Translations under genes and position numbers: made by a program | Notes under the pieces: generated by a model | Database searches by the model: none | What the model saw: only the letters and a program-made list of their open reading frames with translations | Told to the model about the DNA's origin: nothing | Assembly: GCA_018222585.1 (NCBI GenBank) | Contig: JAAFAB010000003.1 | Location: forward strand, 185,781 to 249,780 | DNA: 64,000 nt | Direction of reading: 5' to 3' | From: Paracoccaceae bacterium | GTDB taxonomy: Bacteria; Pseudomonadota; Alphaproteobacteria; Rhodobacterales; Rhodobacteraceae | In this document: in pieces, positions 1-64,000 of the stretch | Layout: each line of letters opens with the position of its first letter | Position numbering within the stretch: the stretch's first letter is position 1

Positions 1-2
1 AG

Positions 3-1124
3 GGGGATTCGGCCGGTGGCTCGGCCCAGACGGGCCGCGACCGGCGGACCCAGGCCGTGCTGCCCCTGCGCGGCAAGATCCTGAACGTGGAACGGGCCCG
101 CTTCGACCGGATGCTCTCCAGCCAGGAGATCGGCAACCTGGTGATGGCGCTCGGCACCGGCATCGGCCGGGACGAGTTCAACATCGAGAAACTGCGCTAC
201 CACAAGATCGTCATCATGACCGATGCCGATGTCGACGGCGCGCATATCCGCACCCTGCTGCTGACCTTCTTCTATCGCCAGATGCCCGAGCTGATCGAGA
301 AGGGCTATCTCTATATCGCGCAGCCGCCGCTCTACAAGGCCAGCCGGGGCAAGTCCGAGGTCTACCTGAAGGACCAGGCGGCGATGGACGACTACCTGAT
401 CGAACAGGGCACCGACAGCACCCTGCTGCGCCTCGGCGACGGCAGCGAGCTGGCCGGCGAGGACCTGAAGCGCGTGGTGCAGGAAGCCCGGCAGCTGAAG
501 CGCGTGCTGGATGCCTTCCCCACCCATTACCCGCGTCACATCCTGGAGCAGGCCGCCATCGCCGGCGCCTTCGTGCCCGGCGCCGTGGACAGCGACCTGC
601 AGGGCGTGGCCGACCAGGTGGCCACCCGTCTGGACCTGATCGCGCTGGAATACGAACGGGGCTGGCAGGGCCGCATCACCCAGGATCACGGCATCCGCCT
701 GGCCCGCATCCTGCGCGGCGTGGAAGAGGTGCGCACCCTGGACGGCCCGATGCTGCGCTCGGGCGAGGCCCGCAAGACCGGCAGTTTCACCCGGTCGCTG
801 CAGGAGATCTACAACGTGGCCGCGACGCTGGTGCGCAAGGATCGCACCCAGGCGATCTACGGCCCCCTTGGCCTGCTGGCGGCGATCCTGTCGGAGGGCG
901 AGAAGGGCCTCTCCATCCAGCGGTACAAGGGCCTGGGAGAGATGAATCCCGAGCAGCTGTGGGAAACCACGCTTGACCCGGACGCCCGCACCCTGCTGCG
1001 GGTCACCGTCGATGACATGGCCGAGGCGGACGACCTCTTCACCAAGCTCATGGGCGACGTGGTCGAACCGCGCCGCGAGTTCATCCAGCAGAACGCGCTG
1101 AACGTCGAGAACCTGGACTTCTGA
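3..1124 (+). CDS. gyrB: DNA gyrase subunit B, 5'-truncated by the window edge
   Basis: Open frame from base 3 reads GDSAGGSAQTGRDRRTQAVLPLRGKILNVE, then the Toprim motif TDADVDGAHIRTLLLTFFYR and C-terminal RRFIQQNAL-type end. The ORF-track GTG at 57 is internal. Confidence 0.95.
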   Translation, partial: GDSAGGSAQTGRDRRTQAVLPLRGKILNVERARFDRMLSSQEIGNLVMALGTGIGRDEFNIEKLRYHKIVIMTDADVDGAHIRTLLLTFFYRQMPELIEKGYLYIAQPPLYKASRGKSEVYLKDQAAMDDYLIEQGTDSTLLRLGDGSELAGEDLKRVVQEARQLKRVLDAFPTHYPRHILEQAAIAGAFVPGAVDSDLQGVADQVATRLDLIALEYERGWQGRITQDHGIRLARILRGVEEVRTLDGPMLRSGEARKTGSFTRSLQEIYNVAATLVRKDRTQAIYGPLGLLAAILSEGEKGLSIQRYKGLGEMNPEQLWETTLDPDARTLLRVTVDDMAEADDLFTKLMGDVVEPRREFIQQNALNVENLDF

Positions 1125-1131
1125 ACCGGAA

Positions 1132-1160
1132 GGGGGCCGCGCAGATCCTGCGCGGCCCCC
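1132..1160 (+). terminator. Hairpin downstream of gyrB
   Basis: GGGGGCCGCGCAG-ATC-CTGCGCGGCCCCC, perfect 13-bp stem 8 nt after the gyrB stop; weak T tail. Confidence 0.6.
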
Positions 1161-1210
1161 CTGTATTCTGCCCCCGCCCCGTCGCCGGGGCAGGACCGGA
1201 CCGCCCCCTA

Positions 1211-2728
1211 TCAGAGCGCGAAGAGATCCCGTTCGACGCCCGCGGCCTCGAACAGGTAGTCCCGGCTCGCCGTCAGCTCGTCGCGGAGACGGGCGATGTC
1301 GTAGCCCACGACCTGCCCCTGCCATTTCTTCGGACGCCCGGCGACCAGCACCGTGTCGACGTTGCTGCGTTCCATCAGGGTCACCACCGCGCCGGCGGCG
1401 TTGTTCAGCGGCGCCACGTTCAGCGCCTCGGCGTCCAGCAGCACGATGTCGGCGGCCTTGCCCGGCGTCAGGCTGCCGGTCACCCCGTCCAGCCTGAGAC
1501 CCTTCGCGCCCTCGATGGTGGCATGGCGCAGCGCATCGGCGCATTGCATCAGGGCCGGATACTCCTCTGCCCCCGACAGCGCCGCCTCGTTGACGAACAT
1601 CCGCTGCAGGGTGATCAGCCCGCGCATCTGGGTGAAGGGATCGGCGGTCATGGTGCATTCCACGTCCGAGGACAGCGAGGTCGACATGCCGAGATCCAGC
1701 GCCTTCTGGATCGGCGGCGTGCCGTGGCGCATGTGCATCTCGATCGGCACTGCCAGAGAGACATGGGCCCCGGCATCCGCCGCCCGCTGCCAGGCCATGT
1801 CGGACATGCCGGTCATGTGGATAAAGATGTTGTCCGCGCCGAACTCTCCCGCCTCGGCGAGCTGATCGAAGGTGCCCGCCATGCCGAAGGTGCCGACGAC
1901 ATGCAGGGCGATCGGCAGGCCCAGCTCGCGCCCGAGGGCCCAGGAGGTCTCGTAGCCCGGCAGGTAGATCTCGCCGCCCATCACCATGGTCAGCAGCTGG
2001 TCGTCCGAGGCGAAATGCTGCTGCTTGATGCGCCGCGCATCCTGCGGGTACCGGGAGCGGTCGCCGTGTCCCTCGAAATAGCCAAAGACGGCGCGCCGAC
2101 CGGCATCGGCCAGGCCCTCGATGGCGGCATCGGAATGCTCGGGGCTGTGATGGATCTGGCTGACATCCATCACCGTCGTCACCCCCGCATCGAGCTGGGC
2201 GATCCCGGCGAAAAGCTCGTTGATGTAGACATCCTCGGGGCGGTAGACCAGCGAGAACTGCTGTAGGATCGTCTCGTAGTAGTTGGTGGCATTCACCGGG
2301 CGCCCGTCGTTGACCAGGATCCCGTGGGCCAACTGGCTGCGCAGGGCGGTCTCGAACTGGTGGTGATGGGTGTCGATAAAGCCCGGCATGACGATCTTGC
2401 CCGCGGCCTCGATCACCGCGGCGTCGGGCGCCTCGATGCGGGCCGCGACTTCGACGATGCGGCCGCCTTCGATCAGCACGTCGCCGGTGGCGAAATTGCC
2501 GACCGCGTCATCCATCGACAGCACCACGCCGCCCCGGATCAGGATCCGGCGCCCGGGCTCTCCCATGCCCTCGGGGATGGTGCTTTCGGCGATGTGCTGC
2601 GCCGTGGCCGAGCTGCCGAGGGTCGCCGTCGCCGCCAGCGCCGCGCCGCCGACCGTGCCGGCCCTCAGGAAGTCGCGCCGCGAGGGGCAGGGCAGTTTGG
2701 GACGTTGGGGATCACATAGTCTGCACAT
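1211..2728 (-). CDS. Amidohydrolase family protein with Tat-type signal
   Basis: N-terminus RRDFLRAGTVGGAALAATATLG resembles a Tat signal; GFIDTHHHQFE metal motif and C-terminal SLTPGKAADIVLLDAEA typical of cytosine-deaminase/chlorohydrolase-like amidohydrolases. Confidence 0.85.
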   Translation of the reverse strand: MCRLCDPQRPKLPCPSRRDFLRAGTVGGAALAATATLGSSATAQHIAESTIPEGMGEPGRRILIRGGVVLSMDDAVGNFATGDVLIEGGRIVEVAARIEAPDAAVIEAAGKIVMPGFIDTHHHQFETALRSQLAHGILVNDGRPVNATNYYETILQQFSLVYRPEDVYINELFAGIAQLDAGVTTVMDVSQIHHSPEHSDAAIEGLADAGRRAVFGYFEGHGDRSRYPQDARRIKQQHFASDDQLLTMVMGGEIYLPGYETSWALGRELGLPIALHVVGTFGMAGTFDQLAEAGEFGADNIFIHMTGMSDMAWQRAADAGAHVSLAVPIEMHMRHGTPPIQKALDLGMSTSLSSDVECTMTADPFTQMRGLITLQRMFVNEAALSGAEEYPALMQCADALRHATIEGAKGLRLDGVTGSLTPGKAADIVLLDAEALNVAPLNNAAGAVVTLMERSNVDTVLVAGRPKKWQGQVVGYDIARLRDELTASRDYLFEAAGVERDLFAL

Positions 2729-2788
2729 GTCTTCTCTCCTCCGGAAATTCCGTGTCAGAACGTGAGCGCCCCCGCGATCCCTGGCGGG

Positions 2789-3592
2789 TCAGGGGGCCAG
2801 GACCGATCCGAGGACCGGATAGCGTGTCAACTGATGGGCGATGTGCGACGCCGTGGCCTGAAGCTCAGGCAGGCGTTCCTCGACCAGCTGCTCGGGGGTC
2901 ACCAGGCCAGTGTAGCCAGAGCTGTTGAGCGCCGCGACGGTATCGCCCTCGGCGTTGCGGATCGGCACCGCGATGGCGGTGATCCCGTAGTCAAGCTGGT
3001 CGACGGTGGTCGCGTAACCGTTCTGGCGCACCTCCTCGATCTGCTCGCCCAGCCGGCAGGGATCGATGCAGGTCTTCGAGGTCAGCGGGGTGGGCTGCAG
3101 GTCGGCCAGCCAGGCCTGTCGCCGGTCTTCCGGCAGTCCGGCCACCAGAACCCGGCCCATCGAGGTCGCGAAGGCCGGGTAGCGCACCCCGACATTGGCC
3201 GAGGCCCGGCGCGCCCGCTGGACCGAGACATGGGCGACGTAGATCACGTCCTGCCCGTCCAGCGTGCCGATCGAGGAGGCGTCGCCGAACTTCTCGATCA
3301 GCGAGCGCAGTTCGGGCTGCAGCACCTCCTCGATCCGGGTCGCGCCGTAGAAGGCCGAGCCCAGCGTCAGGATCCGCGGCGTCAGGTGGAACCGTTTCCC
3401 GTTGCGTCCGATGAACCCGAGATGCTCCAGCGTGATCAGGCTGCGCCTGGCGGCGGCGGGGGACAGGTTCACTGTCTTGGCCACCTCGCTCAGGGTCATC
3501 TCGGGACGGGATCCGTCGAGGCTTTCCAGGATCGCGAGACCCTTGGCCAGGCTGTCGACGAATTCGGACGGTTTTTCAGCGGGATTGGACAA
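2789..3592 (-). CDS. IclR family transcriptional regulator (PcaR/PobR-like)
   Basis: N-terminal wHTH (LAKGLAILESL...MTLSEVAKTVNLSPAAARRSLITLEHLGF) and IclR effector domain (ATSMGRVLVAGL, GITAIAVPIRNAEGDTVAALN). Confidence 0.9.
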   Translation of the reverse strand: MSNPAEKPSEFVDSLAKGLAILESLDGSRPEMTLSEVAKTVNLSPAAARRSLITLEHLGFIGRNGKRFHLTPRILTLGSAFYGATRIEEVLQPELRSLIEKFGDASSIGTLDGQDVIYVAHVSVQRARRASANVGVRYPAFATSMGRVLVAGLPEDRRQAWLADLQPTPLTSKTCIDPCRLGEQIEEVRQNGYATTVDQLDYGITAIAVPIRNAEGDTVAALNSSGYTGLVTPEQLVEERLPELQATASHIAHQLTRYPVLGSVLAP

Positions 3593-3597
3593 TCGGA

Positions 3598-4461
3598 TCA
3601 GCCTTCCGGGGCAAGCACGAAGTTGAACTCGAAGACCGCGTCGGGCTTCACGTCAAGCGCGTAGTCGAACTGGTCGGCCTTCCGGACCGGCTGCACCTTG
3701 GCGATGAGGGACTTCCGCACCCCGAAGACGGCATCGTTGTCGATGTACTCGGTGTTTTCGAAGAAGACCTCGGTCGTGATGTCGGCCATGCCCGCAGCCC
3801 GCACGATATAGTGCAGATGCGCCGCGCGCCATGCGTGGCGGTTGCCGGCGCGCAGCAGCTCTCCGACCGGGCCGTCGTAGGGCACGGTGTAGGGCTTCGG
3901 CAGCACGGTGGTGTAGTAGTACCGGCCTTCCGAATCGGTGGTGAACTTGCCGCGCAGGTCCATCTTGTCCTGGCCGTGTTCCTGTTCCTGGATCGGGTAG
4001 GTGCCGGTGCCATCGGCCTGCCAGGTGTCGATGATCGCGCCCGGCAGCGGCTTGTGCAGGATGTCGGTGACCTGGCCGTGCACCAGCACGATGGCCCCGT
4101 CGCGGCCCTCGGACAGATCGGCGCCCAGTTTCTTTTCCGGCGCGTCATCCAGGTAGAACGGCCCCAGGTTCGACCCCTCGGTCGCCCCGCCCCGGGTGTT
4201 GATCATGTCGACCAGTGCCGAGAAGCCCAGGACATCGGAAAGCAGAATGAACTCATGCCGCTCGGGGGTAGAGATCTTGCCGCAGTCGTAGAGGAAGTTC
4301 AGCACCCGCATCCATTCGTCGTGGGTGATGCTGTTCTCGCGGGTGAAGTCGTGCAGGTGCTCGATGAGCCCGTGCAGCAGCTGCTCGAACCGGCTGCCCG
4401 GCTCCGTGGCGAAGCTCTCCTTCACCGCATCGGTGATCTTGTACTGGTTGATCTCGCGCAT
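3598..4461 (-). CDS. Intradiol ring-cleavage dioxygenase (catechol/hydroxyquinol 1,2-dioxygenase-like)
   Basis: Motifs GPFYLDDAP, DTWQADGTGTYP, LRGKFTTDSEGRYYYTTVLPKPYTVPYDGPVGELL, HAWRAAHLHYIV. Start set at MREINQYKITDA. Confidence 0.88.
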   Translation of the reverse strand: MREINQYKITDAVKESFATEPGSRFEQLLHGLIEHLHDFTRENSITHDEWMRVLNFLYDCGKISTPERHEFILLSDVLGFSALVDMINTRGGATEGSNLGPFYLDDAPEKKLGADLSEGRDGAIVLVHGQVTDILHKPLPGAIIDTWQADGTGTYPIQEQEHGQDKMDLRGKFTTDSEGRYYYTTVLPKPYTVPYDGPVGELLRAGNRHAWRAAHLHYIVRAAGMADITTEVFFENTEYIDNDAVFGVRKSLIAKVQPVRKADQFDYALDVKPDAVFEFNFVLAPEG

Positions 4462-4566
4462 CGTGTCCTCCCTCGGGTCCGTTGCCGGGCCTGTATGTCC
4501 CCCCGCAACAATCATGCTTGACGCGACCCTAATCCGGCCCCTACTCTTTCGGCAAGAGCAAAAAAC

Positions 4567-4579
4567 TTCGCTATGCGAA
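4567..4579. promoter_or_regulatory. Candidate IclR operator in the divergent promoter
   Basis: TTCGC-TAT-GCGAA perfect palindrome in the intergenic gap between the dioxygenase and citryl-CoA-lyase-like operons; resembles IclR-type TTCG..CGAA sites. Confidence 0.45.
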
Positions 4580-4592
4580 AAAAGGATACGGA

Positions 4593-5396
4593 ATGCGCAT
4601 CGGGAAACAGGATCAATCCTATACGGCTATCGCGACATCGGACGCAGAGAGCATCACGGTGCGCGGCCTCGATCTGTGCGACGAACTGATCGGGAAAATC
4701 GACTTCACCGACTACTTCTGGCTGCTGGTCCTCGGCGAACGCCCGAGCGCCCCGCAACGCCGCATGATGGATGCCTGTCTTGTCGCCATCGCCGAACACG
4801 GGCTGGTGCCCTCGGTGCAGGCGGCGCGGATGACGCTGGCCGCCGGCCCCGACGCCTGGCAGGGCGCCATGTCGGCCGGGCTGCTCGGCATGGGCAGTGT
4901 CGTGGCGGGTTCCTCCGAGGCGGCCGCCTTCTACCTGCAGGAGGTGCTGGACAAGGCCGAACGCGAGGGCACCGACCTTGAAACCGCCGCCATCGCCAGC
5001 CTGACGGAGCTGAAGGCGGCGAAGAAGAAGGTGCCGGGGCTGGGCCATCCGCAGCACAACTCCGGCGATCCGCGCGCCAATGTCCTGCTGGCCCTGGCCG
5101 ACGAGATCGGCATCAGCGGCAAATATGTCAACTGCCTGCGCATCCTGGGCAAGCACGCCCCCGAGATCACCGGCCGCCCGCTGCCGATCAATGTCTCGGG
5201 CGCGATCCCGGCGACGATCCTCGACGCCGGCTTCCCGCTGCAGGCGGTGAAGGCCGTGCCGCTGCTGGCCCGCGCCGCGGGCCTGTCGGCGCATCTCTAC
5301 GAGGAGAGCCTGCGCTCCATCGGTTTCATCATGTCGAACGTCGCGGACCAGGCCATCACCTACGATGGCGCGGTTTCGTCGAAGCACCAGGACTGA
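4593..5396 (+). CDS. Citryl-CoA lyase / citrate-synthase-superfamily lyase
   Basis: Short citrate-synthase-like protein with KVPGLGHPQHNSGDPRANVLLALADE and SAHLYEESLRSIGFIMSNVADQAITYDG. Confidence 0.8.
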   Translation: MRIGKQDQSYTAIATSDAESITVRGLDLCDELIGKIDFTDYFWLLVLGERPSAPQRRMMDACLVAIAEHGLVPSVQAARMTLAAGPDAWQGAMSAGLLGMGSVVAGSSEAAAFYLQEVLDKAEREGTDLETAAIASLTELKAAKKKVPGLGHPQHNSGDPRANVLLALADEIGISGKYVNCLRILGKHAPEITGRPLPINVSGAIPATILDAGFPLQAVKAVPLLARAAGLSAHLYEESLRSIGFIMSNVADQAITYDGAVSSKHQD

Positions 5397-5407
5397 GGAG
5401 GCGCCCC

Positions 5408-6553
5408 ATGGTCAAGATCCTGAAAGACGTGCGGGTCGTCGAACTCGGCACCTATATCACCGGCCCCGCCTGCGGGATGCATCTGGCCGATCTCGGCGCC
5501 GATGTGATCAAGGTCGAGCGCCCCGGCACCGGCGACCCGTTCCGGGCGTTCAAGGGCGGGCTCTATTCCCCCCACTACCAGACCTACAACCGCAACAAGC
5601 GCTCCATCGCGCTGGACACCAAGGACAAGGAGGACCTGGAGGTCTTCCATGCCCTGATCGAGACCGCCGACATCTTCATCCAGAACTTCCGGCCCGGCGT
5701 CGCCGAACGCCTCGGCGCGGGCGAGGAGGAGCTGCGGCGGATCAACCCCGGGCTGGTCTACTGCGCCATCTCGGGGCTTGGCGCCACGGGGCCGGCGAAG
5801 GATCGCCCGGTCTATGATTCCGTCGCCCAGGCGGCCAGCGGTTACCTGCGCCTGCTGACCCCGCCCGAGAACCCGCGCGTGATCGGCCCGGCCATCGCCG
5901 ATGCGGTCACCGGGCAATATGCCGCCATGGCCTGTATCGCCGCCCTCTTCGAGCGCGGCCGCAGCGGCACCGGGCGGCGCATCGACATCTCGATGCTGGA
6001 AGCCATGTGCCATTTCAACCTCGACAGCTTCACGCATTACTTCTCGGTCGGCGAGATCATGGGCCCGCTGTCGCGACCGACCGTCTCGCAGAGCTACACC
6101 TTCGAATGCGCCGACGGAAAGTGGATCGCCTTCCACCTTTCCAGCCCCGAGAAGTTCTGGACCGGCCTGCTGGAAGCCACGGGCCAGCAGCAGCTCAACG
6201 AGGATCCGCGCTTCAACCAGCGCCTGCAGCGGATCCAGCACCAGGACGCGCTGATCGCCCACTTCCGCGAGGTCTTCGCCACCCGGCCCCGGGATGAATG
6301 GTGCGACCGGCTGCGCGAGAACGAAGTGCCCTATTCGCCCGCCTACGACAGCTCGGAGGCGCTGGAGGATCCGCAGGCGCAGCACCTGGGCATCAAGGTC
6401 AGCGCCCCGAGCGCCGAGATCGGCACCTTCACCACCGTGCGCCCGCCCTACAACTTCGACGGCCAGGCCGAGACCGATGTCCTGGCGCCGCCGCAACTTG
6501 ACGAACACGGCGCGGAACTGCGCGCCGAGGTCGCCCGGCGCAAGGCCGGGTGA
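5408..6553 (+). CDS. CaiB/BaiF family III CoA-transferase
   Basis: DVRVVELGTYITGPACGMHLADLGADVIKVERPGTGDPFR and downstream family III signatures. Confidence 0.92.
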   Translation: MVKILKDVRVVELGTYITGPACGMHLADLGADVIKVERPGTGDPFRAFKGGLYSPHYQTYNRNKRSIALDTKDKEDLEVFHALIETADIFIQNFRPGVAERLGAGEEELRRINPGLVYCAISGLGATGPAKDRPVYDSVAQAASGYLRLLTPPENPRVIGPAIADAVTGQYAAMACIAALFERGRSGTGRRIDISMLEAMCHFNLDSFTHYFSVGEIMGPLSRPTVSQSYTFECADGKWIAFHLSSPEKFWTGLLEATGQQQLNEDPRFNQRLQRIQHQDALIAHFREVFATRPRDEWCDRLRENEVPYSPAYDSSEALEDPQAQHLGIKVSAPSAEIGTFTTVRPPYNFDGQAETDVLAPPQLDEHGAELRAEVARRKAG

Positions 6554-6578
6554 GCGCCCGACAGAGGGGGGAGCAGCC

Positions 6579-6977
6579 ATGACAGACTTCGTGAAATCCG
6601 TACCCGCAGGGGAGGTGAAGGAGGCCAGCAAGGCCATGCTGCAAAAGCAGCTCTTTGCCATCTTCACCATCCCGGTGAACGGGATGGGTCCCGTCTTCGA
6701 ACACCTCGAAGAGCACCTGGCATTCCAGGTGCAGCTGGAAAAGGACGGCATCCTCTATGCCGCCGGTCCGATGTGGACCGACGATGAGGAAAGCTGGGAA
6801 GGCGAGGGCCTTGTCGTCATCCGCGCGGAGACGCGGGCGGCGGCGATCCGGATCGCGGAAGGCGATCCGATGCACAAAGCGGGCGCGCGGGAATTCCGCG
6901 TGCGCCCGTGGATGATCAACGAGGGCAGCGTGACGCTCCGGCTCGACATGTCGAGCCAGAGCTTCGCGATCGTCTGA
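6579..6977 (+). CDS. YciI-like protein
   Basis: ATG at 6579 (MTDFVKSVPAGEVKEASK). YCII pattern HLEEHLAFQVQLEKDGILYAAGPM...AAAIRIAEGDPMHKAGAREFRVRPW. Confidence 0.75.
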   Translation: MTDFVKSVPAGEVKEASKAMLQKQLFAIFTIPVNGMGPVFEHLEEHLAFQVQLEKDGILYAAGPMWTDDEESWEGEGLVVIRAETRAAAIRIAEGDPMHKAGAREFRVRPWMINEGSVTLRLDMSSQSFAIV

Positions 6978-7000
6978 CCTTTTCTCAGGGAGGAGAAACT

Positions 7001-8080
7001 ATGAACTTCATGCTACGTACCGCGCTGGTCGGCGCGCTTGCCATGCCTGGCGCGGCGTTCGCCCAGGAGACGATCAACCTGACGGTGGCCTCCAGCCACC
7101 CGACCGTGATTCCCTGGGTGGGGATGATCAAGACGCATTTCATGGCCCGCACGGACGAGATCCTCGCCGAGACCGGCACCTACCAGATCGAGTGGAACGA
7201 AGCCTTCGGCGGCCAGCTCTACAAGGCCAATGCCACGCTGGATTCGGTCGAGCAGGGCATCACGGATATCGGCTGGGTCTTCTCGTTCCTGGAACCGGCC
7301 AAGCTGCCGATGAGCCAGGCGTCGTCCTATGCGCCCTTCACCACCGCCGATGCCTCGCTGCAACTTGAGGTGATGCAAGAACTGTTCGAGACCAACGAGG
7401 CGTTCCGCAACGAGTGGGAACAGTACAACCTCAAGGTTCTCGGCTTCACCGGCACCGACAGCTATGACGTCTACACCAAGGAGCCGATCTCGGGCTTTGC
7501 CGATCTCGACGGCATGAAGCTCTCGGCGCCGGGGGTGCTGGGCAACTGGCTGCGCGGCACCGGTGCCAATGCCGTGGACGGGGCGCTGACCACCTTCTAC
7601 ACCGACATCCAGACCGGCGTTTCGGATGGCGTCCTCTCGCTGGCGCTCGGCGTGCTGCCCGCGAAGATCTACGAGGTCGCGCCTCATATCACCAAGGTCG
7701 ACATGGGCGTCGCCTTCTCCGGTGCCGTGGCGATCAACCGCGACAGCTGGGACATGCTGCCCGAAGAGGTGCAGGAGGCGATGATCGAGGCCGGGGCCTA
7801 CTACACCGAGGCCCACGGGCGCGACCTGAACGAGCGTCACGCCGCCGCGCTTGACGCCATGGTCGCCGCCGGGGCCGAGCAGAGCACCCCCGTCGAGATC
7901 ACCCCGATGAGCCAGGAAGACCGCGAAGCCTGGGTGAATGCCATGCCCAACATCGCCGGCGAATGGGCCGACACGCTGGAAGAGCGCGGGATGCCGGCCC
8001 GGGACTTCATGAAGTCCTACATCGCCGGTGTGCGCGAACGCGGCGGCGAGCCGGTGCGCGCCTGGGACGACGAGCTGTGA
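7001..8080 (+). CDS. TRAP transporter substrate-binding protein, DctP family
   Basis: SD GGGAGGAGAAACT before ATG 7001; signal peptide MNFMLRTALVGALAMPGAAFAQ; DctP-type body; followed by DctQ and DctM. Confidence 0.9.
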   Translation: MNFMLRTALVGALAMPGAAFAQETINLTVASSHPTVIPWVGMIKTHFMARTDEILAETGTYQIEWNEAFGGQLYKANATLDSVEQGITDIGWVFSFLEPAKLPMSQASSYAPFTTADASLQLEVMQELFETNEAFRNEWEQYNLKVLGFTGTDSYDVYTKEPISGFADLDGMKLSAPGVLGNWLRGTGANAVDGALTTFYTDIQTGVSDGVLSLALGVLPAKIYEVAPHITKVDMGVAFSGAVAINRDSWDMLPEEVQEAMIEAGAYYTEAHGRDLNERHAAALDAMVAAGAEQSTPVEITPMSQEDREAWVNAMPNIAGEWADTLEERGMPARDFMKSYIAGVRERGGEPVRAWDDEL

Positions 8081-8095
8081 TCGCGGAATCCTGAC

Positions 8096-8662
8096 GTGAG
8101 CGAACAGGCAACACCCTCCAGCGGTGCCGGAGTCCGGCACCGCTCCCTCGCCGCCCGGATCTGGGGCGGCGTGGTCGACGCGCTGGCGGCCTTCGGCACC
8201 GCGCTCATTGCCGGGCTGATGCTGCTGATCTGCGCCGATATCGTCGCGCGCAACGGCATGGGCGCCTCGCTGCCGCTGGTTTCTGAGCTGGGGGCGCTGC
8301 TTCTGGTGATGATCGTCTGCCTGCAGTTCGGCGCCACCATCCGCGCCGACAGGCTGGCCCGCGCCGGGCTGTTCCTGGATCCGCTGCGCACGCGCCACCC
8401 TCGGGCCGGCGCCGCGCTGGAAACGGTCTTCGACCTGGTGGGCGCGGGGATGATCGGGCTGATGGCCTGGGCGACCTACGGCATCCTGGTAACCGACTGG
8501 CAGCGCCAGGAATTCATCGGCACCACCGGGCTTGGCACCCTGCCGACATGGCCCTTCCGGGCCTTCATCCTGCTGGGCCTGACGGTCGCGGCACTGGAAT
8601 TCGTGGCCCGTGCCCTGCGCTCGGCGCGCGCCGCTGCGGGACTTTCGGAGGTGACACGATGA
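8096..8662 (+). CDS. TRAP transporter small permease, DctQ family
   Basis: GTG start; four-TM small protein, ADIVARNGMGASLPLVSELGALLLVMIVCLQFG; overlaps DctM start (ATGA). Confidence 0.88.
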   Translation: MSEQATPSSGAGVRHRSLAARIWGGVVDALAAFGTALIAGLMLLICADIVARNGMGASLPLVSELGALLLVMIVCLQFGATIRADRLARAGLFLDPLRTRHPRAGAALETVFDLVGAGMIGLMAWATYGILVTDWQRQEFIGTTGLGTLPTWPFRAFILLGLTVAALEFVARALRSARAAAGLSEVTR

Positions 8663-9972
8663 GCCCCCTTGAAATCGGCTACTATGCCGTCGGCGGCCTT
8701 GTGGTCCTGATCTACCTCGGGATGCCCATCGGGATCGGGATGCTCGGCGTCTCCTTCCTGGGGGTCACGCTGATCCGCAACGATGCGGTGGCCCTGCGGA
8801 TGCTGGGCGCGGCGGGCAATGACAGCCTGCGGGAATATCTCTACGCCGTCGTGCCGCTGTTCGTCCTGATGGGGCTGCTGGTGACGGTGTCCAATGTCGG
8901 CAAGGACACGTTCGACGTGTTCCAGAGGATGCTGCGGCGGGTGATGGCCGGGCTGGGCATTGCCACGGTCTTCGCCAATGCCGTCTTCGCCTCGATCACC
9001 GGCATCTCGATCGCCTCGGCCACGGTGTTCAGCCGCGTCGCAGTGCCCGAGATGACCCGCCACGGCTATTCCAAGCGCTTCGCCACCGGCGTCGTCGCCG
9101 GCTCCTCGGTGCTGGGGATGATGATCCCGCCCTCGCTGCTGATGATCGTCTACGCCGTCCTGGCCGAGGAATCCGTCGGCCGGATGTTCCTGGCCGGGAT
9201 CGGCCCGGGCCTGCTGCTGGCGGTGATCTTCTCGCTCACCATCCTGCTGATGGCGGCGCGGCGCAACGACATGGTCTTTGCCCACCAGGACGACGACGCC
9301 AAGTTCGAGGACTTCTCGGCCTGGCAGCTGCTGCGCAAGGCGGTGCCGATCCTGGCGCTGATGCTGGTGGTGCTGGGCGGCCTCTACGGCGGCTTCCTGA
9401 ACCCGACCGAGGCCGGGGCTGCCGGCGCCGCCGGTGCGCTGGTCATCGCCCTTCTGCGCCGGGCACTGCCCGCGCGCACCCTGTGGCGTCTGATGGTCGA
9501 AACCGGCCAGATCACCGTCTCGGTGCTGTTCCTGATCCTGGCGGCGACCTTCTTCAGCCGGATGCTGGCCCTTTCCGGGGTGCCGCGGGAACTGGCCTCG
9601 ATGTTCCTGGACAGCTCCATCGGGCCCTATGGCTTCCTGCTGGTCTACCTGGTGCTGATCGTCATCCTCGGCTGCCTGATCGACTCGATCTCGATCATGC
9701 TGATCGTGCTGCCGATCGCCCTGCCGGTCGCCGAGGCCGCGGGCTTCGACCTGATCTGGTTCGGCGTGCTGACCGTGGTCGCGGTCGAGATGGGCCTGCT
9801 GACACCGCCCTTCGGCCTGTCGGTCTATACCATCAAGTCGGCCATCGACGATCCCGACCTCTCGGTCGGCGACATCTTCCGCGGCGCCTTCCCCTTCGTC
9901 CTGGCGATGATGGTGGCGCTGGTGATCCTGATCGCCTTCCCGTCGATCTCGACGTGGCTGGCCCGCCTCTGA
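8659..9972 (+). CDS. TRAP transporter large permease, DctM family
   Basis: ATG 8659; polytopic protein with GMMIPPSLLMIVYAVLAEESVGRMFLAGIGPGLLL and GLLTPPFGLSVYTIKS. Confidence 0.93.
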   Translation: MSPLEIGYYAVGGLVVLIYLGMPIGIGMLGVSFLGVTLIRNDAVALRMLGAAGNDSLREYLYAVVPLFVLMGLLVTVSNVGKDTFDVFQRMLRRVMAGLGIATVFANAVFASITGISIASATVFSRVAVPEMTRHGYSKRFATGVVAGSSVLGMMIPPSLLMIVYAVLAEESVGRMFLAGIGPGLLLAVIFSLTILLMAARRNDMVFAHQDDDAKFEDFSAWQLLRKAVPILALMLVVLGGLYGGFLNPTEAGAAGAAGALVIALLRRALPARTLWRLMVETGQITVSVLFLILAATFFSRMLALSGVPRELASMFLDSSIGPYGFLLVYLVLIVILGCLIDSISIMLIVLPIALPVAEAAGFDLIWFGVLTVVAVEMGLLTPPFGLSVYTIKSAIDDPDLSVGDIFRGAFPFVLAMMVALVILIAFPSISTWLARL

Positions 9973-9987
9973 GCTGAAAGAGAAGAT

Positions 9988-10515
9988 ATGCCCAAGATCC
10001 TGCTGATCCCCGGCAGCCTGCGCGCGGCCTCGTCCTCGCGCGCCACGGCCCGCGCCCTGGCCGCGCGCCTGCCCGCCGGGACGAGCCATGCCACCGCCGA
10101 CCCCGGACGGCTGCCGCACTACAATGCCGACATCGCCGATGACCCCGCCGTCGCGGACTTCATCGCCGAGGTCGGAGCGGCGGACGGGCTGATCTTCGTC
10201 ACGCCCGAATACAACTACAGCATTCCCGGCGTGCTGAAGAACGCGATCGACTGGGCCTCGCGCCCGGCCTACGAGTCGGTCTTCAAGGGCAAGCCCTGCC
10301 TCATCGTTTCCACCTCGGGCGGGGCGCTTGGCGGGGTCCGGGCCCAGGCGCATCTGAAGTACATCCTGAACGGGATGCTGGCCGAGGTCTTCCCCTGCAA
10401 GGAAATCATCGTGCCGATGGCCAATGCCAAGGTCGAGGCCGGCGTGCTGACGGACGAAGCCGTGCTGAGCTTCGCCGAGGAGGTCCTCTCGGCCTTCGTC
10501 GACCACCTGGGCTGA
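9988..10515 (+). CDS. NADPH-dependent FMN reductase
   Basis: KILLIPGSLRAASSSRATARAL and FVTPEYNYSIPGVLKNAIDWASRP flavodoxin-like signatures. Confidence 0.9.
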   Translation: MPKILLIPGSLRAASSSRATARALAARLPAGTSHATADPGRLPHYNADIADDPAVADFIAEVGAADGLIFVTPEYNYSIPGVLKNAIDWASRPAYESVFKGKPCLIVSTSGGALGGVRAQAHLKYILNGMLAEVFPCKEIIVPMANAKVEAGVLTDEAVLSFAEEVLSAFVDHLG

Positions 10516-10536
10516 CCACCATCGTTCCTGGACCAG

Positions 10537-10567
10537 AAAGGCCCGGTGCCCCGCGCCGGGTCCTTTT
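10537..10567 (+). terminator. Rho-independent-like terminator after the FMN reductase
   Basis: AAAGGCCCGG...CCGGGTCCTTTT inverted repeat ending in T's. Confidence 0.55.
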
Positions 10568-10655
10568 GCGTGCCGGCGCCCCTCCTCCGTCCCCCCTGTC
10601 GCATTTGTTTTACCTCATCGTCATGGCGGTGAGATCATCCCGGCCTACCCCGGAA

Positions 10656-10671
10656 ACATCCGAATGAATGT
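10656..10671. promoter_or_regulatory. Candidate PhnF operator (phn motif copy 1)
   Basis: ACATCCGAATGAATGT, partial palindrome (ACATnC....GnATGT) 17 bp upstream of phnF; core CCGAATGA recurs before the other phn units. Confidence 0.5.
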
Positions 10672-10688
10672 GACGATGGGGTGTCGGA

Positions 10689-11399
10689 ATGAGTGGCAAC
10701 TGGCAGATGGCCCGGGCGTGGATCATGGACAGCATCGCCTCGCGCGACCTGGCGCAGGGCGACAAGCTGCCGACCGAGCAGGAGCTGTTGCGGCAGATCG
10801 GCGTCGGGCGGCACTCGCTGCGCCGCGCCGTGGCCTCGCTGGCCGCCGAGGGGGTTCTTTCGGTCGAACAGGGGCGCGGCACCTTCGTGCGTGGCCAGCC
10901 CCGGATCAACTACCGCATCGGCCGCCGCACCCGCTTCCGCGAGAACCTGGAAAGCCAGGGGGTGAAGCCGGGCGGAGAGACCATCACCGCCGATATCACC
11001 CCCGCCGAGCCCGATGTCGCGCGCGAGCTCTCTCTGCCCGTCGGCACCCCGGTGCACCGCATCCTCGGCCGCTCGCGCGCCGATGACCATCCGCTTGGCC
11101 TGAACCGCAGCTTTCACCCCGCCGGGCGCTTCCCCGACCTTGGGGCAAAGCGCCAGAGCCGCATGTCGGTCACCGATATCTACGCCAGCTACGGCGTGAC
11201 CGATTATCGCCGCCGCACCACCACCATCTACGCCCGCCTGCCCGAGAAATGGGAGGCCAAGCTGCTGGAGCAGCCCGCCGACCAGCCGGTCATCGTCATG
11301 TGCAAGACCGACGAGGACCTCTCGGGCATCCCCATCGGCTGGTCCGAGGCGATCTACGCCGCGGGCCGCATCCGTTTCACCCTCGATTTCCCGGAATAA
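10689..11399 (+). CDS. phnF: PhnF, GntR/HutC family regulator of phosphonate metabolism
   Basis: GntR wHTH (LPTEQELLRQIGVGRHSLRRAVASLAAEGVLSVEQGRGTFV), UTRA domain, position at the head of phnGHIJKLM. Confidence 0.9.
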   Translation: MSGNWQMARAWIMDSIASRDLAQGDKLPTEQELLRQIGVGRHSLRRAVASLAAEGVLSVEQGRGTFVRGQPRINYRIGRRTRFRENLESQGVKPGGETITADITPAEPDVARELSLPVGTPVHRILGRSRADDHPLGLNRSFHPAGRFPDLGAKRQSRMSVTDIYASYGVTDYRRRTTTIYARLPEKWEAKLLEQPADQPVIVMCKTDEDLSGIPIGWSEAIYAAGRIRFTLDFPE

Positions 11400-11402
11400 G
11401 CC

Positions 11403-11840
11403 ATGTTCGACAGACACGGGGGCGAGATGCCCTCTGACGACCTGACCACCCTGGCCCGCGCCGATGCCGCGCGCCTCAAGCTCCTGGCCGAAGAGATCCT
11501 GCCCCGGCTCGGGGACATGCAGGTGCTGAAAAGCGGCACCGGCCTCGTGATGCTGCCCATGCGCGACACGGTGCAGGGGGTGGAGTTCCACCTCGGCGAA
11601 GTGCTGGTGGCCGAAGCCCATGTCCGCCTGCCCTCGGGCACCGAGGGCTACGGCATGGTCACGGGCCGCGACATCGAACGCGCCATGGCCATGGCCCTGC
11701 TGGATGCCGCGCTCAGCGACGGCACCGCCGCCGACCGCATCCGCGCCTTCATCGAGGCAGAGGCCCAGGCACAGCAAGCCGAGGACACCGAGACCCTGCG
11801 CCGGATCGAAGCCACCCGCGTCGACATGGAGACCTTCTGA
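11403..11840 (+). CDS. phnG: C-P lyase system protein PhnG
   Basis: FHLGEVLVAEAHVRLPSGTEGYGMVTGRDIERAMAMALLDAAL; gene order. Confidence 0.9.
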   Translation: MFDRHGGEMPSDDLTTLARADAARLKLLAEEILPRLGDMQVLKSGTGLVMLPMRDTVQGVEFHLGEVLVAEAHVRLPSGTEGYGMVTGRDIERAMAMALLDAALSDGTAADRIRAFIEAEAQAQQAEDTETLRRIEATRVDMETF

Positions 11841-12382
11841 TGCTTGCCACCCCCCTGCCCGACGCCGAGGAAATCCGCGACAACGCGACCTTCGACGCCG
11901 TCCTTGGCGCCCTCTCCCGCCCCGGCACCCTGCGCGACCTGCCCGAACCCGGCCCCCTCTGCATCGCGCTGGCGCTGCTGGACCGCGAATGCCGCGTGCA
12001 TGCCGGGGATGAGACCCTCTCGGCCCGGATCGCCGCCACCGGCGCGGCCCTGGTGCCCGCGCATGAGGCCGATCACGTCTTCATGGCCGCCGACAGCGCC
12101 GAGGCGCTTGCGGTCATCGCCGGGCTCGACACCGGCTCTCACCTCTATCCCGACGAGGGCGCCACACTGATCGTGCCGGCAAGGATCGGCGCAGGCCAGG
12201 CGCTGCAACTCACCGGCCCCGGCATCAAGTCGGTCGAGCGCATCTGCCTTGATGGCATCCACCCCGGCTTCTGGGCCCTGCGCGCCCGGCTGTGCGCCTA
12301 CCCGCGCGGTATCGAGGTGCTGATCCACGACGGGGCCCGCCTGCTGGCCCTGCCCCGCTCTACCCAAGTGACGGAGGTCTGA
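11840..12382 (+). CDS. phnH: C-P lyase system protein PhnH
   Basis: NATFDAVLGALSRPGTLRDLP and VERICLDGIHPGFWALRARLCAYPRGIEVLI; gene order. Confidence 0.9.
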   Translation: MLATPLPDAEEIRDNATFDAVLGALSRPGTLRDLPEPGPLCIALALLDRECRVHAGDETLSARIAATGAALVPAHEADHVFMAADSAEALAVIAGLDTGSHLYPDEGATLIVPARIGAGQALQLTGPGIKSVERICLDGIHPGFWALRARLCAYPRGIEVLIHDGARLLALPRSTQVTEV

Positions 12383-12385
12383 GAC

Positions 12386-13462
12386 ATGGCATATGTGGCA
12401 ACCCGCGGTGGCGAACGCGCCATCGAACAGAGCGAAAGGCTCTACCGTGCCCAGATGGGCCAGATCGACGCCGCCCGCGTGGCCGAGATCGAAAAGGCCC
12501 TGCCGGCCCTTGTCGACCGGGTGATGGGCGAGGCCTCTCTCTACGCCCCCGACCTTGCGGCGCTGGCCCTGGCCCAGTCGGGCGGGGACCTCTACGAGGC
12601 GCTGCTGCTGCTGCGCGCCTGGCGCACCACCCAGCCCCGGTTGCAGATCGCCGAGGTCGTGGCCCCGGACGCCGGTTTCACACATCGCCGCATCTCTGCC
12701 GCCTTCAAGGACATCCCCGGCGGCCAGATCCTTGGCCCGACGCTGGACTACGCGCACCGCCTGCTGGCGACCGAGGTGCTGGAAGACCAGCCCTACGCCC
12801 CGCCCGCAGTCGAGCCCGCCGCGAAACCCGCACCCGCCACGCATCCCTCGCTGGCCGAATGGCAGCGCGCGCAGGGCCTTGTGACCACGCCCGAGGCCGC
12901 CCCGGTGCCGCGCGACGAGATCCCCGACCTGACCCGCGAGCCGCTGCTGTTCCCCGCCAAGCGCGCCCATACGCTGCAAAGCCTGGCGCGCGCCGATACC
13001 GGTGGCACGCTGGCGCTCGGCTATTCGGCCATGCGCGGCTACGGCAACAGCCACCCGACGGTGAACGAGCTGCGCCTTTCGGAGGTCGAGGTCATGGTCG
13101 CCCACCCCGACGGGCGGCGCTTCTCTGCGGGTCGGGTCAAGACCTCCCAGGCCGAGGTGGTGACCACCAAGGGCAAGGGCGAACTGCGTCTCGGCTTCAC
13201 CGCCACGCTGGGCTGGAACGAGGTCAAATGCATCTCTGCCGCCACGCTGGACCTGAACGCGCCGGGGGCCGAGAAGAACTCGCCGGTCGAAGAGGAATTC
13301 TTCCTCTACCACACCGAGCCCGTCGAAAGCTCGGGCTTCTGCATCCACTTCAAGCTGCCCCACTACGTCACCTTCCAGTCCTCGCTGGACAACCTGCGCG
13401 CGGCGAAATCCGCCCAGGCGGAACAGGCGCAACCCACTGACAAGGAAGAGGAAACCGCATGA
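12386..13462 (+). CDS. phnI: C-P lyase system protein PhnI
   Basis: YVATRGGERAIEQSERL, RRISAAFKDIPGGQILGPTLDYAHRLL, ALGYSAMRGYGNSHPTVNELR, and HFKLPHYVTFQSSLDNL (keeps the two conserved His). Confidence 0.95.
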   Translation: MAYVATRGGERAIEQSERLYRAQMGQIDAARVAEIEKALPALVDRVMGEASLYAPDLAALALAQSGGDLYEALLLLRAWRTTQPRLQIAEVVAPDAGFTHRRISAAFKDIPGGQILGPTLDYAHRLLATEVLEDQPYAPPAVEPAAKPAPATHPSLAEWQRAQGLVTTPEAAPVPRDEIPDLTREPLLFPAKRAHTLQSLARADTGGTLALGYSAMRGYGNSHPTVNELRLSEVEVMVAHPDGRRFSAGRVKTSQAEVVTTKGKGELRLGFTATLGWNEVKCISAATLDLNAPGAEKNSPVEEEFFLYHTEPVESSGFCIHFKLPHYVTFQSSLDNLRAAKSAQAEQAQPTDKEEETA

Positions 13463-14370
13463 GCCTTTCCGATCTCACAGGCCGCTGGAAGGCGTTTTCC
13501 TACGGCTTCCTCGATGCCTCGGCCAAGCGCGAGCTGCGCCGCAAGATGATCAAGGCCGTCGCCGTGCCCGGCTGCCAGATGCCCTATGCCTCGCGCGAGG
13601 TGCCGATTGCTCGGGGCTGGGGCACCGGCGGGCTTCAGGTGACCCTGACGCTGGTCAAGCCGTCCTCCACCGTGAAGGTGATCGACCAGGGCGCCGACGA
13701 CAGCGTCAACGCCGCCTCGATCCGTCGTTTCCTGTCCCGCGTCTCGGGCGCGGCGGAAACCTGGGACACGCTGGACGCCACGCTGATCCAGTCGCGCCAC
13801 CGCATCCCGGAAGAGAAACTGACCCGCGACCAGATCCTGATCCTGCAGGTCCCCAACCCCGAACCCCTGCGCGGGGTCGAGCCCAACATGTCCACCGCCC
13901 GCCAGATGCATGCGGATGCCGACTACGGGCGGATGTGGCTGCAGCTTTACGAACAGATGGTCCGCTCGGGCCGGGTAATGCTGGGGGCCTCCTACCCGGC
14001 GATGGTCAACGGCCGCCACGTCATGACCCCCTCACCGATCCCCCGCTGGGACGTGAAGAAGCTTCACATGGCCGAACACCTGACGATCCTTTCGGCGGGC
14101 CGCGAGAAACGCATCTTCGCCGTGCCGCCCTATACGCGGGTCGAGCCGCTGGTCTTCGACGATGTGCCCTACAAGGTCGAGGACCACGCGCATCTGACCT
14201 GCGCCCGCTCCGGCGTCACCGGCTACTTCATGAACGAGATCCCGCAAGAAGACGGCTCGGCGGGCTACGAGGTCTCGGACAGCCACTTCGGCATCAAGGC
14301 CATCGACGCCCGCGACGGCGGCACACCGACGGTCGGACAGACCTGGTACAGAAACGGAGAGCTGGCATGA
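13459..14370 (+). CDS. phnJ: PhnJ-family C-P lyase catalytic subunit homologue with an atypical cysteine motif
   Basis: Strong family match (KAVAVPGCQMPYASREVPIARGWGTGG, KVIDQGADDSVNAASIRRF, LSAGREKRIFAVPPYTRVE), but the C-terminus reads LTCARSGVTGYFMNEIPQEDGSAGYEVSDSHFGIKA. Confidence 0.93.
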   Translation: MSLSDLTGRWKAFSYGFLDASAKRELRRKMIKAVAVPGCQMPYASREVPIARGWGTGGLQVTLTLVKPSSTVKVIDQGADDSVNAASIRRFLSRVSGAAETWDTLDATLIQSRHRIPEEKLTRDQILILQVPNPEPLRGVEPNMSTARQMHADADYGRMWLQLYEQMVRSGRVMLGASYPAMVNGRHVMTPSPIPRWDVKKLHMAEHLTILSAGREKRIFAVPPYTRVEPLVFDDVPYKVEDHAHLTCARSGVTGYFMNEIPQEDGSAGYEVSDSHFGIKAIDARDGGTPTVGQTWYRNGELA

Positions 14371-15167
14371 GCGCCCTGATGAAAGAGGCCCCACGCCTCG
14401 TCCGCACCCAGCCCCTGATGGAGCTGTCGGGCCTGTCGAAGACCTATGGCAACGTCCGCGCGCTGGATGACGTTTCCGCCCGTGTCTACCCGGGCGAAGT
14501 GCTTGGCATCGTGGGGGAATCCGGCTCGGGCAAATCGACCTTGCTGCGCATGATGAACCTCGAGGAAAGCCCCGACACCGGCCGCTACCGGCTGGACCTG
14601 CCCGAGTTGCCCGAGGACCTGTTTACCCTCGACCGTTTCGAACGGCGGATGCTGCGCGCCCGCCGTATCGGCATCGTCTACCAGAACCCGCACCTTGGGC
14701 TGCTGATGAAGCATTCGTCCTCCGGCAACGTCGCCGAGCGGCTGCTGGTCGCGGGCGAACGCCGTTTCGCGGTGCTGCGCGAGAAGGCGCAGGTGGCGCT
14801 TGAGGCCTCCGAATTCCCCATCCCCCGCATGGATGCCCCGCCGATCGAGCTGTCGGGCGGGATGCAGCAGCGGGTGCAGCTGGCCAAGGCCATCGCGCTG
14901 GAACCCGCCGTTCTGCTGCTGGATGAACCGACCACGGGGCTGGATGTCTCCGTTCAGGCGCTGGTGCTGGATACGCTGAAGCGGCTGCAACAGGAACGTC
15001 GCATCACCATGGTACTGGTCAGCCACGACCTTGGCGTGATCCGCACCATGGCCGACCGGGTGATGGTCATGCGCCATGGCCGGGTGGTCGAGGAAGGGCT
15101 TGCCGACCAGGTCTTCCAGGACCCGCAGCACGCCTACACCCAGCAACTTGTCCACGCGAAACTCTGA
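14367..15167 (+). CDS. phnK: C-P lyase system ATP-binding protein PhnK
   Basis: ABC ATPase: Walker A GESGSGKST, signature LSGGMQQRVQLAKAIALEP, Walker B VLLLDEPTTGLDVSVQA; order after phnJ. Confidence 0.92.
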   Translation: MSALMKEAPRLVRTQPLMELSGLSKTYGNVRALDDVSARVYPGEVLGIVGESGSGKSTLLRMMNLEESPDTGRYRLDLPELPEDLFTLDRFERRMLRARRIGIVYQNPHLGLLMKHSSSGNVAERLLVAGERRFAVLREKAQVALEASEFPIPRMDAPPIELSGGMQQRVQLAKAIALEPAVLLLDEPTTGLDVSVQALVLDTLKRLQQERRITMVLVSHDLGVIRTMADRVMVMRHGRVVEEGLADQVFQDPQHAYTQQLVHAKL

Positions 15168-15175
15168 GGCCCCTC

Positions 15176-15892
15176 ATGACCACGATCCTGGATGTTCAAG
15201 GTCTGACCAAGACCTTCGAGATGCACCACCTGGGCCAGTCCCTTCCGGCTTTCGAGGACCTGTCCTTCACCCTGCACGCGGGTGAATTCCTGCTGCTGTC
15301 GGGGCCCAATGGCGTCGGCAAGTCGACCCTGTTGCGCACCCTCTATCGCAGCTACCTGCCCGTCGCCGGGCACCTGTGGTTCCATTCCCGCGAGGGGGTG
15401 ATCGACATGGCCAATGCCGCCGATATCGACGTGGCGCACCTGCGCCGGACCGAGATCGGTTTTGTCACCCAGTTCCTCAACGCCCGCCCCCGCGTCGCCG
15501 CCGAGGAGATCGTCGCCGAGCCGATGCGCCTTGCGGGCTATGGTCGCGAAGAGGCGCTGGAACAGGCGCGGCACTGGCTGGCGGCCTTCGGCGTGAAGCC
15601 CGACCTCTGGCGCGCCTACCCCACGACCTTCTCGGGTGGCGAGCAGCAGAAGGTGAACCTGGCCCGCGCGCTGATCCTGCCGCAGCGGATGCTGCTGCTG
15701 GACGAACCGACGGCCTCTCTCGACAAGGGCGCCCGCGCGGCGCTGGTTGCCCGCCTGGCTGAGCTGAAGGCGCAGGGCGTCGCCATGATCGGCGTCTTCC
15801 ACCATCCGGGCGATGTCGCCGCGCTGATCGACCGCGAAATCCCCCTGAAACCCAAGACCCCTATCGAGGAAATTGCCGATGTGGCTCTCTGA
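15176..15892 (+). CDS. phnL: C-P lyase system ATP-binding protein PhnL
   Basis: Walker A GPNGVGKST, FSGGEQQKVNLARALILPQRMLLLDEPTASLD; order after phnK. Confidence 0.92.
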   Translation: MTTILDVQGLTKTFEMHHLGQSLPAFEDLSFTLHAGEFLLLSGPNGVGKSTLLRTLYRSYLPVAGHLWFHSREGVIDMANAADIDVAHLRRTEIGFVTQFLNARPRVAAEEIVAEPMRLAGYGREEALEQARHWLAAFGVKPDLWRAYPTTFSGGEQQKVNLARALILPQRMLLLDEPTASLDKGARAALVARLAELKAQGVAMIGVFHHPGDVAALIDREIPLKPKTPIEEIADVAL

Positions 15893-17057
15893 TTTCCGCG
15901 TCGTCCTGCCCGACATCGTGCTGCCGCAAGGCTCTGTCCGTATCGAGGACGGCAAGATCGCCGAGCTGCGCGACACCCCCGTCCCCCATGCCGAGATCGA
16001 CGGGCGCGGGTTGCTGCTGATGCCCGGCTTCATCGACATGCATGGCGACATGATCGAGCGCGAGGTCGAGCCCCGCCCGAACGTCACCATGCCGATCGAA
16101 CTGGGCCTGCGTGACCTCGACCGCCGCCTGAAGGTATCCGGCATCACCACCGGCTATGCCGCCGTGTCCTTCACGCCGAAGTCGGTACACGGGCACATGC
16201 GCAGCCACGCCCATTCCTCGCAGATGCTGCGCGACCTGAAGGCGATGCGCGGCCTGTTGAAGGTCGACCACCGCGTCCACACCCGGTTCGAGGTCAACTT
16301 CCCCGACGCGCTGGAGGTGATCGAAGAGCTGATCGCCAATGGGACCGTCGATCTGGTGTCCCTGATGGATCACACGCCGGGGCAGGGGCAGTACCGTAAC
16401 CTCGAGAAGATCCGCGCCAATGCCATCCGCGCCGGGGCCACCCCCGAAGAGGCGGACGAGAACATCCAGCGCCGGATCGACATGCGGCTGGAAGCGCAGG
16501 GCGACGTCGGTGCGACACTCGAGGCGATCTCCAAGACCTGCGCCGCGCATGGCATCGCCGTCGCCTCGCATGATGACGACACGGTCGAGAAGGTGGCGCT
16601 GATGGACTCGCTCGGCGCCACGATCTCGGAATTCCCGGTGACGCTGGAAGCCGCCGCCGAGGCCAAGGCGCGCGGGCTGCTCACCGCCATGGGCGCGCCC
16701 AATGCGCTGCGCGGCGAAAGCTATTCGGGCAACCTTTCCGCGCGGGAGGCCTATCGCAACGGCCTGCTGGATATCCTGGCCGCCGATTACCACCCCTCGG
16801 CCATCCTGCCCGCCATCCTGGCGCTGGCGCCCATGCGCCCCGGTGGGCTGGCGGAGTCCACCCGGCTGGCGACCCTCACCCCGGCCCGCGCCCTGCACCT
16901 GGAGGATCGCGGAGAGATCGCGCCGGGCAAGCTGGCCGACCTGGTCATCGCCGATGACGACGGCGTCGGCCATGTCCGCGCCACCCTGCGCCACGGCGCC
17001 TTCATCTTCTCGGACGGAAGTGTCAGCCAACGCCTGACCGCTGTCGCAGCCCAGTAA
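15879..17057 (+). CDS. phnM: PhnM-type alpha-D-ribose 1-methylphosphonate 5-triphosphate diphosphatase (copy 1)
   Basis: LLMPGFIDMHGDMIEREVEPRP, SLMDHTPGQGQYRN, ASHDDDT, ALRGESYSGN, ILAADYHPSA. Start may be 15873; overlaps phnL. Confidence 0.92.
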   Translation: MWLSDFRVVLPDIVLPQGSVRIEDGKIAELRDTPVPHAEIDGRGLLLMPGFIDMHGDMIEREVEPRPNVTMPIELGLRDLDRRLKVSGITTGYAAVSFTPKSVHGHMRSHAHSSQMLRDLKAMRGLLKVDHRVHTRFEVNFPDALEVIEELIANGTVDLVSLMDHTPGQGQYRNLEKIRANAIRAGATPEEADENIQRRIDMRLEAQGDVGATLEAISKTCAAHGIAVASHDDDTVEKVALMDSLGATISEFPVTLEAAAEAKARGLLTAMGAPNALRGESYSGNLSAREAYRNGLLDILAADYHPSAILPAILALAPMRPGGLAESTRLATLTPARALHLEDRGEIAPGKLADLVIADDDGVGHVRATLRHGAFIFSDGSVSQRLTAVAAQ

Positions 17058-17066
17058 GGACATCCC

Positions 17067-17885
17067 ATGACCCTACCCGTGATCGGCGCCGCCCTCGGCG
17101 TCTCGGAACTCGCCACCTACCGCGACTGGCTGTTCGACAAGGACCGCGATCTGGAAATCCAGAGCTTTTCGAACCCCGAGCTGCTGATCTCGGGCGACTG
17201 GCAGGACCTGGTCGACGAGGCGAAGACACAGCTGGACGGTTTCGCCGGGCGCTACGGTATCCACGGGCCGTTCTGGGGGCTGAGCTTCAGCAATCCCGAC
17301 CCCGAGATCCGCGCCATGGTGGCCCGCCGCATGGCACAGGGGCTGGACATCTGCGAGGCGCTTGGCGCGACGCACATGGTCATCCATTCGCCCTTCACCA
17401 CCTGGGATCACCACAACCTGGCGACCTATCCCGGCGCGATGGAGCGGCTGACGGCATGGGTCCACGAAAGCCTCGGCGCTGCCGTGAAGCGGGCCGAAGA
17501 TGCGGGCGTCACGCTGATGCTGGAAAACATCGAGGATATCGACCCCGCCTGGCGCAAGGCACTGGCCGAAAGCTTCGGCTCGGAGGCCATCAAGCTGTCC
17601 ATCGACACCGGCCACGCGCAGTACGCCCATGGCTCGACCGGTGCACAGCCGGTTGATTTCTATGTCCGCTCGGCGGGCGAGATGCTGGGCCATGTCCACC
17701 TGCAGGACGCCGACGGCTATGCCGACCGCCACTGGCAGATCGGCCAGGGCTCGATCCGCTGGCACGAGGTCTTCAAGGCGCTTGGCGAGCTGGAAGCCAG
17801 GCCCCGCCTGATCCTGGAGCTGCGCGACAAGGCCGGTATCCTGCCCTCGATGGAGTGGCTGGAACGCGAGGGGTTGGGCCAGTAA
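17067..17885 (+). CDS. Sugar phosphate isomerase/epimerase-like TIM-barrel protein
   Basis: AP-endonuclease-2-like features: ALGATHMVIHSPF, LMLENIEDIDP, LSIDTGHAQYAHG, LGHVHLQDADG, LILELRD. Nine bp downstream of phnM. Confidence 0.75.
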   Translation: MTLPVIGAALGVSELATYRDWLFDKDRDLEIQSFSNPELLISGDWQDLVDEAKTQLDGFAGRYGIHGPFWGLSFSNPDPEIRAMVARRMAQGLDICEALGATHMVIHSPFTTWDHHNLATYPGAMERLTAWVHESLGAAVKRAEDAGVTLMLENIEDIDPAWRKALAESFGSEAIKLSIDTGHAQYAHGSTGAQPVDFYVRSAGEMLGHVHLQDADGYADRHWQIGQGSIRWHEVFKALGELEARPRLILELRDKAGILPSMEWLEREGLGQ

Positions 17886-17901
17886 TCGGGGCCAGTAGCC
17901 C

Positions 17902-18681
17902 TTACCGCCGCTGAGTCCATTTCACCGTCGTCTCCCACGCCAGGGGGGCGGCGGTTTCCTTTTCGACATGGCGGGCGCAGATCTCTTCCAGGTCGCGCAT
18001 CACCGGGCCAAGACCGACCCGGCGCACCAGCGACCACACGGACGAGCGGGTCAGGTAGAAATCGACCAGCCCGCGCAGCTCACGCGGCTCGGCCCAGGTG
18101 TAGGTGCGCGACCGGGCGGTCTTGAACCCTTCGACCGAGGACAGCTCGCGCACCGTCGGCTCGCGTTGCGCCGCGACCTCGCCCAGGGCGCCGGCCGCGC
18201 GGGAGGCCCGGGCGACATGGGCGGCGATCTCTTCGGTCAGCGGGCTCGGCACCATGCGGTTGCGAAGCAGGGCCAGCACGGCGCCGGGGGCCATGACCCG
18301 GCGCGCCTCGGCGTAGAAGCCCGGCGCATCGAACCAGTGGAAGGCGGAACAGGCGACGACCAGACCGGCCGAGCCATCGGGCAGGGGCAGCGCCTCGGCC
18401 GTGCCGTCGGTGGCCTGCACCCGTGCGTCATCGCGGAAGCTGCGCGCCAGCACGCGGCGCATGTCGCGCCCCGGTTCCACCGCCGTCACCAGCCAGCTTT
18501 CGGGCAGCGCGGCACGCAGGGGCCGGGTCGAGGTGCCCGGCCCCGCGCCCACATCGACCGCCAGGGCGCGGCCCGAGGTGCAGAGCGGCAGCAGGTCGCG
18601 GAATGCCTCGACCGGATAGTCCGGGCGGTAGAGGGCATAGGCTTCGGCCAGCCCTTCGAAGCGGTCCGCGTGATCGGCCAT
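17902..18681 (-). CDS. Class I SAM-dependent methyltransferase
   Basis: DVGAGPGTSTRPLRAALPESWLVTAVEPGRDMRRVLA and ACSAFHWFDAPGFYAEARRVMAPGAVLALL; ATG overlaps phnM2 stop. Confidence 0.85.
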   Translation of the reverse strand: MADHADRFEGLAEAYALYRPDYPVEAFRDLLPLCTSGRALAVDVGAGPGTSTRPLRAALPESWLVTAVEPGRDMRRVLARSFRDDARVQATDGTAEALPLPDGSAGLVVACSAFHWFDAPGFYAEARRVMAPGAVLALLRNRMVPSPLTEEIAAHVARASRAAGALGEVAAQREPTVRELSSVEGFKTARSRTYTWAEPRELRGLVDFYLTRSSVWSLVRRVGLGPVMRDLEEICARHVEKETAAPLAWETTVKWTQRR

Positions 18682-19925
18682 CAGATGCCCCCGAAGCGCC
18701 CCGTGCCATGGGCCACCCGCCCCGCGCTGAGGGTCATCAGCACCTGCGGCGCGGCCCCTTCGGGCCAGTCCAGCGCCACCAGGTCGGCACGTTGCCCCGG
18801 CACGATCTCGCCCCGGTCGGGCAGGTTCGAGGCGCGCGCCGGATTGGTCGAGACCAGTTTCCACAGCTCATGCAGCGCGCCACGCCCCTCGGCGTGCAGC
18901 CGCGCCACGGCGGCCAGCATGGCGGGGTAGTAGTAGTCCGAGGCCAGGATATCGCAGAGCCCCGCGCCGACCATCTCGGCCGCCCCGGGCGAGCCGATGT
19001 GACTGCCCCCGCGCAGCACGTTGGGCGCGCCGAAGATGATGTGATCGCCCGCCGCCCGCGCGGCCTCGGCCGTGCGCAGGTTCATCGGGAACTCGCTGAC
19101 ACGAGAGCCGATGCCGCGGTAATAATCCCGCGTCTCGACCTGGGTATCGTCATGGGACAGCATCGGGGCCCCGGCGGCGCGAGCGGCCCTTGCGACGCGG
19201 TCGATGGCAGCGGGCACCTCGTCGCGCCTGCCCCAGGTGTCCCGCATCAGGGCGATGAACTCGGTGACAGGGATGTCGGCACGGGCGGCGCGTTTCTCCA
19301 TCTTGCGGGCGAAGGCGGCAGAGTCGATGTCGGTGATCGGATACTCCGGCACCATGTCGAAGGGGCGTTCCTGCAAAGGCACGTCCGGCGACAGAAGGGC
19401 CATGGTGGTATGATCGTTGAAGGCGACCGAGGGCGTCAGTGGCCCGGTCAGCATCTGCTCGATCAGGGGGATGGCGTCGAAACAGAAGGTCTCCCACCGC
19501 AGTTGCACCCGGTTTTCCACGGCGAAACGGGGGGCCAGCGCACTCAGCGCCTCGGTGATCTGGCGGCCATGGGCAACCGAGCGCAGGCCGGGTTCCCAGC
19601 TCAGCGTCAGGGCATGGAAGGCGGTGGCGATCCCATTGCCGGCCAGCTGGCGGTCGGTTTCCAGCAGGGCGGTCTCGACCGGGAAGAAGACGCCGGGGCG
19701 CGGCATCAGCTGGCGCTCGAAGGCATCGCCGTGGATATCGACCAGCGCGGGCGCCAGCAGGCAGCCCGTCGCGTCGATCACCCGCGCGCCGTCGCGCGCC
19801 ACGTCCAGGCCGGTGATTTGCCCGTTCTCGATCCGTACCGAGACGTTCTCGACGCCACCGGAGAGAATCACCTGCGCGCCTTCGATCTGTACTGCCTGCA
19901 TCTGTCGCCCCGTCTGGCCTCTCAT
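18681..19925 (-). CDS. phnM2: Second PhnM-type triphosphate diphosphatase (divergent paralogue)
   Basis: LLAPALVDIHGDAFERQLMPRPGV, VAFNDHTTMALLS, LSHDDTQ, VLRGGSHIGSPGAAEMV, ILASDYYYPAMLAAV. True start may be the Met at about 19901. Confidence 0.9.
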   Translation of the reverse strand: MRGQTGRQMQAVQIEGAQVILSGGVENVSVRIENGQITGLDVARDGARVIDATGCLLAPALVDIHGDAFERQLMPRPGVFFPVETALLETDRQLAGNGIATAFHALTLSWEPGLRSVAHGRQITEALSALAPRFAVENRVQLRWETFCFDAIPLIEQMLTGPLTPSVAFNDHTTMALLSPDVPLQERPFDMVPEYPITDIDSAAFARKMEKRAARADIPVTEFIALMRDTWGRRDEVPAAIDRVARAARAAGAPMLSHDDTQVETRDYYRGIGSRVSEFPMNLRTAEAARAAGDHIIFGAPNVLRGGSHIGSPGAAEMVGAGLCDILASDYYYPAMLAAVARLHAEGRGALHELWKLVSTNPARASNLPDRGEIVPGQRADLVALDWPEGAAPQVLMTLSAGRVAHGTGRFGGI

Positions 19926-19936
19926 GGCCCATCCAT

Positions 19937-19952
19937 TGATCCGAATGAATAC
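19937..19952. promoter_or_regulatory. Candidate phn regulatory motif copy 2
   Basis: TGATCCGAATGAATAC just upstream of phnM2 (minus strand). Confidence 0.45.
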
Positions 19953-20013
19953 CTAGGCCCCCTGCGTAACGGTTGCACGGCGGAAATGTGAACGCTGCTT
20001 GACGGTGCCGGCT

Positions 20014-20029
20014 GGGGTCATTCGGACAA
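20014..20029. promoter_or_regulatory. Candidate phn regulatory motif copy 3
   Basis: Contains TCATTCGG (reverse complement CCGAATGA) in the phnM2/phnC divergent intergenic region. Confidence 0.35.
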
Positions 20030-20138
20030 ATTCGCGGGGTCCCGCCCCGCGTGGCGACAGGGCATCGCGGCGCAACTCCTTGAATTGGCGCACTATACGC
20101 TGCCGGATTTCACAGAACTGACAAGACTCGCTTGCGCA

Positions 20139-20154
20139 ATATTCATTCGGACGA
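20139..20154. promoter_or_regulatory. Candidate phn regulatory motif copy 4
   Basis: ATATTCATTCGGACGA (reverse complement TCGTCCGAATGAATAT) 38 bp upstream of phnC. Confidence 0.45.
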
Positions 20155-20191
20155 TGCGGGGACGTCACGGAACTGGGCGACGGTCCGGCTC

Positions 20192-21010
20192 ATGGAAAAC
20201 GCATCCCTGACCCTCACCTCCGTCACCCGCCGCTTCGGGGAAACCCGCGCGGTGGACAATGTGACCCTGACAGTCGAGCCCGGCCAGTTCGTCGGTGTCA
20301 TCGGCCGCTCGGGCGCCGGCAAGTCGACGCTGCTGCGCCTGATCAACCGCCTGATCGATCCCAGCGAGGGGCAGATCACTTTCGGAGACCGCCAGATCAC
20401 CGCCATGAAGGGCCGCGAGCTGCGCGCCTGGCGGCGGGATTGCGCGATGATCTTCCAGCAGTTCAACCTGGTCGAGCGCCTGGACGTGCTGACCAACGTG
20501 CTGGTCGGCCAGCTGGCCGGGCACGGGTTCCTCAACTCGATGACGATGCGCTTCTCGGATGCCGAGCGCGCCCGCGCCATCCAGGCCCTTGATCGGCTGG
20601 ACATGGCGCCCAAGGCGCTGCAACGCGCCGGCACCCTTTCGGGCGGCCAGCAGCAGCGCGTCGCCATCGCCCGGGCGCTGGTGCAGGACCCGCGCATCAT
20701 GCTGGCCGATGAACCCATCGCCTCGCTCGACCCGGGCAATGCCACCCGGGTGATGGAGGCGCTGCGCACCATCAACCGCGAAGACGGGCTGACCGTTCTG
20801 GTCAACCTGCACACCCTCGACACCGCCCGCGCCTATTGCGACCGCATCATCGCCATGCGCGAAGGCCGGGTCTTCTTCGACGGCACCGCCGCCCAGCTGA
20901 CCGACGATGTCGTCCGCGACATCTACGGCTCCGAAGGGCTGGCCGAGTTCAACGAGGCCGTCACCTCCACGTCCATTTCCAACCGTCGGGCCGCCAAGAT
21001 TCCGGCCTGA
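20192..21010 (+). CDS. phnC: Phosphonate ABC transporter ATP-binding protein PhnC
   Basis: [42 protein letters not shown]; followed by phnD/E. Start [11 protein letters not shown]. Confidence 0.93.
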
Positions 21011-21044
21011 CCCCGCACAGAGCGCACCTAAAGGGAGACTCCCC

Positions 21045-21962
21045 ATGAAACTGCTCAGCACCGCCGCCCTCGTGGCACTGATCGCCGCCCCCGCCATGGC
21101 CGAGGGCTGGAAGGACGACTACCAGGTCGTCAAGTTCGGCATCCTCTCGGGTGAGAACGAGAAGGACCGCCTGATGCGCAACGAACCGCTGCGCGCCTAC
21201 CTGGAAAAGACGCTTGGCGTCGAGGTCGAGATGTTCACCGCCGGCAACTATGACGGCGTGATCCAGGCCATGGCCGCCGACCAGATCGAGGTCGCCTCCT
21301 TCGGCTCCTCCTCCTATGCCGCGGCCTACACCCTGACCGAGGGCGGCGTCCGCCCGACCCTGACCAGCATCAAGAAGGACGGCAACACCGGCTACCGCTC
21401 CATCGTGGTGACCCGTTGCGACAGCGGCATCACCTCGCTGGAAGACGCCAAGGGCAAGGTTCATGCCTTCGCCGATCCCGACAGCACCTCGGGCTACGCC
21501 GTACCCTACTTCAACATGAAGGAACGCCTCGGCATCGACCCGGCCACCTACTTCTCGGCCACCCCCTTCGGCGGCAGCCACGAGGCCGATGTGCAGGGCG
21601 TCGTCAACGGCACCTTCGACACCGCCTCGACCTACCAGAACAACGACGCCGACGGCATCTATCAGCGCATGGAAACCAAGGGCATGATCGAGCCCGGCGT
21701 GGTCTGCAAGATCTGGGAATCCCCCGAGATCACCTCGGGCCCGGTCACCTTCCGTACCAACCTGCCCGACGAGATGATCGAAGCGATCACCGAAGCCTAC
21801 CTGTCGTTCCCGCAGGACGATCCGGAAGGCTACGCGCTCTATTCCTCCTTCGATCCGGAAGACCCGAACCCCTCGGTTGGCTGGACCCGCGTCGATCATG
21901 ACCGCTACCAGTGGATCGTCGACATGCGCGACTGGCTGAAGCGCGAGCGTCGCGGCTCCTGA
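21045..21962 (+). CDS. phnD: Phosphonate ABC transporter substrate-binding protein PhnD
   Basis: Signal peptide MKLLSTAALVALIAAPAMAEG; FADPDSTSGYAVPYFNMKERLGIDPATYFS typical of PhnD. Confidence 0.95.
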   Translation: MKLLSTAALVALIAAPAMAEGWKDDYQVVKFGILSGENEKDRLMRNEPLRAYLEKTLGVEVEMFTAGNYDGVIQAMAADQIEVASFGSSSYAAAYTLTEGGVRPTLTSIKKDGNTGYRSIVVTRCDSGITSLEDAKGKVHAFADPDSTSGYAVPYFNMKERLGIDPATYFSATPFGGSHEADVQGVVNGTFDTASTYQNNDADGIYQRMETKGMIEPGVVCKIWESPEITSGPVTFRTNLPDEMIEAITEAYLSFPQDDPEGYALYSSFDPEDPNPSVGWTRVDHDRYQWIVDMRDWLKRERRGS

Positions 21963-22023
21963 TCGCCTGATACCGGGGCGGGCCCGTCATGGACCCGCCC
22001 CTTCCCTTTTGCCGGATACCCCA

Positions 22024-22971
22024 ATGACCGCCACAGCCGAGTTCACCACCGCGCCGCCCCTGTCCGGCCCCTCCGCCATTGCCGCCTTCGAACGCGGCTT
22101 CGCGTTGCAGCGCCGCCGCGCACGGGTGAACTGGGCCATCGGCGCCGTGCTCTTCTTCGCCGTCTTCCTGCTGACCGCCTGGATGGGCGACTTCTTCAAG
22201 GTCACGCAGGTGACGCTGCGCGATGGATCGCGGGAATGGCGCTGGATCATCGGCGCCGGCCTGCCGCGCCTTGGGGAGTTCATCACCAAGACCTTCCCCG
22301 TGCTGCGATGGGACAGCCTGGGCGCCGACCTGGCCGAATGGTTCTGGCGCTGGCAGACCTGGCTGCGCCTGCTGGTCGAGACCATCCTGATCGCCTTCAT
22401 GGCCACGGTCTTCGGCGTCATCGGCGGCTTCCTGATCTCGTTCCCCGCCTCGCGCAACCTGTCGCCCAACCGCACCGTCCTGTGGATCGCCCGCCGCTTC
22501 CTGGAAATCGCCCGCACGGTGCCGGAACTGGTCTGGGCGCTGATCTTCGTCTTCTGCTTCTCGGTCGGTCCGATGGCCGGGGTGCTGGCGGTCGGGCTTC
22601 ATGCCTGCGGTTCGCTCGGCAAGCTCTACTCGGAAGTGAACGAGAACATCGACATGCGCCCGCTGGAGGGCGTGAGGGCCGCGGGCGGCACCTGGTTCGA
22701 CCAGATCCGCTACGCCGTGGTGCCGCAGGTGCTGCCGAACATCATCAGCTACACGCTGCTGCGCTTCGAGATCAACGTCCGCTCGTCCTCGATCATCGGC
22801 TACGTCGGCGCGGGCGGCCTGGGGCAAGAGATCCGTACTGCCATGTCCTTCCAGGAATACACCGACCTCTCGGCGCTGTTCCTGATCATCCTCGTCACCG
22901 TGGTCGTCATCGACTTCGGCTCGGAAAAACTCCGCCATCGCATCATCGGCCTGGGAGAGCGTGACGCATGA
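22024..22971 (+). CDS. phnE: Phosphonate ABC transporter permease PhnE1
   Basis: Polytopic; VEGVRAAGGTWFDQIRYAVVPQVLPNIISYTLLRFEINVRSSSIIGYVGAGGLGQEI. Start MTATAEFTT likely. Confidence 0.92.
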   Translation: MTATAEFTTAPPLSGPSAIAAFERGFALQRRRARVNWAIGAVLFFAVFLLTAWMGDFFKVTQVTLRDGSREWRWIIGAGLPRLGEFITKTFPVLRWDSLGADLAEWFWRWQTWLRLLVETILIAFMATVFGVIGGFLISFPASRNLSPNRTVLWIARRFLEIARTVPELVWALIFVFCFSVGPMAGVLAVGLHACGSLGKLYSEVNENIDMRPLEGVRAAGGTWFDQIRYAVVPQVLPNIISYTLLRFEINVRSSSIIGYVGAGGLGQEIRTAMSFQEYTDLSALFLIILVTVVVIDFGSEKLRHRIIGLGERDA

Positions 22972-23834
22972 CCCCCGACATGACACCCGAACAGATCGCC
23001 GCCGCCAAGGCTGCCTATCCCACCGCCTTCCGCGCGCCGCTGAGCATCCGCCTGCGCCGCACCGCGCTCTGGGCCGGGTTCGCCCTGCTCTTTTGCTACT
23101 GCCTCTGGGCCTTCGACTTTTCGCCCGCCCGCATCTGGACCGGTCTCCAGCGTCTCGGCGATGTGCTGGGCTTCATGCTGCCGCCCTATATCTGGAAAAG
23201 CTGGGCCGAGTTCCTGCCGATCCTCGAGGGCCTCGGCGAAACGCTGTCGATGGCCTTCATGGGCACACTTATCGGCGCGGTCTTCGCCTTCCCGCTTTCG
23301 TTCCTGGGCGCCAAGAACATCACCCGCTTCTGGCCCCTGCGCATGGGCGTGCGGCGCGGCTACGACGTGATCCGCGCCTTCGAGACGCTGGTGCTCGCAC
23401 TGATCTTCATCCGCGCCTTCGGTCTGGGACCGCTGGCCGGGATCCTCGCCATCGCGGTCAGCGAAATCGGCACCTTCGCCAAGCTCTTCTCGGAAGCGAT
23501 CGAGAACACCTCGGAAAAGCCTGTCGAGGGCATCAGGGCCTCGGGCGGGGCGCGTCTGCAGCAGATCCGTTTCGCCGTGATGCCGCAGGTGATGCCGGTG
23601 ATCTGGTCGATCCTGCTCTACAATTTCGAATCCAACGTCCGCTCGGGCACCATCCTGGGCATCGTCGGCGCGGGCGGCATCGGCTTCCTGCTGTCGGACC
23701 GCATCGCCGCCTACAAGTGGGACGAGGCCTGGTCGATCATCTTCCTGATCATCGCCATGGTCTATGTCATCGACTACCTCTCCGGCCTGATCCGCGCCCG
23801 GATCATCGGCCTCAACGAAGGGGCGGCCCACTAG
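22968..23834 (+). CDS. phnE: Phosphonate ABC transporter permease PhnE2
   Basis: VEGIRASGGARLQQIRFAVMPQVMPVIWSILLYNFESNVRSGTILGIVGAGGIGFLL. Confidence 0.92.
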   Translation: MTPDMTPEQIAAAKAAYPTAFRAPLSIRLRRTALWAGFALLFCYCLWAFDFSPARIWTGLQRLGDVLGFMLPPYIWKSWAEFLPILEGLGETLSMAFMGTLIGAVFAFPLSFLGAKNITRFWPLRMGVRRGYDVIRAFETLVLALIFIRAFGLGPLAGILAIAVSEIGTFAKLFSEAIENTSEKPVEGIRASGGARLQQIRFAVMPQVMPVIWSILLYNFESNVRSGTILGIVGAGGIGFLLSDRIAAYKWDEAWSIIFLIIAMVYVIDYLSGLIRARIIGLNEGAAH

Positions 23835-23856
23835 GGCGCCCGAGGAAACGACCAAC

Positions 23857-24471
23857 ATGTCCGCCAAGAAACTGACCGAAGCCCCGAACATCCACGACAC
23901 CGCCACGGTGCTGAACTGCGAGCTGGGCCGCTGGACCGAGATCCACGCCAATGTGACGATGAAGGATGTCACCTTCGGGGATTATTCCTACATCGTGAAG
24001 GACAGCTCCGCCGTCTGGTCGACCATCGGCAAGTTCTGCTCGATCGCGCAGGGGGCGCGGATCAACCCCGGCAACCACGCCACCTGGCGCGCCGCGCAGC
24101 ACCATTTCACCTACCGGGCCGAGATGTTCGGGCTGGGCGAGGACGATCACGACTTCTTCCAGTGGCGCAAGGATCACTGGGTGACCATCGGTCATGACGT
24201 CTGGATCGGCCACGGGGTCACGGTGCTGGCAGGCGTCACCATCGGCACCGGCGCGGTGATCGGCGCGGGCGCGGTGGTGTCGAAGGACGTCGCCCCCTAC
24301 GAGATCGTCGGCGGCGTGCCGGCCAAACATCTCAAGTGGCGGTTTACACCGGCGCAGGCAGAGGCGATCATGGGCATCGCCTGGTGGGACTGGAGCCACG
24401 ATCAGCTTCGCGACCGCCTGCCCGATATCCGGGCGCTCTCCATCGACGACTTCATCGAGAAATATTCGTGA
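23857..24471 (+). CDS. Phosphonate metabolism hexapeptide-repeat acetyltransferase
   Basis: Left-handed beta-helix repeats (ATVLNCELGRWTEIHANVTMKDVTFGDYSYI; IGTGAVIGAGAVVSKDVAPYEIVGGVPAKHLKWRF). Confidence 0.85.
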   Translation: MSAKKLTEAPNIHDTATVLNCELGRWTEIHANVTMKDVTFGDYSYIVKDSSAVWSTIGKFCSIAQGARINPGNHATWRAAQHHFTYRAEMFGLGEDDHDFFQWRKDHWVTIGHDVWIGHGVTVLAGVTIGTGAVIGAGAVVSKDVAPYEIVGGVPAKHLKWRFTPAQAEAIMGIAWWDWSHDQLRDRLPDIRALSIDDFIEKYS

Positions 24472-25013
24472 CACCTCCCGGCCAGCCGAAGAAACGCAAG
24501 CTCATCGACGGCGGTCTCATCACACTCTGCATCATTCTCTGCCTCAGCGGCGGCGCGGTCTGGATCAAGTTCGGGCCGCAGGTCTTCTGGAGCAGCCTGC
24601 TGACCGATCTCGGCTTCGCGGCCATGCTGCTGCCGAAGGTGATCGGCGGCGTGCTGCTGGCGGTGGCGCTTGGCTACGTGCTGCCACGTGAGAGGATCAT
24701 GGCCCTGGCCGGCCCCGAAAGCGGGGTCCGTGGCCTTGCGGTGGCGATGCTGGCGGGCGCGATCTTTCCGGGCGGGCCGGCGGTGACGTTTTCGCTGACC
24801 GCGGGTCTCATGGCCTCGGGCGCGGACCTGGCGGCAGGGGTGGCGATGGTCTCGGGCTGGGTGCTGCTGTCGGCCAACCGCACCCTGATCTGGGAACTGT
24901 CCTTCCTGCCGTCGCATTTCGTGCTGGTGCGGGTCCTGCTGACCCTGCCGGTGCCGATCCTGCTGGGGCTGGCGATCCGGCACATGGCGAAACGACGGGT
25001 GGCAGCGGAATGA
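24468..25013 (+). CDS. Half-size predicted permease (COG0701-like), subunit 1
   Basis: GTG start overlapping the acetyltransferase stop; multi-TM with GAIFPGGPAVTFSLTAGLMASGADLAAGVAMVSGW. Confidence 0.6.
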   Translation: MTPPGQPKKRKLIDGGLITLCIILCLSGGAVWIKFGPQVFWSSLLTDLGFAAMLLPKVIGGVLLAVALGYVLPRERIMALAGPESGVRGLAVAMLAGAIFPGGPAVTFSLTAGLMASGADLAAGVAMVSGWVLLSANRTLIWELSFLPSHFVLVRVLLTLPVPILLGLAIRHMAKRRVAAE

Positions 25014-25501
25014 ACATCCTGATCGGCACGATCCTGATCTGGGCCGGGGCGCTCTGGGCGCTGTCGCGGGTGCGCCGGGATCATGCCTCGGAGCTGCGGA
25101 CGGTCTGGCAGATCTCGCTCGACACCTTCCTGTTCATGCTGCCCCGGCTGATCCTGGGCCTGCTGTCAGCCGGCTTCCTGGCGCTGCTGCTGCCGGAGGA
25201 GTTCGTGCAGCGCTACCTTGGTGACAATGCCGGGTTCGGCGGCCTGCTGGTGGCGGCCGTCTTCGGTGCACTGACCCCGGGGGGCCCCTTCGTCGCCTTC
25301 GCCATCGGCGCCTCGGCGATCAAGGCGGGCGCCACGCTGGGTGCTGTCGCCGCCTATGTCACCGCCTGGTGCATCTACTCGATCCTGCGCATCATGAGCT
25401 ACGAAGTCCCGATGCTGGGCGGCACCTTCACCCGGGTGCGGCTGCTCTATTCGCTACCGGTGCCGATCCTGCTGGGGCTGCTGGCCCAGGCCGTGATGTG
25501 A
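25010..25501 (+). CDS. Half-size predicted permease, subunit 2
   Basis: ATGA overlap with subunit 1; multi-TM with AVFGALTPGGPFVAFAIGASAIKAGATLGAVAAYVTAW, same PGGP core. Confidence 0.6.
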   Translation: MNILIGTILIWAGALWALSRVRRDHASELRTVWQISLDTFLFMLPRLILGLLSAGFLALLLPEEFVQRYLGDNAGFGGLLVAAVFGALTPGGPFVAFAIGASAIKAGATLGAVAAYVTAWCIYSILRIMSYEVPMLGGTFTRVRLLYSLPVPILLGLLAQAVM

Positions 25502-25593
25502 AAAGCCCCGCCTCCGGAAGGAAGCGGGGGTCGGAATGCCCGTCAGTGGAGGAAATCCTGGCCCGGCCCTGCCGGCGCCTGAAGCAGGCGTAG

Positions 25594-25611
25594 GGTGGAT
25601 GACAATCCACC
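25594..25611. repeat. GGTGGRAT-type short palindrome, copy 1
   Basis: GGTGGATGACAATCCACC, preceded by CGTAG. Confidence 0.5.
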
Positions 25612-25632
25612 TTCCGCCCCCCTCTCTCTCGT

Positions 25633-26547
25633 TCAGCCTGCCGCGCGCACCGGCACGGCGCCATGCTCCATGGCCCAGTTGGCGCAGGTCTTGATGCCGC
25701 CGAGCGGGAAGAAATGGATCTGCGCCGGAACGTGCTGCTGGGTCACCGAGGCTTCGGCGAAATCGGTCAGCACCTCGGTCGGCTCGTAGGGCAGCATCAG
25801 CTTGGTGACATCCATCGCCCGCTTCTGCAGCACCTTCAGCGAGGGGCCGACACCGCAGGCGATGGCGAACTTGATCAGCGTCTGCAGCTTGGCCGGGCCC
25901 GCGATGCCGACATGCACCGGCAGCTCGACACCCTCGGCGCGCAGGCGGGCGATCCAGTCCAGCACCGGCTGCGCCTCGAAGGCGAATTGCGTCGCGATGG
26001 CCATCTCGGCATCGGTGCGCTCGGAGAACGCCTGCTTCCAGCGCAGCGCCTCGTCGACCATCTTCGTCGAGCCGTCCGCGTCGATATCCTTGTTGCCCTC
26101 GGGGTGGCCGCCGACGTGCAACCGCTTGAAGCCATGGGCATCGAACAGCCCGGTCTCCATCAGCTGCATCGAGGAATGGAAATCCCCATGCGGCTTGTCC
26201 ACACCCCCGGCCAGCAGCAGCGCCTGGTCGACACCTGCTTCGCCCTGGTAACGCTTGATCCAGTCTTCCAGCGTCGACTTGTCCTTGATGATGCGCGCCG
26301 GGAAGTGCGGCATCACCGGAAAGCCCTCGTCCGAGAGGCGCTTGGCCGTGGCGACCATCTCCTCGATCGGGGTGCCCTCGATATGGGCGATGTATACGCG
26401 GGTGCCCTCGGGCAGAAGGGTGCGGAAGTCTTCCACCTTGGCGGCGGTGCGGGGCATCACCTCGATGGAATAGCCCTGCAGAAGCTCGTGCAGCCCGGCA
26501 CCAGAGGGCTTGCCACCCTTGTCGCGACGACCGATGAAAGAAATCAT
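25633..26547 (-). CDS. metF: Methylenetetrahydrofolate reductase (MetF-like)
   Basis: MISFIGRRDKGGK start with AGGAGG 9 nt upstream; MPHFPARIIKDKSTLEDWIKRYQGEAGVDQALLLAGG, HVGGHPEGNKDID, ATQFAFEAQPVLDWI. Confidence 0.85.
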   Translation of the reverse strand: MISFIGRRDKGGKPSGAGLHELLQGYSIEVMPRTAAKVEDFRTLLPEGTRVYIAHIEGTPIEEMVATAKRLSDEGFPVMPHFPARIIKDKSTLEDWIKRYQGEAGVDQALLLAGGVDKPHGDFHSSMQLMETGLFDAHGFKRLHVGGHPEGNKDIDADGSTKMVDEALRWKQAFSERTDAEMAIATQFAFEAQPVLDWIARLRAEGVELPVHVGIAGPAKLQTLIKFAIACGVGPSLKVLQKRAMDVTKLMLPYEPTEVLTDFAEASVTQQHVPAQIHFFPLGGIKTCANWAMEHGAVPVRAAG

Positions 26548-26578
26548 GTGCTGCATCCTCCTCCAAAATGCTGAGGTC

Positions 26579-26590
26579 AATGTATACATT
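26579..26590. promoter_or_regulatory. TGTATACA operator 1 (metF)
   Basis: AATGTATACATT perfect palindrome about 31 bp upstream of metF start. Confidence 0.65.
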
Positions 26591-26676
26591 GTCCGATGCT
26601 CCTTTCAAGGGTGATGCTGTATCGAAGGCTAATTCGGCGTAACGTCGCGGGAAAGCCCGCTGGGGATGTATTCACG

Positions 26677-26699
26677 AAAACGGGGGCACAGGGCCCCCG
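26677..26699 (-). terminator. Terminator of the minus-strand TRAP operon
   Basis: CGGGGGC...GCCCCCG stem followed on the minus strand by TTTTC. Confidence 0.5.
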
Positions 26700-26743
26700 C
26701 TTCGGTCTTCGTGCAATCCTGGCAGGCAAAGATTGCCGTGCCC

Positions 26744-28048
26744 CTACTGCATCATCGTGTTCGGCAGGATCAGCGAGATCTGCGGGAAGGCGACCAGCAG
26801 CACCAGCGTCAGCAGCATCGCCAGCCAGAAGGGCGTGACCCCGGCGAAGATGCGGCCAAGCGGCACGTCGCGCGCCACCGACTTGACGATGAAGACGTTG
26901 ACCCCGACCGGCGGAGAGATCAGCCCCATCTCCAGCGTCAGCACCACCAGCACGCCGAACCAGATCGGATCCATGCCCAGCTGGGTGATCACCGGGAAGT
27001 AGATCGGCATGGTCAGCACCAGCATGGCGAAGCCTTCCAGGAAGCAGCCGAGAATGAGGTAGGTCAGCAGGATCAGCGCCAGGATGACCACCGGACCGAC
27101 ATCCAGCCCGGCCAGGAACTCTCCGACCAGCGAGGGGATATGAGTCAGCGCCAGGAAGGGGTTGATCAGATGCGCCGCGATCAGGATCAGCATCACCGTC
27201 GCCGTGGTGACGACCGAATCCTTGGCGGCTTCCCAGAAGCGGAGGAGGGTCAGCTTGCGCTGCAGCAGGCCGATGATCACGACCAGCCCGGCGCCGACCG
27301 CCGAGGCTTCGGTGGGAGAGAAGATACCCGTGTAGATGCCGCCGATGGTCAGGATCACCACGCCCAGCACCGGCAGGGCGCCGACCATCGCCTGCGCCTT
27401 CTCGGAGAGGGTGGTCTTCGGGCCCTCGGGGCCGAACTTCGGCCAGATCCAGCACAGGATCGAGATCGTGGCGATGAACATCGCCAGCAGCAGCAGACCC
27501 GGCAGCACGCCCGCGAGGAACAGCCGGCCGATGCTCTGCTGGGTCAGGATGGCGTAGATGACGAAGCCGGTCGAGGGCGGGATCAGGATCCCCAGGGTCC
27601 CGCCTGCCGCCACGACTCCGGTCGAGAGCCGGTTGTCGTAGTTGAAGCGATCCATCTGGTCCAACGAGACCTTGCCCATGGTCAGCGCCGAGGCCACCGA
27701 GGACCCCGACAGCGCCGCGAAGCCCGCGCAGCCCAGCACCGTGGCCGAGGCCAGGCCGCCGCGCAGCCGCCCGATGACGGCATAGGCCGCATCGTAAAGG
27801 CGCGCCGACATGCCGGTGACCGAGGCCACGTTGCCCATCAGGATGAACAGCGGCACCACGACAAGCTCGGCCGAGGAGGCCAGGGTGAAGCTTTCCGAGG
27901 CCAACAGGCTCATCGCCGAATTGAGGTCCCGCAGGGCCCAGATCCCGACGAAGCCGACGGCGAACATCGCCAGGGCGACGGGAATGCGCAGCACCAGCAG
28001 GGCCAGTAGGATCAACATCCCGACGAGGCCGATCATCTCTCCGCTCAT
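26744..28048 (-). CDS. TRAP transporter large permease, DctM family
   Basis: GTLGILIPPSTGFVIYAILTQQSIGRLFLAGVLPGLLL; EMGLISPPVGVNVFIVKS. Confidence 0.93.
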   Translation of the reverse strand: MSGEMIGLVGMLILLALLVLRIPVALAMFAVGFVGIWALRDLNSAMSLLASESFTLASSAELVVVPLFILMGNVASVTGMSARLYDAAYAVIGRLRGGLASATVLGCAGFAALSGSSVASALTMGKVSLDQMDRFNYDNRLSTGVVAAGGTLGILIPPSTGFVIYAILTQQSIGRLFLAGVLPGLLLLAMFIATISILCWIWPKFGPEGPKTTLSEKAQAMVGALPVLGVVILTIGGIYTGIFSPTEASAVGAGLVVIIGLLQRKLTLLRFWEAAKDSVVTTATVMLILIAAHLINPFLALTHIPSLVGEFLAGLDVGPVVILALILLTYLILGCFLEGFAMLVLTMPIYFPVITQLGMDPIWFGVLVVLTLEMGLISPPVGVNVFIVKSVARDVPLGRIFAGVTPFWLAMLLTLVLLVAFPQISLILPNTMMQ

Positions 28049-28557
28049 TCACGGATCTCCTTGTCGGCACGGACATGGGGGCCGCCCAGCACCAGTTCGA
28101 CCGCGCGCAGAAGCATCCCCAGGGCGGTGATCAGCGCCAGCACCGACAGGGCCCACTGGAAGTACCATTTCGGCAGGTTGACGATATTGGTGGCCAGCTT
28201 CAGCATTTGCGACAGCTTCGAGGACTCGTAGACCGTGTAGGCGATGCCGACGAAGATCGCCGCGCCCAGCAGGGCCGCGATGATGTCCATCAGGTGATTG
28301 AGCCGATCCGGAAAACTGGTCTCGAAGATATCGACCGAGACATGTCCGCCCAGCTTGTCGCACAGCGCCATGCCGCCGAAGACGATGATCACCATGCCCA
28401 TCTGGGTGTAGTCCTGCCCGCCGTTCAGTGGCGCGCCGAAGGTACGGCCGATCACGTCCACCAGAACCACCACCGTGACGAAGATCAGGCCGAGCGTTCC
28501 GACGAAAGCGGACAGGCTGATAAGCCCGTCCGCGATCTTCCTGAATAGTGCCAGCAT
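28045..28557 (-). CDS. TRAP transporter small permease, DctQ family
   Basis: VDVIGRTFGAPLNGGQDYTQMGMVIIVFGGMALCDKLGGHVSVDIF; overlaps DctM. Confidence 0.88.
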   Translation of the reverse strand: MLALFRKIADGLISLSAFVGTLGLIFVTVVVLVDVIGRTFGAPLNGGQDYTQMGMVIIVFGGMALCDKLGGHVSVDIFETSFPDRLNHLMDIIAALLGAAIFVGIAYTVYESSKLSQMLKLATNIVNLPKWYFQWALSVLALITALGMLLRAVELVLGGPHVRADKEIRE

Positions 28558-28566
28558 CGGCGCCCC

Positions 28567-29547
28567 TTATTCGCCGCTCATCGCGGCAAAGACGTCGTCC
28601 GCGCCGAGCTCTTCCACCAGTGCGGCGGTCAGCGGCGAGGTGACTTCGCCGAAGGCGGCGGCTTCATCCGCGCTCAGCGTGATGACGGTCTTGTTCGGAT
28701 CGGCTTCCAGTCCGGCGATGGTCTCGTCCGCGACGCGGTTCCAGGCGTCTTCCGCGCTCTTGGACAGCGGTTCGCCGGCGATCGAATCGATGGCGGCCTG
28801 CTGCTCGGCGGTCAGGCCGTCATAGCGGGCCTGGTTCATCACCACGTAGAAGGTCAGACGACCCAGCGGCGCGCCCACGGTGTAGGAATTCGCCACTTCG
28901 CTCAGCTTGAAGTCCGAGATTGCCGAAGCGCCGGTGATCACGCCGTCGATCAGGCCGGTCTGCAGCGAGTTGTAGATCTCGCCCGCGGGCATCTGCACCG
29001 GGGTGGCGCCCATGGCTTCGACCATGGCGGCCGAGGTGGAGCCGGCGACGCGGATCTTCAGGCCGGCGAGGTCGGCGGGGGTGCGGATGTCCTTGTCCTT
29101 CATGATGAAGACGTTGGGCTCCGAGGTCCAGACGGCGAGCGGCTTGGTGGCCGGGAACTCGTCCTTGATCAGGTCCATGGCGGCCCAGATGCCCGGGTAA
29201 CCCGGCTCGCCGTCGGCGATCACGCCCGGCATTTCGGCGATCATGGTCTTCTGGAACTGCGACGAGGTGTAGCCCGGCAGGCCCCAGACGATATCCGCCA
29301 CGCCCTGCACGACGCGGACGTATTGTTCGAGCGGGCCCTTGCCCAGCTCGCCGCCCGGGTAGGCGCGCACGGTCAGGTCACCGCCGGTGGCCTCGGAAAC
29401 GGCCTCGTTCAGCGGCTCGACGACCGAGCCGGTCAGCGTATGCGCGGGCGGCACGAAGTGGGCGAAGGACAGTTCTTCGGCCTGCGCGGACGCGGCACCG
29501 ACGAGAAGGGCGCCAGCAATCGCCAGCGAGGAAATCTTGTGGATCAT
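28567..29547 (-). CDS. TRAP transporter substrate-binding protein, DctP family
   Basis: Signal peptide MIHKISSLAIAGALLVGAASAQA; GLKIRVAGSTSAAMVEAMGATPVQMPAGEIYNSLQTGLIDG. Confidence 0.92.
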   Translation of the reverse strand: MIHKISSLAIAGALLVGAASAQAEELSFAHFVPPAHTLTGSVVEPLNEAVSEATGGDLTVRAYPGGELGKGPLEQYVRVVQGVADIVWGLPGYTSSQFQKTMIAEMPGVIADGEPGYPGIWAAMDLIKDEFPATKPLAVWTSEPNVFIMKDKDIRTPADLAGLKIRVAGSTSAAMVEAMGATPVQMPAGEIYNSLQTGLIDGVITGASAISDFKLSEVANSYTVGAPLGRLTFYVVMNQARYDGLTAEQQAAIDSIAGEPLSKSAEDAWNRVADETIAGLEADPNKTVITLSADEAAAFGEVTSPLTAALVEELGADDVFAAMSGE

Positions 29548-29607
29548 GGTCTACCTCCCAGTTTTCCCGTGCCGGCTGCCGCTCTCCCTGGCAGACCGCA
29601 CCGGGCC

Positions 29608-29619
29608 ATGTGTACACAG
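29608..29619. promoter_or_regulatory. TGTATACA-like operator 2 (TRAP operon)
   Basis: ATGTGTACACAG, near-palindromic variant, 61 bp upstream of dctP. Confidence 0.5.
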
Positions 29620-29731
29620 AATAGGGAAATTGCCACGGAAGGCGAATAAATTCCGCATGAGCCGCGGCTTTCTGGTGGCGATCCGCGCCGGGGTCTTCCG
29701 GCGCGGATACATCTTGCAAAAGCACACGGGC

Positions 29732-29754
29732 GCCCCGGTCGGGGCGACCGGGGC
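29732..29754 (-). terminator. Terminator downstream of the ligM-like gene
   Basis: GCCCCGGTC-GGGGC-GACCGGGGC 9-bp stem; minus strand continues into CTTTTGC. Confidence 0.5.
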
Positions 29755-29755
29755 C

Positions 29756-31162
29756 TCAGCCCTTGGTGCGCCAGCTGTCGGCGTAGTTTTCGCGGGCCTC
29801 GCGGGCATAGGGGGTGTCTGCGACACGCACCCGGATGTCGGCCTGGCGGTGCTTCTCGGTCGAGGTCTTCTGGGTCTCGTCCGGCTCGCCCCACTTCAGG
29901 GTCAGCACGTCACCGATCTGCACGTCCTGGGCAACCACACCCAGCGAGAGCACGCGGCGCTCGTTGTAGGAGTAGCCGTTGAACATGGACATGCCGACCA
30001 TCTTGTCGCCGTTCATGATCATGTCGGCCGAGGACGAGGCGTAGTTCGGCTGCGGGAAGTCGATCCACTTGTAGGGAACGCCGTCCTCGAAGTTGGAGGC
30101 GATGACCTTCAGCACGTCCTCGGGGTTCCACTCGAAGGTGACCTTCTTGCGGTTCGTGGGCGCGTCCTTCAGCTTGGTCAGGGCGTCCTTGCCGATGAAG
30201 TCGTCCTTCTTCCAGCCGATGTAGAAGCCGTAGCCCAGTTCGAACGGGTTGGTGTAATAGTCCTCGATGTTCGACGACACGAAGGAGCCACCGATCGAGC
30301 CGACGGCTTCGTAGGCGTCGGCGCCCAGCCAGTCGCGGTATTCGTTCATCATGCCGTCGCCGGTGTAGATGCCCGGCAGCGGGGACGGGATCCAGCCGGA
30401 TTCCAGGGTGTTGGTCGAATAGGCGCGCGAGCCCACGCGGCGCAGGTCGACGCCGACCTTGGCAGCCGCTTCCAGGATGGTGGACAGGATGTAGTCCTTG
30501 TCCTTGTAGGGACCCCAGATTTCCAGACCCGGTGCGCCGGCCATGCCATGACGCAGTGCCTGCACCTTGCGGGAGCCGATGTTGATCCAGTCGACATTGA
30601 AGAACTTGATGTCCGGAACCGGGCCGCCGTTGATCTCGTCGAAGATCTTGTTGGCGTCGGGGCCCTGGATCTGGAAGCGGTAGTGCGTGCGCAGGACGCG
30701 CTCGCCCTCGGGGCGCGAATCAGAGCGCGGGTCGTGGTGGAGGCGGACGTTCCACTTGCCGATGGCGGCCTGGAACTTGGTCCAGTTGGCGGTCGGCGCG
30801 CGACCGACCAGGACGAACTTGTCCTCACGCTCGCGGAAGATGATCATGTCGCCGATGACGTGGCCGGCGGGGGTCACGGGGACGAAGTGCTTGGCCTTGT
30901 TCAGGTCGAAGTTCTTGAAACCGTTGATGCCGACATAGGCCAGGAAGGCTTCGGCGTCGGGGCCTTCGACGATCAGCTCGTCCATGTGGTGCGACTGGTC
31001 GAACAGGACGGCGGTGTCGCGCCAGGCTTTCTGCTCGCTGCGCCAGTTGGAGAATTCCGGGGCAACGACCGGGTAGACATAGATGCCGCTGCGGGAATTG
31101 CGCAGCAGGTCGACCGGGTTGCCGGCACCCGAGATCACCGAGGTGAGATTCTGATTGGCCAT
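29756..31162 (-). CDS. ligM: Tetrahydrofolate-dependent aromatic O-demethylase, LigM-like (GcvT fold)
   Basis: About 468 aa GcvT-fold protein (MANQNLTSVISGAGNPVDLLRNSRSGIYVYPVVAPEFSNW...FDQSHHMDELIVEGPDAEAFL...GRAPTANWTKFQ). Context with metF, ligAB, folD and purU supports vanillate/3-O-methylgallate-type demethylase. Confidence 0.8.
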   Translation of the reverse strand: MANQNLTSVISGAGNPVDLLRNSRSGIYVYPVVAPEFSNWRSEQKAWRDTAVLFDQSHHMDELIVEGPDAEAFLAYVGINGFKNFDLNKAKHFVPVTPAGHVIGDMIIFREREDKFVLVGRAPTANWTKFQAAIGKWNVRLHHDPRSDSRPEGERVLRTHYRFQIQGPDANKIFDEINGGPVPDIKFFNVDWINIGSRKVQALRHGMAGAPGLEIWGPYKDKDYILSTILEAAAKVGVDLRRVGSRAYSTNTLESGWIPSPLPGIYTGDGMMNEYRDWLGADAYEAVGSIGGSFVSSNIEDYYTNPFELGYGFYIGWKKDDFIGKDALTKLKDAPTNRKKVTFEWNPEDVLKVIASNFEDGVPYKWIDFPQPNYASSSADMIMNGDKMVGMSMFNGYSYNERRVLSLGVVAQDVQIGDVLTLKWGEPDETQKTSTEKHRQADIRVRVADTPYAREARENYADSWRTKG

Positions 31163-31190
31163 GTGGGGCTCCTCCCAATTCACATGTGGA

Positions 31191-31200
31191 ATGTATACAT
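31191..31200. promoter_or_regulatory. TGTATACA operator 3 (ligM-like)
   Basis: ATGTATACAT perfect palindrome 28 bp upstream of the ligM-like start. Confidence 0.65.
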
Positions 31201-31306
31201 GGGATCGCGACTCGCGCGGAAAAATGCAAGAGAAAATTCTACCCACCCCCGCGAAGAGATGCGCTGACTTCTGCCGCTCCACCTTTTTTGACTAGTTGGC
31301 CTTGGC

Positions 31307-32053
31307 CTATTTTTCTGCGGGCGCGACCAGCTCCAACCCCGGAACGGTGGTCACTTCGCTGTGCTCGGTCGAGAAAATGTATTCAAGGTTTCGACGGGCC
31401 GCGAGGGCATGTTCCCGCGCCAGAGCCTCGGCCCGCGCCCCCTCGCGCCCGGCAATGGCAGCGACCAGTTCGCGGTGCTGCTCCTGCCCGATCGCCAGCG
31501 AGCGGCGGAAGGCCGACAGGCGGCTTTCATTGGGCAGGAAGGCCGAGGGCGAGGCGAAGGGCAGGCTCTTCACCCGGGCCAGCTCGCGCTCGAAGGTCAG
31601 CGATCCGGGCAGGGCGGCAAGGGCATCGTGGAACTGGCTGTTGAGGTCGGAATAGGCTTCGAAATCAACCTCCGTGGGCTCATCCCCGAAGACCCCGTCC
31701 AGCCTGCGCACGATCTCGGTGATCTCGCGCAGCTTGGCGTCGCTGGTGCCGCGCTCCGCCGCCAGGCGGGCGACGGTGCCCTCCAGAACGCCGCGCAGCT
31801 CCAGCGTATCCAGCACGTCGGCATAGGCGAAACTGCGCACCATGAAGCCGCCGCTCGGCGCGCGCTCCAGCAACCCCTCCTCGGCGAGGCGGGACATCGC
31901 TTCGCGCACCGGCGTGCGGGAAATCTGCAGATCCTCTGCCATCGCCACCTCGAAGAGCCGCGTGCCACCGGGCAATTCGCCCTTGGTGATCCGCTGACGC
32001 AGCGCCATAAGGGCGCGCATCGTGTGGGTCTTTGCACTGGTCTGCGATGCCAT
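31307..32053 (-). CDS. GntR family regulator with FCD domain
   Basis: MRALMALRQRITKGELPGGTRLFEVAMAEDLQISRTPVREAMSRLAEEGLLER wHTH and all-helical FCD domain. Confidence 0.92.
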   Translation of the reverse strand: MASQTSAKTHTMRALMALRQRITKGELPGGTRLFEVAMAEDLQISRTPVREAMSRLAEEGLLERAPSGGFMVRSFAYADVLDTLELRGVLEGTVARLAAERGTSDAKLREITEIVRRLDGVFGDEPTEVDFEAYSDLNSQFHDALAALPGSLTFERELARVKSLPFASPSAFLPNESRLSAFRRSLAIGQEQHRELVAAIAGREGARAEALAREHALAARRNLEYIFSTEHSEVTTVPGLELVAPAEK

Positions 32054-32078
32054 GAGCCTCTCCTGCCGGTTGATCTTT

Positions 32079-32088
32079 CTGTATACAC
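32079..32088. promoter_or_regulatory. TGTATACA operator 4 (gntR autoregulation)
   Basis: CTGTATACAC 26 bp upstream of the gntR start. Confidence 0.6.
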
Positions 32089-32139
32089 TGCCCGCGCCCT
32101 GCGCCAAGCCCCTGCACGAAACCCGGGCTCCTGCGGCTC

Positions 32140-32151
32140 AATGTATACATT
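32140..32151. promoter_or_regulatory. TGTATACA operator 5 (hydrolase-ligAB operon)
   Basis: AATGTATACATT perfect palindrome, identical to operator 1, upstream of the divergent plus-strand operon. Confidence 0.65.
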
Positions 32152-32203
32152 TTCAGCGTTTCACCCTTGCCCGAACGGTGATTTCGCGCTATCTGGCCTT
32201 CTC

Positions 32204-32944
32204 ATGTATGCGCACAGGCAGGGGAGGGCCCTCGTGACGACATTGCTTCTGATCCCGGGACTGATCTCGGACGCGCGCGTCTGGCGCGCCCTGGCACTGG
32301 CCTCGCCCATGCCCTTCGCCCATGCCGACGTCAGCCAGGACGACCGCATCGAGGCGATGGCCGCCCGCCTGCTGGAAAAGCACCCCGGCCCGCTGGTCCT
32401 TGCCGGTCACTCGATGGGCGGCCGCGTCGCCATGGAGATGGCCCGCCAGGCGCCCGGGCGGATCCGGGGAATGATCCTGGCCAACACCGGCCACGACAGC
32501 CGCAAGGAGGGCGAAGAGCCCAAGCGGATGGCCAAGATCGCCCTGGCCAACGAGGACATGCAGCGCCTGGCCGCGGAATGGCTGCCGCCGATGCTGGATC
32601 CTGCGCGCACCGGGGATATCGCCCTGGTGGCCGACCTGACCGAGATGGTGCTGAAGATGGGCCCCGAGGTGCACGAGCGCCAGATCGTCGCCCTGCTGCA
32701 CCGCCCCGACGCCACGCTGCACCTGCCCGACGTCACCTGCCCGGTCCTGCTGATCACCGGCGCACAGGACGGCTGGTCACCCGCGAAGCAACACCATGAA
32801 ATCGCGGCCCTTCTGCCGCATGCCGAGGTTCACGTCATCGACGACGCGGGCCACTTCCTGCCCGTCGAACGCCCGGAGGAGATGATGCAGGTCATCTCTC
32901 CCTGGCTCGACGCGCATGTCACCGCAGGACAGGAGACCACCTGA
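32204..32944 (+). CDS. Alpha/beta-fold hydrolase
   Basis: LVLAGHSMGGRVAMEMARQAPGRIRGMILANT nucleophile elbow and VIDDAGHFLPVERPEEM catalytic His. Start may be GTG 32234. Confidence 0.85.
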   Translation: MYAHRQGRALVTTLLLIPGLISDARVWRALALASPMPFAHADVSQDDRIEAMAARLLEKHPGPLVLAGHSMGGRVAMEMARQAPGRIRGMILANTGHDSRKEGEEPKRMAKIALANEDMQRLAAEWLPPMLDPARTGDIALVADLTEMVLKMGPEVHERQIVALLHRPDATLHLPDVTCPVLLITGAQDGWSPAKQHHEIAALLPHAEVHVIDDAGHFLPVERPEEMMQVISPWLDAHVTAGQETT

Positions 32945-33282
32945 TGACCGGCCCCGCCATTCCCGAAACGCCGCTTTTCGACCGCCAGGGCTCGATCCGT
33001 GGCTACAAGATGAACAAGATGGCCATGTCCCTTGGCCGCCCCGAGAACCGCGAAGCCTTCAAGGCCGACGAAGATGCCTTCCTCGACAGTTACGGGCTGA
33101 GCGACGAGGAAAAGGCCGCGGTCAAGGCGCGCGACTGGCACGGCATGGTGGCGCTTGGCGGCAACCTGTTCTTCATCCTGAAGATCGCCGCCATCGACCC
33201 CGCCGTGATGACCGAGATCGGCGCCGCGCAGGCGCAGATGGAGCACGGCGAGTTCCTGAAACAGCGCCTGGGGAAAATGTAA
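32944..33282 (+). CDS. ligA: Protocatechuate/gallate 4,5-dioxygenase small (alpha) subunit, LigA-like
   Basis: MAMSLGRPENREAFKADEDAFLDSYGLSDEEKAAVKARDWHGMVALGGNLFFILKIAAI. Confidence 0.88.
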   Translation: MTGPAIPETPLFDRQGSIRGYKMNKMAMSLGRPENREAFKADEDAFLDSYGLSDEEKAAVKARDWHGMVALGGNLFFILKIAAIDPAVMTEIGAAQAQMEHGEFLKQRLGKM

Positions 33283-34121
33283 TGGCCAAGATCATCGGCG
33301 GCGTGGGCACCAGCCACGTTCCTTCCATCGGCATCGCCATCGACAAGGGCCTGACCGAGACTCCCGACTGGAAACCCTTCTTCGACGGCTACATCCCCGG
33401 CAAGCAGTGGATGGCCGACCAGAAGCCCGACATCGCCGTGGTCATCTTCAACGACCATGGCAATACCTTCTTCCTCGACCGCGTGCCGACCTTCGCCGTC
33501 GGCGCCGCCGAGACCTACAAGCCCGTGGATGAAGGCTGGGGCCCGCGCGCCGTGCCCGACTTCCACGGCGCCACCGACCTCAGCTGGCATTTCATCGACA
33601 AGCTGGTCGAAAGCCACTTCGACCCGATGGTCTGCCGCGAGATCGAGGTGGACCACGGGCTGCAGGTGCCGATGGAACTGTTCTTCGGCCGCCCCGAGAA
33701 CTGGCCCGTCAAGGTGGTGCCGATCTGGGTCAACACGATCCAGTACCCGATCCCCACCCCGCAACGCTGCTGGGACATGGGCAAGGTGCTGCGCGAAGCC
33801 ATCGAAAGCTTCCCCACCGACGAGCGCGTGGTGATCATGGGCACCGGCGGGTTGTCGCACCAGTTGCAGGGCAGCCGCGCCGGCTTCCTGAACCGCGAGG
33901 CCGACGAAGCCTGGCTGGATGGCATCGCCAACGACTATGAAAAGTACCGCGACATGACCCGCGAGGACTACGTCGAGCAGTTCGGCTCGGAAGGGGCCGA
34001 GCTGATCATGTGGCTGGTCATGCGCGCCGCGATGAACCCGCAGGTCGAGCTGAAGCATCGTCACTACTATGCCCCGGCCTCGATGACCGGCGCCGGCATG
34101 GTCGTGCTGGAGAACGCCTGA
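33282..34121 (+). CDS. ligB: Protocatechuate/gallate 4,5-dioxygenase catalytic (beta) subunit, LigB-like
   Basis: AKIIGGVGTSHVPSIGIAIDKG, FNDHGNTFFLDRVPTFAVG, VIMGTGGLSHQLQG; overlaps ligA (TAATG). Confidence 0.92.
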   Translation: MAKIIGGVGTSHVPSIGIAIDKGLTETPDWKPFFDGYIPGKQWMADQKPDIAVVIFNDHGNTFFLDRVPTFAVGAAETYKPVDEGWGPRAVPDFHGATDLSWHFIDKLVESHFDPMVCREIEVDHGLQVPMELFFGRPENWPVKVVPIWVNTIQYPIPTPQRCWDMGKVLREAIESFPTDERVVIMGTGGLSHQLQGSRAGFLNREADEAWLDGIANDYEKYRDMTREDYVEQFGSEGAELIMWLVMRAAMNPQVELKHRHYYAPASMTGAGMVVLENA

Positions 34122-34450
34122 TGGCCTATTTCCTGATGCGCTGCCTGCACCACCCCGGCGTGGATGCGAAGCGGGACGAACATCGTCCCGCGCACCGCGC
34201 CTGGGTGCAATCGGGCGGCGACGGGCTGGCCCGGGTGCTGATCGGTTCGGCCATCCTTGGTGAGACGGGCGGGATCGGCAATTTCGGCGTGCTCGAAGCG
34301 GCGAGCCTCGACGAGGCGCGCGCCTTCGCCGAGGGCGACCCCTTCAACCGCGAAGGGCTGGTGGCCGAGATCGAGATGACCCCCCTGCCCGACACCTTCC
34401 AGGCGCATCGGATCATCGATCCGATGACTCCGCCCCGGACCGACGGCTGA
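34121..34450 (+). CDS. YciI-like protein
   Basis: ATG overlaps ligB stop (TGATG); MAYFLMRCLHHPGVDAKRDEHRPAHRAWVQSGG...EARAFAEGDPFNREGLVAEIEMTP. Confidence 0.8.
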   Translation: MAYFLMRCLHHPGVDAKRDEHRPAHRAWVQSGGDGLARVLIGSAILGETGGIGNFGVLEAASLDEARAFAEGDPFNREGLVAEIEMTPLPDTFQAHRIIDPMTPPRTDG

Positions 34451-34453
34451 CCG

Positions 34454-34828
34454 GTGCCTGACGGGATGCCCTCCGCCGGCCTCTCCCTGCGTACCCGCGT
34501 CTTCGTCGAAGGGCTGGAGGTGCAGGCGCTGATCGGCGTGCTGGGTCACGAGCAGGGCAAGGCCCAGCCGCTGCTGCTGGATGTCGAGTTGGAGGTCACC
34601 TCGCCCAGCTCCGACGACCTGTCGCAGGCGCTGGACTACCGCGCCGTCGCCCAGATCGCGCAGGAACTGGCCGCGCGGCAGACCGGGTTGGTCGAGATCT
34701 TCGCGCAACGCCTTGCCGTCCGCCTGATGGGCAGCGCGCTGGTGCACAGCGTCCGTGTCCGCCTGCGCAAACCCGACGCCCTGGCACAGGGCACCGCAGG
34801 CACCGAGGTCACCCTCTCCCGCAGTTGA
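34454..34828 (+). CDS. folB: Dihydroneopterin aldolase, FolB-like
   Basis: VFVEGLEVQALIGVLGHEQGKAQPLLLDVELEV...LDYRAVAQIAQELAARQTGLVEIFAQRLAVRLM...VRLRKPDAL; keeps the Glu and Lys expected for FolB. Confidence 0.82.
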   Translation: MPDGMPSAGLSLRTRVFVEGLEVQALIGVLGHEQGKAQPLLLDVELEVTSPSSDDLSQALDYRAVAQIAQELAARQTGLVEIFAQRLAVRLMGSALVHSVRVRLRKPDALAQGTAGTEVTLSRS

Positions 34829-35039
34829 TGTTTGCGCCAACGACTTGCGCGACAGGGGCTTAACCGCTCAGTATTTGCGCAGCTTCCACACCGTGGGCCG
34901 CGCCCTTCGCTGCTGAATTTCCCCATCATCAATGCCCGTTACAGAAGCGTCGCGATTTTGCGGGCGCCTGCGACTTGCATATGCGCTCAAAATATTTGAC
35001 AGATTGGCCGAAACGGCGCGCATAGGAAAGGACCGGGCC

Positions 35040-36473
35040 ATGAGCTACCCTGACACGCTTCTTCTGATCGACGGCGACTGGTGCCAGGCGGCTTCGGGCC
35101 GGTCGCTGCCGGTGGTGAACCCCGCCACCGGGCAGGAAATCGGCCGCGTCGCCCACGCCGGCACCGAGGACCTCGACCGCGCGCTGGCTGCCGTCGACCG
35201 CACCTTCCAGGACTGGAAGCGCTTCGGTGCCTTCGAGCGCTCGAAGATCATGCGCAAGGCTGCCGACATCCTGCGCGGTCGCGCCGATGAGGTCGCCGCG
35301 ATCATGACCGCAGAGCAGGGCAAGCCGCTGGCCGAGGCCCGCGTCGAAGTGCTGGGCGCCTGCGACACGATCGACTGGTTCGCCGAGGAAGCCCGCCGCG
35401 CCTATGGCCAGGTGATCCCCGCCCGCCGTCCCGGCGTCACCAATATCACGGTGAAAGAGGCCGTCGGCCCCGTCGCCGCCTTCACGCCCTGGAACTTCCC
35501 GATCAACCAGGTGGTGCGCAAGGTCTCGGCCGCGCTGGCGACCGGCTGCACGATCATCGTCAAGGCGCCCGAGGAAACCCCCGCCTCGCCCGCCGCGTTG
35601 ATCCGCGCCTTCGTCGAGGCCGGTGTGCCCGCAGGCGTGCTGAACCTCGTCTATGGCGATCCGGCCGAGATTTCGGCCTACCTGATCCCGCATCCGGTGA
35701 TCAGGAAGGTCTCGTTCACCGGCTCGACGCCGGTCGGCAAGATGCTGATGGGTCTGGCCGGGCAGCACATGAAGCGCGCCACGATGGAACTGGGCGGCCA
35801 CGCGCCGGTGCTGATCTTCGATGACGCCGATGTCGAGGCTGCCATCGAGGGGATGCTGGGCGCCAAGCAGCGCAACGCCGGGCAGGTCTGCGTCTCTCCC
35901 ACCCGCTTCCTGGTGCAGGAGGGCGTCGCCGATGCTTTCACCGAGGGTTTCACCGAGGTCTATTCGAAGCTGAAGGTCGGCGATCCGACCGAGGCGGGCA
36001 CCCAGATGGGCCCGCTGGCCAATGACCGCCGCATCCCGGCGCTGACCGCTATGATCGAGGATGCCGTGGCCAAGGGCGCCAAGCTGAAGGCCGGCGGCAA
36101 GCGGATCGGCAACGCGGGCAACTTCTTCGAGCCGACGGTGATCACCGATGTGCCCACCGATGCGCTGATGATGAACGACGAGCCCTTCGGCCCGCTCGCC
36201 ATCGTCAACCGCTACGAAACCGAGGACGAGATCTTTGCCGAGGCCAACCGCCTGCCCTTCGGCCTGGCATCCTACGCCTGGACGACCTCGTCGCGCCGGG
36301 CGCAGCGGCTGCAGGACGAGGTCCGCGCCGGGATGCTGACGATCAACCACCTGGGCCTGTCGATGCCCGAACTGCCCTTCGGCGGGATCGGGGATTCCGG
36401 CATGGGCACCGAAGGCGGCTCGGAAGCCATCGAGAGCTACCTGGAAACGCGGCTGGTCACCCGGCTGGGCTGA
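35040..36473 (+). CDS. NAD(P)-dependent aldehyde dehydrogenase (succinate-semialdehyde / aromatic aldehyde type)
   Basis: [78 protein letters not shown]. Confidence 0.93.
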
Positions 36474-36484
36474 ACTTCGGGGCA

Positions 36485-36502
36485 GGTGGGATGTCTCCCA
36501 CC
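36485..36502. repeat. GGTGGRAT-type short palindrome, copy 2
   Basis: GGTGGGATGTCTCCCACC followed by CTACGC. Confidence 0.55.
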
Positions 36503-36565
36503 CTACGCGGACGGGGTGACGGTGCGATTCGCCTGCCCGGTCGCGCGGCCTGACGCCGGGCGCAG

Positions 36566-36583
36566 GGTGGGGGCGACCCCACC
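36566..36583. repeat. GGTGG-type short palindrome, copy 3
   Basis: GGTGGGGGCGACCCCACC. Confidence 0.4.
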
Positions 36584-36602
36584 TGCCCGGTGACGCCTCG
36601 CC

Positions 36603-37109
36603 TCACACCGCCTGGCCGAGGTCGAGACGGATGTTCAGCATCTTGCGCAGCAGGTTCTTCAGCTGCTCTTCCTCGTCATCGCTCAGATGCGAGGCCACGC
36701 GGCGCTCGAGCCGGTGGAAATCCTCGTCGGCGCTTTCGAGCAGCTGGAACCCCTTGCTGGTCAGGGACACGCAGATTGATCGCGCATCGGTCAGCGAGGC
36801 TTCGCGCCGCACCAATCCCTTGCGCTCCATCCGCCGCAGGGTGTCGCTGACGGTGTTCACGTCCAGCGCCACCATCTCGCCGATGGCCTTCTGCGAGGAA
36901 TTCGGCTGCCGGCCGATCACCAGCAGCAGCGACAGCTGCCGCGAGGTGATATCGTAGCCCGAAAAGATCTCGGGGAACTGGCTTTCGCAATTGAAATGCG
37001 CGCGCCGCAGAAGATGTACCAGCACGTCGAGCAACATGTATTTGCGAGCTACGCTGGATGTCTCCAGCTGAAATTCTGCACGTTCATTCACCGTTTCAAC
37101 CACACTCAT
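36603..37109 (-). CDS. MarR family transcriptional regulator
   Basis: DITSRQLSLLLVIGRQPNSSQKAIGEMVALDVNTVSDTLRRMERKGLVRREASLTDARSICVSLTSKG. Confidence 0.92.
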   Translation of the reverse strand: MSVVETVNERAEFQLETSSVARKYMLLDVLVHLLRRAHFNCESQFPEIFSGYDITSRQLSLLLVIGRQPNSSQKAIGEMVALDVNTVSDTLRRMERKGLVRREASLTDARSICVSLTSKGFQLLESADEDFHRLERRVASHLSDDEEEQLKNLLRKMLNIRLDLGQAV

Positions 37110-37202
37110 TATCTCGGGCTCCGCCGGAGCCGTTTCAGGAACTTGCCCAAAAACTGCGGGCCGGGTTTTTCGGAATTGCAGTAACTAGACAATGATCAGG
37201 AT

Positions 37203-37215
37203 CAATTATCAATTG
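37203..37215. promoter_or_regulatory. Candidate MarR operator
   Basis: CAATT-ATC-AATTG palindrome in an AT-rich gap upstream of the marR gene, adjacent to TGATCAGGATCA. Confidence 0.4.
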
Positions 37216-37230
37216 TCCATTTGCACAAAG

Positions 37231-38403
37231 CTAATAAGACCTTTGTCGTACCGCACTTGAAATTTCCGCGATCAGGGCCTTTTGCGCGGCGGTCGGAATC
37301 CAGCCCAGCCGCGAGGTCAGGCCGATGGTCCGGCTGCAATCCTGGGGCTGCATCGGCAGCGGACAAAGCAACCCAAGGTCGATTTCCGAGGCCACTTGCA
37401 ACCCCGAGATAATGCCGATGTGATCCGACTCTCTCAGAAGTTGTCGCATCAGCACCAGCGAGCCGGTCTCGACGACGCTTTCGGGCGTGGCCCGACCGGC
37501 AAAGAGCTGGTCGAAGATCTGCCGGGTCGGGGTCGCACGGCGGGCCACCACCCAGGGCAGCGCCACCAGGTCGTCGAGCGTCAGGTCGCCCCGATCCAGC
37601 ATCGGGTGATCCGGTCCGACGACGAGAATCACCTCGTCCTCGAAAAGCGCCTCCTGGACCACGTCGCCGATCGGCAGGGGGTCGCGCAGGGCCCCGACCA
37701 GAAAGTCGATATCGCCGCGCCGCAGCCCGGCCAGCAGGTGATCGTAGCGCCCTTCGGCGACCCGGATGGCGATGCGCGGCCGGGTCTTTCGAAATGCGAT
37801 GATCGCCCGCGCCAGGATCGAGCTGCGCGACAGCGGCAGGGCCCCGATGACGATCTCGCCGGCCTCGCGCCCTTCCAATTCAGCCAGTTCCATCACCGCC
37901 TGGTCCAGTTCGGCGAAGGCCAGCCGCGCCGCATCGGCCAGGGCGCGGGCGGCGCGGCTGCTGCGCAGACCCATGGCGCTGCGCTCGAACAGGGGCCGCC
38001 GCGCCTCGGATTCCAGCGCCGCCACGGCGCGGTGCACCGTCGGCTGCGCCAGCCCCAGATGACGCGCCGCCAGGGTGAAATTCTCGCGCTCCCTCAGGGC
38101 GATCAGCGCCTCCAGCTGGGCCCGTGTCGCGGTCTGGCTCAGACGTGGAGAAATCGGCGCCGCGGCCTCGTCGATCCGCTCCAGCGCGCGGGTCACGCGG
38201 ACCGCCAGCTGCTCGCCCGCCGGGGTGGCGAACAGGCCCTGGGCCTGGTGGTGAAACAGCGGCTGGCCCAGCCCCCTCTCAAGCTTGGCGATGGCCTGGG
38301 TGACCGCCGGTTGCGACAGGTTGCACTCTCCCGCCGCGCGTGAAACCGAACTGTGCCGGGTGACCGCCAGAAAGACCCTGAGGTGCCGCAGGTTCCACTT
38401 CAT
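37231..38403 (-). CDS. LysR family regulator (GalR/PcaQ-like)
   Basis: LysR HTH LRHLRVFLAVTRHSSVSRAAGECNLSQPAVTQAIAKLERGLGQPLFHHQ, divergent from galB. Confidence 0.9.
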   Translation of the reverse strand: MKWNLRHLRVFLAVTRHSSVSRAAGECNLSQPAVTQAIAKLERGLGQPLFHHQAQGLFATPAGEQLAVRVTRALERIDEAAAPISPRLSQTATRAQLEALIALRERENFTLAARHLGLAQPTVHRAVAALESEARRPLFERSAMGLRSSRAARALADAARLAFAELDQAVMELAELEGREAGEIVIGALPLSRSSILARAIIAFRKTRPRIAIRVAEGRYDHLLAGLRRGDIDFLVGALRDPLPIGDVVQEALFEDEVILVVGPDHPMLDRGDLTLDDLVALPWVVARRATPTRQIFDQLFAGRATPESVVETGSLVLMRQLLRESDHIGIISGLQVASEIDLGLLCPLPMQPQDCSRTIGLTSRLGWIPTAAQKALIAEISSAVRQRSY

Positions 38404-38622
38404 CGCCCACCTCCGTCACCGCCGCGCCCGGGCCTTGCGAAGGCCATGGAGTGCAAGCGGAAAATAGATGCATCCTCATTTGACCAAACGCGAGAGGACC
38501 GGACTTACTATAGCAGGAACTTATGACCTGTCACGGCCTTCAAATTTGGCTTTTGCAACAGTTTGAGGGAAGGTGCGTGCAAAGACCCACTCGCCCGATA
38601 CGGGCATCCGGAGGAGAAACCC

Positions 38623-39354
38623 ATGTCCGACAAACCCACCGTCCTGGTGATTTCCGCCCATGCCGCCGATTTCGTCTGGCGCTGCGGCGGTGCCATCGCG
38701 CTTCATGCAGAGAAGGGCTATGAGGTGACCGTGGCCTGCCTGTCCTTCGGTGAGCGCGGCGAAAGCGCCCGCCTGTGGAAGGAGGGCAAGAGCCTGGACG
38801 AGGTGAAGGCGATCCGGCGGGGCGAGGCCGAGGCCGCCGCCGAGGCGCTTGGCGCCGCGCACCTGGAATGCTTCGACCTGGGCGATTACCCGCTGCACAT
38901 GGAGAAGGAGGACAAGTTCGCCCTCGTCGACCTGATCCGCAAGGTGCAGCCGAAGTTCATGCTGAGCCACAGCCAGTACGACCCCTACAACACCGACCAC
39001 ATGTACATGACCCAGATCGCCCTGGAATGCCGGATGATCGCCCAGGCTTGGGGCCACAACCCGGGTGAAAAGGTGCTGGGCGCGCCGCAGCTCTATCTCT
39101 TCGAGCCGCATCAGACCGAACAGATGGGCTGGAAGCCCGATACCTTCCTCGACATCACCCCGGTCTGGGACAAGAAGCGCGCCGCCATGGAATGCATGAA
39201 CGGCCAGGTGCACCTCTGGGATTACTACACCCGCGTCGCGCAGCAGCGCGCCAACCACTTCAAGCGCAACTCGGGCGGCATGTCCGGCGGGCGTGACTGC
39301 AAGTACGCGGAAGGCTTCCAGTCGATCTTCCCGCGTACCGTCGACGAGCTTTGA
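38623..39354 (+). CDS. galB: 4-oxalomesaconate hydratase, GalB-like (PIG-L family)
   Basis: PIG-L fold: VLVISAHAADFVWRCGGAIALHAEKGYEVTVACLSFGERGES; adjacent to galC and galD homologues. Confidence 0.85.
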   Translation: MSDKPTVLVISAHAADFVWRCGGAIALHAEKGYEVTVACLSFGERGESARLWKEGKSLDEVKAIRRGEAEAAAEALGAAHLECFDLGDYPLHMEKEDKFALVDLIRKVQPKFMLSHSQYDPYNTDHMYMTQIALECRMIAQAWGHNPGEKVLGAPQLYLFEPHQTEQMGWKPDTFLDITPVWDKKRAAMECMNGQVHLWDYYTRVAQQRANHFKRNSGGMSGGRDCKYAEGFQSIFPRTVDEL

Positions 39355-39368
39355 GGGAGGAGGACCCG

Positions 39369-40346
39369 ATGGCACAGATACCCACCATGCCGCAGCCCGA
39401 CCTGGCCCACCTGGGCCATGTCGAGGTACTGACCGACAAGTTCGACGAGAGCCTCGACTTCTTCACCCGGGTCTTCGGCCTGAAGATCTCGGCCCGGGAG
39501 GGCGACAGCGCCTACCTGCGTGCCTGGGAAGACTACGAGTTCTGCTCTCTGAAGCTGACGAAATCCGATCAGACGGGTATCGGCCATATCGGCTACCGCG
39601 TTGCCTCGCCCGAGGCGCTGGAGCGGCGGGTGGCGGCCATCGAGGCCAGCGACTACGTCACGCACGGCTGGGTCGAGGGCGACCTCTCGCACGGTCGCGC
39701 CTACCGCTTCGAGGACCCTTTCGGCCATGTCTTCGAGCTGTACTGGGACACGGTGAAATACCAGGCCCCGCCCGAGGATGCCTCAGCGCTGAAGAACCTC
39801 GCGTCGCGCTACCACCACACCGGCATCAGCCCGCGCCGCATCGACCACGTGAACCTACTGGGCGAGGACGTGCGGGCCTTCAAGGACTGGGTGGATACCT
39901 GCCTCGGCTCCCGCGTGACCGAGTATATCCAGCTGGACAACGGGCGCATGGGGGGCTGCTGGTTCTCCTGCAACAACAAGACCTATGACCTCGTCTGCTC
40001 GGAGGAGCGGGGCGGCGGCAATGGCCGTCTGCACCACGTCACCTTCGCCACCGACACCCGCGAGGACATCCTGCGCGCCGCCGATATCTACCTGGAGAAC
40101 GGCGTCCATATCGAGACCGGGCCGCACAAGCATGCAATCCAGGGCAGCTTCTTCCTCTACGCCTGGGAGCCCGCCGGCAACCGCGTCGAGCTGGCCAATG
40201 CCGGCGCGCGGCTGATCCTCGATCCCTCCTGGGAGCCGGTCGTCTGGACCGAGGCCGACCGCAAGAAGGGCCAGGCCTGGGGCCTGAAGACCATCGAGAC
40301 CTTCCACACCCACGGCACGCCGCCGGTCGAAAAGAAAGAGGGCTGA
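39369..40346 (+). CDS. VOC family type I extradiol dioxygenase
   Basis: Two VOC modules: LGHVEVLTDKFDESLDFFTRVFGLKIS..., RIDHVNLLGEDVRAFKDWVDTCLGSRV..., RLHHVTFATDTRE, FFLYAWEPAGNRVELANAGARL. Confidence 0.87.
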   Translation: MAQIPTMPQPDLAHLGHVEVLTDKFDESLDFFTRVFGLKISAREGDSAYLRAWEDYEFCSLKLTKSDQTGIGHIGYRVASPEALERRVAAIEASDYVTHGWVEGDLSHGRAYRFEDPFGHVFELYWDTVKYQAPPEDASALKNLASRYHHTGISPRRIDHVNLLGEDVRAFKDWVDTCLGSRVTEYIQLDNGRMGGCWFSCNNKTYDLVCSEERGGGNGRLHHVTFATDTREDILRAADIYLENGVHIETGPHKHAIQGSFFLYAWEPAGNRVELANAGARLILDPSWEPVVWTEADRKKGQAWGLKTIETFHTHGTPPVEKKEG

Positions 40347-40349
40347 GAC

Positions 40350-41024
40350 ATGGGCAATGTCGTCGTTCAGAGCATCCAACGCGCCGATCCAGCCGTGATC
40401 GACGAACTGGCCGCCGCAGGCGTGGCCACCGTGCACGAGGCCGCCGGGCGCACCGGCTGCCTTGCCGCCTACATGCGCCCGATCCAGCAGGGGGTGAAGA
40501 TCGCGGGCTCGGCCGTGACGATCAGCGCCGCGCCCGGCGACAACTGGATGATCCACGTGGCGATCGAGCAGTTGCAGGCCGGGGATGTAATGGTGCTGGC
40601 CCCTACCTCGCCCTGCGACAACGGCTATTTCGGCGACCTGCTGGCGACCTCGGCCCAGGCGCGGGGCTGTCGGGGGCTGGTGATCGATGCGGGCGTGCGC
40701 GACACCGCCGACCTGCGGGAGATGAATTTCCCCGTCTGGTCGAAGGCCGTTTCGGCCCAGGGCACGGTGAAGGAGACGCTGGGGTCGGTGAACGTGGACA
40801 TCGTCTGCGCCGGCCAGGCGATCCGCGCCGGGGATATCGTGGTGGCCGATGATGACGGTGTCTGCGTGGTGCGCCGCGAAGAGGCCGAAACCGTGCTGGA
40901 GGCCGTCCGCAAGCGGCTGGCCGCGGAAGAGGCCAAGCGGCTGCGCCTGGCCGCCGGTGAGCTGGGGCTGGACATCTATGACATGCGGCCCCGGCTTGAG
41001 GCCAAGGGTCTGAAGTATATTTGA
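40350..41024 (+). CDS. galC: 4-carboxy-4-hydroxy-2-oxoadipate aldolase (RraA-like; GalC/LigK)
   Basis: [78 protein letters not shown]. Confidence 0.88.
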
Positions 41025-41149
41025 CCGGGGATCGCCTTCCTGCCGGAAGGCGACACGTAGAGCAGGGAGGGGGCGCTGCCCCCTCTTGAGCCCGTGCCGG
41101 GCTCAATTCACCCCCGGAGTATTTTCAGCCTGGTGATGGGAGTTTTGCG

Positions 41150-42211
41150 ATGAGCTATGAGGCCGATGGTATTCCCTGCCTGTGGATGCGGGGCGGGACT
41201 TCGAAGGGGGCCTATTTCCTGGCCTCGGATCTGCCTGCCGATGTGGCGGAGCGGGATGCGCTGCTGCTGCGGGTCATGGGCTCGCCTGACGCCCGGCAGA
41301 TCGACGGCATCGGCGGGGCGGATCCGCTGTGCTCGAAGGTGGCGGTGCTGTCGCAGTCTTCGCGCGCGGATGCGGATGTGGATTACCTCTTCCTGCAAGT
41401 CTTCGTGGATCAGCCCATCGTTACCGATGCCCAGGGCTGCGGCAATATCCTGGCGGGTGTCGGCCCGGCGGCGATCGAGCGCGGGCTGGTATCGGCGGCT
41501 GACGAGGAAACTCGGGTGCGCATCCACATGCGGAACACCGGCGAGGTCGCCGTGGCGAAGATCCGGACCCCCGGCGGGCGCGTCAGCTACCGGGGCGAGA
41601 CCTCGATCGACGGCGTGCCCGGCACCCATGCGCCGATCCCGCTGATGTTCACCGGCATTGCCGGATCGATGACCGGTGGTGGCGCGATGCTTCCGACCGG
41701 GCGCGGGGTCGATGTGATCGACGGAGTGGATTGCACCCTGATCGACAACGGGATGCCCTGCGTGATCATGGCGGCCACGGAGTTCGGCCTGACCGGACAG
41801 GAAAGCCGCGAAGCGCTGGAGGAGAATGCCGAGCTGAAGGCGCGGATCGAGACCATCCGCCTGCAGGCCGGGCCGCTGATGAACCTTGGTGACGTGAGTG
41901 AAAAGTCGGTGCCGAAGATGACGCTCGTCTCTGCCCCTGTCGCCGGGGGTGTGCTGAACACCCGCAGCTTCATCCCGCATCGCTGTCACGCCTCGATCGG
42001 GGTCTTTGCCGCCGTCACCGTGGCTTCGGCCTGTCTCGTCGAGGGATCTCCGGCTGCAAAGCTGGCGGTGCTGCCCGGGGATGGGCGCTTCAGCATCGAG
42101 CATCCGACCGGCGCTGCCGAGGTGGTGATCGAGACGGAGGCCGGCGAGATCACCGGGGCGGGGACCATCCGCACCGCGCGCAAGCTTTTCGACGGAAGGG
42201 TCTTTCCGTGA
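41150..42211 (+). CDS. galD: 4-oxalomesaconate tautomerase (GalD-like, PrpF family)
   Basis: GIPCLWMRGGTSKGAYFLASDLPAD, GNILAGVGPAAIERGLV, IDNGMPCVIMAA, PVAGGVLNTRSFIPHRCHASIGVF. Confidence 0.88.
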   Translation: MSYEADGIPCLWMRGGTSKGAYFLASDLPADVAERDALLLRVMGSPDARQIDGIGGADPLCSKVAVLSQSSRADADVDYLFLQVFVDQPIVTDAQGCGNILAGVGPAAIERGLVSAADEETRVRIHMRNTGEVAVAKIRTPGGRVSYRGETSIDGVPGTHAPIPLMFTGIAGSMTGGGAMLPTGRGVDVIDGVDCTLIDNGMPCVIMAATEFGLTGQESREALEENAELKARIETIRLQAGPLMNLGDVSEKSVPKMTLVSAPVAGGVLNTRSFIPHRCHASIGVFAAVTVASACLVEGSPAAKLAVLPGDGRFSIEHPTGAAEVVIETEAGEITGAGTIRTARKLFDGRVFP

Positions 42212-42246
42212 ATTGCACCCCCCCTGGCGCAGGCGCATAAGGCGGC

Positions 42247-43002
42247 ATGGATGCCTTTGTCGATTTCGCCCTGAACGGGCTTGCCCCCGGTGCCGCCGCC
42301 CTTCTGCTGGGGATGAGCCTGCTGGGCAGTTTCATCACCGCCAGCCTCGGCCTGGGTGGCGGCGTGCTGCTGCTGGCCGTCATGGCCAGCTTCATGCCCG
42401 CCGCGGCGCTGATCCCGGTGCACGGGGTGATCCAGTTGGGGTCGAACTTCTTCCGCGCCGCGGTGCTGCTTGGCCGGGTGCACTGGAAACCCGTGGGCGC
42501 CTTCCTGCTGGGCAGCCTGATCGGCGTCGCCATCGGCGGATCAGTGGCGATCCAGCTGCCGCCGGCGCTGGTGCGCATCGCGGTCGGGGCCTTCGTGCTG
42601 TGGTCGGTGTTCCGCAAGCCGCCCGCCTGGCTGGCCCGCGCCGCGCTGCCGACCGGGCTGGTGTCCTCGATCCTGACCATGTTCTTCGGCGCCACCGGGC
42701 CCTTCGTCGCCAGCTACACCAAGTCGCTGACCCTGCCCCGGCAGGAGCATGTCGCCACCAACGCCGTGCTGATGACCGTGCAGCACCTGCTGAAGTCTCT
42801 CACCTTCGCCGCCCTCGGCTTCGCCTTCGGTCCCTGGGCGCTGTTCATCGCGGCGATGATCGCCATGGGGTTCCTGGGCACGCTGATCGGCAAGCAGGTG
42901 CTGGTCCGCTTCAGCGACCGGGGTTTCAAGCGGGCGCTGGACATCCTGCTGGTGCTGATCGCACTGCGGCTGATCGTGACCGGACTGCTGGCCCTGCTCT
43001 AG
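42247..43002 (+). CDS. TauE/SafE family sulfite exporter-like membrane protein
   Basis: Polytopic; VLLLAVMASFMPAAALIPVHGVIQLGSNFFRAAVLL..., FFGATGPFVASYTKSL. Confidence 0.85.
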   Translation: MDAFVDFALNGLAPGAAALLLGMSLLGSFITASLGLGGGVLLLAVMASFMPAAALIPVHGVIQLGSNFFRAAVLLGRVHWKPVGAFLLGSLIGVAIGGSVAIQLPPALVRIAVGAFVLWSVFRKPPAWLARAALPTGLVSSILTMFFGATGPFVASYTKSLTLPRQEHVATNAVLMTVQHLLKSLTFAALGFAFGPWALFIAAMIAMGFLGTLIGKQVLVRFSDRGFKRALDILLVLIALRLIVTGLLALL

Positions 43003-44000
43003 CGGCCGAGCGCGTCGATGTCCGCCAGCAGGCTGAGATCCACCTCGATCCCCGTCTCGGCGAGGTCGCGGCGGATCTGCTGGCGGCGGCGGCCCGGCAG
43101 GCGGGCCCCCTCCATCCCCTCGATCTGCGCCGCGAGGGTGGCGAACCGCGCCGTCGCGCCCGGCGCCATGGCACTGGCATCGATCGCCAGGATTGTCTGG
43201 CCGGTGTTCATAGGCTCGCCCTCGAGGTCAAAGAAGCTCTTGGCTTCATAGGCGAAATTCGCCCCGGTCAGCCCGGCGCAGAGCATTTCGACCATGATCG
43301 CCAGCGCCGTGCCCTTGGCTTCCCCCATCGGGACCATGGTGCCCTTCATCGCCGCATGGGCATCGGTCGTCGGGTTGCCCTCGGCATCCAGCGCCCAGCC
43401 CTCGGGGATATCCTCTCCGCGCTGCACGGCGGCCATGATCTTGCCCTTGGCCACTTTCGACAGAGAGATATCCACCACCACGGGCTCGGCGTCGTCGAGC
43501 GGCGCGGCGAAGGCGATCGGATCGGTGCCGAAGATCGGCGTCCGGGCGCCCCAGGGCGCCATGGCAGCGGGAGCATTGGCCATGAAGATGCCGATGCAGC
43601 CCTGCCGGGCCAGCGCCTCGACCGGCAGCCCGGCCACGCCGCAGTGGTGCGAGTGGCCGATGCCGGCCAGGGCGATGCCGTTGTCGCGCGCCATCTGCGG
43701 CAGCTCGGCCAGGGCAAGATCCAGCGCCGGGTAGGCGAAGCCGTTCCGCGCATCCACCAGCAGGGTGCCGGGGCGGGTGCGCCGGGCACGCGGCACCGCA
43801 TGGCCGTCCACCCGCCCCGAGAGGACATGCCCCGCATAGGTCGGCACCCGACGCAGCCCGTGCCCGTACTGGCCGGTCAGTTCAGCCCCGACGAGGGCCT
43901 CGGCCACCGAGGCGGCATTGTGCGGATCGGTGCCGCAACGGATCAGCGTGTCGATGACGAGGGCACGCGCCTCGGCGACGGAAAGGGTTCTGCTCTGCAT
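42999..44000 (-). CDS. Malate/L-lactate dehydrogenase (LDH2) family oxidoreductase
   Basis: QYGHGLRRVPTYAGHVLSGRV, LARQGCIGIFMANAPAAMAPWG, FGTDPIAFAAPLDDAEPVVVDISLSKVAKGKI. Confidence 0.9.
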   Translation of the reverse strand: MQSRTLSVAEARALVIDTLIRCGTDPHNAASVAEALVGAELTGQYGHGLRRVPTYAGHVLSGRVDGHAVPRARRTRPGTLLVDARNGFAYPALDLALAELPQMARDNGIALAGIGHSHHCGVAGLPVEALARQGCIGIFMANAPAAMAPWGARTPIFGTDPIAFAAPLDDAEPVVVDISLSKVAKGKIMAAVQRGEDIPEGWALDAEGNPTTDAHAAMKGTMVPMGEAKGTALAIMVEMLCAGLTGANFAYEAKSFFDLEGEPMNTGQTILAIDASAMAPGATARFATLAAQIEGMEGARLPGRRRQQIRRDLAETGIEVDLSLLADIDALGR

Positions 44001-44209
44001 GGTCTGTCCGGAGGATCTGGGTTCGCCGCAAAGGGACAGAGAGGCGGGGGAAGGTCAAGCCGGCTATGCGCCTCGGCAGACCAGCGGCGCGGCATCTGTG
44101 CCCTCTCGCCCGCTTCATGCGCGCCACGCATGAAGCCATGAGAGGAACTCGTTTCAACTCGGGGCCACGGCCCGGTAGGAAGGGTCGGAAGATGAGACAG
44201 GGGAATGAC

Positions 44210-45361
44210 ATGGCAGAGGCTCCGCTGAAGGGTCTGAAGGTGGTGGAACTGGCGCGGATCCTGGCTGGGCCGTGGATCGGGCAGAGCCTGGCCGACCTCG
44301 GCGCAGAGGTGATCAAGGTGGAAAGCCCCGAGGGCGACGACACCCGACGCTGGGGCCCTCCCTTCATCACCCGCCCCGACGGGCAGGGCGGAGAGGAAGA
44401 GGTCGCCGCCTATTTCCACGCCGCCAACCGGGGCAAGACCTCTGTCACCTGCGATTTCTCGGATGCCGGGGACCTGGCGAAGCTGAAGGCGCTGATCGGC
44501 GAGGCCGACGTGCTGCTGGAGAACTTCAAGGTCGGCGGGCTGAAGAAGTTCGGGCTGGACTACGACAGCCTGAAGGAGGCCAACCCGCGGCTGATCTATG
44601 CCTCTGTCACCGGCTTCGGCCAGGACGGGCCGCGCGCCAGCCAGCCGGGGTATGACTTCCTGATCCAGGGCATGTGCGGCATCATGGACCTGACCGGCGA
44701 TCCGGCGGGCGAACCGCAGAAGATCGGCGTCGCCTGGATCGACATCTTCACCGGGCTCTACGGCGTCATCGGCGTGCAGGCGGCGCTGGCGGAGCGCGAA
44801 CGCTCCGGCCTCGGTCAGCAGGTGGACCTGAGCCTTCTGGACAGCGGCGTCGGCGTGCTGGCCAACCAGGCGATGAACCAGCTTCTCGGCGGCACCAACC
44901 CGACGCGTCTTGGCAATGCGCACCCTTCGATCGTGCCCTACCAGGTCTTTCCCGCCTCGGACGGGCATTTCATCGTCGCCTGCGGCAATGACCGGCAGTT
45001 CCGGGCGCTCTGCGGCATCCTCGACCTGCCGCTGGCCGATGACCCTGACTTCGCCACCAACCCCGCAAGGGTGCTGAACCGCGAGAGGCTGGCGGCGCTG
45101 ATCTCGGGCAGGACCTGCGCCCGCCCCAAGGCCGAGCTGATCGCCGCCATGGAAGCCGGCGGCGTGCCCGGCGGCCCGATCAACACCGTCGCCGAGGCGC
45201 TTTCCGATCCGCAGATCACCGCGCGCGGGATGCAGATCGCGCCCGAGGGAATCGCCGGGCTGCGCAGCCCGCTGAAGTTCTCTCGCTCGCCTCTGGTGAC
45301 CGAAAGGGCGGCGCCTGCGCTTGGCATCGGCGACTGGAACTTCGCCTCTGACGCGGACTGA
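44210..45361 (+). CDS. CaiB/BaiF family III CoA-transferase
   Basis: LKGLKVVELARILAGPWIGQSLADLGAEVIKVESPEGDDTR...YDFLIQGMCGIMDLTGDP...GGVPGGPINTVAE. Confidence 0.92.
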   Translation: MAEAPLKGLKVVELARILAGPWIGQSLADLGAEVIKVESPEGDDTRRWGPPFITRPDGQGGEEEVAAYFHAANRGKTSVTCDFSDAGDLAKLKALIGEADVLLENFKVGGLKKFGLDYDSLKEANPRLIYASVTGFGQDGPRASQPGYDFLIQGMCGIMDLTGDPAGEPQKIGVAWIDIFTGLYGVIGVQAALAERERSGLGQQVDLSLLDSGVGVLANQAMNQLLGGTNPTRLGNAHPSIVPYQVFPASDGHFIVACGNDRQFRALCGILDLPLADDPDFATNPARVLNRERLAALISGRTCARPKAELIAAMEAGGVPGGPINTVAEALSDPQITARGMQIAPEGIAGLRSPLKFSRSPLVTERAAPALGIGDWNFASDAD

Positions 45362-45392
45362 GTTGCATACATTTATGTGATGCACCCCGGAA

Positions 45393-45410
45393 GGCGGGAT
45401 ATCTCCCACC
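45393..45410. repeat. GGTGGRAT-type short palindrome, copy 4
   Basis: GGCGGGATATCTCCCACC followed by CTACGC. Confidence 0.5.
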
Positions 45411-45548
45411 CTACGCCCCTCGGGACAGTCCGCGCCACGCCCGACCGTCTGAACTGGATATATCCCACCTTCTCAGGCACATTTCCTTTCTGAGAATACC
45501 CCCCTGTCGAGGGGTGTCAGAAATCGCGTGACCTCTGCGCGCGACTCC

Positions 45549-45558
45549 GTGTATACAT
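45549..45558. promoter_or_regulatory. TGTATACA operator 6 (upstream of folD-purU)
   Basis: GTGTATACAT, 276 bp upstream of the folD ATG. Confidence 0.55.
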
Positions 45559-45833
45559 TCTGACGGAGGAGAGAGGGCATCCCGGTGCCCGGCAGGAGGA
45601 GCCATGCAGGGACGGCAGAGAGGTCGCACGCGGGCGGCACCATCGCGTGCCCCCGGGTCCGCGTTCGGCGCCACGCGTTCCCGAAAGGAAACTTCCGGGC
45701 ACATTTCGCCGCCTTTTCGCGTGGAAGTGTCGCGCAGGGCGCTGCGGATGGCTGTTTCTTCTTCAGAACTTCCGGTACGGCGAGGGCCATTCCGGGTCCC
45801 CCTGGGGGCGGACGAAAATAGGAGCCTGAACGG

Positions 45834-46736
45834 ATGAATGCGAAACTCATTGATGGCAAAGCCTTTGCTGCCGACGTCAGGGCACGGGTGGCCGAGCAGG
45901 TCGCGCGGCTGAAGGCCGATCATGGTCTGACCCCCGGGCTGGCGGTGGTGCTGGTCGGCGAGGATCCGGCCTCGCAGGTCTACGTCCGCAACAAGGGCAA
46001 GCAGACCGTCGAAGCGGGCATGAACTCCTACGAGCACAAGCTGGACGTCTCGACCCCTGAGGCCGAGTTGCTGGCCCTGGTCGAAAAGCTGAACGCCGAT
46101 CCGGCGGTGCATGGCATCCTGGTGCAGCTGCCCCTGCCCGACCATATCGACGAAGCCAAGGTGCTGGCCACCATCGACCCGGCCAAGGATGTTGACGGCT
46201 TCCACATCTCCAACGTCGGCCTGCTGGCGACGGGGCAGAAGGCGCTGGTGCCCTGCACGCCGCTCGGCTGCCTGATGATGCTGCGCGATCACCATGGCTC
46301 GCTCTCCGGGCTGAATGCCGTGGTCGTCGGGCGCTCCAACATCGTCGGCAAGCCGATGGCGCAGCTGCTGCTGCGCGACAGCTGCACGGTGACCATCGCC
46401 CATAGCCGCACCAAGGACCTGGCCGCGGTCTGCCGTGGCGCCGATATCCTGGTCGCCGCCGTCGGCCGCCCGCAGATGATCCCCGGCGACTGGGTCAAGC
46501 CCGGCGCGACGGTGATCGACGTGGGCATCAACCGCATTCCGGCGCCGGAGAAGGGCGAGGGAAAGACCCGCCTCGTCGGCGACGTGGAGTTCGACAGCGC
46601 CGCCGAGGTGGCCGGGGCGATCACCCCTGTGCCCGGTGGCGTCGGCCCGATGACCATCGCCTGCCTGCTGGCCAATACGCTGACCGCCTGCGCCCGTGCC
46701 GCCGGGCTGCCCGAACCCGAGGGCCTGACGGCCTGA
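45834..46736 (+). CDS. folD: Bifunctional methylenetetrahydrofolate dehydrogenase/cyclohydrolase
   Basis: [77 protein letters not shown]. Confidence 0.96.
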
Positions 46737-46744
46737 GCCATAAA

Positions 46745-46763
46745 GGGCCCCGCAAAGGGGCCC
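46745..46763. other. Intercistronic hairpin between folD and purU
   Basis: GGGCCCC-GCAAA-GGGGCCC, 7-bp stem, no T tract. Confidence 0.4.
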
Positions 46764-46784
46764 GCTTCCAACAAGGATCAACCC

Positions 46785-47669
46785 ATGAGCGAATATACCC
46801 TCACCGTGACCTGCCCGACGCAGCGCGGCATCGTTGCCAAGATCTCGGGCTACCTGGCCGAGAACGGCTGCAACATCACCGACCTGGCGCAGTTTGACGA
46901 CACGATCACCGGGCGCTTCTTCAGCCGCGTGACCTTCGTCAGCGAAGAGGGCGCGGGGATCGACGAGCTGCGGGACGGCTTCGGTGAGGTCGCGGGCGAA
47001 TTCGACATGGAGTGGAAGTTCCACGATCCCTCCGAGCGGATGAAGGTGATCATCATGGTCTCGCGCTTCGGGCATTGCCTGAACGACCTGCTCTACCGCG
47101 CCCGCATCGGGGCGCTGCCGATCGACGTTGTGGCGGTGATCAGCAACCACATGGATTACCAGAAGGTCGTGGTGAACCAGGACATCCCGTTCCACTGCAT
47201 CAAGGTCACGAAAGAGAACAAACCCCAGGCCGAATCCGCAATCATGGACGTGGTGCGCGAGACAGGCGCCGAGCTGATCGTGCTGGCGCGCTACATGCAG
47301 ATCCTCTCGGACGAGATGTGCCAGAAGATGTCGGGGCGGATCATCAACATCCACCATTCGTTCCTGCCCTCTTTCAAGGGCGCCAACCCCTACAAGCAAG
47401 CGTATGAGCGCGGCGTGAAGCTGATCGGCGCGACCTCGCATTACGTGACCGCCGACCTCGACGAGGGTCCGATCATCGAGCAGGACACCGTGCGGGTGAC
47501 TCATGCGCAATCGCCCTCGGATTATGTCTCACTGGGCCGTGACGTGGAAAGCCAGGTGCTGGCCCGCGCGATCCACGCGCATATCCACCACCGCGTCTTC
47601 CTGAACGGCAACAAGACGGTGGTCTTCCCAGCCTCGCCGGGATCCTACGCGTCCGAGCGTATGGGGTAA
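46785..47669 (+). CDS. purU: Formyltetrahydrofolate deformylase
   Basis: N-terminal ACT-like domain (YTLTVTCPTQRGIVAKISGYLAENGCNITDLAQFDD) and formyltransferase-like domain (INIHHSFLPSFKGANPYKQAYERGVKLIGATSHYVTADLDEGPIIEQD). Confidence 0.95.
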   Translation: MSEYTLTVTCPTQRGIVAKISGYLAENGCNITDLAQFDDTITGRFFSRVTFVSEEGAGIDELRDGFGEVAGEFDMEWKFHDPSERMKVIIMVSRFGHCLNDLLYRARIGALPIDVVAVISNHMDYQKVVVNQDIPFHCIKVTKENKPQAESAIMDVVRETGAELIVLARYMQILSDEMCQKMSGRIINIHHSFLPSFKGANPYKQAYERGVKLIGATSHYVTADLDEGPIIEQDTVRVTHAQSPSDYVSLGRDVESQVLARAIHAHIHHRVFLNGNKTVVFPASPGSYASERMG

Positions 47670-47790
47670 GCCGTGGCCCATGCCGCCAAGGCGGCATGGA
47701 TGAAACGCTCCGGGGGGGGCGCGTTTGAAGCCGCGCAGGCGGCGGGCGCAAGCCCGTCGCCGGGGGTGCGGTTGACAGAAGCACCGCCCC

Positions 47791-47848
47791 GTAGGCTGGA
47801 TGCCAATCCACCTTTAGAGGCCGGAAGGTGGATTGGCATCCACCCTAC
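47791..47848. repeat. Long inverted repeat built from two GGTGGAT palindromes
   Basis: GTAGGCTGGATGCCAATCCACCTT - 10 nt - AAGGTGGATTGGCATCCACCCTAC; 24-bp arms with one mismatch. Confidence 0.75.
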
Positions 47849-48156
47849 ACATTCAGGCCCCCTTAGGCGCGGGGCATCAGCCCCGGGCCGCGCCCGACCC
47901 TCCCCCCGGGAGGGCGCATTGGCGGTGTCGGAAGATAGGGACGCGGCGTGGATGCTTCGAGGCAAGCACACCAGCCCAAGGTCCCGATGCGCCCACCCAG
48001 GGTCGGGCGCGGCCCTCCGTCCTGCCAGCCTCACCTACTGCCGATCACCGCGCGGAGCAGGCCGCTCGCGCAAGGTGGGAGCCATCCCATCATGACGACA
48101 CCTTCCCTCTGCCGCCACGACATGCTCTTTTACTCCGACCAACGGAGAAAGCCCGC

Positions 48157-48801
48157 GTGACCGACACCCCCGAGAAACCGGCCAGACTGCGCCAGAACCC
48201 CCATGCGCTGCGCGAAACCCGAGAGAAGAACCTGGAGGTCGCCATCGGGCGCCAGGTCCGCGAGCTGCGCAAGCGGCAGCGGATGACCGGCACCGACCTG
48301 GCACAGGCGGCGGGGCTGTCGGTCGGGATGCTGTCAAAAATCGAGAACGGCGTGATCTCTCCCTCCCTCGCCACCCTGCAGACCCTCGCCAATGCCCTGC
48401 GGGTGCCGCTGGTGCAGCTCTTCTCGGGTTACGAGGAGGTGCGCGGCTGCGTCCACACCAAGGCCGGCAAGGGCGTCGAAGTCGACCGCGAGGGCACCCG
48501 CGCCGGGCACCAGTACAACCTTCTGGGACATATCGGCTCGAACAACTCGGGCGTGGTGGTCGAGCCCTACCTGATCTCGCTGACCTCCGACAGCGACCGT
48601 TTCCCCACCTTCCAGCACGAGGGGATCGAAATGCTCTACATGATCGAGGGCCTGCTGGATTACCGTCACGGAGACCAGCTCTACCGGCTCGAACCGGGGG
48701 ACACGCTGCTCTTCGACTCGGATGCCCCGCATGGGCCCGAGGGCCTCGTGGCCTTCCCCATCCGCTACCTGTCGATCATCACCTATCCCCAGCAGAAATA
48801 G
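48157..48801 (+). CDS. XRE family regulator with C-terminal cupin
   Basis: HTH VRELRKRQRMTGTDLAQAAGLSVGMLSKIENGVISPSLATLQTLANAL; cupin MLYMIEGLLDYRHGDQLYRLEPGDTLLFDSDAPHGP. GTG start. Confidence 0.9.
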   Translation: MTDTPEKPARLRQNPHALRETREKNLEVAIGRQVRELRKRQRMTGTDLAQAAGLSVGMLSKIENGVISPSLATLQTLANALRVPLVQLFSGYEEVRGCVHTKAGKGVEVDREGTRAGHQYNLLGHIGSNNSGVVVEPYLISLTSDSDRFPTFQHEGIEMLYMIEGLLDYRHGDQLYRLEPGDTLLFDSDAPHGPEGLVAFPIRYLSIITYPQQK

Positions 48802-48815
48802 CCCTGCCCGAATTT

Positions 48816-48869
48816 TCAGCAGATATTTCCCCGACGCCAGAAGGGTTTCGGGGAAGCCCTGCTGATTTT
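48816..48869 (+). terminator. Terminator after the XRE-cupin gene
   Basis: Nested stems TCAGCAG/CTGCTGA and TTCCCCGA/TCGGGGAA, followed by TTTT. Confidence 0.6.
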
Positions 48870-48885
48870 CCCAAGGTGAGATTTA

Positions 48886-48902
48886 TTTTCTTGAAGAGAA
48901 AA
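48886..48902. promoter_or_regulatory. Candidate operator in the mgs promoter region
   Basis: TTTTCT-TGAAG-AGAAAA palindrome in an AT-rich gap upstream of mgsA. Confidence 0.35.
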
Positions 48903-48971
48903 CCTCTTTCCAGTTAGGAAACCACCAGGGGCCTCCGCAAGTGCCCTGCCCCTGGACTATGGAGAGAGAAC

Positions 48972-49856
48972 ATGTGTGGCATCGTTGGCCTCTTCCTCAA
49001 GAAGGATGAGCTGCGCCCCCGTCTGGGCGACATGCTGACCGATATGCTGATCACCATGACCGACCGCGGCCCCGACTCTGCCGGGATCGCGATCTATGGC
49101 GACGCGGCAGAGGGTCTGAAATTCACCGTGCAATCGGATGACCCTACGGCCTTCGACGGCCTCGCCGAGGCGCTGGAAAGCGCGCTTGGCACGGCGATCC
49201 CTGTGACACTGAAGGACACCCACGCCGTGCTGCTGGTGCCTGCCGAACAGCGGGCCGCCGCGACCGAGTTGCTGGAAGGCCGGGGTCTGCGCATCATGGG
49301 CATCGGCGAGGCGATGGAGATCTTCAAGGAGGTCGGCCTGCCCAAGGATGTGGCGGCCCGTTTCGGCCTTCGCGAGATGGGCGGCAGCCACGGCATCGGC
49401 CATACCCGCATGGCGACCGAAAGCGCCGTGACCACCCTTGGCGCGCACCCCTTCTCGACCGCCGAGGACCAGTGCCTTGTCCACAATGGCAGCCTGTCGA
49501 ACCACAACGACATGCGCCGCAAGCTGGCCAGGAAAGGCGTCTTCACCAAGACCGAGAACGATACCGAGGTGGGCGCGGCCTATATCAGCTCGCGGATCGC
49601 GGAAGGTGCGACCCTGGGCGAGGCGCTGGAAGGCACGCTGAAGGATCTCGACGGCTTCTTCACCTTCGTCACCGGCACCCGCAACGGCTTCGGCGTCGTG
49701 CGCGATCCGATCGCCTGCAAGCCCGCCGTCATGGCCGAGACCGACGATTATGTCGCCTTCGCCTCTGAATACCGCGCCTTCGCCGACCTGCCGGGCATCG
49801 AATCCGCCCGCGTCTGGGAACCCGAACCCGCCACCGTCTACTTCTGGGAGCGCTGA
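48972..49856 (+). CDS. mgsA: N-methylglutamate synthase subunit A (class II glutamine amidotransferase; GlxB-like)
   Basis: MCGIVGLFLKKDELRPRLGDMLTDMLITMTDRGPDSAGIAIYG; HGIGHTRMATESAVT; in a cluster with gmaS and mgdABCD. Confidence 0.88.
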   Translation: MCGIVGLFLKKDELRPRLGDMLTDMLITMTDRGPDSAGIAIYGDAAEGLKFTVQSDDPTAFDGLAEALESALGTAIPVTLKDTHAVLLVPAEQRAAATELLEGRGLRIMGIGEAMEIFKEVGLPKDVAARFGLREMGGSHGIGHTRMATESAVTTLGAHPFSTAEDQCLVHNGSLSNHNDMRRKLARKGVFTKTENDTEVGAAYISSRIAEGATLGEALEGTLKDLDGFFTFVTGTRNGFGVVRDPIACKPAVMAETDDYVAFASEYRAFADLPGIESARVWEPEPATVYFWER

Positions 49857-49858
49857 TC

Positions 49859-50542
49859 ATGCCGACCCTCGACATGTCCAGAACCGAACTGCGCGAGGTC
49901 AATGCGACCCTGCAGGCGGCCGCTAAGGCCCAGGCCAACGAGCCTTTCGAGATCACCAACCCGCGCGGCGCACATGCCGTGGCCTGCGGCCTTGATGGCG
50001 CGCTGGAGGTCACCGTGAAGGGCTCCACCGGCTATTACTGCGCCGGGATGAACAAGGATGCGACGATCCACGTCGAAGGTTCCGCCGGTCCCGGCGTGGC
50101 CGAGAACATGATGTCGGGCACCGTGGTCATCGACGGCGATGCCAGCCAGTACGCCGGCGCCACCGGCCATGGCGGCCTGCTGGTGATCAAGGGCAATGCT
50201 TCCTCGCGCTGCGGAATCTCGATGAAGGGCATCGACATCGTGGTGCATGGCTCCATCGGCCACATGTCCGCCTTCATGGCGCAGAAGGGCAACCTGGTGG
50301 TGCTGGGTGATGCGGGCGATGCGCTTGGCGACTCGCTCTACGAGGCGCGCCTCTTCGTGCGCGGCTCGGTCAAATCCCTCGGCGCCGACTGCGTCGAGAA
50401 GGAGATGCGCCCCGAACACCTGCAAATCCTCGCCGATCTGCTGGCCAAGGCCGGGGCCGACGCCAAGCCCGAAGAGTTCAAGCGCTACGGCTCTGCCCGC
50501 ACGCTCTACAATTTCAACATCGACAACGCCGACGCGTATTGA
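49859..50542 (+). CDS. mgsB: N-methylglutamate synthase subunit B (GltB C-terminal-like; GlxC-like)
   Basis: GXXGXXXG repeats: GSTGYYCAGMNKDATIHVEGSAGPGVAENMMSGTVVIDGDASQYAGATGHGGLLVIKG. Confidence 0.87.
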   Translation: MPTLDMSRTELREVNATLQAAAKAQANEPFEITNPRGAHAVACGLDGALEVTVKGSTGYYCAGMNKDATIHVEGSAGPGVAENMMSGTVVIDGDASQYAGATGHGGLLVIKGNASSRCGISMKGIDIVVHGSIGHMSAFMAQKGNLVVLGDAGDALGDSLYEARLFVRGSVKSLGADCVEKEMRPEHLQILADLLAKAGADAKPEEFKRYGSARTLYNFNIDNADAY

Positions 50543-51876
50543 GGGGACCGGCCATGAGCACTCCTACCACCGAACCGCGCCAGTCCTGGACCTTCTCGAA
50601 GGAAACCAACGCCGAGATCCGCCGCGCGGCGGCCACCGGCATCTACGACATCCGCGGCGGCGGGGCGAAGCGGCGGGTGCCGCATTTCGACGACCTGCTG
50701 TTCCTCGGCGCCTCGATTTCCCGCTACCCGCTGGAAGGGTATCGTGAAAAATGTGACACCGCTGTCACCCTCGGCACCCGCTTCGCCAAGACGCCGATCG
50801 AGCTGAAGATCCCGATCACCATCGCGGGCATGTCCTTCGGATCGCTCTCGGGCCCGGCGAAAGAGGCGCTTGGCCGTGGCGCCACGCTGGCCGGCACCTC
50901 GACCACCACCGGCGACGGCGGCATGACCGAGGAAGAGCGCGGGCACAGCGAAAAGCTGGTCTACCAGTATCTGCCCTCGCGCTACGGGATGAACCCCGAT
51001 GACCTGCGCCGTGCGGACGCCATCGAAGTGGTCGTCGGCCAGGGCGCCAAGCCCGGCGGCGGCGGCATGTTGCTGGGTCAGAAGATCACCGAGCGGGTCG
51101 CCGGGATGCGCGACCTGCCGCAAGGCATCGACCAGCGGTCCGCCTGCCGTCACCCGGACTGGACCGGCCCGGACGATCTGGAAATCAAGATCCTCGAACT
51201 GCGCGAGATCACCAACTGGGAAAAGCCGATCTACGTCAAAATCGGTGGCGCGCGGCCCTACTACGACACGGCGCTGGCCGCCAAGGCAGGCGCGGACGTG
51301 ATCGTGCTGGACGGCATGCAGGGCGGCACCGCCGCGACTCAGGATGTCTTCATCGAGCATGTCGGCCAGCCGACGCTGGCCTGTATCCGCCCCGCCGTGC
51401 AGGCGCTGCAGGATCTGGGTCTGCACCGCGAGGTGCAGCTGATCGTCTCGGGCGGTATCCGCACCGGGGCGGACGTGGCCAAGGCGCTGGCACTTGGCGC
51501 CGATGCGGTCTCCATCGGTACCGCCGCGCTGGTGGCGCTTGGCGACAATGACCCGAAGTGGGAAGACGAGTACCGGAAGCTGGGCACGACCGCCGGGTCC
51601 TATGACGATTGGCACGAGGGTCGCGACCCCGCCGGCATCACCACCCAGGACCCCGAGCTGATGGCGCGCCTGGATCCCGAGGCCGCCGGACGCCGGCTGC
51701 GCAACTACCTCAACGTGCTGACGCTGGAATGCCAGACCCTCGCCCGGGCCTGCGGCAAGAGCCATGTGCACAATCTTGAGCCGGAAGACCTCTGCGCGCT
51801 GACGATGGAAGCCGCGGCCATGGCGCAGGTGCCGCTTGCCGGCACAAACTGGTGGCCGGGCAAACCGGGCTTCTGA
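50539..51876 (+). CDS. mgsC: N-methylglutamate synthase subunit C (FMN-binding glutamate synthase domain; GlxD-like)
   Basis: ITIAGMSFGSLSGPAKEALGRGATLAGTSTTTGDGGM, VIVLDGMQGGTAATQDVFIEHVGQPTLACI, VSGGIRTGADVAKALALGADAVSIGTAALVALG. The start could be the ATG at 50554. Confidence 0.9.
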   Translation: MRGPAMSTPTTEPRQSWTFSKETNAEIRRAAATGIYDIRGGGAKRRVPHFDDLLFLGASISRYPLEGYREKCDTAVTLGTRFAKTPIELKIPITIAGMSFGSLSGPAKEALGRGATLAGTSTTTGDGGMTEEERGHSEKLVYQYLPSRYGMNPDDLRRADAIEVVVGQGAKPGGGGMLLGQKITERVAGMRDLPQGIDQRSACRHPDWTGPDDLEIKILELREITNWEKPIYVKIGGARPYYDTALAAKAGADVIVLDGMQGGTAATQDVFIEHVGQPTLACIRPAVQALQDLGLHREVQLIVSGGIRTGADVAKALALGADAVSIGTAALVALGDNDPKWEDEYRKLGTTAGSYDDWHEGRDPAGITTQDPELMARLDPEAAGRRLRNYLNVLTLECQTLARACGKSHVHNLEPEDLCALTMEAAAMAQVPLAGTNWWPGKPGF

Positions 51877-51928
51877 GCAGGCGGCGGGGAGCACTCCCCG
51901 CCGTTCCCCGTTCAGGCAGGCGCGGGAC

Positions 51929-51946
51929 GGTGGGATCTCTCCCACC
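51929..51946. repeat. GGTGGRAT-type short palindrome, copy 5
   Basis: GGTGGGATCTCTCCCACC. Confidence 0.5.
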
Positions 51947-51967
51947 CTGCGCCAGCCCCAACCTCAG

Positions 51968-51985
51968 GGTGGATGCCACTCCACC
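51968..51985. repeat. GGTGGRAT-type short palindrome, copy 6
   Basis: GGTGGATGCCACTCCACC. Confidence 0.5.
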
Positions 51986-52040
51986 GATCGACAAAACGAC
52001 AGGGGGCGAACCCCGCGACCCGACAGGGAAAGGACATGCA

Positions 52041-53357
52041 ATGACGGATCTCGCAGCCTTCGCGAAAGAGAAGGGCGTCAAGTACTTCATGATCTCCTAC
52101 ACCGACCTCTTCGGCGGCCAGCGGGCGAAACTCGTCCCCGCCCAGGCCATCGGGGATATGGTCGAGGATGGTGCGGGCTTTGCAGGCTTTGCCACCTGGC
52201 TGGACTTGACCCCCGCCCATCCCGACATGCTGGCGGTGCCGGACCCCTCGACCGTGATCCAGCTGCCCTGGAGGCCCGAGGTCGCCTGGGTTGCCGCCAA
52301 CTGCGTGATGGAGGGCGAGGATGTCGCCCAGGCCCCGCGCAACGTGCTGCGCAAGCTTGTCGACGAAGCCGCCAAGGAAGGCCTGCGCGTCAAGACCGGC
52401 ATCGAGGCCGAGTTCTTCCTGCTCACGCCTGAAGGCGACGTGATCTCCGATCCCTTCGATACCGCCGAGAAGCCCTGTTACGACCAGCAGGCCGTGATGC
52501 GCCGCTATGACGTGATCGCCGAGGTCTGCGACTACATGCTGGACCTGGGCTGGGGCCCCTACCAGAACGACCACGAGGACGCCAACGGCCAGTTCGAGAT
52601 GAACTGGGAATTCGACGACGCCCTGGTCACCGCCGACCGCCACAGCTTCTTCAAGTTCATGGTCAAGTCGGTGGCCGAAAAACACGGCTTCCGCGCCACC
52701 TTCATGCCCAAGCCCATCGAGGGCCTGACGGGCAACGGCTGCCACGCCCATATCTCGGTCTGGGATCTGGACGGCAAGACCAACGCCTTTGCCGGTGACG
52801 CCGGCGGCCAGATCGGCGAGGTCGGCCTGTCCGAGCGCGGCGGCCACTTCCTGGGCGGCATCATGAAGCACGCCGAGGCGCTGGCGGCCCTGACAAACCC
52901 GACGGTGAACAGCTACAAGCGCATCAACGCGCCGCGCACCATGTCGGGCGCCACCTGGGCGCCGAACACCGTCACCTGGACCGGCAACAACCGCACCCAC
53001 ATGGTGCGCGTCCCCGGCCCCGGCCGCTTCGAGCTGCGCCTGCCCGACGGTGCCACCAACCCCTACCTGCTGCAGGCGGTGATCATCGCAGCGGGTCTCT
53101 CGGGCATCCGCTCCAAGGCCGATCCGGGGCCGCGCCACGACATCGACATGTATGCGGAGGGCCACACGATCACCGACGCCCCGCGCCTGCCGCTGAACCT
53201 GCTGGACGCGATCCGCAATTTCCAGGCGGACGAAGAGCTTCAGGCGATGCTGGGCAAGGCGTTCTCGGTCTCCTACGCCAAGATGAAGATGCAGGAATGG
53301 AACAGCTTCGTGTCCCACTTCTCCCGCTGGGAGAAGGACAACACGCTGGATATCTGA
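52041..53357 (+). CDS. gmaS: Gamma-glutamylmethylamide synthetase (glutamine synthetase family)
   Basis: GS-fold: YFMISYTDLFGGQRAKLVPAQAIG, TGIEAEFFLL, NGCHAHISVWD, NAPRTMSGATWAPNTVTWTGNNRTHMVRVPGPGRFELRLPDGATNPYLLQA. Confidence 0.88.
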   Translation: MTDLAAFAKEKGVKYFMISYTDLFGGQRAKLVPAQAIGDMVEDGAGFAGFATWLDLTPAHPDMLAVPDPSTVIQLPWRPEVAWVAANCVMEGEDVAQAPRNVLRKLVDEAAKEGLRVKTGIEAEFFLLTPEGDVISDPFDTAEKPCYDQQAVMRRYDVIAEVCDYMLDLGWGPYQNDHEDANGQFEMNWEFDDALVTADRHSFFKFMVKSVAEKHGFRATFMPKPIEGLTGNGCHAHISVWDLDGKTNAFAGDAGGQIGEVGLSERGGHFLGGIMKHAEALAALTNPTVNSYKRINAPRTMSGATWAPNTVTWTGNNRTHMVRVPGPGRFELRLPDGATNPYLLQAVIIAAGLSGIRSKADPGPRHDIDMYAEGHTITDAPRLPLNLLDAIRNFQADEELQAMLGKAFSVSYAKMKMQEWNSFVSHFSRWEKDNTLDI

Positions 53358-53394
53358 CCGAACCTCTCCCCGTTGGCCGCAAGGCCAGCGACTT

Positions 53395-53422
53395 GGCCCG
53401 GACATCTGTCCGGGCCTTTTTT
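53395..53422 (+). terminator. Rho-independent terminator after gmaS
   Basis: GGCCCGGAC-ATCT-GTCCGGGCC-TTTTTT. Confidence 0.85.
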
Positions 53423-53432
53423 GTCGGGGGGA

Positions 53433-54395
53433 TCAACCCCGCACCCCGCTCGGCGCCTGGCCGTAGGCCTTCCCGAAGGCTTCGGCGAAATGGGCCTGGC
53501 TGACAAAGCCGGTCATCTGCGCGATCTCGCCCACCGACAGGCCGGGGCGCGCCAGCAACTCTTTCGCCGTGGCCAGGCGGATACCCCGGTAGAGCGCCAT
53601 CACCGACAGTCCCGTCGCCGCGCGGGTCTGGCGTTGCAGCTGGCGAGACGAAAGCCCCGACAGACCCGCCAGTTGCCCCAGGTCCAGCGGGTCGGCGATA
53701 TGGCTCTCCATCAGCGCGACAGCGGCCTCGACGGCGGCGGGCAGGTCTCCGTAGCGGGCCGCCAGAGAGCCCTGCTGCGGCGCGTCGGGAGGGCGGATCT
53801 CGGTCTGGATGAACCAGTCGGCGATGCGCTGCGCAAAGCGGGTGCCATGGTCGCGGGCGATCACCGCGTGCATCATGTCCAGCGGAGAGGTCCCCCCGGC
53901 GCAGGTGTAGCGGTCGCGGTCGATCAGGAACAGGCGGCGTTCCAGCAGCAGGGCGGGCCAGGCGGCGCGGATCTCGGCCTCGTGGTGCCAGTGGGCGGTG
54001 AAACGGTAACCCTCCAGCAACCCGGCAGAGGCCAGCACCACCGCCCCGCCCGAGATCCCGCCAAGCGCCACCCCGGCCCGCGCCTGCCGGCCCAGCCAGG
54101 CGAACAACGCCGGATCCCGCAGCGCCATCGGGTCGCCCCCCGCCACGACAAACAGCATGTCCAGATGGCCGGGCGCCTGCGTGTAGGGCACCGAAGGGAA
54201 GGCCGCGCCGACCGAAGAGCGCCCCTCGTTCCCCGGCCGGTGCAGCGTCTGCATCTCGTAGAGCGGCGCGGGGGCGAACAGATTCGCGGCCCGGAACGGC
54301 TCCATCGCGGCGGCGGTGGACATCAGCGCATAGCCATCCAGCAGCAGGAAGCCGAGCCTGCGCGCTTGTCCTTCTTGCGAAACTCTATGTCCCAT
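53433..54395 (-). CDS. GlxA-type AraC family regulator with DJ-1/PfpI-like N-terminus
   Basis: LGFLLLDGYALMSTAAAMEPFRAAN; ALGGISGGAVVLASAGLLEGYRFTAHW; AraC HTH LGQLAGLSGLSSRQLQRQTRAATGLSVMALYRGIRLATAKELL. Confidence 0.9.
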   Translation of the reverse strand: MGHRVSQEGQARRLGFLLLDGYALMSTAAAMEPFRAANLFAPAPLYEMQTLHRPGNEGRSSVGAAFPSVPYTQAPGHLDMLFVVAGGDPMALRDPALFAWLGRQARAGVALGGISGGAVVLASAGLLEGYRFTAHWHHEAEIRAAWPALLLERRLFLIDRDRYTCAGGTSPLDMMHAVIARDHGTRFAQRIADWFIQTEIRPPDAPQQGSLAARYGDLPAAVEAAVALMESHIADPLDLGQLAGLSGLSSRQLQRQTRAATGLSVMALYRGIRLATAKELLARPGLSVGEIAQMTGFVSQAHFAEAFGKAYGQAPSGVRG

Positions 54396-54454
54396 AAACG
54401 AAAGATATGCCGCAGGTCGCGCGGTATCACAAGGAGACAGGCAAGGGATGCGAC

Positions 54455-55705
54455 ATGCGGTTTTCCGGCTTCAAGGTGGTGAAAGAGGCGCTGACCGGGC
54501 ACAGGGGCTGGAAGCCCCTGTGGCGCGATCCGGCACCACAGACCCATTACGACATCATCATCGTCGGCGGCGGCGGCCACGGGCTTGCCACCGCCTACCA
54601 CCTTGCCGCCACCTTCGGGCAGGCCCGTATCGCGGTGCTGGAAAAGGGCTGGCTGGGTGGCGGCAACATCGGGCGCAACACCACGATCATCCGCTCGAAC
54701 TACCTGCTACCGGGCAATGAACCCTTTTACGAGTTCTCCATGAAGCTCTGGGAGAGCATGGAGCAGGCCCTGAACTTCAACGCCATGGTCAGCCAGCGCG
54801 GCATCCTCAACCTGTGCCATACGGATGCGCAGCGTGATGCCTTCCGCCGACGCGGCAACGCCATGCTGCTGGCCGGCGCCGATGCCGAGCTGCTGGACCG
54901 CGACGGCGTGCGCGCCATGGCGCCCTTCCTGAACTTCGACAACGCCCGCTTCCCGATCAAGGGCGGGCTGCTGCAACGGCGCGCCGGCACGGCGCGGCAC
55001 GACGGTGTCGCCTGGGGCTATGCCCGCGCCGCCGACCAGCGCGGCGTCGACATCCTCCAGAACTGCGAAGTGACCGGCTTCCGCATCGAGAACGGCACCG
55101 TGAAGGGGGTCGAGACCTCGCGCGGGTACATCGGCGCGGGGAAGGTCGGCGTCGCCGTGGCGGGCTCTTCCGGGCGGGTGATGCAGATGGCCGGGATGCG
55201 CCTGCCGATCGAAAGCCACGTCTTGCAGGCCTTCGTCAGCGAGGGGCTGAAGCCGGTGATCCCCGGCGTCATCACCTTCGGCGCGGGGCATTTCTATGTC
55301 AGCCAGTCCGACAAGGGCGGGCTGGTCTTCGGCGGCGACATCGACGGCTACAACTCCTACGCGCAGCGCGGCAACCTGCCGGTGGTCGAGGACGTGGCCG
55401 AGGGCGGCATGGCGCTGATGCCGATGATCGGCCGCGCCAGACTGCTGCGTATGTGGGGCGGCGTCATGGACATGTCGATGGACGGCTCGCCCATCTTGGA
55501 CCGTACGGATGTCGACGGTCTCTTCTTCAACGGCGGCTGGTGCTACGGCGGTTTCAAGGCCACCCCGGCCTCTGGCTACTGCTTCGCGCATCTGTTGGCC
55601 ACCGGCCGCCCGCACGAGACCGCCGCCGCCTACCGCCTGGACCGCTTCGCCCGCGGTCATGTCATCGACGAAAAGGGCGTTGGCGCCCAGCCCAACCTGC
55701 ACTGA
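54455..55705 (+). CDS. mgdA: N-methylglutamate dehydrogenase subunit A (sarcosine oxidase beta-like)
   Basis: SoxB-like: YDIIIVGGGGHGLATAYHLAATFGQARIAVLEKGWLGGGNIGRNTTIIRSNYL. Confidence 0.88.
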   Translation: MRFSGFKVVKEALTGHRGWKPLWRDPAPQTHYDIIIVGGGGHGLATAYHLAATFGQARIAVLEKGWLGGGNIGRNTTIIRSNYLLPGNEPFYEFSMKLWESMEQALNFNAMVSQRGILNLCHTDAQRDAFRRRGNAMLLAGADAELLDRDGVRAMAPFLNFDNARFPIKGGLLQRRAGTARHDGVAWGYARAADQRGVDILQNCEVTGFRIENGTVKGVETSRGYIGAGKVGVAVAGSSGRVMQMAGMRLPIESHVLQAFVSEGLKPVIPGVITFGAGHFYVSQSDKGGLVFGGDIDGYNSYAQRGNLPVVEDVAEGGMALMPMIGRARLLRMWGGVMDMSMDGSPILDRTDVDGLFFNGGWCYGGFKATPASGYCFAHLLATGRPHETAAAYRLDRFARGHVIDEKGVGAQPNLH

Positions 55706-55712
55706 GGTTCCC

Positions 55713-55988
55713 ATGCTGATTCCGCACCCGCTCCTCGGTCCGCGCGACGCGCAGGAGTTCACCTACCTCGGCGATGCCGCGCTGCTGAACCGCCCCGACC
55801 CCGCCTCGGGCACAGCCGCCTTCTGCGACTACGTCTACCTGCGCGACAATCCGGCGGGGACGCATCGAGAGTTGTGGTATCACGAGTACGGAGACCGCTC
55901 CTGGCTGCTGGTGACCCGGGACACGCTGAGCCATGAAATCCTCGACGTGCGGCTGGCCCGCGAGGTGAAGACAGGCGGCACGGCATGA
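55713..55988 (+). CDS. mgdB: N-methylglutamate dehydrogenase subunit B (sarcosine oxidase delta-like)
   Basis: SoxD-like small protein: MLIPHPLLGPRDAQEFTYLGDAAL...YVYLRDNPAGTHRELWYHEYGDRSWLLVTRDTLSHEI. Confidence 0.87.
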   Translation: MLIPHPLLGPRDAQEFTYLGDAALLNRPDPASGTAAFCDYVYLRDNPAGTHRELWYHEYGDRSWLLVTRDTLSHEILDVRLAREVKTGGTA

Positions 55989-58915
55989 CACAGACCAGGC
56001 TTCCGGGCGGGCTGATCGACCGCAACCAGCCGCTCTCCTTCACCTTCAACGGCAGGAAGCTGCAGGGATATCAGGGTGATACCCTGGCCTCGGCGCTGAT
56101 GGCCAATGACATCCGGCTGGTGGCGCGCAGTTTCAAGTACCATCGTCCGCGCGGCATCTTCAGCGCCGGCTCGGAAGAGCCGAACGCCCTGCTGACCCTC
56201 GGCGAGGGCGCCGATGCCGACCCCAACACCCGTGCCACCGTCGTGCCCCTGCGCGAGGGGCTGGTTGCCCGCAGCCAGAACCATGCGGGTCCGCTTGGCT
56301 GGGACCTCTGGTCGGTCAACGACCTTGCCGCGCCCTTCTTCGCCGCCGGGTTCTACTACAAGACCTTCATGTGGCCGCGCGCCTTCTGGGAAAAGCTCTA
56401 CGAGCCCGCCATCCGCCGCGCCGCCGGTCTGGGCGCCCTGTCGCAGCTGCCCGACCCCGAGACCTACGACAAGGGCTTCCTCCATTGCGACCTGCTGGTG
56501 ATCGGCGGCGGCGCGGCTGGCCTCTCCGCCGCGCTGACCGCCGGCCGTGCGGGGGCGAATGTGATCCTCGCCGATGAGGATCTGCGCCTTGGCGGCCGCC
56601 TTCTGGCCGAAAGCGATCCGCTGGACGATGCCCCCGCCGCCGACTGGGTGGCCCGGGCCGAGGCAGAGCTGCGCGCCCTGCCCAATGTCCGCGTGATGCC
56701 CCGCACCACGGTCTTCGGCGTCTACGATCACGGCGTCTACGGCGCGGTCGAGCAGGTCTCGGACCTGCCCGGCGCGGCGTTGCGCCAGACCCTGTGGCGG
56801 ATCACCGCAAAGCGCGCCGTCATGGCCACCGGCGCCACCGAGCGTCACATCCCCTTCCGCGACAACGACCGCCCCGGCATCCTGCTGGCCGGTGCCATGC
56901 GTGCCTATGCAAACCGCTGGGCCGTGGCGCCCGCACGCGGCAAGGTGGCGATCTTCACCAACAATGACGACGGGCACCGTACGGCTCTGGATCTTCAGGC
57001 CAAGGGCGTCGACCTGCTGGGCGTCATCGACAGCCGGACCGGCGCGCGCCCCTTCGGCGACTATCCGATCTTCGCCGGTGGCCGCGTCACCGGCACCTCG
57101 GGCCGCAGGGGCCTGCGCGCCATCCGCCTCGCCTGGAACGGCCGCGAGGAAGAACTTGCCTGTGCCGCCCTCGGCGTCTCGGGCGGGTGGAACCCGAACA
57201 TCCAGCTGGCCTCGCACCACCGGGGCCGCCCGCAATGGGATGCGGCGCGCCTCGCCTTCCTCGCCCAAGGCGGACCCGAGGGGCTGATCCCCGCCGGGGC
57301 CGCTGCGGGCGAAGGCTCGACGCACCATGCGCTGACGTCCGGACACCATGCGGCAGCGGATGCCCTGCGCCAGCTTGGCCTGACCACCCCCGCCCCCGCC
57401 CTGCCCCGCGCCGAAGACCGTCAGGGCGGCGCCGAGGCCTTCTGGCATGTGCCCGGCAAGGGGCGCGCCTGGGTGGATTTCCAGAACGATGTCACGGTGA
57501 AGGACATCAAGCTGGCGCATCAAGAGAACATGCGTTCCGTCGAGCACCTGAAACGCTGGACCACGCTGGGCATGGCGACCGACCAGGGCAAGACCTCGAA
57601 CGTCACCGCGCTGGCGGTGATGGCCGAGCTGACCGGCCGCAGCATCCCCGAAACCGGTACCACGATCTTCCGTCCGCCCTACACGCCCGTCAGCCTCTCT
57701 GTGCTGGGCGGCGGCGATACGGGGGCGCATTTCCGGCCCACCCGTCTGACCCCGACCCATGCCTGGGCCAAGGCCCAGGGCGCGCTGTTCGTCGAGGCGG
57801 GCCAGTGGATGCGGGCGCAGTATTTCCCCCGGCCCGGCGAAACCCACTGGCGGCAAAGCGTCGATCGCGAGGTTCTGGCGGTGCGCGCCGGGGTCGGCCT
57901 CTGCGATGTGACCACCCTGGGCAAGATCGACGTGCAGGGCGCCGATGCGGGCGAATTCCTCAACCGCATCTACGCCAACATGATGGGCACGCTGGCGGTC
58001 GGCAAGGTGCGTTACGGGCTGATGCTGCGCGAGGACGGCTTTGCCTATGACGACGGCACCTGCGCCCGGCTGGGCGAGTCGCACTACGTCGTCACCACCA
58101 CCACGTCCAATGCCGGGCTGGTGCTGCGCACCATGGAGTTCGCCCGCCAGTGCCTCTGGCCCGACCTGGACGTGACGCTGATCTCGACCACCGACGCCTG
58201 GGCGCAGATCGCCGTGGCCGGGCCGAACGCCCGCCGCCTGCTGAGCCGCGTCGTCGACGGCTTCGACCTCTCGAACGAAACCTTCCCCTTCATGGCCTGC
58301 GCCGAACTGACGGTGGCGAAGGGCTGCCCGGCGCGGTTGTTCCGCATCTCCTTTTCCGGGGAACTGGCCTATGAGATCGCCGTGCCCGCCCGCTACGGCC
58401 AGGCGCTGATGGACCGGCTGATGCGTGAGGGCGCCGACCTTGGCGTCACGCCCTACGGGACCGAGGCGCTTTCGGTCCTGCGGATCGAGAAGGGCCATGC
58501 CGCCGGGGCCGAGCTGAACGGCCAGACCACGGCGCTGATGCTGGGGCTTGGGCGCATGGTGTCGCAGAAGAAGGACAGCATCGGCGCGGTGATGTCGCGG
58601 CGCGAGGGGCTGGCGCAGGATACGCGGCGGCTGGTCGGACTGCAGGCGGTTGATCCGGCGCGGCCGCTGCCCGCCGGATCGCATTTGTTCCGCGAAGGGG
58701 CCGCGCGCGACACCGCGACGGATCAGGGCTGGATCACCTCGGCCTGCTATTCGCCCCACGTCGGCGGCCATATCGCGCTCGGCTTCCTGGAAGAGGGCGA
58801 CACCCGGCTGGGCGAGATTGTGATCGCCGCCAACCCGCTGCAGGGAACAGAGGCCGCCTGCCGGGTCGTCCCGGCCCAATTCGTCGACCCCGAAGGAGGA
58901 CGCCTGCGTGACTGA
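55985..58915 (+). CDS. mgdC: N-methylglutamate dehydrogenase subunit C (sarcosine oxidase alpha-like)
   Basis: 976-aa SoxA-like: FTFNGRKLQGYQGDTLASALMANDIRLVARSFKYHRPRGIFSAGSEEPNAL, FAD-binding domain and C-terminal GcvT-like domain. Confidence 0.92.
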   Translation: MTQTRLPGGLIDRNQPLSFTFNGRKLQGYQGDTLASALMANDIRLVARSFKYHRPRGIFSAGSEEPNALLTLGEGADADPNTRATVVPLREGLVARSQNHAGPLGWDLWSVNDLAAPFFAAGFYYKTFMWPRAFWEKLYEPAIRRAAGLGALSQLPDPETYDKGFLHCDLLVIGGGAAGLSAALTAGRAGANVILADEDLRLGGRLLAESDPLDDAPAADWVARAEAELRALPNVRVMPRTTVFGVYDHGVYGAVEQVSDLPGAALRQTLWRITAKRAVMATGATERHIPFRDNDRPGILLAGAMRAYANRWAVAPARGKVAIFTNNDDGHRTALDLQAKGVDLLGVIDSRTGARPFGDYPIFAGGRVTGTSGRRGLRAIRLAWNGREEELACAALGVSGGWNPNIQLASHHRGRPQWDAARLAFLAQGGPEGLIPAGAAAGEGSTHHALTSGHHAAADALRQLGLTTPAPALPRAEDRQGGAEAFWHVPGKGRAWVDFQNDVTVKDIKLAHQENMRSVEHLKRWTTLGMATDQGKTSNVTALAVMAELTGRSIPETGTTIFRPPYTPVSLSVLGGGDTGAHFRPTRLTPTHAWAKAQGALFVEAGQWMRAQYFPRPGETHWRQSVDREVLAVRAGVGLCDVTTLGKIDVQGADAGEFLNRIYANMMGTLAVGKVRYGLMLREDGFAYDDGTCARLGESHYVVTTTTSNAGLVLRTMEFARQCLWPDLDVTLISTTDAWAQIAVAGPNARRLLSRVVDGFDLSNETFPFMACAELTVAKGCPARLFRISFSGELAYEIAVPARYGQALMDRLMREGADLGVTPYGTEALSVLRIEKGHAAGAELNGQTTALMLGLGRMVSQKKDSIGAVMSRREGLAQDTRRLVGLQAVDPARPLPAGSHLFREGAARDTATDQGWITSACYSPHVGGHIALGFLEEGDTRLGEIVIAANPLQGTEAACRVVPAQFVDPEGGRLRD

Positions 58916-59459
58916 CCTGATCCCGATGGCCGCCCTTGGCGCCACCCCCGTGCGGGCCAGTTTCGGGCCGCTGACCCTGACCGAGGAGGAGGGGCTGACC
59001 CTTGTATCGCTGGCTCTGCCGGTCGGGTTCGACGCCTCTGTGACCGAGGTGCCCCTTCCCGGTCCCGGCGGCTATGCCATTGGTACAACGTCCGTTTTCT
59101 GGACAGGGCCGAACCAGTGGATGATCGAGACCCGTGACCTCGACGCGACGAGCCGCGCCCTTGCCCCCCTTCCAGACGCCCGTACGACCGTGCAGAGCGA
59201 TGGCTGGGTCAGCTTCCGCATCACCTCTGAGGCGGGGGCCGCACCGCTGCTGGACCTGGTCACGAAACTGGTCAACCTGCCCGCCGATCAGCTTGCCCCC
59301 GGGCGCGCCACACGCACGCTTCTGCATCATTTGGGCTGCTTCGTGCTCCGCCGATCCGAGACCGAGATGGCCGTGCTGACCCTGCGCTCTGCTGCGGGCA
59401 GCCTGTGGTATGTGCTGAGCGGAGCCGCCGCGCGAATTGCCGCGCAGGAGGCGACTTAG
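58908..59459 (+). CDS. mgdD: N-methylglutamate dehydrogenase subunit D (sarcosine oxidase gamma-like)
   Basis: SoxG-like: GTTSVFWTGPNQWMIETRD...LVKLVN-type region...HLGCFVLRRSETEMAVLTLRSAAGSLWYVL; overlaps mgdC. Confidence 0.83.
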   Translation: MTDLIPMAALGATPVRASFGPLTLTEEEGLTLVSLALPVGFDASVTEVPLPGPGGYAIGTTSVFWTGPNQWMIETRDLDATSRALAPLPDARTTVQSDGWVSFRITSEAGAAPLLDLVTKLVNLPADQLAPGRATRTLLHHLGCFVLRRSETEMAVLTLRSAAGSLWYVLSGAAARIAAQEAT

Positions 59460-59539
59460 CGGCAAGGAGCCCGGATCGGAACTGGACAGGCGCCGCCCGG
59501 GCTGGTTCTGTACCTTCCGTGGGGTACGGAAAGCGGACG

Positions 59540-60604
59540 ATGACAAACGAGGCACTACGCGACCCGGTCATTTTCGACGGGCACAATGACCTGATTCTTC
59601 GGATGATCACCGGGAAGGCAACCGCGAGCGCCCTGCGCGAAGGCTGCATCGATGGGCATATCGACCTGCCGCGCGCCCGCCATGGCGGCTTCGCCGGCGG
59701 CTTCTTCGCCATCTTCGTCCCCGGACCGGGCGAGACTTCCATCCGCATGGAAGAATTCCTGAAACCCGCCTATGACCTGCCGCTGCCACCCCCCGTGGAT
59801 CACGCCACGGCGCTGGAGGTGACCCGGCAGGGATTTGCCGCGGCAGAGGCCCTGCACAGGGAAGGCGTGATCGAGATCTGCACCGATGTCGATGCGCTGG
59901 AGGCCGCGATGGCCGGCCCCGCCATGGCCGCCGTGCTGCATATTGAAGGGGCCGAGGCCATCGGGCCCGACCTCGCCGAACTCGAAGAGTTTCACCGCCT
60001 GGGGCTGCGCTCTCTCGGTCCGGTCTGGAGCCGTCCGACGATCTTCGGTGATGGCGTCCCCTTCCGCTATCCTTCCGATCCCGACACCGGCCCTGGCCTG
60101 ACGGAGGCCGGCACGCGGCTGGTGAAGGAGTGCAACCGGCTGAAGATCCTCGTCGACCTGTCGCATCTCAATGCGAAGGGGTTCGATGACGTGGCCCGGC
60201 TGAGCACCGCCCCCCTGGTGGCAACCCACTCGAATGCATGGAAAATCTGTCCCCACGCCCGCAACCTGACCGACCGCCAGCTGGAGATGATCGCCGAAAG
60301 CGACGGCATGGTCGGCATCAACCTCGCCACCGGCTTCCTGCGGCCCGATGGGCAGATGGCACCGGACATGTCCCTTGATCTGCTGCTCCGCCATCTCGGT
60401 CACCTGATCGCGAAGCTGGGAGAGGATCGCGTCGGATTCGGCTCGGATTTCGACGGGGCCATCGTGCCCGAGGCGATCGGCGACTGCGCAGGGCTGCCGA
60501 ACCTGCGCCGCGCCCTCAGGGAAAGCGGCATCAATGACCGGCTGATGACCAAGCTTTGCCACGGCAACTGGATGCGCGTGCTGCGCCGCACCTGGGAAAG
60601 CTGA
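59540..60604 (+). CDS. Membrane dipeptidase (peptidase M19)
   Basis: VIFDGHNDLILRM, CIDGHIDLPRARHGGFAGGFFAIFVP, LHIEGAEAIG, LVDLSHLNAKGFDDVARLSTAPLVATHSNAW, RVGFGSDFDGA. Confidence 0.92.
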   Translation: MTNEALRDPVIFDGHNDLILRMITGKATASALREGCIDGHIDLPRARHGGFAGGFFAIFVPGPGETSIRMEEFLKPAYDLPLPPPVDHATALEVTRQGFAAAEALHREGVIEICTDVDALEAAMAGPAMAAVLHIEGAEAIGPDLAELEEFHRLGLRSLGPVWSRPTIFGDGVPFRYPSDPDTGPGLTEAGTRLVKECNRLKILVDLSHLNAKGFDDVARLSTAPLVATHSNAWKICPHARNLTDRQLEMIAESDGMVGINLATGFLRPDGQMAPDMSLDLLLRHLGHLIAKLGEDRVGFGSDFDGAIVPEAIGDCAGLPNLRRALRESGINDRLMTKLCHGNWMRVLRRTWES

Positions 60605-60629
60605 TCCGCGCCCCGACCTCGGCCCGCCC

Positions 60630-62519
60630 TCAGATCGGCGGACCGGCAGACTGTGCCAGCCGGGGCGGAACAGGGACCGAAGGGCGGGTTGCCAGGGTGC
60701 ACGCGTCCGGGTCCGCCGCGTCCGGCCACTGCTTCCCGGCCCAGTGCATCAGCACTTTCCCGGCAGCGGCCTCGTCACCCCGCGCCAGCACCTCGTCCAG
60801 GGCGTCGAGCGCGGAATGCACAGCGGAGGCAGGGGCAAGCGCCTCCTGCACCCGGAGGATCCGGGGGTGCGGCGTCGGCAGCAGTCTTGCGCCAATCAGC
60901 AACTCCTCCTCCAGTTTTTCGCCGGGCCGCAGCCCCGTGAAACGGATCTCGATATCGCCCTGCGGCGTCTCCGCCTCGCGCGGGGTCAGACCGGCATCGC
61001 GGATCATCTGGCGCGCCAGCTGGAGGATCGGCTGCGGCGGCCCCATGTCCAGGACGAAAACCTCGCCCCCGGTGGCATAGTGCCCCGAGAGCAGCGTCAG
61101 CCGCACGGCCTCGGCCCCGGTCATGAAGTATCGGGTGACCTGCGGGTGGGTCACTGTGACCGGTCCGCCCCGGGCGATCTGCTCGGCAAACAGCGGAACG
61201 ACCGAACCGGAAGACCCCATGACATTGCCGAACCGCACCATCGAGAACCGGGTCGGGGTGCCACGCGCAGCCATCTCCTGCATGATCATCTCGGCCAGCC
61301 GTTTGCTGGCCCCCATCACGGACCGCGGCCGTACGGCCTTGTCGGTCGACACCAGGATCATCCGGTCCACCCCGGCCCTGGCCGCGGCCTCGGCCAGGGT
61401 GCGGGTGCCCATGACATTGTTGCGAATGCCTTCGAGGGGTGTCCGTTCCACAAGCGGAACATGCTTGTAGGCGGCGGCGTGGAAGATCACCTGAACCGCC
61501 TGCCGCGCCAAGAGCCGCGCCATGAGCGCGGCGTCGCAGACCGAGCCCAGCACCGGGATCACCTCCGGTGCGGCCTCCGACAGGTCGCGCGAAATCTCGT
61601 AAAGTGCCAGTTCGCTGTGATCGAGCAGGATCAGCCGACGGGGCCCAAGCCGCGCGAGCTGGCGCGAGAGTTCGCCCCCGATGGACCCGCCCGCGCCGGT
61701 CACCAGAACCACCTGGTCGCGGTAGCTGTCACGCATCTCCGGCAGGACCTGCTCCAGCCCCTTCCGGCCCAGCAGTCGCGACAGGTCGGCCGCCGCCCCG
61801 GCGTTGCCCCAGAGTTCGGCCGCGAAGTCCTGCAGGCTCTGCACCTCGCAGGCGGTGCCGGCCAGCGCCTGCCTGGCCCGAAGTTGCGCGGTCGGCGGCA
61901 GGGCCAGGACGATCCGGTCGATCCTAAGCCGCGCCACCAGCGCCGCTGCGCGCGCCGGCGCATGCACCGGCAGGCCCGCCACCCGGCCCCCCTGCCTGAA
62001 ACTCTCGTGGTCGAGGACCCCGAGCACCCGTCGCGACTCGTCCCCGGCCAGGGCTGCCGCCAGCTGCTGTGCCGCGCGTCCCCCTCCCCAGATCAGCAGC
62101 CGCTGCGGACGCCGCGCCAGGGCATGTGCCTGGATCGCCAGCCGCAGCATTGCGAGGCGCCCGGCCATCGAAGCCAGGGTGAACAGAGCGGTCAGCAGCA
62201 GCACCTGGGCAGCGGAGAGAGGCCAGGCCGGCGCCAGGAACAGCAGGAGCGCAAGGGCAGCCCCCTGCGCCAGGCTGCGCGGCAGCCCCTGTTGCTGATA
62301 GGCGCGCAATTTCATCCGGTGCAGACCCAGCAGGGCGCCGAGGGCCATGCAGGTTCCCCACATCGGAGCCAGCAGCATCCCCCCCGGCGTCCCGGGCAGT
62401 GCCAGCACCGTGACCACCACCGCCAGGGTCGCCGCCATTCCGTCCAGCGCCAGCAGCGTGACCGCCTTGCGGCGCGGCCCGAATCCGGTCAGCCAGAGGG
62501 CCAGGAAACGCAGCATCAT
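60630..62519 (-). CDS. Nucleoside-diphosphate sugar epimerase/dehydratase (CapD/FlaA1-like polysaccharide biosynthesis protein)
   Basis: N-terminal TM region, then VLVTGAGGSIGGELSRQLARLGPRRLILLDHSELALYEISRDL and FHAAAYKHVPLVERTPLEGIRNNVMGT. Confidence 0.93.
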   Translation of the reverse strand: MMLRFLALWLTGFGPRRKAVTLLALDGMAATLAVVVTVLALPGTPGGMLLAPMWGTCMALGALLGLHRMKLRAYQQQGLPRSLAQGAALALLLFLAPAWPLSAAQVLLLTALFTLASMAGRLAMLRLAIQAHALARRPQRLLIWGGGRAAQQLAAALAGDESRRVLGVLDHESFRQGGRVAGLPVHAPARAAALVARLRIDRIVLALPPTAQLRARQALAGTACEVQSLQDFAAELWGNAGAAADLSRLLGRKGLEQVLPEMRDSYRDQVVLVTGAGGSIGGELSRQLARLGPRRLILLDHSELALYEISRDLSEAAPEVIPVLGSVCDAALMARLLARQAVQVIFHAAAYKHVPLVERTPLEGIRNNVMGTRTLAEAAARAGVDRMILVSTDKAVRPRSVMGASKRLAEMIMQEMAARGTPTRFSMVRFGNVMGSSGSVVPLFAEQIARGGPVTVTHPQVTRYFMTGAEAVRLTLLSGHYATGGEVFVLDMGPPQPILQLARQMIRDAGLTPREAETPQGDIEIRFTGLRPGEKLEEELLIGARLLPTPHPRILRVQEALAPASAVHSALDALDEVLARGDEAAAGKVLMHWAGKQWPDAADPDACTLATRPSVPVPPRLAQSAGPPI

Positions 62520-63130
62520 TCACGTCTCCGACGGGCGGGGAGGAAGGTGCGCGCCACAATCAGCAGATCCAGCCCGAGGCCGCGCCGGGCGGCATAGCGA
62601 AGGTCCAGGCGCGCCTTCACCGGCAGGCAGCGCGTGCGATAGATCCGTTCGGTCTCCTCGGGGCTGCGGCAGGGGGCCAGCAGCGCCGCCTCCCGCCGGT
62701 GGAAGAGTACGGTGGCCAGACCGGTCAGCCCCGGGCGGCATCTCAGAATCCGGGCATAGAGTTGCGGGTAGGCCTCGACGTAACGGCGCAGCGGCGGCCG
62801 GGGTCCGACAACCGAGATGTCCCCGCGCAGCAGGTTCCAGAGCTGCGGCAACTCATCCAGCCGGGAACGCCGCAGCCGTCGTCCAAGCCGCGTGATCCGC
62901 CCCGCCTTGTCCCCGCCGGACACGCCATGATCGTGGGCATCAGGTGTCATGGTACGGAATTTCCACAGGATGAAGGGGTGTTCCGGCGTCCGCATCCGCT
63001 CTGACCCGAAGAGCACCGGGCGGCCGTCGCAGAGCCACACCGCCAGTGCCACCACCAGCAACAGGGGCCAGAGAAGGACGCCCCCCGCGAGGGCCATGAG
63101 CAGGTCGACGCTGCGTTTCCCGGCCGACAT
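62516..63130 (-). CDS. Undecaprenyl-phosphate sugar transferase (exopolysaccharide initiating transferase)
   Basis: SVDLLMALAGGVLLWPLLLVVALAVWLCDGRPVLFGSERM...FILWKFRTMTPDAHDHG...LRRSRLDELPQLWNLLRGDISVVGPRPPLRRYVE. Confidence 0.92.
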   Translation of the reverse strand: MSAGKRSVDLLMALAGGVLLWPLLLVVALAVWLCDGRPVLFGSERMRTPEHPFILWKFRTMTPDAHDHGVSGGDKAGRITRLGRRLRRSRLDELPQLWNLLRGDISVVGPRPPLRRYVEAYPQLYARILRCRPGLTGLATVLFHRREAALLAPCRSPEETERIYRTRCLPVKARLDLRYAARRGLGLDLLIVARTFLPARRRRE

Positions 63131-64000
63131 CAGGCGGCCTCGCGCGCGCGGTGCCACTGGGCCACGAGGGTCCGCGCCGACCCGCTGTCCCTCAGCGTGC
63201 CGCACAGGTCCTGCATCCGGGTCGGATCCAGCGCCATCACCGGCAGGGCCCCGGGCGGCGCGTGTCGCCAGCGCAGCTCCGCCCCTGCCGCGCGCACCAG
63301 GTCGGCCATGGCGACGGGCTGCGGCCCGGTGGCGTTGACAAACGCGGGCAGTTGAGCGGACGGGCAGGACGCCAGCCGCGCCAGCAGCCGCAGCATGTCC
63401 TCCGGCCCGATGTAGGATCGGCGGGGCCCAGCCCCATCGGGGAAGCGATCCAGCACCACCGGCCCCCCCCGGGCGATCGCCCCGAAGAGCTGATCCGCCC
63501 CGGCCAGGTTACCCACCCGCAGCACGACACTGCGCGGCGTGGCGCCATGCCGCACGGAATGCCACTGTTCTATCGCCGCCTCCATCTCCTGCTTGGAGCG
63601 ACCATAGGGGGTGACGGGGGCCGGGGGCATGTCTTCTGCCGCTGGCGCGCCCTCCAGCCCCGCCTGAACGGCGGCGCTGGACAGGTGCAGCACCCGACGG
63701 GCCCCGACCCGCTGCGCCAGTTGCAGCGCGGCACGCGCCAGCACCGCGTTTTGCGCCAGGGCTTCCGGCCCGCCCGAAGTCACGCCCCAGAGGGCCAGCA
63801 CCACCCGCGCCGAAAGGCCACGCGGTAGCGGGCAACCTGGCTGCCATTTCAACACGTCCCCGCCCGGTGAACCCGACCGGGCCTGCCACAGGATACGCCC
63901 GCCCCCGGACGACGCGAATCCCGCCCGCAGCCGGGGCGAGCCAGCCAGCACCGCGCGCAGCAGGCGGCCCACGCGGCCCGAACTGCCCAGCACCAGGAGA
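63130..64000 (-). CDS. NAD-dependent epimerase/dehydratase-like protein, truncated by the window edge
   Basis: Rossmann start ..LLVLGSSGRVGRLL continues to the window edge; VLHLSSAAV, TPYGRSKQEME, RVGNLAGADQLF, RSYIGPEDMLRLL. Confidence 0.75.
   Translation of the reverse strand, partial: LLVLGSSGRVGRLLRAVLAGSPRLRAGFASSGGGRILWQARSGSPGGDVLKWQPGCPLPRGLSARVVLALWGVTSGGPEALAQNAVLARAALQLAQRVGARRVLHLSSAAVQAGLEGAPAAEDMPPAPVTPYGRSKQEMEAAIEQWHSVRHGATPRSVVLRVGNLAGADQLFGAIARGGPVVLDRFPDGAGPRRSYIGPEDMLRLLARLASCPSAQLPAFVNATGPQPVAMADLVRAAGAELRWRHAPPGALPVMALDPTRMQDLCGTLRDSGSARTLVAQWHRAREAA

Follow-up and report, generated by a model that had tools for sequence, protein, structure and literature searches.

The DNA studied here, a stretch of 64,000 nt (the window; all positions are given in its coordinates), holds a row of C-P lyase genes with an atypical phnJ, two phnM genes and, between these two, genes for a TIM barrel protein and a methyltransferase. 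The question is whether this is the canonical pathway with gaps or a system of its own. Our best explanation, which taken as a whole has about an even chance of being right, is that the window contains a second, complete operon of C-P-lyase-like type, phnFGHIJ*KLM1 (the asterisk marks the variant phnJ), with its own importer phnCDE1E2, and not a canonical pathway with gaps. Judged from the sequences, its products may form a radical-independent complex that ribosylates phosph(on)ate and delivers its product to the usual tail from cyclic ribose phosphate to PRPP.

Gene order and conservation of the operon

The operon begins on the plus strand with phnF for a GntR-type regulator (10689..11399; TIGR02325, 180.7 bits), followed by phnG (11403..11840; TIGR03293, 105 bits) and phnH (11840..12382; TIGR03292, 107 bits), all over their cut-offs. 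The next gene, phnI (12386..13462, plus strand), is of a variant type; its product matches E. coli PhnI (4xb6_C, E 2.5e-59) and keeps the zinc site His219/328/333 (E. coli numbering). The variant phnJ (13459..14370, plus strand) matches PF06007 with 391 bits. Two ATPase genes on the same strand, phnK (14367..15167, start approximate) and phnL (15176..15892), had TIGR02323 (223 bits, cut-off of 303 not reached) and TIGR02324 (239 bits, cut-off of 256 not reached) as their best NCBIfam models.

The operon's own phnM, phnM1 (15879..17057, plus strand), starts with an ATG at 15879 and shares its first 14 nt with the end of phnL. The TIM barrel gene (17067..17885, plus strand; PF01261, 105 bits) starts 9 nt after phnM1. 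The SAM methyltransferase gene (17902..18681; PF08241, 52 bits) and phnM2 (18681..19925) lie on the minus strand. Profile matches and coordinates agree with the placement of these four genes in the earlier note, including phnM1 directly after phnL. The minus-strand pair does overlap as claimed; the junction is TGATG with one shared base, not ATGA.

The importer genes are on the plus strand. They comprise a phnC-type ATPase gene of a phosphonate ABC importer (20132..21010, start approximate; PF00005 and synteny in relatives), a phnD-type binding protein gene (21039..21962, start approximate; synteny and a homologue in a canonical cluster, L014) and, by synteny, phnE1-type (22009..22971) and phnE2-type (22968..23834) permease genes. 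A hexapeptide-repeat transferase gene, a usual companion of phn clusters, follows (23857..24471, plus strand; PF00132 and synteny; cf. PMC3840354).

The core phnGHIJKLM was found in full by profile and structure-sequence matches and synteny, and it is intact in nearly all variant phnJ loci of relatives that are long enough to show it. The pN/pS ratios were 0.26–0.35 for the variant PhnJ, 0.24–0.30 for PhnI and 0.21–0.27 for PhnK. For phnM1, the TIM barrel, the methyltransferase and phnM2, homologues were found at corresponding places in other genomes with pN/pS of 0.39–0.65, so these are real genes under constraint; the methyltransferase is the least constrained of the four. A decaying duplicate, with phnM2, TIM barrel and methyltransferase as redundant or passenger genes, would fit the poor conservation of the methyltransferase and the genomes with variant PhnJ that lack phnM2 and the TIM barrel. 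It is nevertheless very improbable given the purifying selection, the 74–82% identity of variant PhnJ across genera, the intact core and the strong co-occurrence of the genes.

Canonical phn genes elsewhere in the genome

No phnN, phnP or DUF1045 gene was found in the window, as the earlier note had said of phnN and phnP; the matches of the genome to these families are on other contigs. Contig C30 of the same genome carries a full canonical cluster, phnGHIJKLNM, with phnN at C30:84707-85228 (167 bits, cut-off 156). A missing phnN was therefore rejected as a feature of this genome. PhnP stayed below its cut-off throughout the genome (best match 56.8 of 272 bits), and it was rejected as the ring opener for that reason. 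One DUF1045 gene, a candidate for the cyclic phosphodiesterase, is present on contig C20 (177.6 bits); in Rhodobacterales, DUF1045/RcsF is proposed to take the place of PhnP (PMC3840354, PMC8235418).

The earlier note had read the missing phnN and phnP as a clue to a modified C-P lyase route and had proposed a genome-wide search for them and for a second phnGHIJKL. The search returned one of the things that the note had listed as speaking against it, a complete canonical cluster with phnN. The modified route survives in part: the cluster is non-canonical, with an atypical PhnJ and a co-diverged PhnM1, whereas the argument from missing genes fails.

An extra PhnM has precedents. Of the five PhnM-like proteins that the genome encodes, two go with the canonical cluster on C30, which has its own extra PhnM-like gene. 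C-P lyase clusters with a second PhnM-like gene were reported for Rhodobacterales in 2013 (PMC3840354). The Rhodobacterales cluster B3TF_MPn_2 (PMC3840354; relatives in PMC5649143) has a second PhnM-like gene, two phnE genes, a hexapeptide transferase and a 2H phosphoesterase (RcsF) that replaces PhnP. By gene content it resembles the canonical type on C30, whereas the operon in the window, to which a TIM barrel gene has been added, represents a paralogous type of its own.

Most genomes with variant PhnJ also have a canonical cluster, so a mixing of subunits is possible there. Variant PhnJ alone was found in G075 and G300 (both ~99% complete), Haematobacter massiliensis and two Anaerolineae MAGs. 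In G075, G300 and G404, all without canonical PhnJ, phnN over the cut-off and DUF1045 were both located ~9 kb or less from the variant phnJ. Anaerolineae with variant PhnJ had neither phnN nor DUF1045 over the cut-off, and this tail is therefore not universal.

PhnJ without the radical cysteines

The E. coli C-P lyase (phnCDEFGHIJKLMNOP; PDB 4xb6, 7z15-7z19) and the window operon have subunits G to M and the zinc-PRcP residues of PhnI and PhnJ in common. In contrast to E. coli, the window cluster lacks phnN, phnP and phnO, and the Fe-S/thiyl cysteines 244, 266 and 272 are missing from its PhnJ. In alignment with E. coli PhnJ, the residues at Cys241/Cys244/Cys266/Cys272 are C/S/V/G, which departs from the canonical cysteine set. 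The last three cysteines were lost in all 53 variant PhnJ sequences and kept in all 17 other PhnJ sequences.

The zinc-PRcP site shows the opposite pattern. Arg107, His108, Gln124, the 47–50 loop and PhnI His219/328/333 are the zinc and PRcP site residues in cryo-EM structures (PMC9947105). The window proteins have His328 and His333 of PhnI and Arg107, His108 and Gln124 of PhnJ. Across the variant set, Arg107, His108, Gln124 and the loop were kept in 53/53 and PhnI His219 in 53/53; His328 and His333 were kept in 52/53, the remaining sequence being gapped there.

The variant PhnJ is an old and distinct lineage. Among 397 family genomes, PhnJ identity was bimodal, with 24 genomes at 74–82% and the rest at 45–53%. 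The loss of the cysteines is a single change on the PhnJ tree (SH-aLRT 99; tree built without the Cys region), and the clade spans Alphaproteobacteria and Anaerolineae. PhnJ and PhnM1 of this type each fall in clades apart from the canonical proteins and, judging by these trees, the paralogue PhnM1 and the variant PhnJ have diverged in step. The second version of C-P lyase is ancient and looks like a working C-P-lyase-like machine. The branch is apparently widespread and undescribed: no description of a cysteine-less PhnJ was found in the literature searched, which did not cover subscription papers.

As the variant PhnJ lacks the cysteines thought to break the C-P bond, other chemistry is probably needed. 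Because Gly32, the radical site, is kept (53/53), we give perhaps one chance in four to a radical reaction through a different cofactor site, or through canonical PhnJ in trans. A new Cys33 adjoins Gly32 in 43 of the 53 sequences, Cys241 is also kept in most of them, and most of the genomes hold a canonical PhnJ that might act in trans. Against radical cleavage stand the joint loss of Cys244, Cys266 and Cys272 in every member and the genomes in which variant PhnJ is the only PhnJ.

The accessory genes and a possible chemistry

PhnM1 passes the cut-offs of the PhnM models (NF011988, 517 bits, cut-off 369; TIGR02318, 421 bits, cut-off 390.55), the family of alpha-D-ribose 1-methylphosphonate 5-triphosphate (RPnTP) diphosphatases. 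Its clade of 46 rows (support 100/95) includes Anaerolineae. PhnM2, in contrast, reached only 281–287 bits with TIGR02318 and passed NF011987 (369 bits, cut-off 253). It forms a separate clade (support 100/100), an accessory PhnM subfamily that keeps the metal-type residues of the family, the HxD, His, His, Asp set (His65, Asp67, His172, His258, Asp330). No close relative of PhnM2 was found among the solved structures searched.

In genome-level hand counts that ignore relatedness, phnM2 (≥48% identity) was found in 18 of 24 genomes with variant PhnJ and in 28 of 373 others (p = 4e-14), and the TIM barrel in 18/24 and 81/373 (p = 1e-7). A TIM barrel gene was ~2 kb or less away from 17 of 47 phnM2 genes. 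Both genes occur beside variant operons and beside canonical clusters, and both are absent from two near-complete genomes with variant PhnJ only. The methyltransferase has a same-place homologue only in L046 and L080 and was rejected as a conserved partner; at other loci, a different methyltransferase (~217 aa) precedes phnM2. The co-occurrence with cysteine-less PhnJ that the earlier note suggested checking was thus seen for the TIM barrel, whereas the methyltransferase is shared at this place by only two relatives. phnM2, the TIM barrel and the optional methyltransferase are accessory to the operon.

The TIM barrel protein keeps nine endonuclease-IV metal ligands (H66, H107, E153, D180, H183, H211, D220, H222, E251), invariant across 40 homologues. 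They were scored against the ligand set of E. coli Nfo. In an hhalign alignment with Nfo, eight ligands were aligned; His66 corresponds to Nfo His69 by position only. Because all nine ligands are kept, we infer a phosphodiesterase rather than the isomerase/epimerase-like protein of the earlier note. Among solved structures, TTHB071 of Thermus thermophilus (3ayt, 3ayv) is the nearest relative in sequence (E 8e-23) and in fold (TM 0.72; model pLDDT 93.9); it is itself uncharacterised according to its PDB title.

In Foldseek, sugar epimerases came next, not endonuclease IV, with many D-tagatose/psicose 3-epimerases at TM ~0.6–0.7. Together with sequence matches to epimerase models, this would suit an ordinary sugar(-phosphate) epimerase/isomerase that is in the operon by chance. 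Such an enzyme is unlikely: the extra three-metal ligands H66, H107, D220 and H222 are invariant and align with endonuclease IV where covered, and the best NCBIfam match is phosphodiesterase CbiR (NF041277, 51.5 of 105 bits, below the cut-off). The protein has the fold of the AP endonuclease 2 superfamily, to which CbiR and endonuclease IV belong (PMC7733943), with the full His/Asp/Glu ligand set; unlike CbiR, it is found with phn or glycerol-phosphate genes. Stand-alone copies adjoin genes for SpdA-like phosphodiesterases, UgpB-like binding proteins, GDPD and GlpD.

The earlier note had the TIM barrel stand in for missing phnN/phnP by processing a ribose-phosphate intermediate. In the window, as in Maritimibacter L072, phnM1 is indeed followed immediately by the TIM barrel gene, and the TIM barrel superfamily includes diesterases and sugar epimerases. 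We hold this role to be improbable, slightly less so than a decaying duplicate. phnN and DUF1045 are in the genome, and beside variant phnJ where the canonical cluster is absent; G075 and G300, whose only PhnJ is the variant, have no TIM barrel at E≤1e-40, and the protein was rejected as an obligatory member of the pathway. Most copies are outside phn loci, some of them in glycerol-phosphate operons.

In the radical-independent explanation, imported phosph(on)ate and ATP would be joined by PhnGHI(L), which ribosylates the substrate, and PhnM1 would take off diphosphate. At the PhnI/PhnJ zinc site, the ribose 2-hydroxyl might then attack the phosphorus and split the P-X bond, much as RNases do. 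An alkyl carbanion would leave too poorly for such an attack; a better leaving group is required, as in phosphate esters or activated phosphonates. DUF1045 and PhnN would convert the cyclic ribose phosphate to PRPP. Esters (diesters) of phosph(on)ate could be hydrolysed by the TIM barrel protein, a putative metal-dependent phosphodiesterase, so that free phosph(on)ate enters the complex, and PhnM2 may serve alternative ribosylated substrates. The fuller version, which we put somewhat short of even, is that this branch dropped radical chemistry, that the PhnK/L ATPases drive the zinc site, which ribosylates and cleaves organophosphorus compounds other than alkylphosphonates, and that the phnM2/methyltransferase/TIM-diesterase module widens the substrates to esters.

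How the Fe-S cluster and the glycyl radical, ~30 Å apart, relate to the zinc/PRcP site is a puzzle of C-P lyase (PMC9947105). A lineage that lost the cluster cysteines and kept every zinc-site residue is a natural test of the zinc site alone. Moreover, both PhnJ types score far above the PF06007 cut-off of 25 bits (variant 370–410 bits, canonical 470–500 bits). When phnJ is counted to gauge methane-forming phosphonate degradation, the counts therefore include a PhnJ that is probably incapable of methane formation.

PhnJ class and core operon

The PhnJ of the window was compared with 397 family genomes and two classes appeared, with 74–82% identity in 24 genomes and 45–53% in the others. The variant class that includes the window copy (PhnJ*) was further present in Devosia, Hoeflea, Aureimonas, Mesorhizobium, Neorhizobium, Phyllobacterium and Anaerolineae. 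Cys244, Cys266 and Cys272 (E. coli numbering), the putative Fe4S4 site of the E. coli structure (PMC9947105), were lost in 53 of 53 PhnJ* and kept in 17 of 17 other PhnJ. Gly32, the 47–50 loop, Arg107, His108 and Gln124 were kept in all PhnJ*, and His219, His328 and His333 of PhnI were retained at every aligned position covered. The residues retained here hold zinc and 5-phosphoribosyl-1,2-cyclic phosphate in the E. coli structure (PMC9947105).

A PhnJ tree without the cysteine region still placed all PhnJ* sequences on the same side of one branch (SH-aLRT 99). PhnM1, the own PhnM of PhnJ* operons, formed a matching clade, Anaerolineae included (support 100/95) – meaning that the genes of the core operon diverged together. 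The window operon is a new C-P lyase variant, apparently not described so far.

In the established route, PhnI with PhnG, PhnH and PhnL yields a ribosyl-phosphonate triphosphate, PhnM takes off PPi, PhnJ breaks the C-P bond, and a cyclic phosphodiesterase and then PhnN finish (PMC3840354). PhnJ* would be unable to assemble the usual cluster or to generate the thiyl radical. Hence, cleavage, if any, would be placed at the zinc site and would require a non-alkyl leaving group.

A new Cys at residue 33 (E. coli numbering), beside the radical glycine (PGCQ), occurred in 43 of 53 PhnJ*. On one contig of the Rhodobacteraceae MAG UBA6796 (L104:1880–12764), a PhnJ* operon stood in tandem with a canonical phnGHIJK operon. 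PhnJ* and PhnM1 were almost identical across orders in Paracoccus shanxieyensis (L075) and Aureimonas altamirensis (L084), pointing to recent horizontal transfer or contamination of one assembly.

Canonical cluster and pathway tail

The source genome (5.15 Mb, 99.9% complete; window on contig C46) was checked as a whole. A second PhnJ (476 bits) was found on contig C30, as part of a complete canonical cluster (phnF, phnGHIJKLNM, phnDE1E2 and a hexapeptide transferase) with its own extra PhnM-like gene on the opposite strand. No PhnP exceeded the cut-off genome-wide. One DUF1045 gene was located on contig C20; DUF1045/RcsF has been proposed to take the place of PhnP in Rhodobacterales and rhizobia (PMC3840354, PMC8235418). 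The earlier note had read two PhnM without phnN or phnP in view as suggesting a modified route. The observation is real but mostly explained by the phnN of C30 (167 bits, cut-off 156), which removes its absence as a genome feature, by DUF1045, and by a second PhnM-like gene already described (PMC3840354).

In total, the genome encodes five PhnM-like proteins. The fifth (contig C35, L015:7635–8795) is solitary between groEL and purE/purK, with no phn genes recognised nearby, and is sister to the accessory PhnM of the C30 cluster.

A set of 34 PhnJ* genomes was scanned for every PhnJ, and most had both types. PhnJ* occurred alone in G075 and G300 (99% complete), Haematobacter massiliensis (G404), two Anaerolineae (G406 and G407) and the partial G338. 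In G075, G300 and G404, phnN (over the cut-off) and DUF1045 both lay within ~9 kb of PhnJ*; in the two Anaerolineae, neither exceeded the cut-off. The adjacency in these three genomes suggests that PhnJ* ends at the usual tail, from cyclic ribose phosphate via ribose 1,5-bisphosphate to PRPP, and that the window operon relies on phnN and DUF1045 encoded elsewhere in the genome.

Accessory genes of the window (PhnM2, TIM and METHYLTRANSFERASE)

On re-examination, the four gene calls following phnL and their family matches stood. phnM1 (15879–17057, + strand) starts with an ATG at 15879 inside the phnL stop, and the gene of the AP_endonuc_2-type TIM-barrel protein (TIM; 17067–17885, + strand) starts 9 nt past its end. 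The methyltransferase (17902–18681) and the divergent paralogue phnM2 (18681–19925), both on the minus strand, share one base; the junction is TGATG, not ATGA as claimed earlier. All four have homologues in other genomes and are under purifying selection. Directly upstream of phnF (6908–10515) lie TRAP transporter genes and an NADPH-dependent FMN reductase; a TRAP transporter also adjoins the C30 cluster.

PhnM2 keeps the PhnM metal-type residues and forms a separate clade (16 rows, 100/100), mixing copies adjoining PhnJ* and copies adjoining canonical clusters (L201, L205). A recurrent unit, D'-C'-E'-methyltransferase-PhnM2-(MFS)-TIM, adjoins PhnJ* operons (e.g. L207) and canonical ones (L201, L205). 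TIM lay within ~2 kb of 17 of 47 PhnM2 genes (hand count), and in L194–L196, L203 and L204 the partner of TIM is a third PhnM subtype. At genome level, PhnM2 (p 4e-14) and TIM (p 1e-7) both co-occurred strongly with PhnJ*, although the genomes are not independent of each other. With the thresholds applied, neither was found in G075 or G300; both are thus accessory.

TIM-barrel protein: diesterase or epimerase

All nine endonuclease IV metal ligands were invariant in 40 TIM homologues, and hhalign placed eight of the nine onto E. coli Nfo. The sugar epimerases of this superfamily have a one-metal subset of ligands only. The nearest structures to the predicted TIM model (pLDDT 93.9) were the uncharacterised TTHB071 and then epimerases, so the fold alone does not decide the function. 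We favour a diesterase that would free phosphate or phosphonate from their esters. Marine Roseobacters are reported to draw on dissolved polysaccharides for phosphonate esters, the enzyme that would cleave these esters being only postulated (PMC5649143).

Outside phn loci, solitary TIM copies adjoin SpdA-like phosphodiesterases, UgpB-like binding proteins, GDPD or GlpD (L183, L185, L188, L191, L197, L198 and L199), and these stand-alone homologues are possibly a family of organophosphate diesterases. In Phaeobacter, a PhoB-dependent predicted phosphodiesterase adjoins a sugar-type ABC transporter (PMC10132767); this may be another such phn-independent TIM locus.
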